Source: Methylohalomonas lacus | Lineage (GTDB): Bacteria > Pseudomonadota > Gammaproteobacteria > Methylohalomonadales > Methylohalomonadaceae | Direction of reading: 5' to 3' | Length of the DNA: 42,829 nucleotides | Assembly (NCBI RefSeq): GCF_024808875.1 | Contig: NZ_JANUCT010000022.1 | Location: forward strand, 1-42,829 | Shown here: positions 1 through 42,829 of the stretch, in pieces | How the letters are laid out: each line of letters begins with the position of its first letter | How positions within the stretch are numbered: position 1 is the first letter of the stretch | Notes under the pieces: model-generated | Seen by the model: only the letters and a program-made list of their open reading frames with translations | Databases searched by the model: none | What the model was told of the DNA's origin: nothing | Translations under genes and position numbers: made by a program

Positions 1-40
1 TACTGGATACACGACTGGGCCGGGTCATCCGCCCAGCTTG

Positions 41-90
41 AATGTGTAACCCATGTCCCCGGTTTAATGTGTTACCGATGTCTCCGACCC
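41..90. repeat. two tandem 25-bp direct repeats, possible insertion-sequence end
   Basis: Two adjacent 25-base units (41-65 and 66-90) share the pattern AATGTGT(A/T)ACC followed by ATGTC(C/T)CCG. Short tandem sites like these are typical of transposase-binding ends of IS21/IS481-type elements, and the motif resembles ends I associate with such elements, but I recall no exact match. No transposase gene is in the window; if this is an element end, the body lies to the left of base 1. The rest of 1-222 holds one REPIN copy, a partial 30-bp repeat and no gene. Confidence 0.35.
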
Positions 91-137
91 GTACATGGGG
101 GTGAATGAAATATACCCGGTAATCCGGTCTCCCTCCG

Positions 138-188
138 AAATCCGCGCACTCTTTAGTTCATGTTTCGCCGACTGAAGTCGGCTCCTGC
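138..188 (-). repeat. REPIN copy A (one half degraded)
   Basis: The strong hairpin GCCGACT-GA-AGTCGGC lies at 167-182, followed by CTCCTGC. Read on the minus strand this is a REP-like GGAGCCGACTTCAGTCGGCGA unit. The second half (AAATCCGCGC, 138-147) has lost its partner arm. The spacer (GTTCATG and flanks) is nearly identical to copy B at 931-996, but in the opposite orientation. Confidence 0.75.
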
Positions 189-200
189 AAAATAATCAGT

Positions 201-216
201 CGCGTTCATTCGCGGT
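201..216 (-). repeat. partial copy of the 30-bp GCG-type dispersed repeat
   Basis: CGCGTTCATTCGCGGT matches one end of the repeat family with consensus ATTTGCGTTNATTCGCGTT followed by CATTCGCGGTT. Fuller copies are at 889-918, 1048-1078, 3783-3812 and 3907-3937. This copy lacks the ATTTGCG end. Confidence 0.7.
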
Positions 217-222
217 CCCAAT

Positions 223-567
223 TCATTCCTTCGCTTCGGCGCACTTGATGCAGAGCGTAACCGTCGGGTTGGCCCTGAGCCGTCCTTCGGCAATTTCCTC
301 GCCGCAGTCGAAGCATTCGCCGAAACTGCCGTCGTCGATGCGTTCAAGCGCGGCGCCGATCGCTCTCAGTTCGGCCTCGGCGCGTTGCTGGCCGGCCTGG
401 GCCATGGCCTGGCCCTGCAGGGCGTCCATGCGTGACAGCCGGCCGGTGCGGGTCTGGTCGAGTTCCACGGTGCTGCTGGCGTCTTTGCGCGTCTCGGCCA
501 GTTCTTCCAGCTGTTGGCGGTAGTCGAGCAATAACTGCCGGTACTGTTCCAGCGTTTGTTCATCCAT
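223..567 (-). CDS. DksA/TraR family C4 zinc-finger protein
   Basis: This 114-residue protein has the DksA/TraR layout: an N-terminal helical, probably coiled-coil part (about residues 1-75) and a C-terminal zinc finger with all four cysteines (C85, C88, C106, C109, in CFDCGEEI and LCIKCAEAKE). DksA-family proteins enter the RNA polymerase secondary channel and modify promoter response, often with ppGpp. Short paralogues of this size exist beside full-length DksA (about 150 residues), so this is probably not the housekeeping copy. It starts 2 bases after the stop of the upstream small gene, so the two are very likely cotranscribed. The pair is bracketed by inverted repeat copies. Confidence 0.88.
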   Translation of the reverse strand: MDEQTLEQYRQLLLDYRQQLEELAETRKDASSTVELDQTRTGRLSRMDALQGQAMAQAGQQRAEAELRAIGAALERIDDGSFGECFDCGEEIAEGRLRANPTVTLCIKCAEAKE

Positions 568-569
568 GG

Positions 570-869
570 TTATTGGCCCGGTTTGCCGCCGCCCATGGCG
601 GCGATCAGCTGGTTGCGCACGGCTGCGTCCATATTCTTGCAGTCCGCCATGGCTTTGTTGAAGGCCTTCACCTGTTCGTCGTGGGCATCGAGCAGCTGCT
701 CCAGCTTGAGATTTTCGGCGATCGTCGCTTCGCCGCCCTGTTTGTACTTCTCGTCCAGCTCTACCATGAAGCTGAAGTAGGCCTGCTTGGTCTCGCTCAT
801 GGCGAGATAGGCCTCGTAGGCCGGGCGCGCCTCGGGCGGCAGATCATCGGGGCTGGGATCGTCGGACAT
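570..869 (-). CDS. small unknown protein upstream of the DksA-like gene
   Basis: A 99-residue protein with no family I recognise. It is acidic at the N-terminus (MSDDPSPDDLPPEARPAYEAY) and mostly helical by composition; it has no signal peptide or membrane segment, one cysteine and a glycine-rich end (MGGGKPGQ). An AGG sequence about 9 bases before the ATG could serve as ribosome-binding site. Only 2 bases separate it from the DksA-like gene, so a shared transcript and a related role are likely, but no function can be assigned. Confidence 0.7.
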   Translation of the reverse strand: MSDDPSPDDLPPEARPAYEAYLAMSETKQAYFSFMVELDEKYKQGGEATIAENLKLEQLLDAHDEQVKAFNKAMADCKNMDAAVRNQLIAAMGGGKPGQ

Positions 870-888
870 GGGTCTTTACCTGGGAAAT

Positions 889-918
889 TACCGCGAATGC
901 ACGCGAATAAACGCAAAT
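889..918 (+). repeat. 30-bp GCG-type dispersed repeat, copy 2
   Basis: TACCGCGAATGCACGCGAAT then AAACGCAAAT: a nearly full copy of the family, in inverted orientation to the partial copy at 201-216. Together with REPIN B it forms the right-hand border of the DksA-like gene pair. Confidence 0.75.
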
Positions 919-930
919 GACTACACCATT

Positions 931-996
931 GCAGGGGCCGACTTCAGTCGGCGAAACATGAACTAAAGGGTGTACGGATTTTAATCCGCTCCCACA
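931..996 (+). repeat. REPIN copy B (two inverted REP-like hairpins)
   Basis: The first half is GCAGGGGCCGACTTCAGTCG and following bases, with hairpin arms GCCGACT/AGTCGGC. The second half holds CGGATT-TT-AATCCG followed by CTCCCACA. The two REP-like ends face each other across a short spacer, which defines a REPIN. It is an inverted copy of REPIN A, including the spacer. Confidence 0.8.
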
Positions 997-1047
997 ATGG
1001 CGGGCCTTGCCAATCACCAGTCACCAATTAACCATCCAGACCAAGTG

Positions 1048-1078
1048 ATTTGCGTGTATTCGCGCTCATTCGCGGTTT
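1048..1078 (-). repeat. 30-bp GCG-type dispersed repeat, copy 3
   Basis: ATTTGCGTGTATTCGCGCTC then ATTCGCGGTTT. It lies between REPIN B and the 3' end of the aldolase gene and is inverted with respect to copy 2 at 889-918. Confidence 0.75.
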
Positions 1079-1128
1079 CATTCTGGCCGGCCCTGCTCTC
1101 GCTTGAGAACAATACCGGTCCCTGAACC

Positions 1129-2151
1129 TCAGGCCGCCTTTTCGGCGCTGGCGTCGTACTTGCCGAGAGTGGCCAGGCCGTTGCACTTCTCACGGTGCAG
1201 GAGGATCTTCTGGGCTTCCTGGACGTTGTCGGGATTGCCACTCCAGGCCTTGAGGCAGGGCTCCTGCAGAGCGCGGCCATAGGAGAATGACAGCGGCCAC
1301 GGCAGATCGGTGTACTTGCGGTTCATCAGGTTCAGGTGTTCGGTGGCCTTGGCCGCGCTCTGGCCGCCGGACAGGAAGACGATGCCGGGTAGCGATGCCG
1401 GTACGGTGTTCTTCAGGCACTTCACCGTCAGATCGGCGACCTGGTCCGGCTCCGCCTGGGTCGGGCATTGCTTGCCGGAGACCACCATGTTGACCTTCAG
1501 GATCGTGTGCTCGATGGAGACGCCCTGGCGATAGAGTTGATCGAACAGTGTGTGCAGCGTGCGCTCGGTGACGTTGAAGCAGCGCTCGATCGTGTTGTCG
1601 GCGTCCATCAGGGTTTCCGGTTCGACCATCGGCACCAGGCCGGCTTCCTGGCACAGCGCGGCGTAGCGCGCCAGCGCGTGGCAGTTGGCCTCGATGCAGG
1701 CCTGGCTGGGAATGTGGTCGCCGATGGTGATGACGGCGCGCCACTTGGCAAACTTGGCGCCGAGTTCGACGTATTCGTTCAGCCGTTCGCGCAGGCCGTC
1801 GAGGCCCTCGGTGACTTTCTCGTCCGGATGGCCGGCCAGGTCCTTGGCGCCGGTGTCGACCTTGATGCCGGGCATGATGCCTTGGTCGACCAGCGCTTTG
1901 GTGAACGGTGTGCCGTCGGCGGTTTTCTGGCGAATGGTCTCGTCGTACAGGATCATGCCGCTGACGTAGTCGTTGCCGCCGGGGGTGGTGATCAGCAGCT
2001 CGCGGTAGGCGCGGCGCGTCTCCTCGGTTGACTCGACGTTGATGCTGTCGAAGCGTTTCTTGATGGTGCCGGTGCTCTCGTCGATGGCGAGGATGCCCTT
2101 GCCCTTCTCGACCATCTTCTGGGCAATCCCGGTGAGATCGTTCGTACTCAT
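1129..2151 (-). CDS. fructose-bisphosphate aldolase, class I
   Basis: 340 residues, the usual length of the eukaryote-like class I family. The enzyme interconverts fructose 1,6-bisphosphate with glyceraldehyde 3-phosphate and dihydroxyacetone phosphate in the cytoplasm; the family also acts on sedoheptulose bisphosphate. The Schiff-base lysine is K219 in HTILKVNMVVSGK. Other expected residues are D24 (LAIDES), K136 (FAKWR) and E177 (MVEPE). The start is supported by GAGGT about 10 bases upstream. It is the last gene of the minus-strand carbon cluster, 142 bases after pyk. Many autotrophs use a metal-dependent class II aldolase (CbbA/FbaA) in this position; no class II gene is visible here. 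Confidence 0.95.
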   Translation of the reverse strand: MSTNDLTGIAQKMVEKGKGILAIDESTGTIKKRFDSINVESTEETRRAYRELLITTPGGNDYVSGMILYDETIRQKTADGTPFTKALVDQGIMPGIKVDTGAKDLAGHPDEKVTEGLDGLRERLNEYVELGAKFAKWRAVITIGDHIPSQACIEANCHALARYAALCQEAGLVPMVEPETLMDADNTIERCFNVTERTLHTLFDQLYRQGVSIEHTILKVNMVVSGKQCPTQAEPDQVADLTVKCLKNTVPASLPGIVFLSGGQSAAKATEHLNLMNRKYTDLPWPLSFSYGRALQEPCLKAWSGNPDNVQEAQKILLHREKCNGLATLGKYDASAEKAA

Positions 2152-2293
2152 GTTCTGTGGTACCTCGTTGGTTTAAGCCAATAGCTCGCGGTTTGCTGAT
2201 AGCGTCTCTCTATAGTCTCACCGGCTATCAGCCCTGCCGGCCCGAGTATATAAACCGTGGCCGCCGACTTCCAGCCATGCACCCGGCCGGGGC

Positions 2294-3736
2294 CTAGATG
2301 GAGTGCTCGAGCGCCTCGCCGACGCGCAGGATTTTCATGTTATTGGTACCGCCACGGGCGCCACGCAGGTCGCCCTTGGTGATGATGACGATGTCGTTGT
2401 TCTTGACGATGCCGCGGCTCATGAGAATCTCGATCATGTCCTTGTTCGCCTCCAGCGGATCGGCATGGGTGATATCGAAGCCGATCGGGTAAACGCCGCG
2501 GAACAGCTTCATCTTGCGCTGCGTGCCGACGTGGCGGGTGAAGGCAAAAATCGGGATGCCCGAACTGATGCGCGACATCCACACGCAGGTCGAACCGGTC
2601 TCGGTCAGCGCGGCGATGGCGCGGGCGCCGATGTGGTTGGCCGCGTACATGGTCGACATGGCGATGGCCTCGTCGATGCGCTCGAAGCGCTGGTTGATGC
2701 GGTGATCGGAGATGCGCGCCATGCGCTGCTTCTCGGTCTCGGCACAGATGCGCGACATGGCGGCGACGGCCTTGTCCGGGTAGCGGCCAATGCTGGTCTC
2801 GGCCGACAGCATGACCGCGTCGGTGCCGTCGAGCACGGCGTTGGCGACGTCGAAGACCTCGGCGCGGGTCGGCATCTGGTGCTCGATCATCGATTCCATC
2901 ATCTGCGTGGCGGTGATCACGGCACGATCCATTTCGCGGGCGATCTTGATCAGGCGCTTCTGCGCCGGCGGCAGCGCGGCGTCGCCGATTTCCACGCCGA
3001 GATCGCCGCGCGCGATCATGATGGCGTCGGACACCTCGACGATCTCCTCGACATGATCCAGCGCCTCGGCGCGCTCGATCTTGGCGATGATGCCGGCATT
3101 GCTGCCCGCATCCTTGAGCAGTTCACGCGCCTCGTTGATGTCGTCGGCGGTGCGCGGGAAGGAGATCGCGACGTAGTCGACGCCGAGATCGACGGCATGG
3201 ATCAGGTCGGATTTGTCCTTGTCGGTAAGTGCCGTCGCCGACAGCCCGCCGCCGAGCCGGTTCAGCCCCTTGTTGCCGGTCAGTTCGCCGCCGAGCATGA
3301 CCTCGCAGGAAACCTCGTTGCCGGTGACGTCCTTGACCCGCAACACGATGCGGCCGTCATCGACCAGCAGCGTGTCGCCGGCCTTCACGTCCCGGGGCAG
3401 GTCCTTGTAGCTGACGCCAACCTGGCTTTCGTCGCCGAGATGGCTGGGCAGCTCGGTGTTGATGACGAACGTGGCCGAGTCGCGCAGGTTGACCTTGTCG
3501 TTGACGAAACGCTCGAGACGAATCTTCGGCCCCTGCAGGTCAGCGATCACGCCGATCTCGACACCGCGCGCGGCGGTGCGCTCGCGGATGGTCTGCATGC
3601 GCTTGGCGTGCTCGGCCTGGTCCTGGTGGGAATAGTTGAGCCGGAACAGATCGACGCCGGCATCCAGCAGGCGATCGATGGTGGCCGGGTCGTCAGTGGC
3701 CGGGCCGAGTGTGGCGATGATTTTCGTGCGTCTCAT
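2294..3736 (-). CDS. pyk: pyruvate kinase
   Basis: A 480-residue cytoplasmic enzyme converting phosphoenolpyruvate and ADP to pyruvate and ATP. The N-terminus MRRTKIIATLGPA and the RLNYSH segment (about residues 32-37) are classic. The active-site lysine region IIAKIERAEAL and the metal-binding segment MIARGDLGVEIG follow around residues 215-250. The length matches bacterial homotetrameric enzymes. The gene lies between pgk and aldolase in the same orientation, separated from pgk by a 211-base gap holding an inverted pair of dispersed repeats. I see no convincing ribosome-binding site directly before the ATG. Confidence 0.97.
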   Translation of the reverse strand: MRRTKIIATLGPATDDPATIDRLLDAGVDLFRLNYSHQDQAEHAKRMQTIRERTAARGVEIGVIADLQGPKIRLERFVNDKVNLRDSATFVINTELPSHLGDESQVGVSYKDLPRDVKAGDTLLVDDGRIVLRVKDVTGNEVSCEVMLGGELTGNKGLNRLGGGLSATALTDKDKSDLIHAVDLGVDYVAISFPRTADDINEARELLKDAGSNAGIIAKIERAEALDHVEEIVEVSDAIMIARGDLGVEIGDAALPPAQKRLIKIAREMDRAVITATQMMESMIEHQMPTRAEVFDVANAVLDGTDAVMLSAETSIGRYPDKAVAAMSRICAETEKQRMARISDHRINQRFERIDEAIAMSTMYAANHIGARAIAALTETGSTCVWMSRISSGIPIFAFTRHVGTQRKMKLFRGVYPIGFDITHADPLEANKDMIEILMSRGIVKNNDIVIITKGDLRGARGGTNNMKILRVGEALEHSI

Positions 3737-3782
3737 TGAGTGTAGTTTGTTATTCCGTATGCGGTAGATCAGCTTGTATATG

Positions 3783-3812
3783 AACCGCCAATGAACACGA
3801 ATAAACGCAAAT
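3783..3812 (+). repeat. 30-bp GCG-type dispersed repeat, copy 4
   Basis: AACCGCCAATGAACACGAAT then AAACGCAAAT. It is the left arm of an inverted pair with copy 5 (3907-3937) in the pyk-pgk gap. The 94 bases between the arms are AT-richer and hold no gene. Confidence 0.8.
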
Positions 3813-3906
3813 ACTGAAAATGGGAATATTTCGGTTCAGACTCTGTCACAGGAGTGCTTGCGGCCCTTACATTGTTGTTGTTCATCATATCTGGCTATGA
3901 AAAAAC

Positions 3907-3937
3907 ATTTGCGTTAATTCGCGTTCATTGGCGGTTT
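3907..3937 (-). repeat. 30-bp GCG-type dispersed repeat, copy 5
   Basis: ATTTGCGTTAATTCGCGTTC then ATTGGCGGTTT, the inverse of copy 4. In a pgk-pyk transcript the arms could pair into a long stem with an internal loop of about 94 bases, which might separate expression of the two genes. Confidence 0.8.
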
Positions 3938-3947
3938 CGGTTTTAAC

Positions 3948-5183
3948 TTAGTATTCCCGCGCGCGTTCCATGGCAGCCCAAGCGCGGGCCGACTCCTCAA
4001 GCATGGCGATCGCCGGGAGGGTGTCGCCCTGCAGAAATTCGAGGAATGCGCCGCCGCCGGTGGAGATGTAGGACACCCGGTCGGAGAGTCCGAACCTGGC
4101 GATGGCCGCGACCGTGTCACCGCCGCCGGCGATCGAGAACGCGTTGCTGGCCACAATGGCGTCGGCCAGCGTGCGCGTGCCAGCGGCGAAGCGGTCGAAT
4201 TCGAACACGCCCAGCGGCCCGTTCCAAATGATCGTGCCGGCGCCGCCGGCCATCTGTGCCAGGCGTGCAGCGGTCTCCGGACCAACGTCGAGGATCAGGT
4301 CATCGTCGGCGATGTCGGCGACTTTTTTCGTCGTCGCCTCGGCGTCGGCGCTGAATTCCTTTGCCACGACGACGTCGCTGGGCAGCGGAATCTCACTGCC
4401 GGCCTGTTCGGCCTTTTTCAGCATGGCCGCTGCGCTGTCGACCAGGTCGGCCTCGTGCAGGGAGTTGCCGATCGGCAGGCCGGCGGCCTTCATGAAGGTG
4501 TTGGCGATGCCGCCGCCGACGATCAACTGGTCGACCTTGTCGATCATCTGGTCCAGCAGGTCCAGCTTGCCGGACACCTTGGCGCCGCCGACGATCGCCA
4601 GCAATGGCCGCGCCGGCTCGTCCAGCGCCTTGCTCAGGGCGTTCAGTTCCGCCAGCATCAGCGGCCCGGCGACGGCCACCGGCGCATACTTGGCAACGCC
4701 GGAGGTTGAGGCCTGGGCCCGGTGCGCCGTGCCGAAGGCGTCGTTGACGTAGACGTTGCAGAGCGCGGCCATGTGCCGGGCCAGATCCTCGTCGTCCTCG
4801 GTTTCGCCCTTTTCAAAGCGGACGTTCTCGCACATCACCACCTGGCCGGGTTCGACGTCGATACCATGAATCCAGTCCTCTATCAGCGGCACGTCGCGAC
4901 CGAGCAGCTCCGCCAGGCGTTTTGCCACCGGCGCCAGCGACAGTTCCGGATCGCGCTCGCCGTCCTTCGGTCGGCCGAGGTGCGAAACCAGCATCACGGC
5001 GGCGCCGGCTTCGAGCAGCTCCTCGATGGCCGGCAGGCTGGCGCGGATACGGGTGTCGTCAGAGACGTGGCTTTCGCCTTCGTGACTGATGGGCACGTTG
5101 AAATCCACCCGCATCAATACCTTCTTGTCGGACATATCCAGGTCCGACAGCTTGAGGACATCCTTGGTATGCATATGCGTCAT
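3948..5183 (-). CDS. pgk: phosphoglycerate kinase
   Basis: 411 residues. It interconverts 1,3-bisphosphoglycerate plus ADP with 3-phosphoglycerate plus ATP. The substrate motifs RVDFNVP (residues 25-31) and SHLGRPK (67-73) are present, as are the nucleotide-domain segment [10 protein letters not shown] and GGGDTVAAI near the C-terminus. The frame begins [20 protein letters not shown]. The family normally starts near the second half of this stretch and is about 390-400 residues long, so the start may be M4 (base 5174) or later. It lies 83 bases downstream of gap on the same strand. Confidence 0.96.
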
Positions 5184-5266
5184 GGCGATAGCCCGTTATT
5201 GAATCAAAACATTGTTAAGTGTGTATGGCCGAACATCCCTGTCTTGTCCCGTCAGCCGGCGGTGCG

Positions 5267-6280
5267 TCATTTCGCCGCCATCAGCGCGATCGAGGTATCG
5301 ATCATGCGATTGGAAAAACCCCACTCGTTGTCATACCAGGCAATCACCTTGACCTGTGTGCCGCCCAGCACCTTGGTCAGCGCCGCGTCATAGGTTGAGG
5401 AAGCCGGGTTGTGGTTGAAGTCGATCGACACCAGCGGCTCATCATTGATCATTAATATATTCTGCAGCGGGCCGTTGGCAGCGTCGCGCAGTACCTGGTC
5501 GACCTCGTCCTTGCTGGTGGCACGTGAGGCCTGGAAAGACAGATCGACCATCGATACGTTGATGGTCGGCACGCGCACGGCGAAGCCATCAAGCTTGCCG
5601 TTGAGATCCGGCAGCACCAGGCCGACCGCGGCCGCGGCGCCGGTCTTGGTCGGGATCAGCGACTGCGTGGCACTGCGTGCGCGGCGCAGATCCTTGTGAT
5701 AGACATCGGTCAGCACCTGGTCGTTGGTGTACGAGTGGATCGTGGTCATGATGCCGCTTTCGACGCCGATCGCTTCGTGCAGCGGCTTGACCAGTGGCGC
5801 CAGGCAGTTGGTGGTGCAGGAAGCGTTCGAGATCACCGTGTCGCTGGCCTTGAGTGTTTCATGATTGACGCCGTAGACGATCGTGGCGTCGACGTCCTTG
5901 TCACCGGGCGCAGAAATGACGACCTTCTTCGCGCCGGCGTCGATGTGCGCGCCGGCCTTGGCCTTGCTTGTGAACAGGCCGGTGCACTCCATGACCAGGT
6001 CGACACCCAGTTCGCGCCAGGGGCAGTTGGCCGGGTCGCGTTCGGAGCTGACATGGATGCGATCGCCGTTGACCACCATGTGGTCGCCGTCGACCTCGAC
6101 CGTGCCGGGGAACTTGCCGTGGGCGCTGTCATGGCGGGTCAGGTGCGCGTTGACGCCGGCATCGCCGAGATCGTTGATGCCGACGATCTGGATGTCGTTC
6201 GTGCGCCCGGTCTCATAGACCGCCCGCAGCACGTTTCTGCCAATGCGGCCGTAGCCGTTGATTGCAACCTTGATGGGCAT
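5267..6280 (-). CDS. gap: glyceraldehyde-3-phosphate dehydrogenase, type I
   Basis: 337 residues, standard length. It interconverts glyceraldehyde 3-phosphate and 1,3-bisphosphoglycerate using a nicotinamide cofactor. The Rossmann loop [13 protein letters not shown] is at residues 8-20. The catalytic cysteine is C155 in [12 protein letters not shown], with H182 as the partner base ([10 protein letters not shown]). An aspartate follows the second beta-strand (GINDLGD, D37), which favours NAD over NADP, though Calvin-cycle enzymes can deviate. AGAGG about 9 bases before the ATG supports the start. It lies between tkt and pgk. Confidence 0.97.
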
Positions 6281-6382
6281 TGTTCTATATCCTCTTGATT
6301 GAATCCCTGTGCAGGAGCCCGGCTTGCCAGGCGAACTTCTTCAGCCTGTTCGCGCCGTGAAGCTGTGCCCCTGCGGTAACTT

Positions 6383-8398
6383 TTAATTTGCGGTGAACGC
6401 GTCGACCATCTCGATGAGTTTCGTTTCGGTGAAGCCGAAGTATTCGAATACGTCACTGGCCGGCGCCGATTCACCAAAGCTGCGCATGCCGAGCACGCGA
6501 CCGTCGAGGCCGACGTACTTGTACCAGTAGTCGGCGCTGCCGGCCTCGATGGCGATACGCTGGCGGCAGCTTGTTGGCAACACCGCCTCGCGGTAGGTCG
6601 AATCCTGGGCGTCGAACAGGTCGGTGCAGGGCATCGACACGACGCGCACGCGCCGCCCCTGGTCGTTGAGCTGGCGGGCGACATCCGCCGCCAGTTGCAC
6701 CTCCGAACCGGTGGCGATCAGGATCAGTTCCGGTTCGCCGTCGCCATCCACCAGTACGTAGCCGCCGCGCGAGATATCCGCCAGCTGGGCCTCGTTGCGC
6801 GGCTGGTGGGCCAGGTTCTGGCGCGACAGCAGCAGCGCGGTCGGGCCGTCATTGCGGGCGATGGCGTGTTGCCAGGCCACTGCCGTCTCGACCGTGTCAC
6901 ACGGCCGCCACACCGACAGGTTCGGAATCAGGCGCAGCGAACCGGCCTGTTCGACCGCCTGGTGGGTCGGACCGTCCTCGCCGAGGCCAATCGAGTCGTG
7001 CGTCAGCACGTGAATATTGCGCTGTTTCATCAGCGCCGACATGCGGATGGCATTGCGTGCATAGTCGGAAAAGATCAGGAACGTGCCGCCGTAGGGGATG
7101 AAGCCGCCATGCAGCGCCAGCCCGTTGTTGATCGCGGTCATGCCGAATTCGCGCACGCCATAGTAGAGATAGTTGCCGGCCGGGGTGTCGGCGCTGTTGG
7201 TCGTCGAACCCGACCAGATGGTGTTGTTGGAACCGGCCAGGTCCGCCGAGCCGCCGATCAGTTCTGTCAGCGCCGGGCCGTAGGCGTCGAGCGTGTTCTG
7301 CGAGGCCTTGCGGCTGGCGATCGTCTCGCCCTTGTCGGCACAGGTATGGACGTAGGTGGCGACCGTGTCGGCCCAGTTCTCCGGCAGTTCGCCGCGCTGG
7401 CGGCGTTCGAACTCGGCGGCGAGTTCGGGATAGCTCTTCTTCCAGGTGTTGTACTTGACGGTCCAATCGGATTCCAGTGCCACGCCGCGGGTCTGGGCGT
7501 CCCAGGCGGCGTAGATTTCCGCCGGTACCTCGAAGGCCGGGTGCGGCCATTCGAGCTGTTCGCGTGCCAGCTGGATTTCGTCCTCGCCCAGCGGCGCGCC
7601 GTGGCTGGATTCCTTGCCCTGCTTGTTCGGTGCGCCATAGCCAATGACGGTGCGGCAGACGATGAGCGATGGCCGTTCGGTCTCGGCGCGGGCTGCCTCG
7701 ATGGCCTTTTTCACCGCGTCGGCGTCGTGGCCGTCGATGCCCTTGCCGTCGGCGCCACCGATGACGTGCCAGCCATAGGCCTCGAAGCGTTTGACCGTGT
7801 CGTCAGTAAACCAGCCCTCGATCTCGCCATCGATGGAGATGTTGTTGCTGTCGTAGAAGCCGATCAGCTTACCCAGTTTCAGGGTACCGGCGAGCGAACA
7901 GACCTCGTGCGAGATGCCCTCCATCAGGCAGCCGTCACCCATGAACACGTAGGTGTAATGGTCGACAATATCGAAGTCGTCGCGGTTGAATTGCGCCGCC
8001 AGCGTGCGCTCGGCGATTGCCATGCCGACCGCGTTGGCCAGGCCCTGGCCGAGCGGACCGGTGGTGGTCTCGACGCCGGGCGTGTAGCCGAATTCCGGGT
8101 GGCCCGGTGTTTGCGAATGCAGCTGGCGGAAATTTTTCAGTTCTTCCAGGGGCAGGCCGTAGCCGGTCAGGTGCAGCAGCGAGTACAGCAGCATCGAACC
8201 GTGGCCGTTCGACAGCACGAAACGGTCGCGGTCGGTCCAGTTCGGGTTGGCCGGGTTATGGCGCAGGTAGTCGTTCCACAGTACCTCGGCGATGTCGGCC
8301 ATGCCCATGGGCGCGCCCGGGTGGCCGGATTTGGCCTGTTGTACGGCGTCCATACTGAGCGCGCGGATGGCATTGGCGAGTTCGCGCCTGGAGGGCAT
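6383..8398 (-). CDS. tkt: transketolase
   Basis: 671 residues from the chosen start. It moves two-carbon ketol units between sugar phosphates with thiamine diphosphate, in the pentose phosphate or Calvin pathway. [13 protein letters not shown] holds the N-terminal active-site histidine, [12 protein letters not shown] is the TPP/metal motif, and the C-terminal part has the usual pyrimidine-binding and transketolase C domains. The open frame extends six codons upstream to 8416, but AGGAG lies 6 bases before the ATG at 8398, so [14 protein letters not shown] is the likely N-terminus. It is the first gene of the minus-strand carbon cluster. Confidence 0.96.
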
Positions 8399-8643
8399 AA
8401 CTGACTCCTGTCCCATGGTTAAGCGTTAGCGTTCGTCATTATTTGGGGCAGGGGTGACTGAATCGGGCCGTTGAACCCGCAGTGCCGTGGCTTGTTCTTC
8501 GGGTGAAATTGCGCCAGCCGCCAGTCAGTCTGTCAGCGGGTATGTGAAGAGGTAACCCTGCCTGTCCTGAAAACCGCCTATTTTCGCTCAGCCGCGGTGT
8601 GTGGGCAAGAAGAAGCTGGCACTGGTTGCTGGAAGAACGGCCG

Positions 8644-8664
8644 GCCGGTTGCACAGCAACCGGC
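8644..8664 (-). terminator. hairpin downstream of the thioredoxin-like gene
   Basis: GCCGGTTGC-ACA-GCAACCGGC is a perfect 9-bp stem with a 3-base loop, 24 bases past the stop of the minus-strand gene at 8688. No strong T tract follows, so it may be a weak terminator or a processing hairpin. The rest of 8399-8687 shows no gene I can support. Confidence 0.45.
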
Positions 8665-8687
8665 TTACCAGCCAATAAGCGAGTGGA

Positions 8688-9239
8688 CTATCGCCATTTA
8701 ATCGAGCAGCCCATGCTCGGGATCTGATCGGCGGGTCCCTGCCCGGTCTCGGCCACCTGTTTCATCGCCTCGAACAGCTCACGCCGGGCGTCGCCCGGTG
8801 CCGGCTCGGTTTTGCTGGCGTCGAGCCGGCCGCGGTATTGCAGGCCGAGATCGGCGTTGTAGCCGAAGAAGTCCGGCGTACAGACGGCGCCGTAGGCACG
8901 CGCGACTTCCTGGGTCTGGTCGATCAGGTAGGGAAAATGGAAATCGTGCTCGCGCGCGAAGCGCTGCATATTAGCGAAGCTGTCTTCGGGATAGTTGTCG
9001 CTGTCGTTCGGCATGATGGCCACGGCGCCGGCGCCCAGGTTGCGCAATTCGCGGGTGTCGCGCACGAGCCGGTCGATGATGGCTTTTACATAGGGGCAGT
9101 GGTTGCAGATGAACATCACCAGCGTACCCCGCTCGCCGGCACAGTCGGTAAGTGTCCACTCCTTTTCATCAACGCCTTTGAGGCTGAATTCAGGTGCCGG
9201 TTGGCCAAATTCGCAGACGGGTGTCTCGGTCAGGCTCAT
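8688..9239 (-). CDS. thioredoxin-fold (AhpC/TSA-like) protein
   Basis: A 183-residue cytoplasmic protein with a peroxiredoxin/thioredoxin-like fold. The redox motif is C45-N-H-C48 followed by P-Y-V-K, at the start of the active-site helix. Later landmarks are the loop YGAVCTPDFFGYN and the C-terminal PSMGCSIKWR. I recognise this family as 'thioredoxin family protein' without a firmly assigned substrate; members may act as thiol peroxidases or disulfide reductases. GGAGGT 4-5 bases before the ATG fixes the start. It is divergent from metK, with 165 bases between them, and is transcribed toward tkt. Confidence 0.85.
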   Translation of the reverse strand: MSLTETPVCEFGQPAPEFSLKGVDEKEWTLTDCAGERGTLVMFICNHCPYVKAIIDRLVRDTRELRNLGAGAVAIMPNDSDNYPEDSFANMQRFAREHDFHFPYLIDQTQEVARAYGAVCTPDFFGYNADLGLQYRGRLDASKTEPAPGDARRELFEAMKQVAETGQGPADQIPSMGCSIKWR

Positions 9240-9404
9240 ACTACCTCCAGGTCAGAACTTTAATAGGGCCCTATACATTTTATTAGCATATAAATCAGTC
9301 AGTTAGGTCTCAGGATACCCTGAATTACATAGAACTGAAATGAAATTGTCGAATAAATACGATATACTGCTCGGCCTAAATTAATTCAAACATGGAATAG
9401 ATTC

Positions 9405-10580
9405 ATGGCCGATAGTTACGTATTTACCTCCGAATCCGTTGGTGAAGGTCACCCGGATAAAATGAGTGACCAGATCTCCGATGCCATTCTGGACGCTTAC
9501 CTTGAGCAGGACCCGAATGCCCGCGTTGCCTGTGAGACGCTGACCAAGACTGGCCTGGCGATGGTCGCCGGCGAGATCAAGGTTCAGCCGGGCGTGCACA
9601 TTGAAACCGAAGACCTGATTCGCGACGTTATCCGCGACATCGGTTACACCAGCTCCGACATGGGCTTCGATGCCGATACCTGCGCCGTCCTGAACGCGCT
9701 CGGCAAGCAGTCCGCCGATATCAACCAGGGCGTTGATCGCGAGGACCCCGAAAAGATGGGTGCCGGCGACCAGGGCATCATGTTTGGCTATGCCTGCAAG
9801 GAAACCGAGCATCTGATGCCGATGCCGATCGATCTGTCGCATCAGCTGGTGCGCAAGCAGACCGAGATTCGCAAGAACGGTGTCGACTGGCTGCGTCCCG
9901 ACGCCAAGAGCCAGGTTTCCGTGCGTTATGAAGATGGCAAGCCGGCCGGTATCACCGCCGTCGTGCTGTCGACCCAGCATAGCGACGAAGTTGATGACAA
10001 GACCATTCATGACACTGTCATGGAACAGATCATCAAGCCGGTGCTGCCGACCGAATGGCTGACCAAGGAAACCGAGTATCACATTAACCCGACCGGCCGT
10101 TTCGTTGTCGGTGGCCCGCTGGGTGACTGTGGTCTGACCGGCCGCAAGATTATTGTTGATACCTACGGTGGTATGGCCCGTCACGGTGGTGGTGCTTTCT
10201 CCGGCAAGGACCCGTCCAAGGTTGACCGCTCTGCTGCCTATGCCGCGCGCTACGTCGCCAAGAACGTCGTCGCCGCCGGCCTGGCCGACAAGTGCGAGAT
10301 TCAGCTGTCTTACGCCATCGGTGTTGCCGAACCGACCTCGGTTCACGTCGATACTTTCGGTACCGGCAAGGTCGACAGCAAGCAGCTGGAAGGCGCCATC
10401 CGCGAGGTCTTCGACCTGCGTCCGTATGGCATCATCAAGATGCTGGATCTGCTGAAACCGGGTTACCGTCCGACCGCCGCCTATGGCCACTTTGGTCGTG
10501 ACGAATTCACCTGGGAAAAGACCGACCGCGCCGATGCATTGCGCGATGCCGTCGGTGGCAAGGCTGCCGCTAACGGTTAA
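9405..10580 (+). CDS. metK: S-adenosylmethionine synthetase
   Basis: 391 residues. It makes S-adenosylmethionine from methionine and ATP, releasing phosphate and pyrophosphate. The methionine/ATP-binding start [12 protein letters not shown] (H16, D18), the [13 protein letters not shown] signature and the glycine-rich loop [19 protein letters not shown] are intact. It is the first gene of a methyl-cycle group with ahcY and metF on the same strand. I found no confident promoter in 9240-9404 and no SAM riboswitch. Confidence 0.98.
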
Positions 10581-10593
10581 TATTATTAGCAGG

Positions 10594-10660
10594 CGCGCAG
10601 TTCGCTGCGCGATTTGAATCGCCCGGTTATGCCGGGCGCCTGCAGGCTGCCACAGGCAGC
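10594..10660 (+). terminator. three consecutive hairpins between metK and the SAH riboswitch
   Basis: Hairpin 1 is CGCGCAG-TTCG-CTGCGCG (10594-10611), with a stable UUCG loop. Hairpin 2 is CGCCCGG-TTATG-CCGGGCG (10620-10638). Hairpin 3 is GCTGCC-ACA-GGCAGC, ending at 10660. None has a clear T tract. Hairpin 1 follows the metK stop by 13 bases and is the best candidate for ending or protecting the metK transcript. Confidence 0.55.
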
Positions 10661-10671
10661 ATAGAAATAGG

Positions 10672-10766
10672 GTCCGGGCGCCAAGGAGCGTTGCAACCCG
10701 ACCCCACAATCCGCTTTGTAGATTGAAGGCTGATTGTGGGGTCGGGCCAGGCTTGGTGACACGGAC
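10672..10766 (+). promoter_or_regulatory. S-adenosylhomocysteine (SAH) riboswitch
   Basis: The outer stem pairs GTCCG (10672-10676) with CGGAC (10762-10766). The conserved core AAGGAGCGTTGCAACC (10683-10698) and CCAGGCTTGG (10747-10756) match the SAH riboswitch consensus as I remember it (GAGG.GCG.TGC.AC and CCAGGCTCGG), with CCAAG/CTTGG able to pair. A perfect 15-bp arm joins 10697-10711 to 10732-10746. These RNAs typically turn on ahcY when SAH accumulates. It ends 49 bases before the ahcY ATG, so control could act on translation or on an early terminator. Confidence 0.92.
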
Positions 10767-10815
10767 ATTAAATATTCAAACGTCGCTCGTGAATCGTTTA
10801 TGGAGATTACTAACG

Positions 10816-12240
10816 ATGAACGCTGTCGCAGACAAAGTCCTGAAAGAACAGGATTACCATATTAAGGACATCAACCAGGCCAGTTTCGGTCGCAAGGAAA
10901 TCGCCATTGCGGAAACCGAAATGCCGGGTCTGGTTGCCACCCGCGAGGAATACGCCAGCAAGCAGCCGCTCAAGGGCGCCAAGATCGCCGGTTCGCTGCA
11001 CATGACCATTCAGACGGCTGTGCTGATCGAAACCCTGAAGGCGCTGGGCGCCGATGTGCGCTGGGCTTCCTGCAACATCTACTCGACCCAGGACCACGCC
11101 GCCGCCGCAATTGCCGCTGGTGGTACGCCGGTTTTCGCCTACAAGGGCGAGAGCATGGAAGAGTACTGGGAATTCACCCATAAGATTATGGAATGGCATG
11201 ACGGCGGTACGCCGAACATGATCCTGGACGACGGTGGTGACGCCACGTTGCTGGTTACCCTGGGTGCCAAGGCCGAGCAGGATCCGTCGATCGTCGAGAA
11301 TCCCTCGAACGACGAAGAGAAGTACCTGTTCGCCGCTATCAAGAAGCGCCTAAAGGACAAGCCGGGTTTCTACACCGAGATCGCCAAGAACATCAAGGGC
11401 GTGACCGAGGAAACCACCACCGGTGTTGCCCGCCTTTATCGCATGATGAAGGACGGTACGCTTAACTTCCCGGCCATCAACGTCAACGACTCGGTGACCA
11501 AGTCCAAGTTTGACAACCTGTATGGTTGCCGTGAGTCGCTGGTCGACAGCATCAAGCGTGCGACCGACGTAATGATCGCCGGCAAGACCGCCGTTGTTGC
11601 CGGTTATGGTGACGTCGGTAAGGGTTCCGCGCAGTCACTGCGTAACCTGGGCGCCATCGTCTGGATCACTGAAGTTGACCCGATTTGTGCCCTGCAGGCG
11701 GCGATGGAAGGCTTCAAGGTTGTCACCATGGAAGAAGCGATTCCGCACTGTGACATCTTTGTGACCGCCACCGGCAACTACAACGTCATTACTTATGATG
11801 ACATGTCTAAGATGAAGGAACAGGCCATCGTCTGTAACATCGGCCACTTCGACAACGAGATCGACGTTGCTACGCTGGAGCAGAAGTGCAAGTGGGACAA
11901 CATCAAGGACCAGGTTGATCACGTCATCTTCGAAGACGGCAAGCGCATCATCCTGCTGGCCCGCGGTCGCCTGGTAAACCTGGGCTGCGCCACCGGCCAT
12001 CCGTCCTTCGTGATGTCCAACAGCTTCACCAACCAGACGCTGGCCCAGATCGAGCTCTGGAACAACGACGGCAAGTATGAAAACAAGGTTTACATGTTGC
12101 CGAAGAAGCTGGACGAGAAGGTTGCCGAACTGCATCTGAAGAAGATCAACGCCAACCTGACCAAGCTCACGAAGGAGCAGGCGGACTATATCGGCGTTAC
12201 CGTCGACGGCCCGTTCAAGCCGGAGCACTATCGCTACTAA
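10816..12240 (+). CDS. ahcY: S-adenosylhomocysteine hydrolase
   Basis: 474 residues. It reversibly splits SAH into homocysteine and adenosine, removing the product inhibitor of methyltransferases, with a tightly bound NAD. The NAD loop [13 protein letters not shown] and the C-terminal KPEHYRY ending are characteristic. The open frame runs back to 10723, but that part lies inside the riboswitch; the family N-terminus (here [19 protein letters not shown]) and GGAG 10 bases upstream place the start at 10816. A terminator-like hairpin follows the stop. Confidence 0.98.
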
Positions 12241-12264
12241 GCCTTGAAGCTTTGTTCGTAAAAG

Positions 12265-12293
12265 CCGCCCCGTCAGCCGACGGGGCGGTGTTT
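12265..12293 (+). terminator. probable terminator after ahcY
   Basis: CCGCCCCGTC-AGCC-GACGGGGCGG forms a 10-bp GC-rich stem (12265-12288) followed by TGTTT. The T tract is short, so read-through into metF is possible. Confidence 0.7.
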
Positions 12294-12327
12294 ACTGATT
12301 CAAACTTCAAAGCAGGTGCTTACTATT

Positions 12328-13227
12328 ATGAAGACTCAAAAAAAGTATCCGGCAAAGTACAGCTTCGAGTTCTTTCCGCCGCGTACGCCCGAGGCAGCCG
12401 GCAAGCTGCAGATGGCACAGGAACGCCTGGCCAAGTTCAATCCGGATTTCTTTTCCGTGACGTTTGGCGCCGGTGGTACGACCCGCGACCGGACCATGGA
12501 AACGGTACTCGATATTCGCGAGAAAACCGGCATTGAGGGTGTACCGCATATTTCCTGTATCGGTTATGGCACGGATCACATCAAGGAGATCCTGAATACC
12601 TACAAGGAAAAGGATATCAAGAGCCTGGTCGTGCTGCGCGGTGATATGCCTTCAGGTACTGCGGGCATGGGACCGCTGCGTTATGCCAACGAGCTGGTCG
12701 AATTCATTCGCAAGGAATATGGCGATTACTTTCATATTGAGGTCGCCGCCTATCCGGAAGTCCATCCGCAGGCGCCGAGCGTCAAGCACGACCTGCAGAA
12801 CTTCAAGCGCAAGGTGGATGCCGGTGCCGATACGGCGATCACGCAGTATTTCTATAACGCCGAGGCGTATTTCCGCTTCATCGACGACTGCGAGAAACTC
12901 GGTATCGATATTCCCATCGTTCCGGGTGTCATGCCGATCATTAACTGCACCCAGCTGGTGCGTTTTTCCGAGGCCTGTGGCGCAGAAATCCCGCGCTTCA
13001 TCCTGAAACGGTTACGGGACTTCGGTGACGATCGCGTATCCATACGCGAGTTCGGTATTGATGTGACCACCCAACTGGCGGAAACCCTGCTGGAAGGTGG
13101 CGCGCCGGGGATGCATATCTACACGCTGAACCAGCCGGAAGCCTCGGAGGCGATCCTGAAGAATCTCGGTATTGATAAGAACCGTAATGCCAAGGAAGCA
13201 AAACCGAAGGCGGCCAAGGCTGGTTAG
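12328..13227 (+). CDS. metF: 5,10-methylenetetrahydrofolate reductase
   Basis: 299 residues. A flavoprotein that reduces 5,10-methylene-THF to 5-methyl-THF, the methyl donor for methionine synthesis. The N-terminal SFEFFPPRTPEAA (active-site glutamate in FEFFPP) and the THF/FAD segments GAGGTTRDRT and ITQYFYNAEAYFRF are typical. An in-frame GTG at 12316 would add four residues, but AGG lies 11 bases before the ATG at 12328, so that start is preferred. With metK and ahcY it covers three steps of the methyl cycle; methionine synthase is not in the window. Confidence 0.97.
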   Translation: MKTQKKYPAKYSFEFFPPRTPEAAGKLQMAQERLAKFNPDFFSVTFGAGGTTRDRTMETVLDIREKTGIEGVPHISCIGYGTDHIKEILNTYKEKDIKSLVVLRGDMPSGTAGMGPLRYANELVEFIRKEYGDYFHIEVAAYPEVHPQAPSVKHDLQNFKRKVDAGADTAITQYFYNAEAYFRFIDDCEKLGIDIPIVPGVMPIINCTQLVRFSEACGAEIPRFILKRLRDFGDDRVSIREFGIDVTTQLAETLLEGGAPGMHIYTLNQPEASEAILKNLGIDKNRNAKEAKPKAAKAG

Positions 13228-13257
13228 TTGTCATGCTTGACCGTACTTAACCTTGAA

Positions 13258-13286
13258 AAGGCGCTGCTTGGCAGCGCCTTTTTTTT
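13258..13286 (+). terminator. rho-independent terminator after metF
   Basis: AAGGCGCTGC-TTG-GCAGCGCCTT (13258-13280) followed by a run of eight T bases (13279-13286). This is a textbook terminator closing the methyl-cycle group. Confidence 0.95.
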
Positions 13287-13401
13287 GTGCGCGATTGCTT
13301 GGCGCCGTGTTGAATCACAGGCTGTAGCCGCGGTTATTGCCGTCCAGCCGTCACGGGTGTATTTTGAATGATCGATTACCCGAGTTAAGGCGGCATTTTC
13401 C

Positions 13402-14862
13402 ATGTATTCCGGCAATGAAGCGGTGCATAAGACACCCGCGCCAGAAAAACCGGTATTGTTGCTGGTCGATGATGATCCCTTGATCGCCGAATCGCTGGCC
13501 CTGGCGCTGGAAGATGATTACGTGGTGTATACCTCGGCAACGCGTGGTAAAACCAAGTCATTGTTGCAAACCGCCGAGACACAGCCAGCCCTGGCGCTGG
13601 TCGATCTCGGGTTACCGCCTACCCCGCATGCCCCGGATGAGGGTTTCACGCTAATCAGCGAATTGTTGGCGTTCAACCGGCAGATCCGCATCCTGGTTCT
13701 GTCCGGGCAAAGCGAGCGAGAAAATATCCAGCACGCGCTAACGCTCGGGGCAGTGGATTTCGTACCCAAACCCTGTGATATCGAACTGCTGAAGACGCGT
13801 CTGCAGCATCAGCTGATGCTACTTGATGCCGAAATCAGGGCCGAGTCGGAAACAGCCGCTGATGAACCGGCGTTGCTGGGCAACAGTACTGCCATGCAGA
13901 TGCTGCGCTCACTCATCAGTCAGTTCGCCGATTCACCGTTTTCCATTCTTATCGAGGGCGAGTCCGGCAGCGGCAAGGAACTGGTCGCACGACAATTGCA
14001 TGCCGAGAGCAGCCGGGCGCAGGAGCCGTTTTTGACCATCAACTGTGCCGCGTTTACGCCGGAGCTGCTCGAGGCGCAGCTGTTTGGTCATGCCCGGGGG
14101 GCGTTTACCGGCGCCGCCAGCGACCGGGCCGGTTTTTTCGAGGCGGCCGGTAGCGGCAGCCTGTTGCTGGACGAGATTGGCGAGCTGCCGCTGGAGCTGC
14201 AATCGAAACTGCTGCGCGTACTGGAAAACGGTGAGTATTACCGTCTCGGCGAGACCCGGCCGCGCCAGGCAAGTTGCCGGATTATTGCCGCCACGAACCG
14301 CGATCTGCGGGCCGAGGTGCGCAACGGCAGCTTTCGCCAGGATCTGTTTCACCGCCTCGGTGTGCTCAGTCTGAGTGTGCCGCCATTGCGCGAGCGCGGC
14401 GCTGACTGCCTGGACCTGGTGGACTATTTCTGCCGTGTCTACGCGCCACAGGCGCAGCCGTTCCGGCTGACGCCGGCAGCGCGCGAGGAGCTCGGCAGTT
14501 ACGCGTTCCCGGGTAACGTGCGCGAGCTGCGCAATATCGTTATTCGCCTGCTGACCAAGTATCCGGGCGCCGAGGTGGACGCCGGGCCGCTGCGCGCCGA
14601 GCTCGAATCGACGGTGTACGATGAGCCCGTCTCAGCTTCCGAACAGACACCGGCCGATGATAGTGGCGCGGCGGTGGAACACGATTTGCAGAGTCCCGGG
14701 TTCGATCTGGACACCCGCCTGCGGCAGTGGGAGCAGCAGTACATTGACGCCGCCATGCGCCTGAGCGAGGGTAATCTGAGCCGCGCGGCACGGCTTCTCG
14801 GTATCAACCGTACTACACTTTACAGCAGGATCCAGCGCCTCGAGAAAGAGGGTCAGGGCTGA
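13402..14862 (+). CDS. sigma-54-dependent response regulator, probable pilus activator
   Basis: 486 residues in three domains. The receiver (about 16-135) has phosphoacceptor D68, the acidic pair in VDDDP and K123. The sigma-54 AAA+ domain (about 155-395) has Walker A GESGSGKE at 186-193, the sigma-54 contact loop GAFTGA intact at 233-238, and Walker B DEIGELP at 257-263. The C-terminal Fis-type helix-turn-helix is NLSRAARLLGINRTTLYSRI. It should activate sigma-54 RNA polymerase when phosphorylated. It lies 2 bases before mshM. No kinase gene is adjacent; the histidine kinase at 27762-29441 is the natural partner. It resembles PrsR/PilR-type regulators. Confidence 0.93.
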   Translation: MYSGNEAVHKTPAPEKPVLLLVDDDPLIAESLALALEDDYVVYTSATRGKTKSLLQTAETQPALALVDLGLPPTPHAPDEGFTLISELLAFNRQIRILVLSGQSERENIQHALTLGAVDFVPKPCDIELLKTRLQHQLMLLDAEIRAESETAADEPALLGNSTAMQMLRSLISQFADSPFSILIEGESGSGKELVARQLHAESSRAQEPFLTINCAAFTPELLEAQLFGHARGAFTGAASDRAGFFEAAGSGSLLLDEIGELPLELQSKLLRVLENGEYYRLGETRPRQASCRIIAATNRDLRAEVRNGSFRQDLFHRLGVLSLSVPPLRERGADCLDLVDYFCRVYAPQAQPFRLTPAAREELGSYAFPGNVRELRNIVIRLLTKYPGAEVDAGPLRAELESTVYDEPVSASEQTPADDSGAAVEHDLQSPGFDLDTRLRQWEQQYIDAAMRLSEGNLSRAARLLGINRTTLYSRIQRLEKEGQG

Positions 14863-14864
14863 CA

Positions 14865-16106
14865 ATGTACTACGAACACTTCGGTTTCCGGCACCCGCCG
14901 TTCAGGATTACCCCGGATACGTCACTGTTCTTTCCCGGCGGTAACCGCGGCGCGATCCTCGAAGCGCTCGGCTACGCCATCCGCAACGGCGAGGGCATCA
15001 TCAAGGTGGTGGGTGAGGTCGGTAGTGGCAAGACCATGCTCTGCCGGATGTTGGAACTGGAGTTGCCGCAGAATGTCGAGATCGTCTACCTCGCCAATCC
15101 ACGCCTGTCGCCGGACAATATCCTGCAGGCCATTGCCTTCGAGCTGAAGCTGCCGGTGGCGGATACCGACAACCGCCTGCAGGTCATGCAGAGCCTGCAG
15201 CAATACCTGTTGGAACGCCATGCGGACAACAAACAGGTGGTCATGTTCGTCGAGGAAGCCCAGGCCATGCCGCTGGCAACGCTTGAGGAAATCCGCTTAC
15301 TGAGCAACCTGGAAACCAATCAGCACAAGCTGCTCCAGATCGTGCTGTTCGGTCAGCCGGAATTGGACGACATGCTCGCCAAACCGCAAATCCGTCAGCT
15401 GAAGGAGCGGATCACCTACCATTTCAATCTCGAATCGCTGCGCCACGCCGAAATTCGCGATTATCTCAACGCGCGGCTGCGCAGCAGCGGCTACCGCGGC
15501 CAGAACCTGTTCACGGCCGCTGCCATCAACCGGATCGCGCGCTACTCGCGCGGCCTGCTGCGACGTGTCAATATCCTGGCTGACAAGGCGTTACTCGCGG
15601 CATTTGCTGACAATGCCCGGCGTATCGGTCGGCGCCAGGTGATGGCCGCGGTGCGCGACAGCGAGTTTCGACTGCCATGGACACATTACCTGATGCCGGC
15701 GATGCTCGCCCTGCTGTTTCTGGCAGCGGGCATGTTTGCTTATCAGCAGGCTGACCGGCTGTTGCCGGTATTGCCACAGCAGGCCCCCCTGGCTGTCGAC
15801 GACGCCGATGACCCGGCGTCACAGCATCAACCCAGGGTCGGCCGCGAGCCGTTGCCGGCCGACAATGTCTGGGCCCGGGTCGACCCGTATGCCGGCATTG
15901 CAACAGAGCAAATCAAGCCAATGGAAGAAAAGCTCAGCCCAGCGGACGGCACCAGCACCAGCTTCACCGACAGCATCATGCGTCAGCAGTTGAGCAAGCT
16001 GCCACCGGAAGAGGTCTGGCTGGAAGCATCGCAGGAACCGGGGGCGACCTGCAAAAGATGTACGGCCATTATATACAGACCATTGCAAGGCACTGAAAAA
16101 CTGTAA
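14865..16106 (+). CDS. mshM: MSHA-type pilus AAA+ ATPase MshM (ExeA-like)
   Basis: 413 residues. The N-terminal AAA+ domain has Walker A GEVGSGKT at 50-57 and a Walker B-like VVMFVEEAQ around 120-130. A transmembrane helix at about 274-294 is followed by a polar C-terminal region of about 120 residues, probably periplasmic. The opening MYYEHFGFRHPPFRITPD is typical of ExeA/GspA/MshM ATPases, which help place the secretin in the cell wall. The C-terminal part has no peptidoglycan-binding domain that I can recognise. It begins 2 bases after the response regulator, so the two are translated from one message. Confidence 0.9.
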   Translation: MYYEHFGFRHPPFRITPDTSLFFPGGNRGAILEALGYAIRNGEGIIKVVGEVGSGKTMLCRMLELELPQNVEIVYLANPRLSPDNILQAIAFELKLPVADTDNRLQVMQSLQQYLLERHADNKQVVMFVEEAQAMPLATLEEIRLLSNLETNQHKLLQIVLFGQPELDDMLAKPQIRQLKERITYHFNLESLRHAEIRDYLNARLRSSGYRGQNLFTAAAINRIARYSRGLLRRVNILADKALLAAFADNARRIGRRQVMAAVRDSEFRLPWTHYLMPAMLALLFLAAGMFAYQQADRLLPVLPQQAPLAVDDADDPASQHQPRVGREPLPADNVWARVDPYAGIATEQIKPMEEKLSPADGTSTSFTDSIMRQQLSKLPPEEVWLEASQEPGATCKRCTAIIYRPLQGTEKL

Positions 16107-16119
16107 TTATTTTCAAGTA

Positions 16120-16135
16120 TGGCGCTATAATGGCG
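16120..16135 (+). promoter_or_regulatory. candidate sigma-54 (-24/-12) promoter for mshL
   Basis: TGGCGC-TATAA-TGGCG compared with consensus TGGCAC-N5-TTGCA: GG at -24 and GC at -12 are kept with exact spacing. Transcription would start near 16146, about 20 bases before the GTG of mshL. AGGGGA at about 16154-16159 would be the ribosome-binding site. The same bases include a TATAAT, so a sigma-70 -10 box is an alternative, but I see no matching -35. Confidence 0.6.
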
Positions 16136-16165
16136 TCATCTCGCACAACGCATAGGGGACGTTGA

Positions 16166-17893
16166 GTGATTAACCCTACCAGCTGTCGTTTCCTGGTTTT
16201 GCTTGCCGCCAGCGCTTTGTTGTCGGCCGGCTGCGCCGAAATCGAACCCAAGCCATACTCGCGCTCGGAAGGCCATATTGAAGCGAGCGATCCCGATGCC
16301 GCTCCGAAGGCCGAGATTCCGGAGGTGACCACGCAGTCACCGGTACTGCCGGAACCCACGCCGGCCGCTGCCCTGGAAAAATACACCGTCGTCGTCAATG
16401 AGGTGCCAGTCAAGGAGTTGCTGTTTGCGCTGGCGCGGGATGCCGATCTGAATGTCGATCTGTATCCGGGCATTGATGGCCTGGTGACGCTGAATGCGGT
16501 CGACCAGACGTTGCCGCAGATCCTTGATCGCATCAGCCGTCAGGTTGACATACGTTACGAATTCGAAGACAACAACATCATCGTTTCGCCGGACACACCT
16601 TTTTTCAAAAGCTATACCGTCGACTACGTCAACATGTCGCGCAATACCACGGCCGGTAACCAGCTGGCCACACAAATCAATACAACTGGAGGCGATACTG
16701 TAGGTGGCGGTGGCGGTAGCGGCGGCGGTAGTCGCGGCGGTGGCAATAATTCGACCACTGATGTACAGAGTACATCCAACAATCTGTTCTGGCAGCGTCT
16801 GGTCAGCAATGTCGCAGCGATTATCGATGATCCGATCGGCCAGCAGCGCGGTAGCGATGGCGACATACCCAGCAGCGCGAATATAGTGGCCACACCCGAG
16901 GCCGGCACAATCAACGTTCGAGCAACCTCAAAACAGCATGAATATATAGAAGAACATGTAAGTAACGTCGTAGAAAGCGCGCAACGACAAGTTCTGATTC
17001 AAGCAACGATTGTAGAGGTGGAGCTAAACGATCAATACGAGGCGGGCGTTAACTGGCAAGCGTTAGATATAGCTGAAAGCTCTCTCAGTATCGCTTCGAA
17101 TACAATTTTTAATCCTATAAGGGCTGGTGCAGCTAATATAGGCAACTCAGTAACTGGCGGAGATAGCACATCATCCGTGCTCGCACTGGAATATGATGGC
17201 AATGATTTTTCATCGCTTATCAATTTGCTTGAAGAGTTTGGTAACACAAATGTTTTATCAAGCCCGCAACTGATGGTGCTCAATAATCAGACCGCTGTTC
17301 TCAAGGCAGTTGAGAATTTTGTTTATTTCGAAATAGAAGCAGACACTACGTCGACTCAGACCAATGCAATAACAACTGTGGATTCTGAAGTCAGGACGGT
17401 GCCTATAGGTGTCGTTATGGCTGTAACACCACAAATATCTAATTCTGGTGTGGTTACACTTAATGTGCGTCCTACTGTTTCGGATCAGGCGCGTGATGCT
17501 GTCGCTGATCCCGCAATTGGTTTGATTAGGGCCCAAATTAGTCAGAGTAACGGCGGGGCAGCATCAGACATTCAAATTCCAGACAATCTTGTTCCAGTTA
17601 TACGCGTTCGTGAGATGGAATCCATGTTGCGGTTGAATAGTGGGCAAACAGCAGTTCTCGGTGGATTAATGCAAAACCGTGATGTGGAAAGCGAAAATGC
17701 TATCCCCGGCCTTTCCAAGATCCCATTGTTTGGTCGCGCTTTTCAAAGTAAGAGAAGAAGCCTTAGAAAAAGCGAACTCGTGATCTTCCTCCGACCAGTT
17801 ATAGTCAATAATCCCAATCTTGATCAGGATCTAGAGAATTATAGACAGTTCCTGGATCAGGGTTTTGATAAGGGAAGCGCGGAGAGGGACTAA
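16166..17893 (+). CDS. mshL: MSHA-type pilus secretin MshL
   Basis: 575 residues, GTG start with a good ribosome-binding site. An outer-membrane lipoprotein secretin forming the pilus exit pore. The signal peptide ends in lipobox LLSAGC, with C23 lipidated. An N-domain with the secretin/TonB short fold lies at about 65-155, a glycine/serine-rich linker at about 178-195, and the secretin domain at about 265-565 (QVLIQATIVEVELND, VTLNVRPTVS, LRKSELVIFLRPVI). The first 250 codons are about 60% GC. From base 16921 the gene drops to about 38-47% GC until its end, while mshN returns to about 62%. The shift falls at the start of the secretin domain. Confidence 0.95.
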   Translation: MINPTSCRFLVLLAASALLSAGCAEIEPKPYSRSEGHIEASDPDAAPKAEIPEVTTQSPVLPEPTPAAALEKYTVVVNEVPVKELLFALARDADLNVDLYPGIDGLVTLNAVDQTLPQILDRISRQVDIRYEFEDNNIIVSPDTPFFKSYTVDYVNMSRNTTAGNQLATQINTTGGDTVGGGGGSGGGSRGGGNNSTTDVQSTSNNLFWQRLVSNVAAIIDDPIGQQRGSDGDIPSSANIVATPEAGTINVRATSKQHEYIEEHVSNVVESAQRQVLIQATIVEVELNDQYEAGVNWQALDIAESSLSIASNTIFNPIRAGAANIGNSVTGGDSTSSVLALEYDGNDFSSLINLLEEFGNTNVLSSPQLMVLNNQTAVLKAVENFVYFEIEADTTSTQTNAITTVDSEVRTVPIGVVMAVTPQISNSGVVTLNVRPTVSDQARDAVADPAIGLIRAQISQSNGGAASDIQIPDNLVPVIRVREMESMLRLNSGQTAVLGGLMQNRDVESENAIPGLSKIPLFGRAFQSKRRSLRKSELVIFLRPVIVNNPNLDQDLENYRQFLDQGFDKGSAERD

Positions 17894-17896
17894 GAA

Positions 17897-19654
17897 GTGA
17901 GTCTGCTCATGGATGCCCTGCGCAAGGCCGAGCAGGAGAAAAAGGCAGCTGCCAAACGCTTGCGCGAACAGCAGGAGACGCAGGAGCATCAGCAGACCGG
18001 CAGCGCCGATTCATCGTTGCAACTTGAAGACATCGGTGCCGAAGATAAAACAGATACTCCCGAAGCCGATACAACGGACAGCAATGATTCGCCACAGTAC
18101 AGCACCTGGCAAGCGCCCAGGACAGAACTTGAGCTGACAGCGCTGGAACGTGCTCAGCCGCTGTCCGCGGCCACGACGACCGAAACTGAAAGCCATCCAG
18201 ACACAACACCCGTTGCCGGTGATGAGACATTGATCGAACTCAATCGGGACGATGTATCGGCGGAGCTGGATCTGGATGTGACGGGACAGGAGTCAGCACC
18301 GGTATCGGCCTTCGCGCATAGTGATGCCGAGTTGTCCCTGGAACCGGACGATAACACGCAGGCTGATGAGCCGGGGAACGAGGCTTTCATAAATACGAAT
18401 GAGCATCTGCGCACAGATTCTGGAATAGAAGGGACAGACAGAAAGGAAGATAATGAAGAAAACGAAGAAGTAACCTATACCGACACATTGCGTGAGGAAC
18501 GTGGTCCAGCCAAAAAGCGTGCCGGCTCTGACTCGCTGAGTTACGAGCAGCTTGATAGCCCGGCTGCGGCACGGCAGGTGTTTGCCGCAAGGCGAACTGC
18601 TTCATCAGCGACGCTGACCATAATCGTACTGGTCTTGCTGATCGTTATCGGCCTGACCGCATCCGGTATCTTCTACTACTACAGTGTCACGCCCATGGTG
18701 CGCGATATCGCTTCACCGCGAGTGGCGGGAGAAATGGAAAGCCGCCAGCGTCCTGCCATGGAACTGATAACCCCGACTGAAGCACCATCGCAGGTAGCAG
18801 CGCTGCCTGAGAGTGGCAGCGCGACGGCGACGACCGAGAGTGTGCCGGAACGTTCCGCAACGGACAGTGAGGATGAGGAAACTGTTACTGAACAAGCTGC
18901 GCTCGACAACACGCCAGAACAGAACGTTACAGCCACAGAACCGCCCGCAGCTGAATCCACGCAGGCAGATGATAGTCGCCTTGCGTCAGCGGCTGAAACA
19001 GCTGAAGCGCCGATCGAGGAGCTTGAGCTGAGCCCTGCATTGCTGAAGATCAGCCGCTCAGAGGGCAGTACGGACGTAAGCCAGACCGTGAATGAGGCCT
19101 ATGCCGCCTACCGGCGTGGTGACCTGGAACAGGCGCAGACGCTCTATCGGCGTGTACTGCGTGACAACCCGGAAGAACGCAATGCCTTGCTGGGCCTCGG
19201 TGCGATCGCGGTACAGCAGGGCCGCTTCGATGCGGCCTATCGCTATTACGCTGATATTCTGCGGCAGAATCCAGCAGACCGTGCTGCCGGTACTGCACTT
19301 ATTTCCATGCAACAGCAAAGTGATCCGGCCAGCAGTGAGGCACGTATAAAGCGCATGCTTGCCGATGAGCCGAATGCCGGTTACCTGCATCAGGCGCTGG
19401 GGAATGTCTATGCGCAGAATCAGCGCTGGCCACAGGCGCAGCAAGCCTATTTCGATGCGTATAGTAATGACAGCGACAACGCGGACTATGCCTATAATCT
19501 GGCGGTCAGTCTTGATCACCTGGGCCAGGCCGACACCGCGCTTGAATACTATGTTCGCGCGCTGGAGCTGGCTACTGACCAGCCGATCAGCTTTACCCGT
19601 CAGTCAGCGCAGGCGCGCATCAATCAAATCAGACAGGCCGGTGATATAAAGTGA
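17897..19654 (+). CDS. mshN: MshN-like TPR protein of the pilus machine
   Basis: 585 residues from a GTG 3 bases after mshL. The opening MSLLMDALRKAEQEKK is conserved in MSHA-type and PEP-CTERM-linked membrane TPR proteins. An acidic, low-complexity cytoplasmic part runs to about 235, a single membrane helix spans about 240-262, a second acidic Ser/Thr/Glu-rich stretch runs to about 375, and a periplasmic TPR domain (about 385-580) contains repeats such as AYRRGDLEQAQTLYRRVL. MshN is thought to link inner-membrane parts to the secretin. It overlaps mshE by 4 bases. Confidence 0.88.
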   Translation: MSLLMDALRKAEQEKKAAAKRLREQQETQEHQQTGSADSSLQLEDIGAEDKTDTPEADTTDSNDSPQYSTWQAPRTELELTALERAQPLSAATTTETESHPDTTPVAGDETLIELNRDDVSAELDLDVTGQESAPVSAFAHSDAELSLEPDDNTQADEPGNEAFINTNEHLRTDSGIEGTDRKEDNEENEEVTYTDTLREERGPAKKRAGSDSLSYEQLDSPAAARQVFAARRTASSATLTIIVLVLLIVIGLTASGIFYYYSVTPMVRDIASPRVAGEMESRQRPAMELITPTEAPSQVAALPESGSATATTESVPERSATDSEDEETVTEQAALDNTPEQNVTATEPPAAESTQADDSRLASAAETAEAPIEELELSPALLKISRSEGSTDVSQTVNEAYAAYRRGDLEQAQTLYRRVLRDNPEERNALLGLGAIAVQQGRFDAAYRYYADILRQNPADRAAGTALISMQQQSDPASSEARIKRMLADEPNAGYLHQALGNVYAQNQRWPQAQQAYFDAYSNDSDNADYAYNLAVSLDHLGQADTALEYYVRALELATDQPISFTRQSAQARINQIRQAGDIK

Positions 19655-21369
19655 CCGCAGGGCCACACAAAAGACCCATGCGCATCGGCGAGATTCTGGT
19701 CCAGAAAGGCGTTACAACGCCGGACCAGGTCAATATCGCCCTGACCGAGCAGAAAAAGAGCAAAGAGCATCTGGGCAAGATACTGGTCAAGCTCGGCTTC
19801 GCCACGGAAGCAATCATCCGCGATGTTCTGGGCGGTGTACTTGGCCAGGAAAGTGTGGACCTATCACATGCCATCATCGATGCCGATGCTGTCAGGCTGA
19901 TTCACCAGGATATTGCCCGGCGTTACCGTGTGTTACCGCTGACCTACGACACCAAGAATGAGCGTCTGACCATTGCCATGGCCGATACATTTGACCTCGT
20001 GGCAATGGACCAGATTGTCGCAGAGGTTGGTGACAGTGTTGAGATCGTTCCCCTGCTTACCGGCGAAGGTGAAATTGAGACCGCCATAGATCGGGCTTAC
20101 GGTTTTGAGCTGTCCGTGGACGGTATTCTGAATGAAATCGAAACCGGCGAGATTGACTACCAGAGCCTGGATGCCGAATCGGACGAGTATAGCCAGCCGG
20201 TGGTCAGACTGGTCAATGCACTGTTGTCCGATGCGGTCAAACGTGATGCCTCGGACATACACTTTGAGCCGGAAGAAGGCTTTCTGCGCTTTCGTTACCG
20301 CATCGATGGTGTATTGCGACAGATTCGCAGCCTGCACAAGAACTACTGGTCGGCACTGGCAGTCAGGCTGAAGGTGATGGCCGGCATGGACATCGCCGAG
20401 ACGCGGGCACCGCAGGACGGCCGTATTTCACTGACGCTGTCCGGCCGTACCGTCGATTTTCGTGTTTCCACGCTACCCACCGTGCATGGTGAGAATATCG
20501 TCCTACGCGTGCTCGATCGCTCACGTGGCATCGTGTCAATGGAAGAGCTGGGCCTGCAGCCGGAGGCCATGGATCTGCTCAAACTGATGGTGGCTCGCCC
20601 CGAGGGCATCATCATGGTGACGGGACCCACCGGCAGCGGCAAGACGACCACACTTTATTCGCTGCTGAATTATCTCAACACGGAATCCGTTAACATCATG
20701 ACCCTGGAGGATCCGGTCGAATACCCGACCTCAATGATTCGCCAGACATCGGTCAATGAATCAATCCGCCTGGATTTTGCCAGTGGTATCCGTTCCATGA
20801 TGCGCCAGGATCCGGACATCATTCTGGTCGGCGAGATTCGCGACGAGGATACCGCCAATATGGCGTTTCGCGCGGCCATGACCGGCCATCAGGTGTTCTC
20901 GACACTGCATACCAACTCCGCCATCGGCGCGATTCCGCGGCTGCTGGATATCGGTATTCTGCCGGACATCCTGTCGGGCAATATCATCGGTATCCTGGCA
21001 CAGCGACTCATTCGACGTCTGTGCGTGAACTGCAAGGAACCCTACGAGATGTCGGAGCTTGAACGCGGCCTGCTGGGCCTGAAGATCAGTGAACGGGAGC
21101 AACCGCTGTACCGGGCAACTGGCTGCAGTAAATGTGAGAACACCGGTTATCGTGGACGTATAGCGCTGATGGAACTGCTGCATTTTGACGCGGACATCGA
21201 CGAGTTGATAGCGCGTCGCGCGACACCAAAGGAAATCCGCAAACTCGCGGTCGCCAAGGGCTTCAGGACACTGGCAGAAGTCGGGGCGGCCCGGGTCATG
21301 GAAGGCGTAACGAGTATCGACGAGGTCAGTCGCGTCGTAGATTTGACCAGCCGGTTGAAGCAGGGCTGA
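19651..21369 (+). CDS. mshE: pilus extension ATPase MshE with MshEN (c-di-GMP) domain
   Basis: 572 residues. A cytoplasmic GspE/PilB-type hexameric ATPase that drives pilin assembly. The N-terminal MshEN domain carries RIGEILVQKG (residues 11-20) then Q26 and LTEQ, and a second LGKILVKLGF block (41-50), fitting the tandem c-di-GMP-binding motif of MshE. The ATPase core has Walker A GPTGSGKT at 325-332, Walker B DPDIILVGEIRDED at 387-400 and the His box STLHT. Zinc-site cysteines are C458, C461, C492 and C495. The GTG start overlaps the mshN stop; M10 is an alternative start. Confidence 0.95.
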   Translation: MTAGPHKRPMRIGEILVQKGVTTPDQVNIALTEQKKSKEHLGKILVKLGFATEAIIRDVLGGVLGQESVDLSHAIIDADAVRLIHQDIARRYRVLPLTYDTKNERLTIAMADTFDLVAMDQIVAEVGDSVEIVPLLTGEGEIETAIDRAYGFELSVDGILNEIETGEIDYQSLDAESDEYSQPVVRLVNALLSDAVKRDASDIHFEPEEGFLRFRYRIDGVLRQIRSLHKNYWSALAVRLKVMAGMDIAETRAPQDGRISLTLSGRTVDFRVSTLPTVHGENIVLRVLDRSRGIVSMEELGLQPEAMDLLKLMVARPEGIIMVTGPTGSGKTTTLYSLLNYLNTESVNIMTLEDPVEYPTSMIRQTSVNESIRLDFASGIRSMMRQDPDIILVGEIRDEDTANMAFRAAMTGHQVFSTLHTNSAIGAIPRLLDIGILPDILSGNIIGILAQRLIRRLCVNCKEPYEMSELERGLLGLKISEREQPLYRATGCSKCENTGYRGRIALMELLHFDADIDELIARRATPKEIRKLAVAKGFRTLAEVGAARVMEGVTSIDEVSRVVDLTSRLKQG

Positions 21370-21382
21370 GCGGATATCTTTC

Positions 21383-22588
21383 ATGGCTACCTTCCAATAT
21401 AAAGCAATGGATGGCCAGGGCCGTTTTCATAACGGTCGTATGGAGGCAGTCAATAGTGCCGATCTGGAAGGCCGCCTCGGCAAGATGGGCCTGGACCTGG
21501 TTAATTTTCGCGACATCAGCAAGCAGGCGCGCCGGCGTGCCGGCTATGGCGTCAAGCGTCGCGACCTGATCGTGTTTTGTTTCCATATGGAACAGACCGC
21601 CCGTTCCGGCGTGCCCATGCTCGAGAGTCTTCAGGACCTGCGTGACAGCGTGGACAACCCCCGCTTCAGAGAAGTTATTTCGTCGATGATGGAATCCATC
21701 GAGGGCGGCAAGACATTATCCCAGGCCATGCAGGATTTTCCCGCAGTCTTTTCCTCTGTATTTGCAAACCTGGTCAAGGCCGGCGAGCAAAGCGGCGAAA
21801 TGAGTGAGGTGTTCCGTAGCTTGTCAGAAAACTTGAAATGGCAGGATGAACAGGCTTCCTATGTAAAAAAACTTCTAATGTACCCGGCCTTTGTCGCCAC
21901 GGTTGTTATATCGGTGGTGTTTTTCCTGATGAGTTACCTGGTCCCGGAACTGCTCAGGTTTATCCAGACCATGGGCCAGGAGTTACCGATGCATACCAGG
22001 GTGCTTATTGCCGTTTCCGGTGTGTTCAGCCAGTACTGGTATATCATTCTGGGTCTACCGATTATCGCCGCGATCGCAATCGGTTTTGCCGTGCAGAGCA
22101 ATCCCAGGGCGCGATATCAATACGATCGTATAAAATTGAAACTCCCCATCATAGGGCCGATTTATGAAAAAATAATTCTGACCCGCTTGATCAATTTCTT
22201 CGCCATGATGTATTCGGCCGGAATCAGCATCATAGATTGTTTGCGCACCAGCGAAGCGATAGCCGGCAACAAGGTGCTTGAAGAGACTATGCATACAGTC
22301 GGCCAGTCCATTGCAGATGGCCATAGTCTCAGTGAAAGCTTCGCCATGACAAATACCTTCCCACCACTCGTTCTTAGGATGATTCGGGTTGGTGAGAATA
22401 CCGGTGCACTGGAAAGCTCTCTGCTTAATGTCAGCTATTTCTATACACGTGATGTGCGTGAATCGATTGAAAAACTACAGTCTATGGTAGAACCCGGCAT
22501 GACAATCGTGCTTGGTTCCATTATCGCCTGGGTGATGTTCTCCGTGCTTGGTCCAATTTATGATCTCATCACTAAAGTCCAGATTTGA
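21383..22588 (+). CDS. mshG: pilus inner-membrane platform protein MshG
   Basis: 401 residues, the standard length of the GspF/PilC family. Two cytoplasmic T2SSF helical bundles are separated by membrane segments at about 171-190, 218-237 and 372-396. Motifs typical of the family include ARSGVPMLESLQDL, FANLVKAGEQSGEM and RMIRVGENTGALE. It forms the rotor-like platform driven by MshE. It lies 13 bases after mshE and overlaps the next gene. Confidence 0.95.
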   Translation: MATFQYKAMDGQGRFHNGRMEAVNSADLEGRLGKMGLDLVNFRDISKQARRRAGYGVKRRDLIVFCFHMEQTARSGVPMLESLQDLRDSVDNPRFREVISSMMESIEGGKTLSQAMQDFPAVFSSVFANLVKAGEQSGEMSEVFRSLSENLKWQDEQASYVKKLLMYPAFVATVVISVVFFLMSYLVPELLRFIQTMGQELPMHTRVLIAVSGVFSQYWYIILGLPIIAAIAIGFAVQSNPRARYQYDRIKLKLPIIGPIYEKIILTRLINFFAMMYSAGISIIDCLRTSEAIAGNKVLEETMHTVGQSIADGHSLSESFAMTNTFPPLVLRMIRVGENTGALESSLLNVSYFYTRDVRESIEKLQSMVEPGMTIVLGSIIAWVMFSVLGPIYDLITKVQI

Positions 22589-24146
22589 CCTGCTCCAGCG
22601 TCGGGCGCTATTTATCACGGCGGGACGTGCGCGTGTGTATCACTGGAATGGCGGTTCCCTGGACGGTATCTATACCTTCGATACATCCGAGCAGGGACTG
22701 AGCCTTTTTGAAGAGTATTTGAATGAGAACGCTGCTGATCCTGTCTATTTGCTGACTGATGTCGCCGAGGAAGAATTCCGCCTGGACTCCATCCCCCATG
22801 TCATGGGGGGTGACAGGAAGGCACTGCTGAACAGAAAGAAGGCAAAGCTGTTTCGAAATATCAGATATAGCTATTGCGAGGTTCAGGGACGTGAGACGGA
22901 AGGCCGGCGCGATGATCGGGTCGTGTTTTCCGCGCTGACTGACGATGAATTCCTACGCCCGTGGCTCAGACGTCTCGAGGCCAGAAAGGTGCCCGTTGCC
23001 GGTATCTATTCAGTTGCCCTGCTGTCAAAACAGCTTCTGAAATCACTCGGCTATGGTGCCGGGCCGGCCTTGATCGTATCTCTACAGCGTAATGCGGGAC
23101 TGCGTGAGTCGTTTTTCCAGAATGGTGACTTCAAATTCAGCCGACTCGTGCGCCTGCCGCGCTATGGCACCGAGTCCTATGCACCGGTCATAGCCGATGA
23201 AATGGAAAAGATGCTGCGCTACCTTCGCAGCATGCGCCAGATTAACCATGATTCACTGGTCCAGGTCTATCTGCTGGCGGACGAGAAGTTGCATGCTGAG
23301 CTTGAGCCGGCCTGCAGAGACAAGGTTGGCGTCAGCTATAATCAGATCACGCTACGGGATATTGCCGGAAAACTTGGCCTGAAAGCAGATTTTGTCGATC
23401 CCTTTTCTGAATCGGTATTTGTATATCTTCTACTGAAAAACCGCAGTGGCAATATATACGCCGGTGAGCAGGAAACACGCTACTTTACGCTGAGGCGTCT
23501 GCGACATTGCCTGCTCGGCTCAAGCCTTTTTCTCTTGCTGGGCAGTTTCATCTGGAGTGGTCTGGCGTTTATAGAAGGGGTGACACTGAAGCAGGAGACC
23601 GTCAGTGCCCGGGCCAAGACAGAATTTTATGGTGAGCGATATGATATGGCGCGCGAGCGACTGCCGAATATTCCGGTGGAGCCGGAAGACCTGAAAACGG
23701 CGGTTCAGGTTGTTGAAGGCATGGCAGATTACAAGGCTTCGCCCTTGCCATTGATGCGGACACTAAGTCGCAGTATGGATGAGTTTCCCGATATCCAGAT
23801 TGATGCCATAAAATGGCTGGCGAGCATGGATCCGAATGCCGATCCGGCTGGCAATGCGAGCCGAGAAGCGTCTGCATTAAGCGCGAACAGTGACTATATT
23901 TATTACCAGGTGGCACGGGTAAGCGGCTCCCTGGCGCCTTTTGATGGTAGCTATCGACGTGCCATTGAACTGGTTAACCGGCTGGCTGAGGATATCCGTA
24001 CGCAACCTGGTGTTTACGATGTCAAGATACTGACTCTACCGCTGGATGTCAGCCCCGAGGCAAGGTTGCAGGGGACAGGAGATATGGTCCGCGGGGAAGC
24101 CGGGTTTTCACTAAAAATCGTCCAGGGAATCACCGATGAAACGTGA
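22560..24146 (+). CDS. bitopic pilus assembly protein, GspL/PilM-PilN-like
   Basis: 528 residues from the ATG at 22560 (a TTG at 22548 is a longer option), overlapping the mshG end by 29 bases. A large cytoplasmic part (1-316) has the size and position of the actin-like PilM/GspL fold. A single membrane helix lies at about 317-340, followed by a periplasmic part with PilN-like character. In MSHA loci this role is filled by MshI (PilM-like) and partners; here both halves appear as one chain, as in GspL. Sequence similarity alone is weak, so the call rests mainly on layout and neighbours. Confidence 0.7.
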   Translation: MISSLKSRFDLLQRRALFITAGRARVYHWNGGSLDGIYTFDTSEQGLSLFEEYLNENAADPVYLLTDVAEEEFRLDSIPHVMGGDRKALLNRKKAKLFRNIRYSYCEVQGRETEGRRDDRVVFSALTDDEFLRPWLRRLEARKVPVAGIYSVALLSKQLLKSLGYGAGPALIVSLQRNAGLRESFFQNGDFKFSRLVRLPRYGTESYAPVIADEMEKMLRYLRSMRQINHDSLVQVYLLADEKLHAELEPACRDKVGVSYNQITLRDIAGKLGLKADFVDPFSESVFVYLLLKNRSGNIYAGEQETRYFTLRRLRHCLLGSSLFLLLGSFIWSGLAFIEGVTLKQETVSARAKTEFYGERYDMARERLPNIPVEPEDLKTAVQVVEGMADYKASPLPLMRTLSRSMDEFPDIQIDAIKWLASMDPNADPAGNASREASALSANSDYIYYQVARVSGSLAPFDGSYRRAIELVNRLAEDIRTQPGVYDVKILTLPLDVSPEARLQGTGDMVRGEAGFSLKIVQGITDET

Positions 24147-24756
24147 AAATATAGACTGGTCCGTTCTGCGTGGTGCCTTGACGATTTTTCTTATTGTGCT
24201 TGCGCTATCAGTCGCCATTGGCATATCAGCCTACTCTTTCAATCTTGCGATGGAACGCGAGTATCGCAGTGCCCAGGCCGAATTTAGCCGGATAACTGAT
24301 CGCTATCTCAAGGTTGACGAACAGGAAATCCTTATACGGGATTACTATCCCCGCTTTGTCGATCTTTACCAGCAGGGTGTAGTTGGCGGAGAGCGAAGGC
24401 TGGACTGGCTCGAATCCCTTCAGCAGGTCACAGACAACCTGAAAATACCCGGGCTACGTTATGAAATCGAATCACAGCAGCAAAGCCGAAACCAATGGCC
24501 AATCAATACAGGCAAGTTTCAAATCTACAGCAGTAATATGAAAATAAGCCTCGAAATGCCTCACGAAGTCGATTTGCTGCGTCTATTCGACAGGTTGGAA
24601 CAGAGAAAAGCGGGTTTTTTCTCGGCATCTGACTGCGAGCTGAGCCGGCGCTCGCCTGAGATCGACCTGTCACCAACAACAACCAATGTGAGTGCCAGCT
24701 GTAATATAATGTGGTATAGCCTGAAATTGAGTAATGGCGAAGAGATAAAAATCTGA
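24136..24756 (+). CDS. bitopic pilus assembly protein, GspM/PilO/MshJ-like
   Basis: 206 residues. A short cytoplasmic N-terminus, a membrane helix at about 12-33 (TIFLIVLALSVAIGISAYSF), a helical, probably coiled-coil stretch to about 100, then a small periplasmic domain. This is the plan of PilO, GspM and MshJ, which pair with the PilN/GspL-like partner. It overlaps the previous gene by 11 bases, and its TGA overlaps the next ATG, so translation is probably coupled across all three. Confidence 0.7.
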   Translation: MKRENIDWSVLRGALTIFLIVLALSVAIGISAYSFNLAMEREYRSAQAEFSRITDRYLKVDEQEILIRDYYPRFVDLYQQGVVGGERRLDWLESLQQVTDNLKIPGLRYEIESQQQSRNQWPINTGKFQIYSSNMKISLEMPHEVDLLRLFDRLEQRKAGFFSASDCELSRRSPEIDLSPTTTNVSASCNIMWYSLKLSNGEEIKI

Positions 24757-25226
24757 TGTCGACGCGTCTGATCTATTGCCCGCTCATGATTCTGCTATTA
24801 ACGCTGGCAGGAACATTGCAAGCCCGTGAAGATGACTATTTCGGCCGTCTGTTCACATCTCCGGAGCAACGGGACAGGATTGATACTATCCGTTATGCGA
24901 CAGAACCGGAGCCTGAAGAGATAGCCGTCATAGAGCCAGAACCTGAGCCAGAACAGCAGGAAATCCCGCCCAATATCAGTCTGCGGGGGATGATCCGTGG
25001 CGGCGACGGCGAACCCGTCTACTGGATCAACGACTCTAACAGCATGCAGGCGGATTTCATGCAGGACAGCATAACGGTCCTGCCCGGCAATGAGGGCAGC
25101 CGCGAGATCCTGATCCGTCTGCCCGATGACCGGATCATCCCCCTGCAGGTAGGCGAGAGCTATATCCCAGATTCAGAGAAAACTCCACAGACGGAATTGC
25201 AGCGCGTGGAAACACGCAACCGTTAG
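24756..25226 (+). CDS. periplasmic pilus protein, MshK/PilP-like
   Basis: 156 residues. A signal peptide (MILLLTLAGTLQA, cleavage around residue 23-24), then an acidic proline/glutamate-rich stretch (EPEPEPEQQEI), then a compact beta-rich segment PNISLRGMIRGGDGEPVYW and following bases that resembles the C-terminal domain of MshK/PilP/GspC-type proteins, which touch the secretin. TGATG overlap with the previous gene supports an operon. The family call is by position and outline rather than a strong motif. Confidence 0.65.
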   Translation: MSTRLIYCPLMILLLTLAGTLQAREDDYFGRLFTSPEQRDRIDTIRYATEPEPEEIAVIEPEPEPEQQEIPPNISLRGMIRGGDGEPVYWINDSNSMQADFMQDSITVLPGNEGSREILIRLPDDRIIPLQVGESYIPDSEKTPQTELQRVETRNR

Positions 25227-25228
25227 CC

Positions 25229-27067
25229 ATGTGCCGAGGAACTGCCGCCCGTCAGAGAGGTGCCGCATTACTGGCACTGATACTCCTGATTGTCGCCGGT
25301 TCGGCCTGGATGCTGCTTGAGAATCTCAATGCCACCGCTATCCAGAACCAGCGAGATGAACATGATGCCCGTGTCCTCGCTGAAGCCAAGGACGCACTGA
25401 TAGCGTACGCTCTAACGCACAGTGATATTAATTCAGCTGGCGAATTCGGCTTTTTGCCGTGTCCGGATACAGGTGTTGATGCATTGGATGAGGGAATATC
25501 ACACTGGCATTGTGGTATGGGGGATGAAAAGTACAAAAATGTATTAGGTAAGCTACCATGGAAAAGTCTGGGTACGCAGACTCTCAGGGATTCCTCAGGA
25601 GAATGCCTTTGGTACTTAGTTTCTGGACAATATAAAAATGGCGCAAAACAGGGAGATCTACTTAATTCAGATACGAATGGAAGCTTCGAAATCTATTCCA
25701 GCAGTGATGGAGATCTAATTGTCGGTGCGGGCCCGGACGATAAATACGAAAATAGACCAGTCGCGGTCATTATTGCACCAGGTGAACCAGTAGGCGAACA
25801 GAACCGCACCGAAACGGATCCGGACGACACGCCAGAGTGCGGAGGGAATTACGATCCGGAAAATTATCTGGACGATTGGAGCTTCGGTAGTGATCCTGGG
25901 GATGTCGAGAATTTTTCAGTTGCTGCCGAGGATGATATCGACATCCTTGTTTCTGGTGGCAAGTCGAATAAAGAAATAATCAATGACAAGTTGGTAATAA
26001 TAACCAAGGGAGATATCTGGCAAGCTGTAAACAAACGGAAAGATATTGATTATCAGGACCATCCTGATGCCGCTGAATTCAAGCGTCTAACAGCCTGGGT
26101 GTCGGGCTGTTTAGCAGAATACGCAGAAGAGACCGGCAGCGATCCGGCAAATAATAGTCTTCCATATCCAGCCGCGCCCAATCTAATCAACGATATTGAT
26201 ATAAGAGATTATCGCGATAATGCTTTATATCGTTCAATCGATCCCGCTGCTTTGGATGATTACTATGTAGATTCCTATTCGAATGCACCACTCTTCGGCC
26301 GTTTACCATATGATATAAAAAACAGCTCTGATATCAAGCAGATGTCGATGTCTGATAATAGTTATATAGGAAATTGTGATTTAAGTGATTCCGACCTGGT
26401 AGAAGATGAGGTAAAGGAAGGTAATGAAAAGTACAGAAAAATGTGGCAGAACTGGAAAGATCATTTCTTCTATATGGTAGCTGATCTGTATTCACCGAAA
26501 AGCACATGGGAAAGAGTCCCTGACCCTGACAATGCGATGACCGATTTCTGTGATTCGCTGCCCAGAGCTGACTGGCCTTTATGGTGGAACGATTTTCTAG
26601 AGGGTTATTGTGACTATTATTTTGATAATAATCCATCGGCAACGATTCCGCGCACATGTGGATCGGAGAATTGCATAAGTGTTGATGATAATTCAGGACC
26701 CTATTTTGCTGCTGTAATTGTTTTCTCGGGCAAACCCCACAAATACGGTAGCTGTAATATTGATCCGGATGGTGTTGGTCTGTATGTAGCACAGCGAAGA
26801 TACAATATCAGTTATGATTTGGAAAAATCGGAAAGCAACGATGACAGAAGACGTGTATGCAATTATCTCGAAGTCCCTAATCTACCGATTCTGGTCAATT
26901 GGCAGAACGAACGTATAACCTATTTAGATACAATCGGAGATGATTCAATTGTTCTGCAGACTCCAGCTGTCCTATACGATGAGGAACATAATGATATTTT
27001 TTATTGTCTGCATGCATCTCCGGAGCCCGGTGTTACAAGAATAACAGACATAACCGAGTGTTTCTGA
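25229..27067 (+). CDS. very large pilin-like protein (GspK/PilX type), possible pilus-tip component
   Basis: 612 residues, far longer than ordinary pilins. The N-terminus has a prepilin-type site, RQRG followed by AALLALILLIVAGSAW. It lacks the glutamate at mature position 5, as in GspK and PilX, which start or cap the fibre. The next part (about 45-140: AKDALIAYAL, FLPCPD, LPWKSLGTQTLRDSSGECLW) is a domain I recall from proteobacterial pilin-like proteins. The remaining 450 residues are acidic, rich in D, N, Y and paired cysteines, and unlike anything I recognise. Base composition falls from about 57% to about 33-48% GC after residue 68. It starts 2 bases after the previous gene. Confidence 0.75.
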   Translation: MCRGTAARQRGAALLALILLIVAGSAWMLLENLNATAIQNQRDEHDARVLAEAKDALIAYALTHSDINSAGEFGFLPCPDTGVDALDEGISHWHCGMGDEKYKNVLGKLPWKSLGTQTLRDSSGECLWYLVSGQYKNGAKQGDLLNSDTNGSFEIYSSSDGDLIVGAGPDDKYENRPVAVIIAPGEPVGEQNRTETDPDDTPECGGNYDPENYLDDWSFGSDPGDVENFSVAAEDDIDILVSGGKSNKEIINDKLVIITKGDIWQAVNKRKDIDYQDHPDAAEFKRLTAWVSGCLAEYAEETGSDPANNSLPYPAAPNLINDIDIRDYRDNALYRSIDPAALDDYYVDSYSNAPLFGRLPYDIKNSSDIKQMSMSDNSYIGNCDLSDSDLVEDEVKEGNEKYRKMWQNWKDHFFYMVADLYSPKSTWERVPDPDNAMTDFCDSLPRADWPLWWNDFLEGYCDYYFDNNPSATIPRTCGSENCISVDDNSGPYFAAVIVFSGKPHKYGSCNIDPDGVGLYVAQRRYNISYDLEKSESNDDRRRVCNYLEVPNLPILVNWQNERITYLDTIGDDSIVLQTPAVLYDEEHNDIFYCLHASPEPGVTRITDITECF

Positions 27068-27098
27068 TTGGCTAAGAAAAATGTACGGACTTAAGGTT

Positions 27099-27758
27099 AT
27101 GAGTAATAAGGGATTTACCTTGGTAGAACTTGCCATGGTTCTGCTGATTATCGGCCTTTTGCTAGGTGGTTTATTGATGCCGTTAGCCACTCAGGTAGAG
27201 CAGCGCGATCGGAGGCTGGTGGGAGAACAGCTAGAGGATATTAAACGGGCTCTGCTGGGATATGCTGTAATAAATGGCAATTTCCCCTGTCCATCTATTG
27301 TGACGGATCCCGATGATGATGATTATGGGCTTCCTGTTGACCCCAGTGAAGATGAATGTGCTGACGACGGGTTGTTGCCATGGAAGGTGCTTGGCGTGCG
27401 AGAGAAGGATCCCTGGGGTAGTTATTGGCGATATAGGGTAGATACTAATTTCGTTGACACATTCAATCTGGGTACTGTACCTGGGGATGGCTTGGGAGTA
27501 TTCAGGGTTATTGATGGAGATGAAAAGCGACTGACTGCGGCGAATGATGAGTTCAGACCAGTTGTCGTATTTTATTCACAGGGTCCTGATATGGAATCGA
27601 ATGGCCTTAATACACATGGATCCGATCCAGATCATGCCAAATTTCAGGGAGGAGAACCTGTCCAGGGACAGTTTGATGATTTAACAGACTGGCTAACACG
27701 GCCAATTTTGCTTGAGGTTATGCTGTCATCACGCGTACTACCATCGACGGGCATCTAA
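27099..27758 (+). CDS. type IV pilin-like protein with prepilin leader
   Basis: 219 residues from the ATG at 27099 (an ATG at 27081 would add six). A short leader MSNKG is cut before the methylated F of FTLVELAMVLLIIGLLLGG, with E5 present, so this is a true pilin-type signal. The globular part holds ALLGYAVINGNFPCPS, LLPWKVLGVREKDPWG and acidic loops, the same domain type as the preceding large pilin. It is probably a minor pilin of the same fibre. The gene is AT-richer than the assembly genes. It ends 3 bases from the end of the convergent kinase gene. Confidence 0.85.
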   Translation: MSNKGFTLVELAMVLLIIGLLLGGLLMPLATQVEQRDRRLVGEQLEDIKRALLGYAVINGNFPCPSIVTDPDDDDYGLPVDPSEDECADDGLLPWKVLGVREKDPWGSYWRYRVDTNFVDTFNLGTVPGDGLGVFRVIDGDEKRLTAANDEFRPVVVFYSQGPDMESNGLNTHGSDPDHAKFQGGEPVQGQFDDLTDWLTRPILLEVMLSSRVLPSTGI

Positions 27759-27761
27759 TTA

Positions 27762-29441
27762 CTATATACCTCGGGATAATTGAAACTCCACCCTGCCTTT
27801 CTCGTTGTATGTAAGTGACAATTCATAGCCAAGGCCTTTGGCCAGTTCAGCAACCTGCAGCAGGCCAACACCCAATCCGCTGGCCGAGTTCAGTGGCTGT
27901 TTAAATAGTCGCAAGGCTATATCATCAGGTATCGGTGCTCCATTGTCCCTGACAGACAGTCTGGTGGTCTTGCTGTCGATGCGCAACTCTGCGGTTATTA
28001 GGGTGTCAGGATCAGAATCTGATTTCTGCTTGGCATTATCGATCAGGTTTTCCATCGCACTGTCGAATAGTTCACGCGGCAATGGTTTATCAAGATCCAT
28101 ATGAGCTGTGAATGCTATCGGATGATGGCCATATTTTATCTGCGCCTCTTTCCACCATTCGGTCGCGTTGATATAAGTGATTGTGTCCGTATTGGTATTC
28201 TGGAGTTTATCAAGCGCTGATTCCAGACGATGCGTTAAAACGGGCAGCTGCTTTTTCAGCAAGTCCTGGGTGGCATCGGATTTTCTAGCACCCTCATCGG
28301 TTATCAAAGAAGTTATATTGTGAAATGATTGCAGTATGTTCTTGATATCATGGGTAAGGCGGGCCCCTGTTTCATAAATGGCTTGCATGTGCGCCTGACG
28401 GGCCAGTTCGCGCTCCTGCAATTTGGCCGTGTAGAAATGATCGATAATCTGGACCAGGAGCCTGAAATGCAGTGATAGTGTGGCACCTATATTGCGGCTG
28501 GTCATGATTGTTACATGCAGATGCTCTGAATCAATTCTCACCGGGTTTCTGGTCTCTATGCCATAGCGGCCTTCCAGATCGTCCGTATGCCAGCTTACAC
28601 CGTCTATCATCGGTAGTGTCAGAAGCTTGCTTGTTGCCTGTTCGAGAAATGATTCGGGCGTATAGGTCTCGCCCTTGAGCGTTGCTATATCGCGAATCCA
28701 GCGCTCGAAGGGGGTGCCTATATTTAATAGTGACTGAGTCCATAGCTCGGCCAGGCCGCTGAAACCGGTGCGGGGTGATAACAGCCAACTGATCAGCAGG
28801 ATTAATACACCAATGAACAGGAAGGTTTTAACCAGTGCCGTGCCATAGTCCTGGTCGGTTATGGGGTGGCTATTAATGATACTGCCGAGAAGCAATAAAC
28901 TGGCAAGCAATGCTGTTGTTATGGCACCGAACAGATCGACCTGTAGACCGGTCTTTTTGTCAGGACGCGCATCGCCGGGCATTAGCAATATCAACAGTGG
29001 CAAGAAGAACAGGCCACTGTTGATTAGAGAAATGAACAGGGGATCAAGTCTTATTGGAAACAGCTGTGAAGCACCGCTGATCAGTAATTCGATAAATAGA
29101 AAGAACAGGATTACCAGGTTGATGTTGCGCTCCTGGTTGGTCTGCGGCAGTCTGCCCCCTGTCAGGCCGATCAGCAGTATCAGCCAGCCGCTGAGAAGCC
29201 ACCAGTCGAGCCAGACGAGGAAGCCGCCCATCAGAACGATAAACAACAGGATGTTCTGCCAGTTCAGTCGCTGACTGCCGCGCCAGATGGGCTGCCATAT
29301 CAGGAACAGGCCGACGTGAGCCAGAATCAGCGAACGCGCTATGGGCGAATCGAGTCCGGTCGCGATAGCCGCATGTAGCGTCAACAACAGCAGAGTGCTG
29401 ACCAGACGCTGGCTGAAATTCTGCGTTAGAATAGTCTTCAA
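27762..29441 (-). CDS. membrane sensor histidine kinase (PrsK/PilS-like)
   Basis: 559 residues. The N-terminal half has about seven or eight membrane helices (residues 14-222). A soluble, possibly GAF-like domain follows (about 245-335). The kinase part has the phospho-accepting H364 in ARLTHDIKNILQSF, the N box ENLIDNAKQK (464-473), G1 DNGAPI and G2 GLGVGL (522-527). There is no receiver domain. The best start is a TTG at 29439-29441 with no good ribosome-binding site, so the N-terminus is uncertain. It is divergent from the permease gene, 42 bases away. The only regulator in the window lacking a kinase is at 13402. Confidence 0.9.
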   Translation of the reverse strand: MKTILTQNFSQRLVSTLLLLTLHAAIATGLDSPIARSLILAHVGLFLIWQPIWRGSQRLNWQNILLFIVLMGGFLVWLDWWLLSGWLILLIGLTGGRLPQTNQERNINLVILFFLFIELLISGASQLFPIRLDPLFISLINSGLFFLPLLILLMPGDARPDKKTGLQVDLFGAITTALLASLLLLGSIINSHPITDQDYGTALVKTFLFIGVLILLISWLLSPRTGFSGLAELWTQSLLNIGTPFERWIRDIATLKGETYTPESFLEQATSKLLTLPMIDGVSWHTDDLEGRYGIETRNPVRIDSEHLHVTIMTSRNIGATLSLHFRLLVQIIDHFYTAKLQERELARQAHMQAIYETGARLTHDIKNILQSFHNITSLITDEGARKSDATQDLLKKQLPVLTHRLESALDKLQNTNTDTITYINATEWWKEAQIKYGHHPIAFTAHMDLDKPLPRELFDSAMENLIDNAKQKSDSDPDTLITAELRIDSKTTRLSVRDNGAPIPDDIALRLFKQPLNSASGLGVGLLQVAELAKGLGYELSLTYNEKGRVEFQLSRGI

Positions 29442-29483
29442 GAAACTGGCCCGGGGGTTCGGTTTATTATCAGGTTCTGGCTT

Positions 29484-30260
29484 ATGGACACATTACTCAG
29501 AATTGTAGTCATTGCGCAACAGGGGCTGAAGGAGGCCTGGTACAGTCGTTTCTATAGCCTGCTGTGCCTGGTCATTGTCCTGTGTGCAGGTCTGGGCCTG
29601 TTTGCTGGCGAACTGGTCCTGTCTGGTGCCGACGGTACCCGCCTGAGTGTCTATAACTTCATCCTGCGACTGGCCCTGGTTGGCGTGTTTGCCATTCATG
29701 TTATACAGAGTCTGCTACGCGACCGTATAGACAAGCAGACCGAGGTAATGCTGTCGCTGGATATGCCGCGTGAGATTTACGTGCTCGGTCGCCTGCTGGG
29801 TTTTCTGGCGGTATCGTTGATTGCTGTCCTCGTCGCCATCCTGTATCCGCTATGGTTCAGCAGTCCGCTCACGGTGGCTGGTTGGGGCCTGAGCCTGTAC
29901 ACGGAACTGGCGATGATCATCTGCCTGGCAGGCTTCGTTACAATCAGCCTCAATAATGCCGCAGCCTGCTTCAGCCTGGTCGCCGGCCTGTATTTTCTGG
30001 CTCGCAACATGGGCAATCTGCTGCTGCTGAGTCAAAGCCCCATCCTGGAAGGTCGCGATTCCGGACTGGACTGGATGACCGCTGTTTTGCAGGCGATCAA
30101 CACGGTTCTGCCCGATCTGTGGCGCTTTGCCCCGTCGGAATGGCTTATCAACAATACAGCGGACTTGTCGGCAGTGGGCATGAACATGCTGACAGCGGCT
30201 ATTTTCTGCCTGTTGCTGTTTGCAGCCACGGGCTTCGATTTGCATCGCAAGAACCTTTGA
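29484..30260 (+). CDS. ABC-2-type membrane permease
   Basis: 258 residues with about six hydrophobic helices in the layout of NosY/CcmB-like ABC-2 permeases. The loop after helix 2 (SLLRDRIDKQTEVMLSLDMP) resembles the cytoplasmic coupling region of such exporters. No ATP-binding domain is present, and none is adjacent. An ATPase of the matching type lies 3.2 kb downstream at 33416-34147. Its stop overlaps the start of the next gene (TGATG). Substrate unknown. Confidence 0.75.
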   Translation: MDTLLRIVVIAQQGLKEAWYSRFYSLLCLVIVLCAGLGLFAGELVLSGADGTRLSVYNFILRLALVGVFAIHVIQSLLRDRIDKQTEVMLSLDMPREIYVLGRLLGFLAVSLIAVLVAILYPLWFSSPLTVAGWGLSLYTELAMIICLAGFVTISLNNAAACFSLVAGLYFLARNMGNLLLLSQSPILEGRDSGLDWMTAVLQAINTVLPDLWRFAPSEWLINNTADLSAVGMNMLTAAIFCLLLFAATGFDLHRKNL

Positions 30261-30985
30261 TGGTGCTGCTCCGCCGCCACTCCCCGTATCGTCAACGGCC
30301 GCTGACGGCGGTGCCGGGCTACCTGGTTGGGCTATTGTTACTGCTGCTGTTGCTGCAGGTTGGAACAGGCCTCTACCGGCAGCCTCCCGAGGCCCGCGTT
30401 GAGGCATTGCCGGCAGTACCGGCAATGTCCTATCTCCAGGTATTGAGTTTTGGCGATCCGGCGTTTCTTTCGCGCCTGCTCGTACTCTGGTTGCAGACCC
30501 ATGACTATCAGCAGGGTGTCAGTCTTTCCTACCGGGAGATTGATTACACGCGGCTGGCCGGGTGGCTGGCGGCAAGCCTGAAGCTGGATCCGGGCCACGA
30601 CTATCCCCTGCTTCTGGCCAGCCGGGTATACGCCATGGTGGACGATGCCGATCGTCAGCGGGTCATGCTGGGTTTTGTCGCCGAGCGGTTCAGGGAGCGG
30701 CCGGTTGACCGCTGGCGCTGGCTGGCCCATGCGGTTTATGTCGCCAAGCACCGGCTGAAGGACGAACCGCTTGCACTTGAGTACGCCCGCCTGCTGGCTG
30801 ATGAAACACGACCGGGTGAAATAGCGGGTTGGGCGCGCCAGATGCAGATATTCATACTGGCGGACATGGGCGAGGTCGAAGCGGCCAAGGTGCTGTTGGG
30901 CGGCTTGCTGGAAAGCGGGGAAATGACGGATTCGGGCGAATACCGCTATCTGCTACAGCGTCTGGAGGACCAGGCGCAGGAGTAG
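30260..30985 (+). CDS. bitopic membrane protein with helical repeat domain
   Basis: 241 residues from the ATG at 30260, which overlaps the permease stop. An N-terminal membrane helix (about 19-33, including LVGLLLLLLLLQVG) is followed by an extracytoplasmic helical domain with TPR/SEL1-like spacing (YPLLLASRVYAMVDDADRQR, PLALEYARLLADE). I do not recognise a named family. The open frame reaches back to 30119 inside the permease gene, but the coupled ATG is far more likely. It probably acts with the permease. Confidence 0.7.
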   Translation: MVLLRRHSPYRQRPLTAVPGYLVGLLLLLLLLQVGTGLYRQPPEARVEALPAVPAMSYLQVLSFGDPAFLSRLLVLWLQTHDYQQGVSLSYREIDYTRLAGWLAASLKLDPGHDYPLLLASRVYAMVDDADRQRVMLGFVAERFRERPVDRWRWLAHAVYVAKHRLKDEPLALEYARLLADETRPGEIAGWARQMQIFILADMGEVEAAKVLLGGLLESGEMTDSGEYRYLLQRLEDQAQE

Positions 30986-31034
30986 TGCGGGTTAGCAAGT
31001 CCTGTCACAGGTTGTCAGCCAACCTGTAACGTTC

Positions 31035-32249
31035 TCAGTCGAAGAGCCTGTCAATCCGCTCGATCATTCCCCGGTAATACTCGTCATCCGGCTTCAATTT
31101 GAGCAGCTCGCTGAACTGTTCGTGGGCCTGCAGGTAATGGCCTTTAATGTAGAGTTCAATCGCCCTGTCATGCATACCCAGCCAGGCGTCGTCACCATTG
31201 GCGGTAGATGCGCCCTTGAACAGTGGCTGATAAATATTCGCCGGCTTTTGCTTGCCACGCAGGACAAGGCGGTCAAGCTGGCGAAAGGTATAATCCGGAC
31301 TCGATTGCACGACATGAGCGCTGGTAATAATGGGCACCCGGTATTCACGCGTGAGGCGCTCGAGGCGCGAGGCAACGTTGACCGCATCACCAATGACCGT
31401 GTAACTGGCCCGCTTGGACGAACCGATATTACCCACGTTCATGTCACCGCGATTGATACCGATGCACAGATCCAGTGTGGGCCAGTCCCGTTCGGCGAAA
31501 TCCCGGCTCAATTCGGCGACAGCTTCCTGCATGGCAAATGCGGCATCGAGTGCCTTGCTGCTCTGGTCATGCTGTACAAGCGGTGCGCCCCAGAACGCCA
31601 TGACCGAGTCGCCGATGTATTTGTCTATCGTGGCGTCATGATCCAGCAGGATGCTGCTCATGACATCAAAATGGCGATTGAGCAGCCGGGTGAGCTCCAT
31701 AGGCTCCAGTTGCTCGGCGACACGGGTGAAGTTGACCAGGTCCGCAAACAGCACTGTCAGCTCACGCGACTCACCCTCGAGGGAAAAACTGTCCGGTTCG
31801 CGACACAGCTGGCGCACAACCTCGACCGGCACATAGTGACTGAAGGTGTCGATAATCTGCTGGCGCTGGTGTGAGTAGGCGTAGTAACTGATCAGGACAT
31901 TGATCACGAACAGTATCAGAATGATGAGCAGGTAATACTCCATCGGTAGGACACCGGGCTGCAAAACACCAGTGTAGCTGAGATAAACTGGCGGCACGGT
32001 ACAGCCCAGCGTCAGCAGCGAGGCGGGTAATGGCTCAAGTTGCGGCAGAGAGAAACTGAGCAGCAGGCCGATGGTGGCAAGCAGTAGAAAGTCCACTGTC
32101 AGTACGAGACCGCCCAGGACCGGCCAGGCGGCACTGAAGGCGGGTAACGACGCGGTGCCCGGCTCGATACGGAACACGCCCGCCGCATGACCGAGAAACA
32201 GCAGACAGACGAACAACACAAATGCAATCCTTGGCAACAGGCGGTTCAT
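31035..32249 (-). CDS. class III adenylate cyclase, membrane-bound
   Basis: 404 residues. About four membrane segments (8-25, 44-66, 76-93, 105-122), a linker, then a cyclase domain (about 163-345). Metal-binding aspartates are D170 (LFADLVNFT) and D214 (YIGDSVMAFWG). The base-selecting pair K210 and D288 (TVIGDAVNVASRLE) points to ATP rather than GTP, and the transition-state residues N291 and R295 are present. It should make cAMP at the inner membrane. Many relatives carry a CHASE2 sensor between membrane segments; here that region is only about 20 residues, so the sensor is missing or very small. It is encoded opposite to its neighbours. Confidence 0.92.
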   Translation of the reverse strand: MNRLLPRIAFVLFVCLLFLGHAAGVFRIEPGTASLPAFSAAWPVLGGLVLTVDFLLLATIGLLLSFSLPQLEPLPASLLTLGCTVPPVYLSYTGVLQPGVLPMEYYLLIILILFVINVLISYYAYSHQRQQIIDTFSHYVPVEVVRQLCREPDSFSLEGESRELTVLFADLVNFTRVAEQLEPMELTRLLNRHFDVMSSILLDHDATIDKYIGDSVMAFWGAPLVQHDQSSKALDAAFAMQEAVAELSRDFAERDWPTLDLCIGINRGDMNVGNIGSSKRASYTVIGDAVNVASRLERLTREYRVPIITSAHVVQSSPDYTFRQLDRLVLRGKQKPANIYQPLFKGASTANGDDAWLGMHDRAIELYIKGHYLQAHEQFSELLKLKPDDEYYRGMIERIDRLFD

Positions 32250-32507
32250 CGGAAATGGTCCTGTAGGCGCAGAAAGCCACCATGCCTAAGGACGGTGCTT
32301 TCAGTGCGGAAATATGGTTGATGCCCCCGAAGTCAATTATAGTGCCACCACAACCGACACGCGAATGTTATTGATTTCATTGGGTATGATGAAAATCTGT
32401 CGCCAGCGTCGAGTTTTCGTCAGTTGCTGTCGGAATACGGTCATTTCGGCCGTTGATCCGTCCGGGGCGCTGAAAGATATAGCCATGAAAACAATGAGTT
32501 AAAAACA
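32250..32507. other. upstream region of the pilin gene, no gene seen
   Basis: The cyclase ATG and the pilin ATG are divergent and 321 bases apart. The region holds no supported reading frame. It contains CTGTC at 32397-32401 and again at 32427-32431 (30 bases apart, about three helical turns) and GACAC, the inverse of GTGTC, at 32356-32360. These resemble the (C/G)TGTC boxes described for PilR upstream of pilA in Pseudomonas and lie about 105-175 bases before the expected start of transcription. Confidence 0.35.
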
Positions 32508-32523
32508 TGGCACAGCTTTTGTA
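32508..32523 (+). promoter_or_regulatory. strong candidate sigma-54 promoter for the pilin gene
   Basis: TGGCAC-AGCTT-TTGTA matches the sigma-54 consensus TGGCAC-N5-TTGCA at every position except T for C in the -12 element, with exact spacing. The expected start is near 32534, giving a leader of about 37 bases that contains CAGGA ahead of the pilin ATG. Confidence 0.8.
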
Positions 32524-32570
32524 TGATAACTTATCAGCCACAATTTCAAGCAGGATGTCAGGAAGCAACC

Positions 32571-33278
32571 ATGAATAAAGCAAAGCAATCCGGTTTTACG
32601 CTCGTAGAAATTGCCATCGTCCTGGTCATTATCGGACTGTTGCTCGGCGGTATCCTCAAGGGCCAGGAGCTTATCAACAGCGCCCGCGTGCGTAACATGG
32701 CCGACCAGAATTCGGCGATTCAGGCTGCTTACTTTGGTTTTATTGACAGGTATCGCCAAGTACCTGGTGATATGTGTAACCAGGATGCTGTTGATGCGAT
32801 TGGTCAGGATATTAACACTACCGATACCGCGACGTGTGGCAATGGCCGGCTTGATAGTGGCGTATTAGAGGAAGCAGCGGGGGTCTGGGAGCATCTCTCG
32901 AAGGCAGGATTCATGACAGGTAATTATCAGGGACTTGATGGAGGAAACTATCAGTCACCTACGGCAGCTCCGGTTAATGCTTTTAATGGCTATGTGTTAC
33001 TTGGCCGGATAGAGAATGCTGCTTATCAAGGCGATGGTAGTGAGCGTCTGGGCTACGTATTTGGTCAGCAAACACCGGTGAATATAATGCGGGAGTTGGA
33101 TGTAAAACTGGATGATGGCCGTCCCGCAACAGGTGTCTTACGCATGACATTAAGCGATGGCAATTATTCGCCTATGACAGACAGTGATGATGCTAACTGT
33201 ATAGATACAGATGCGGATCCTGATATTTGGGATATCAATACGAACTCTCAGGATTGCAATGGTGTATACCTCTATTAG
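32571..33278 (+). CDS. type IV pilin (MshA/PulG-like), candidate major subunit
   Basis: 235 residues. The leader MNKAKQSG is cut before FTLVEIAIVLVIIGLLLGGIL, with E5 present. The mature protein continues with ELINSARVRNMADQNSAIQ and YRQVPGDM, a pattern seen in MSHA/PulG-type subunits, then a Gly/Asn/Asp-rich domain with cysteines near the C-terminus (ANCIDTDAD, DCNGVYLY). The frame is open back to 32523, but AGGA about 7 bases before the ATG at 32571 fixes the start. It has its own sigma-54 promoter candidate and a strong terminator, as expected for an abundant subunit produced separately from the assembly genes. Confidence 0.88.
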   Translation: MNKAKQSGFTLVEIAIVLVIIGLLLGGILKGQELINSARVRNMADQNSAIQAAYFGFIDRYRQVPGDMCNQDAVDAIGQDINTTDTATCGNGRLDSGVLEEAAGVWEHLSKAGFMTGNYQGLDGGNYQSPTAAPVNAFNGYVLLGRIENAAYQGDGSERLGYVFGQQTPVNIMRELDVKLDDGRPATGVLRMTLSDGNYSPMTDSDDANCIDTDADPDIWDINTNSQDCNGVYLY

Positions 33279-33342
33279 ATTTATTGAGTGGTGACAACAA
33301 GAAGGAGCTTTCTCCTCTTAAACTGGCAACTCCAGTTGTTCA

Positions 33343-33371
33343 GGCCCGCTAAAAGCGGGCCTTTCTTTTTT
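33343..33371 (+). terminator. rho-independent terminator after the pilin gene
   Basis: GGCCCGCT-AAA-AGCGGGCC (33343-33361) followed by TTTCTTTTTT. A smaller AGGAG/CTCCT hairpin lies just upstream at about 33303-33316. Confidence 0.93.
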
Positions 33372-33415
33372 GTGCGGTACTTTTCTGACGGGCGTAAATC
33401 TGCAATGCTCTAGCC

Positions 33416-34147
33416 ATGTCCGCAAAACCGCTTGTCATTCGTGATTTATACAAGGCCTATCGCGTTGGCCAACCCGTTCTCGATGGTCTCTCGCTCACTG
33501 TCGATAGTGGCGACGCGCTGGCGCTGGTGGGTATCAACGGCGCCGGCAAGACGACACTGATCAAGTCGATACTCGACTTCGTCAGCATCGACTGCGGCAA
33601 TATCGAAATCTTTTCCGAATCCCACGCGCGGCACCAGGCCCGGGCCCGCATTGCCTTCCTGCCGGAGCGCTTCCAGCCGCCCTACTACCTGACCGGCGAA
33701 GGTTTCCTGCGCATGATGGCGCGGCTTTACCGGGCGTCCTATAGCGAGAGCGGGATCGCCGCGACCATGCAGGCCCTGGATCTACCCGCCAGTGCGCTGT
33801 CGCAGCCAGTGCGCGAGTATTCCAAGGGCATGGCGCAGAAGCTGGGACTGATCGCCTGCCTGCACAGCCAGCGCTCGCTGTTGATCATGGATGAGCCGAT
33901 GAGCGGTCTCGATCCTAAAGCCCGGCACGCTTTCAAGCAGCTGCTGCGGGAACTGCCTGGAGAGGGTCGGACACTGTTCTTCAGTACTCATCTGCTCGCC
34001 GACGTCGAGGCCGTCTGCAATAAAATGGCGATATTGCACGATGGCCGGCTGCATTTTGTCGGTTCACCGACGGAGTGTTGCCGGCAATTCGGGACCGAGG
34101 AACTGGAAAATGCCTATATGCAATGCATTGGTGCGCAGGTTGCTTAA
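33416..34147 (+). CDS. ABC transporter ATP-binding protein (NosF/CcmA-like)
   Basis: 243 residues, one nucleotide-binding domain. Walker A is GINGAGKTT (about 38-46), the signature is reduced to EYSKGMAQKLGL in place of LSGGQ, Walker B is LLIMDEPMSGLDP, and the switch histidine is in FFSTHLLADVE. The SKGM-type signature is common in NosF and other ABC-2 export ATPases, so it should still be active. The obvious partner is the permease at 29484, now separated by a membrane protein, a cyclase and a pilin gene. Confidence 0.92.
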   Translation: MSAKPLVIRDLYKAYRVGQPVLDGLSLTVDSGDALALVGINGAGKTTLIKSILDFVSIDCGNIEIFSESHARHQARARIAFLPERFQPPYYLTGEGFLRMMARLYRASYSESGIAATMQALDLPASALSQPVREYSKGMAQKLGLIACLHSQRSLLIMDEPMSGLDPKARHAFKQLLRELPGEGRTLFFSTHLLADVEAVCNKMAILHDGRLHFVGSPTECCRQFGTEELENAYMQCIGAQVA

Positions 34148-34196
34148 TCGGTTAATTGGTGACTGGTTATAGGTGATAGGCAAGGCCCCAACTTCT

Positions 34197-34261
34197 GTGG
34201 GAGCGGATCACAATCCGCGAGATCATTTGCGCATGTTTCGCCGACTGAAGTCGGCTCCTAC
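34197..34261 (+). repeat. REPIN copy C (best-preserved copy)
   Basis: The left REP is GTGGGAGCGGATCACAATCC followed by GCGA. The right, inverted REP ends GCCGACTGAAGTCGGCTCCT then AC. Both halves start or end with the G(T/A)(G/A)GGAGC(G/C)G pattern and close with CGCGA or CGGCGA, the classic REP form. It lies between the ABC ATPase and the convergent EamA gene. Confidence 0.85.
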
Positions 34262-34268
34262 GGAACTG

Positions 34269-34331
34269 GTTAATTGGTTATTGATGTTGAATCTTTTCTT
34301 GATACTGAAACAGTGCCGGTCACGCTTTTTT
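34269..34331 (+). repeat. satellite block next to REPIN C, also found at 42659-42730
   Basis: The segment beginning GTTAATTGGTTATTGATGTT and ending with ACTGAAACAGTGCCGGTCAC then GCTTTTTT recurs after REPIN D with about 80% identity by eye. The region 34150-34190 also shares ATTGGTGACTGG-type words with 42466-42500. Confidence 0.7.
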
Positions 34332-34341
34332 CAATCACCAA

Positions 34342-35241
34342 TCACCCAATCGGCTGGCCGTAATAAATACAGAAAATGCCCAGCACCATCAGCCCACCGG
34401 CGACGAGATGCTGCGGCAGATGGCGTTCGCTGAACAGCCAGGCGCCGTAGAGCATGCCGAACAGCAGGCTGGTACGCTTGACCGTTATCATGTAGGCGGT
34501 TTCGACGCGATCCAGCGCCAGGAAATGCGTGATCACCATGATGGCCATCAATGCGGCCAGTAGCAGACCGGCACCGGGACGGCGTAGACAACCGCGCAGG
34601 CTTGCTGGCTTCCAGAGCCAGGCCAGAATGAGACTGCCGAGGCCCAGCAGCACGTAATAGAACGCCGCAAAAAACAGTGGCGGCGCCTGATTCATCGCCG
34701 CCTTGCCGAGCACGGCGGTGATACTGTAAAGCGCTGCGACCACCAGCATGAGCTGCGAACCGCGATTGCTGAACGCCGCCCGAAACGGTTCCAGCAACCT
34801 GGGGCCGCTACCGTCGGCGGTGACCGAGTCCAGGTTCAGCAGATAGCCGCCGGCCACCACCAGCAGTATGCCTGTCAGCCCCAGGCCTGTGACACGTTCA
34901 CCGAGGAAGACAAAGGCACACACGGTAATGATGACCGGGGTGAAGCTCAGGTACGGCAGCGTCAGCGCCAGCGGGTAGTCGCGGATTGCCTTCATGTACA
35001 GGAGCATGGCCAGGATTTCACACGGCAGCATGGCAGCGAGAATGAGCAGGAATTCCGGCGTGAATTCCGGTGTATCGACAAACAGCAGGATCGGCGCAAG
35101 CAGCAATCCGGACAGCGTGAACCGCAGCAGCACGATTTCCATGGCCCGGTAGCCGCCCAGAAAGCGCTTGGTCAGGGCATCCGCCGAGGCGACGGCGATC
35201 GCGCAGAGCAGCGCCAGGCTGAGCCAGTCGACGTGCATCAT
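34342..35241 (-). CDS. EamA/DMT-family transporter
   Basis: 299 residues with about ten membrane helices in two EamA repeats (about 5-135 and 155-290), the usual size for this drug/metabolite transporter family. Substrate unknown. The open frame runs back to 35352 inside the neighbouring gene, but MMHVDWLSLALLCAIAVASA at 35241 is the natural N-terminus. Its ATGATGA start overlaps the stop codon of the upstream cpYpsA gene, so translation is coupled. The stop lies at the edge of the dispersed repeat region. Confidence 0.88.
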   Translation of the reverse strand: MMHVDWLSLALLCAIAVASADALTKRFLGGYRAMEIVLLRFTLSGLLLAPILLFVDTPEFTPEFLLILAAMLPCEILAMLLYMKAIRDYPLALTLPYLSFTPVIITVCAFVFLGERVTGLGLTGILLVVAGGYLLNLDSVTADGSGPRLLEPFRAAFSNRGSQLMLVVAALYSITAVLGKAAMNQAPPLFFAAFYYVLLGLGSLILAWLWKPASLRGCLRRPGAGLLLAALMAIMVITHFLALDRVETAYMITVKRTSLLFGMLYGAWLFSERHLPQHLVAGGLMVLGIFCIYYGQPIG

Positions 35242-35693
35242 GACTGCAGCAGTTCCAGCAGGTAGTCCAGCGTCTGCCGATAGATTGCGGGCTGCTTGCT
35301 GGCGCGTGGTCCGGCGATGTTCAGGGTACGGATGCGGTTTTGCGACAACCATTGCCTTGCCGTCTCGACAGGCGGCTCTGACATCAGGTCGACGATCAAC
35401 AGTGGTTTTTCATGGCGCCCGGCATACTGGGCAGTGGCCGCCGTGCCGCCTTCTACTTCGCCACGCGTCAGTATCAACGTGGCATCGCTGTCACGCACAT
35501 TCCATTCGGTACGCTGCAGGTAGTCGCTTGACGGAGTTTCCCGGAGTCGGTACTGGGTAGCGATGATACCGTCCTCGGCGCGGCGGCCTTGTGGACACCA
35601 GCCGCCATGGGTGATATCCAGGCTGAGCGCGGCGTCCAGCGCTGCCCGGTCGACGCCCGTCTGGCCACCGGAGACGATCTTGTCTACAGTCAT
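35238..35693 (-). CDS. cpYpsA-like SLOG-fold protein ('putative molybdenum carrier')
   Basis: 151 residues. The N-terminal IVSGGQTGVDRAALDAAL is the hallmark of the circularly permuted YpsA branch of the SLOG/Rossmann-like superfamily, often annotated 'putative molybdenum carrier'. Further landmarks are GGWCPQGRRAEDG, LRETPSSDYLQRTEWNV, TRGEVEGGTAATAQYA and LNIAGPRASKQP. SLOG proteins are proposed to bind nucleotides or nucleotide-derived ligands; no enzymatic role is established that I know of. It forms a coupled pair with the EamA transporter. Confidence 0.85.
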   Translation of the reverse strand: MTVDKIVSGGQTGVDRAALDAALSLDITHGGWCPQGRRAEDGIIATQYRLRETPSSDYLQRTEWNVRDSDATLILTRGEVEGGTAATAQYAGRHEKPLLIVDLMSEPPVETARQWLSQNRIRTLNIAGPRASKQPAIYRQTLDYLLELLQS

Positions 35694-35825
35694 GACAGCA
35701 AGTCGCTATGCTGGTTGGCGACGGCCGCTGCAGGATGCTTTTTGCGGTTAATGGTTATAATATCCATCGGTAAAAGTGTTGCGGACTTGTCGGAACGGTA
35801 AAAACGGCAGGTTACAATCGTCAGA

Positions 35826-36449
35826 ATGGAATCGGTCATGATGCGTTCAGGAATTGTTCTTTTGTTGTTACTGGTCATGGTGCCTGCCTCGGCACGCATG
35901 TACCAGTGGAGTGATCCTGACAGTGGCCGGACACACTTCTCCGGTGAGCCACCGGCCTGGTACCGCAGCGATGCCAATGGACCGCGCGTATTTGTCTTTG
36001 ATCGCGGTCAGTTGGTCGATGATACCGGTGTTTCGGTGAATGCGGAAAGACGCCGCGCGCTACGCCAGCAGGCGCTTGTGAAAGCTGCGGACGATCAGGA
36101 AGCGGCCCGTCGGCGGGCTGAAGAGTCGGCGGCGCTGCAGGCGGAGTTTGCAGCCGGCAATACTGCCTTGCCACCGCTGCTGCCGCAGGCAGCAGCGGAA
36201 CCTGCTGCGGAGGCCGGTATGATCGAGGCGGCGCCGGAAGAAATACAGCTGACAGAAGAACAGGTCAACGAACTGCGCGACCTCGTCGCTGACTGGGAAG
36301 CGCGCAACGAAGCAGCCAATCAACAGCAGGTTCAGGGTGTGATCGAACCCGGTTCGTCGCCGCCTGCAACCGATGCGGACACGCCGTCCACACCACCGAT
36401 AAGCCGTGAGGAATTGCTGCGCTACCTGGACAGCCAGGCGGCCGAATGA
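35826..36449 (+). CDS. DUF4124 domain-containing periplasmic protein
   Basis: 207 residues. A signal peptide (GIVLLLLLVMVPASA, cleavage before RMYQWSD) is followed directly by a DUF4124 domain (MYQWSDPDSGRTHFSGEPP). Then come a charged, probably coiled-coil stretch (about 75-110, RRALRQQALVKAADDQEAAR), an alanine/proline-rich region and a C-terminal SREELLRYLDSQAAE. DUF4124 domains are common in proteobacterial envelope proteins of unknown role. The ATG at 35838 or 35841 could also be the start. It converges on the kinase gene with 5 bases between them. Confidence 0.8.
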   Translation: MESVMMRSGIVLLLLLVMVPASARMYQWSDPDSGRTHFSGEPPAWYRSDANGPRVFVFDRGQLVDDTGVSVNAERRRALRQQALVKAADDQEAARRRAEESAALQAEFAAGNTALPPLLPQAAAEPAAEAGMIEAAPEEIQLTEEQVNELRDLVADWEARNEAANQQQVQGVIEPGSSPPATDADTPSTPPISREELLRYLDSQAAE

Positions 36450-36454
36450 CGGTA

Positions 36455-37867
36455 TCAGGAGAGACCGAACAGATCTCTGATGGCGTCCAGGAACCCGGCC
36501 TCGGATTCCTGCTTGAGCAGCGACTGCAGCGACTGCAGGGTGCGGTTATCCGGTTCGATCTTGAGGCCGAGCTCAATGTAGGTTCGCGTTTTTTCTGTTT
36601 CGCCGCGCGCCAGCGTCTGCTCGGCGAGTATGGCATAGCGGTCGGCAATGTTGCTGATGCCGCGTTGTGCCTGCGCGTTGTCCGGATCGATCTCAAGCAG
36701 TTTGTTGAAATAATAGTAGGCGTTGTCCCGGGGCGGATAAGTCAGCTTGAATTCTTCCAGGCTTTGCCGACCAAGCCAGGCGAGTGCGCGCATGACCTCT
36801 TCACGGTTGGGGCCGGCATCGTCTGCACCGGCCACCACTGTTCTGTTCGGCTCGTCAGCATTGTTGCTGCCTGGCGCCTGTTCCAGCACTGAACGGGTCG
36901 TTGCCGCTATTGTCTGGTCGGGCGGCTCGTTCAGTCGGGCATTGACGTACAGCACGGTTGCAAAAAAAGCAGCCGCTAGAAACAGCAGAACGCCTAATAC
37001 CTGGATGACACGACGACGTGCGCCGGGTGCGTGTTTGTCAGCCGGGGCTTGCACGGTAGCGTTGATGCGTGCCTGGCGCCGGTCGCGCAATGCCTGGATA
37101 GATTCGAGCAATGCATCGCAGTCGGCAAACCGGGCATCGACCGGCTTCGCCATCATGCCGTTCACCAGCGGCTGAAAATCGGCCAGTTCTTCCGGCAAGG
37201 TCGGTACCGGTGCCTGCTTGTGCTGGATGACGATGTCGATTACCGAACTGAACGTATACGGTTTGCTGCCGGTGAGCATTTCGAATAGCACACAGCCAAG
37301 GCTGTAGATGTCCGTGCGGCCGTCAACCGGGTAACCGTCGGCCTGTTCCGGGCTGACGTAATTCGGACTGCCAAGGAACATGCCAGTCGTGGTCAGTTCG
37401 CTGTCGAGCGTGGTCTGTTTGGCGATGCCGAAGTCCGTGATTAGTGGTGTACCGTCGGCACGGAACAGGATATTGGCCGGTTTGATATCGCGATGGATGA
37501 TGTCATGGGCATGTGCTGCGCGCAGGCCACGGGCCAGTTGCTCCAGGTAGGCCAGGGCCGTATCCGCGGACAGCCCCTGCTTGATGCGCTGCTTGAGATC
37601 GCCGCCCTGGACGTATTCCATCGAGATGTAGAGATCGTCACCGGCGATGCCGATGTCATAGATGGTGATGATGTTGGGATGATTCAGTGCGGCGACGATG
37701 CGACCCTCGGCCAGGAAGCGTTCGACCAGGTCACTGTTCTGGACGCTGCGGGTGTCGAGTACCTTGAGCACAACCTCGCGGCCGAGCGATTCCTGCACGG
37801 CAAGATAGGCCGTGGCCATGCCGCCCCTGCCTATCGCTTCCCTGATCGAGTAACCCGGAATATCCAT
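36455..37867 (-). CDS. Ser/Thr protein kinase with membrane anchor and TPR-like tail
   Basis: 470 residues. A complete Hanks-type kinase domain (about 1-260): glycine loop GRGGMATAY (13-21), ATP lysine K35 (VVLKVL), catalytic loop HRDIKPAN (125-132), DFG (145-147) and SPEQ in place of APE. A membrane helix lies at about 290-312, followed by a helical extracytoplasmic part with TPR-like repeats (YYYFNKLLEIDPDNAQAQRG, YIELGLKIEPDNRTLQSL). No PASTA domains are present. Putative partners are unknown; terB and hspQ lie upstream on the same strand after a 141-base gap. Confidence 0.93.
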   Translation of the reverse strand: MDIPGYSIREAIGRGGMATAYLAVQESLGREVVLKVLDTRSVQNSDLVERFLAEGRIVAALNHPNIITIYDIGIAGDDLYISMEYVQGGDLKQRIKQGLSADTALAYLEQLARGLRAAHAHDIIHRDIKPANILFRADGTPLITDFGIAKQTTLDSELTTTGMFLGSPNYVSPEQADGYPVDGRTDIYSLGCVLFEMLTGSKPYTFSSVIDIVIQHKQAPVPTLPEELADFQPLVNGMMAKPVDARFADCDALLESIQALRDRRQARINATVQAPADKHAPGARRRVIQVLGVLLFLAAAFFATVLYVNARLNEPPDQTIAATTRSVLEQAPGSNNADEPNRTVVAGADDAGPNREEVMRALAWLGRQSLEEFKLTYPPRDNAYYYFNKLLEIDPDNAQAQRGISNIADRYAILAEQTLARGETEKTRTYIELGLKIEPDNRTLQSLQSLLKQESEAGFLDAIRDLFGLS

Positions 37868-38008
37868 CGGTCGATACCGGCCCCCCAGCTCGTCATATCG
37901 TCATTATGGAACTGTGTCTGCCCGCCTGGCAGGCCTTGTATCATACACGATCGGTAGCGGTGCGAGGCCGCCCGGCAAAGGGCCGGGCCCGGCTGTCATC
38001 GGCGTCTA

Positions 38009-38479
38009 CTAGCGGGCCTGACGATCCTCTTCCGCGGCCAGCTTGACGCGAATGTAGTCGGAATGCGCGACGTACAGCAGATCGGCAATCTTGCGGATGA
38101 AATGCTCTTCGTACTTGTTGATTTCGTTGTCCGTGAAAGCCACGCTCCAGAGTAACCGCACGATTTCGATCTTTTCTTCATATTCGAGACCGTCATTCAG
38201 CTGGCGGGTAAACTCGTACAGCGAGACCGATTGTTCCACCCGGTCATCGGCCAGCCTGACCAGCCGCTCGGTTTCCTGGTCGGACAGCGCGTAGCGCTGC
38301 GCCACGGCGTCGACAATATGCCGGCGCTCGGCGTCGTCGAAGTCGGCATCGGCGCGGGCAATCTCGATTGCCAGCGCCGCCGTGGCAATGCCGAGCTCGT
38401 GCTGGCTGTCGCCGTTGTTGCCGGCGCTGCCGTCGACCGCAAACTGCTCGTCGATGAACTTCTTCAGCGAAGCGAGCAT
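38009..38479 (-). CDS. TerB-family protein
   Basis: 156 residues. The helical TerB fold shows as two acidic metal-site motifs, ARADADFDDAERRHI (about 50-64) and FTDNEINKYEEHFI (about 122-136). TerB proteins are named for tellurite resistance but most stand-alone copies have unknown roles, possibly calcium-linked envelope stress sensing. It starts 6 bases after hspQ, so they form one transcription unit. A GC-rich hairpin (CCCGG/CCGGG, about 37972-37991) lies downstream of the stop and may end the transcript. Confidence 0.85.
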   Translation of the reverse strand: MLASLKKFIDEQFAVDGSAGNNGDSQHELGIATAALAIEIARADADFDDAERRHIVDAVAQRYALSDQETERLVRLADDRVEQSVSLYEFTRQLNDGLEYEEKIEIVRLLWSVAFTDNEINKYEEHFIRKIADLLYVAHSDYIRVKLAAEEDRQAR

Positions 38480-38485
38480 GAGGAA

Positions 38486-38818
38486 CTAGTTGACCGGGCC
38501 CTGGAGCTGGTACTTGCCCTGTTCGAAGGACTGGAAGAAGCTGTCCACCATCGGGTGCTTGACCGGGGTCTGTTCGGCATCGTCCTCGAGATGGCGTTCG
38601 GCGACGTAGGTTTCATGCGAGGCGCCGTCCACCAGGACGCGATACCAGGGCTGGTCCTTGGGCGGCCGTGACTCGGCGACCTGTTCGTACCACTCGTCGC
38701 TGCCCATGAAAACCGGATCGATGTCGACGATGACGCCGCGATAGTCGAACAGCCGGTGATGGATGAGCTGGCCGATGGAGAATCGTGCTTCGGTGATTTC
38801 TGGCTGAGTAATTTCCAC
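38486..38818 (-). CDS. hspQ: heat-shock protein HspQ
   Basis: 110 residues. FSIGQLIHHRLFDYRGVIVD, PWYRVLVDGASHETYVAERHL and the closing HPMVDSFFQSFEQGKYQ match HspQ (YccV), a small hemimethylated-DNA-binding/Lon-related specificity factor in enterobacteria. The start is a GTG with AGGA a few bases upstream; no ATG lies nearby. The C-terminal extension seems normal. Together with terB it may form a small stress operon. Confidence 0.9.
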   Translation of the reverse strand: MEITQPEITEARFSIGQLIHHRLFDYRGVIVDIDPVFMGSDEWYEQVAESRPPKDQPWYRVLVDGASHETYVAERHLEDDAEQTPVKHPMVDSFFQSFEQGKYQLQGPVN

Positions 38819-38883
38819 GTTGTCCTGTCGCGTTAAAATGTCTGGGTTATCATAACAAATCCGCGTCCCCTACTGGTTCGACC

Positions 38884-40269
38884 ATGACCAACAACTTTGT
38901 TCACGTTCCGCCCGCCCCGACCGCGCCCGATGAGCTGATCCGCCGCGACCTGGCGCGGGTCTGGCACCCCTGCACGCAGATGAAGGACCACGAGCAGTGG
39001 CCGCCGGTTGCCATCGCCCGCGGTGACGGCGTCTGGCTTGAGGATACCGCCGGCAAGCGCTACCTCGACGCGGTCAGCTCCTGGTGGGTCAACCTGTTCG
39101 GCCACGCCAACCCGCACATCAACGCCGCGATCGCCGAGCAGCTGGACAACATCGAGCACGTCATGCTCGCCGGCTTCACCCACCCCAGCGTGGTGACCCT
39201 GTCCGAGCGCCTGGCGGCGATCACGCCGGGGGACCTGAGTCGCTGCTTCTATGCCGACAACGGTTCCAGCGCCGTCGAGGTGGCGCTGAAGATGAGTTTC
39301 CACTACTGGCGCAACGTCGGCCGGCCGGAGAAGACCCGCTTCGCCAGCCTGGCCAACGGCTACCACGGCGAGACCCTGGGCGCGCTGGCGGTCAGCGACG
39401 TGCCGCTGTACAAGCAGACCTACGGCCCGTTGCTGCTGGATACGCTGCAGGCGCCGTCGCCGGACTGCTTCCAGCGCGAGCCCGGCGAGTCCTGGGAAAG
39501 CTACACGCGGCGCCAGTTCGAGCCCATGCGCCAGTTGCTGGAACAGCACGCGCACGAGCTCGCCGGGGTCATTCTCGAACCGCTGGTGCAGTGTGCCGGC
39601 CACATGCGCATGTACCATCCGGTTTACCTGGAGCTGCTGCGCGAGGCCTGCGATGAATACGAGGTCCACCTGATCGCCGACGAGATCGCGGTCGGCTTCG
39701 GCCGCACCGGCACGATGTTCGCCTGCGAGCAGGCCGATATCACGCCGGACTTCATGTGCCTGTCCAAGGGGCTGACCGGTGGCTACCTGCCGCTGTCGGT
39801 GACTCTGACCAACGAGCGCATCTACCAGGCGTTCTACGACGACTACGAGAACATGACCGCGTTCCTGCACTCGCACAGCTACTGCGGCAATCCGCTCGGC
39901 TGCAGCGCCGCGCTGGCCACCCTGGACCTGTTCGAGCAGTCGCCGGTGCTGGACGACAACCGCGAGCTGGCGCGGGTCATGGCCGCGGCCGCCGCACCGC
40001 TGGCCGATCATCCACACGTCGGCGAGGTACGCCAGCACGGCATGGTGCTGGCCATCGAGATGGTCCGCGACAAGGCCGCGCGCGAGCCCTATCCCTGGCA
40101 GGAACGCCGCGGCCTGATCGTCTACCGCCACGCCATGGCGCAGGGCATCTTCATGCGCCCGCTGGGCAACGTCATCTACCTGATGCCGCCGTACGTCATT
40201 ACCGCCGAGCAGATCCGCTGGGTGCTGGGCGTGGCCGCCGAGGGTATCGACCTGGCCACGCGCGACTGA
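38884..40269 (+). CDS. bioA: adenosylmethionine-8-amino-7-oxononanoate aminotransferase
   Basis: 461 residues, PLP-dependent class III aminotransferase. It makes 7,8-diaminopelargonate from KAPA using S-adenosylmethionine as amino donor, in biotin synthesis. The N-terminus RVWHPCTQMKDHEQWPP is specific for BioA. Other landmarks are YADNGSSAVEVALKM, D266 in LIADEIAVGFGRTG and the PLP lysine K295 in CLSKGLTGGYLPLS. No other bio gene is present. It is followed 30 bases later by rsmE. Confidence 0.97.
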   Translation: MTNNFVHVPPAPTAPDELIRRDLARVWHPCTQMKDHEQWPPVAIARGDGVWLEDTAGKRYLDAVSSWWVNLFGHANPHINAAIAEQLDNIEHVMLAGFTHPSVVTLSERLAAITPGDLSRCFYADNGSSAVEVALKMSFHYWRNVGRPEKTRFASLANGYHGETLGALAVSDVPLYKQTYGPLLLDTLQAPSPDCFQREPGESWESYTRRQFEPMRQLLEQHAHELAGVILEPLVQCAGHMRMYHPVYLELLREACDEYEVHLIADEIAVGFGRTGTMFACEQADITPDFMCLSKGLTGGYLPLSVTLTNERIYQAFYDDYENMTAFLHSHSYCGNPLGCSAALATLDLFEQSPVLDDNRELARVMAAAAAPLADHPHVGEVRQHGMVLAIEMVRDKAAREPYPWQERRGLIVYRHAMAQGIFMRPLGNVIYLMPPYVITAEQIRWVLGVAAEGIDLATRD

Positions 40270-40299
40270 ACCCCTGCCAGGCCGGCAGCAGTAACGCCC

Positions 40300-41037
40300 A
40301 TGAGAGAAATCCGTATCCACGTTGACGCGCCGCTGGTGCCGGACAGTGAACTGACGCTGCCGCCGGACGCTGCGCGCCACGTCGCCCGCGTGCTGCGTCT
40401 GAAGGCCGGCCAGTCGCTGACCCTGTTCAACGGCCGCGGTGGCGAGTACGCCGCGACCATAGTTGACGTGGCCAGACGCGAGGTGCGCGTGCAGGTGGAC
40501 GCGCACGATCCGGTCGAGCGCGAAAGCCCGCTGGCCATCACGCTGGTGCAGGCGGTGTCGCGCGGCAAGCACATGGATTACACCCTGCAGAAGGCGGTCG
40601 AGCTGGGCGTGCAACGCATCGTGCCGGTACTGTCCGAACACGGCCAGGTGCGTCTCGATGACCAGCGGACGCAGAACAAGCAGTCGCACTGGCACGGCAT
40701 TATTGTCTCCGCCTGCGAGCAAAGTGGCCGCAACCGGCTGCCGGAACTGCAGGCGCCGTGTCCGTTCGACGATTGGCTGGCGGCCGCGGCCGATACGGAT
40801 GCATCGCGACTGTTACTGGAACCGCTGTCCGATCGGCGTCTGCGCGGCCTGCCGACGCCGACGGCTGGTATCGTGCTGGTGTCCGGCCCGGAGGGTGGCT
40901 TCAGTCCGGCCGAGCGCGATGCCGCCCTGGCCGCCGGCTGCAACGGTATCGGCCTGGGACCGCGTGTGCTGCGCACCGAGACTGCCGCACCGGCGGCCAT
41001 CATGGCCTGTCAGGCCCTGTGGGGCGACCTCGGCTAG
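40300..41037 (+). CDS. rsmE: 16S rRNA (uridine1498-N3)-methyltransferase RsmE
   Basis: 245 residues. A PUA-like N-terminal domain (about 1-70, with PPDAARHVARVLRLKAGQ) and a C-terminal SPOUT methyltransferase domain with a trefoil knot (VSGPEGGFSPAERDAAL and LGPRVLRTETAAPAAI). It methylates U1498 of 16S rRNA using S-adenosylmethionine. It lies between bioA and gshA on the same strand, a gene order I recall from related gammaproteobacteria. Confidence 0.96.
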   Translation: MREIRIHVDAPLVPDSELTLPPDAARHVARVLRLKAGQSLTLFNGRGGEYAATIVDVARREVRVQVDAHDPVERESPLAITLVQAVSRGKHMDYTLQKAVELGVQRIVPVLSEHGQVRLDDQRTQNKQSHWHGIIVSACEQSGRNRLPELQAPCPFDDWLAAAADTDASRLLLEPLSDRRLRGLPTPTAGIVLVSGPEGGFSPAERDAALAAGCNGIGLGPRVLRTETAAPAAIMACQALWGDLG

Positions 41038-41142
41038 CAAACTGTACGTCCATGCACTGGTAAGAAAATGTTCGCCTGCCGGATAACGTGAACTGCTAAA
41101 ATATCATTCCGCTCAAAGGGCCATTAACCTGGCGAAAAAACT

Positions 41143-42465
41143 ATGTCGACACAACCGGCCTATCCCGTTCCGCACCTGACCACCGCGCTGACCGGACCGC
41201 TGCACAAGATTGAAACCCACCTGCTCGAGCATCAGGCCGAGATCGAATCCTGGTTCCGCAAACACTGGCTGGCCGAGCGGCCACCGTTCTATTGCTCGGT
41301 CGATCTGCGTAATGCCGGTTACAAGCTGGCGCCGATTGACACCAACCTGTTCCCGGCCGGGTTCAACAACCTCAACCCGGCGTTTGAATCGCTGTGCATC
41401 CAGGCGTTACAGGCGGCGATCGAACATTACCAGCAACCGATCGATCGCATCCTGATCGTCCCCGAAAACCACACCCGCAACATGTTCTATCTCGAGCATG
41501 TAGCGGTGCTGAAAGGACTGCTGGAGAAGGCCGGCTTCGAGGTGCGCATCGGCTCGATGATCGAGGACCTGGCCGAACCCATGACGATCGAACTGGAATC
41601 CGGCAAGTCGCTTGTACTGGAACCGCTGCAGCGTGCCGGCAAACGCGTGCACGTCGGTGACTACGATCCCGAGTTCGTGCTGCTGAACAATGATCTGTCA
41701 GCCGGTCGGCCGGCCATACTCGATGGTCTCGACCAGATCGTCACGCCGCCGATCGCGCTGGGCTGGAGCAGCCGCTCGAAGTCGGCGCATTTCAAGCATT
41801 ATCGCGAAGTCGCCACCGAGTTCTGCGAATTGATCGGCCTCGATCCCTGGTTACTGGTACCGGCCTACCGCAACTGCGGCGAGATTGATTTCATGAACCG
41901 TGCCGGCGAAGCTTGCCTGAACAAAAACGTGGCCATCCTATTGGAGGAGATCCAGGCGAAGTACGACGAGTACGGCGTTCCCTGTCAGCCGTTCGTCATG
42001 ATCAAGGCCGATGCCGGCACCTATGGCATGGGTGTGATGACTGTCACCAGTGCCGACCAGGTCGGTGAACTGAACCGCAAGCAGCGCACGCGCATGGCGA
42101 CTACCAAGGAAGGCCAGAAGGTGACCCGCGTGATCATCCAGGAAGGCGTCTACACGCATGAAACCTGGGGCGATGAACAAACGGTCGCCGAACCGGTGGT
42201 GTACATGGTTGACCATCATGTCGTCGGCGGTTTTTACCGTGTGCATAACGCCCGCAGCAGCAGTGAGAATCTGAACTCGCCGGGCATGCGTTTCGAACGT
42301 CTCGCCTTTGCTGACTGCTGCATCTCACCGGACAAGGCCCAGGCCCCGGACGCACATCCGAACCGCTTCTATGCCTACGGCGTGGTCGCCCGCCTGGCCC
42401 TGCTCGCCGCCGCGCGCGAGATCGCCGATTGTTGCCCGGACCAGTCGGTGGCACGTGCTGGGTGA
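41143..42465 (+). CDS. gshA: glutamate-cysteine ligase, Acidithiobacillus-type GshA
   Basis: 440 residues. It makes gamma-glutamylcysteine, the first step of glutathione synthesis. The sequence fits the proteobacterial family described from Acidithiobacillus rather than the E. coli GshA: PPFYCSVDLRNAGYKLAPID, TNLFPAGFNNLNP, ALGWSSRSKSAHF, MIKADAGTYGMGVMTV and VYMVDHHVVGGFYRVH are conserved landmarks as I recall them. The length is normal and the reading frame intact. It starts 105 bases after rsmE. In related genomes gshB often follows; here repeats begin directly at the stop codon. Confidence 0.93.
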   Translation: MSTQPAYPVPHLTTALTGPLHKIETHLLEHQAEIESWFRKHWLAERPPFYCSVDLRNAGYKLAPIDTNLFPAGFNNLNPAFESLCIQALQAAIEHYQQPIDRILIVPENHTRNMFYLEHVAVLKGLLEKAGFEVRIGSMIEDLAEPMTIELESGKSLVLEPLQRAGKRVHVGDYDPEFVLLNNDLSAGRPAILDGLDQIVTPPIALGWSSRSKSAHFKHYREVATEFCELIGLDPWLLVPAYRNCGEIDFMNRAGEACLNKNVAILLEEIQAKYDEYGVPCQPFVMIKADAGTYGMGVMTVTSADQVGELNRKQRTRMATTKEGQKVTRVIIQEGVYTHETWGDEQTVAEPVVYMVDHHVVGGFYRVHNARSSSENLNSPGMRFERLAFADCCISPDKAQAPDAHPNRFYAYGVVARLALLAAAREIADCCPDQSVARAG

Positions 42466-42515
42466 TGTTGGTGATTGGTGACGGGTAAATGGTGATTGGC
42501 AATCTCCGACTCCCT

Positions 42516-42579
42516 GTGGAGCGAATTGCAATCCGCGAACCCGCCGGCGCATGTTTCGCCGACTGAAGTCGGTTCCTGC
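42516..42579 (+). repeat. REPIN copy D (left half partly degraded)
   Basis: The left half reads GTGGAGCGAATTGCAATCCG then CGAA, with one arm mismatched. The right half has the perfect GCCGACT/AGTCGGC hairpin followed by TTCCTGC. It has the same orientation as copy C, with GCGCATGTTTCGCC in both spacers. Confidence 0.8.
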
Positions 42580-42658
42580 GGGCAGGGTGGTCACTGGTGA
42601 ATAGTGACCGGTGATTGGCAGGCGCGGCGACTTCACCGCGAACAGCGCTGGCTAACGC

Positions 42659-42730
42659 GTTAATTTGTTAATGGGTTATTGGTGTTCAATTTTGTCCTTG
42701 ACACTGAAACAGCACCGGCCACGCTTTTTA
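42659..42730 (+). repeat. satellite block next to REPIN D
   Basis: This is the counterpart of 34269-34331. Both run from GTTAATT through GGTTATTG to ACTGAAACAG(C/T)(A/G)CCGG(C/T)CACGC and end in a T run. Confidence 0.7.
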
Positions 42731-42754
42731 ATCAGGCGGTCTCTAGTTCCTAGC

Positions 42755-42800
42755 GCAACACGATGATAATAATGATGCCATTATTGAGGAGTCGTGTTGC
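42755..42800 (+). promoter_or_regulatory. hairpin holding the ribosome-binding site of the last gene
   Basis: GCAACACGA (42755-42763) pairs perfectly with TCGTGTTGC (42792-42800). Inside it, AATAATG (42768-42774) pairs with CATTATT (42779-42785) across an ATGC loop. The Shine-Dalgarno GAGGAG (42786-42791) falls in the unpaired side between the two stems, and the ATG follows the outer stem directly. Such a fold could limit translation or be a protein-binding palindrome in DNA. Confidence 0.65.
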
Positions 42801-42829
42801 ATGTCAAAGAGTTATCAACGCATGAATCT
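42801..42829 (+). CDS. first codons of a gene cut by the window end
   Basis: ATG at 42801 with GAGGAG 9 bases upstream encodes MSKSYQRMN before the window ends. Nine residues cannot identify it. A short basic start next to repeats and a palindrome would fit a transposase (IS30-type enzymes can begin in a similar way), but this is a guess. Confidence 0.4.

Follow-up and report, generated by a model that had tools for sequence, protein, structure and literature searches.

The window, that is, the whole analysed stretch of 42,829 nucleotides from Methylohalomonas lacus, carries a type IV prepilin gene and a set of pilus assembly genes within a gene order that recurs across gammaproteobacteria and partly in betaproteobacteria: regulator, GspA-like ATPase, mshL-N-E-G-I-J-K, minor pilins, kinase (on the opposite strand), ABC permease, orf, often a cyclase, pilin and ABC ATPase (Table 1). 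The original prediction had called the pilin stand-alone, which is right for its transcription unit but not for its setting, since the order ABC permease, orf, (cyclase), pilin, ABC ATPase is conserved. As a label, "MSHA-type" seems to suit the assembly genes (MshL, MshE with a c-di-GMP motif, MshG, and the order of I, J, K and N; the MshL model gave 231 bits versus a cut-off of 250), but the pilin itself is not closely related to MshA. Its sole domain match was N_methyl, the PF00114 domain being absent from it; the predicted structure (pLDDT 88) has a C-terminal domain preceded by the long N-terminal helix, the fold search indicated type IVb pilins as the nearest, weakly similar structures (TM about 0.4), and the match of the pilin profile to a solved MshA chain (E 0.009) was confined to the N-terminal helix. 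The window pilin is presumably the main, abundant subunit.

Several other features of these loci can be mentioned. The MshE homologue (19651–21369) bears an N-terminal c-di-GMP-binding motif, scoring above the cut-off of NF053729; assembly may be under c-di-GMP and pilin supply under sigma-54. The orf at 30263–30985 encodes a 240-aa protein that matches neither Pfam nor NCBIfam; dozens of genomes retain it between the ABC permease and the pilin at about 31–59% identity. About half of the close relatives have the cyclase, which the others lack. Tandem pilin genes occur at L051, L054, L025, L026 and L107; several gammaproteobacteria have two copies and Burkholderiales have four to five, with a sigma-54 element before some copies only. 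Two contigs with an MSHA-like pilin cluster, L055 and L056, are titled as a Klebsiella pneumoniae MAG, probably a mis-binned or mislabelled genome.

Table 1. Features of the pilin locus; positions refer to the window.
Feature	Position	Strand	Remarks
NtrC-type response regulator, GAFTGA loop	13402..14862	+	proposed activator of the pilin promoter
GspA/MshM-like AAA ATPase	14865..16106	+	first assembly gene after the regulator
MSHA-type assembly genes mshL, N, E, G, I, J, K, in order	16166..25226	+	I, J, K named by order and length
GspK/minor-pilin-like gene and second prepilin	25229..27758	+	
Membrane histidine kinase, HDIKN motif	27762..29441	-	proposed partner of the response regulator
ABC-2 permease and conserved orf without family match	29484..30985	+	
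Class III adenylate/guanylate cyclase	31035..32249	-	divergent from the pilin
Candidate upstream activator site 1, CGTCGAGTTTTCGTCA	32407..32422	+	two departures from TGTYG-N6-CRACA; family position -101 from the -24 element
Candidate upstream activator site 2, TGTCGGAATACGGTCA	32428..32443	+	two departures; 21 bp after site 1; family position -80
Overlapping sigma-70-like match TTAAAA-17-TATGAT	32499..32527	+	rival promoter; 9 of 12 matches, chance-level alone
Sigma-54 -24/-12 element TGGCAC-AGCTT-TTGTA	32508..32523	+	GT at -12 where GC is expected
Predicted leader, 37 bases	32534..32570	+	start site inferred from the -12 position
Type IV prepilin, 235 aa, N_methyl signal	32571..33278	+	invariant Cys210/Cys229
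Intrinsic terminator of the pilin transcript	33342..33362	+	hairpin, then TTCTTTTTT
ABC transporter ATPase	33416..34147	+	after the pilin terminator

The pilin ATG lies 63 bases downstream of the sequence TGGCACAGCTTTTGTA, in which the predicted TGGCAC-N5-TTGTA with exact -24/-12 spacing is borne out; the 10-base distance between GG and GT is typical for such promoters, and this is the sole match without mismatches to TGGCACN5TTGYW on both strands of the 42.8 kb. Its score was equalled in 0.23% of dinucleotide shuffles of the 135 bases upstream of the pilin; three further sites in the window, all intragenic, come within 0.5 bit of it. Compared with TGGCAC-N5-TTGCW, the GG, the spacing and the TTG are present; the term "near-consensus" hides the GT at -12, a position where 48 of 49 element-bearing homologous promoters have C, the T of the window being the lone exception. 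If 32522 is taken as -12, transcription would start at 32534, leaving the 37-base leader proposed earlier. The expected ribosome-binding site (AGGA, 32560–32563, 7 bases before the ATG) and strong terminator (hairpin followed by TTCTTTTTT, -17.5 kcal/mol, z -3.35) are likewise there in the sequence.

Pilin homologues came from 80 loci of one search and 82 genomes of the class from another, and the comparison set consisted of 105 distinct upstream regions of gamma- and betaproteobacteria; a plasmid search gave one distant match. Scanning the orthologous loci, as the original prediction had proposed, revealed a good -24/-12 element in 49 of the 105 promoters (1.7% in shuffles, 2.9% on the reverse strand). 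In 47 cases it lies 67 to 101 bases ahead of the processing-site codon, and in two it lies at -155. When the sequences were aligned on the element from -110 to +40, strong conservation was restricted to the -24/-12 columns; since no other column is comparably conserved, selection rather than recent shared descent accounts for the retention of the element. Before the other genes of the locus, including the assembly genes, it was not above background, which strongly supports the suggestion that pilin supply is switched separately from the assembly machine.

The locus also encodes a candidate pair of controllers. The regulator contains a receiver, a GAFTGA loop and a Fis-type helix, the recognition helix NRTTLYS is the same in the window and in relatives, and the GAFTGA and HDIKN motifs are conserved; together with rpoN, which is present in the genome, the two proteins would make up a complete sigma-54 switch, with binding and phosphotransfer as its predicted steps. 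Kinase and element occurred together at 46 loci, the kinase only at 3, the element only at 1 and neither at 37 (Fisher 7e-20, computed without correction for kinship; L136, scored as kinase-less in this table, actually has the kinase and no element nearby, and was corrected for the tree). Dechloromonas agitata (L078), a cultured relative, is among those that have both. By manual count, the regulator adjoins GspA in 18 of 18 kinase loci with a readable spot and in 0 of 8 kinase-less ones. On the pilin tree the kinase and the element each need 8 changes; among five well-supported independent contrasts, the element follows the kinase in 3.3 on average and opposes it in 0.1, and the tree-based sign test was not significant with so few independent switches. 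About five kinase-bearing loci (L136, L133, L238, L082, L056) have no element near the pilin; in L136 a good one is found 366 bases upstream, and in L133 there is one of lower quality at 295 bases, so that the leaders may be longer there. The co-occurrence of element with kinase, and of kinase with the GAFTGA regulator, points to the local pair as the likely controller; at the same time, the genome encodes 11 full-length sigma-54 activator domains, so another activator could bind the pilin promoter.

A dyad search upstream of the element found the motif TGTYG-N6-CRACA, derived from the same data set in which it was then counted. Its palindromic consensus, TGTYGA-N4-TCRACA, occurs in two copies, mostly 20–21 bp apart, near -100 and -80 from the -24 element; such paired sites were not part of the original prediction. 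Pairs 19–22 bp apart with at most 4 mismatches were present in 36 of 52 element-bearing loci versus 1 of 35 kinase-less loci (shuffle mean 0.08 of 52), and pairs at other spacings in 2–8 of the 52. Three loci stood outside motif discovery. In two of them, which are close to one another, both sites are perfect and separated by 32 bp; the third combines a site with one mismatch and a site with two, at a distance of 21 bp. The sites of the window are degenerate, yet both lie exactly at the family positions, which none of 3000 shuffles reproduced.

The conserved element, the paired upstream sites and rpoN strongly support sigma-54 control of the pilin, and the sequence comparisons make it likely that the pilin is transcribed alone from this promoter, driven by the local kinase and regulator through the two upstream sites. 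The kinase would phosphorylate the regulator, oligomers of which would bind both palindromes, situated ahead of the -24 element by about 80 and 100 bases; the GAFTGA loops would then remodel the sigma-54 polymerase at the element, transcription would begin near 32534, and the pilin, transcribed by itself, would be supplied under a switch separate from that of the assembly machine.

To judge from its sequence, the window copy is among the weakest promoters of the family: it has a T at -12, and each of its upstream sites departs twice from the motif. Base 32522, the single departure from the sigma-54 consensus, also provides the initial T of a -10 hexamer of sigma-70-like type, a situation unique among the 52 promoters. 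The T may mean a weak sigma-54 promoter, a mixed promoter, one that is beginning to change class, or an error in the assembly. It is rather unlikely that the window pilin is now read mainly by sigma-70, with the sigma-54 element as a decaying relic. In favour of this reading, the C-to-T change at -12 both breaks the sigma-54 element and completes TATGAT, the 9 of 12 matches are the best among the 52 promoters at this position (next best 8 of 12) and both activator sites are degenerate; however, 2.0 such sites are expected by chance in 1.2 kb, the TTA of the supposed -35 is common to relatives that do not have the -10, and the kinase, the regulator, its recognition helix and the positions of both sites are still intact. 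That a single substitution is handing the pilin of this lineage from sigma-54 and its enhancer to sigma-70 seems improbable; if it were, the window would represent a promoter caught changing class with its dedicated kinase and regulator still present. Continued sigma-54 control of the window copy is what we consider probable.

Among pilin genes, pilA is a known case of sigma-54 control, and the original prediction implied that PilS/PilR act here as well. The genome does encode PilS and PilR, but they adjoin the classic pilA on another contig (G000:C13), where the set has its own sigma-54 promoter, TGGCACAAATACTGCT, and where PilS matches 6TM_PilS and PilA matches PF00114. The paired TGTYGA-N4-TCRACA sites are absent before this pilA, which has one two-mismatch site and no pair, and the element tracks the local kinase and regulator instead; the window kinase had HATPase_c as its sole domain match, with no 6TM_PilS domain. 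PilS/PilR were therefore rejected as the controller of the window pilin, and a real sigma-54 promoter driven by them, as in classic pilA, is very improbable; the analogy holds for the design, not for the parts. A chance resemblance with no sigma-54 control is scarcely credible, despite comparable scores inside window genes, given that dozens of diverged homologues conserve the element at a specific position and have paired upstream sites, by which the family comparison already contradicts it for the family.

A genome-wide count of the pattern gave 140 matches versus 83 in the reversed control, too noisy for a regulon list. What has been described of MSHA regulation in Vibrio concerns c-di-GMP and MshE (PMC4624772), and mshA is often a lone gene (PMC6668835). 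Searches of the open-access literature found no report of sigma-54 control of mshA or MSHA pilins and no description of a kinase/regulator/sigma-54 pilin module; sigma-54 and enhancer wiring is known for classic type IV pili, and the MSHA-like kind was not found described there. The proposed control would extend the design of a pilin on a sigma-54 switch to MSHA-like machines; in many gamma- and betaproteobacteria it allows a pilin to be assigned, by prediction, to its controlling two-component pair through a defined DNA site.

Among known systems, PrsK/PrsR of PEP-CTERM loci resemble the window in that the regulator and the GspA-like ATPase score on PEP-CTERM models, but these scores are far below the cut-offs (333 vs 502.6 and 219 vs 324.5 bits), the window kinase gave no match and an exosortase context was not seen within the window, and the PrsK/PrsR identity was rejected on the model scores. 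In Myxococcus pilGHI, too, a pilin controlled by a two-component system has ABC transporter genes on its flanks, a likeness in order only (PMC6060248). The msh locus of Vibrio cholerae shares the order mshL-N-E-G-I-J-K, the c-di-GMP motif of MshE and the GspA/MshM-like ATPase, whereas the window pilin is only weakly like MshA and lies away from the assembly operon under its own promoter. The closest parallel in design is PilS/PilR-sigma-54-pilA of Pseudomonas, Myxococcus and Geobacter, where a membrane kinase and an NtrC-type regulator also act on a sigma-54 pilin promoter apart from the assembly genes; unlike in that system, the kinase of the window does not carry 6TM_PilS nor its pilin PF00114, the regulator adjoins GspA-mshL and assembly relies on genes of MSHA type. 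With a true PilSR-pilA set located elsewhere in this genome, the locus would be a second, separate pilin wiring.
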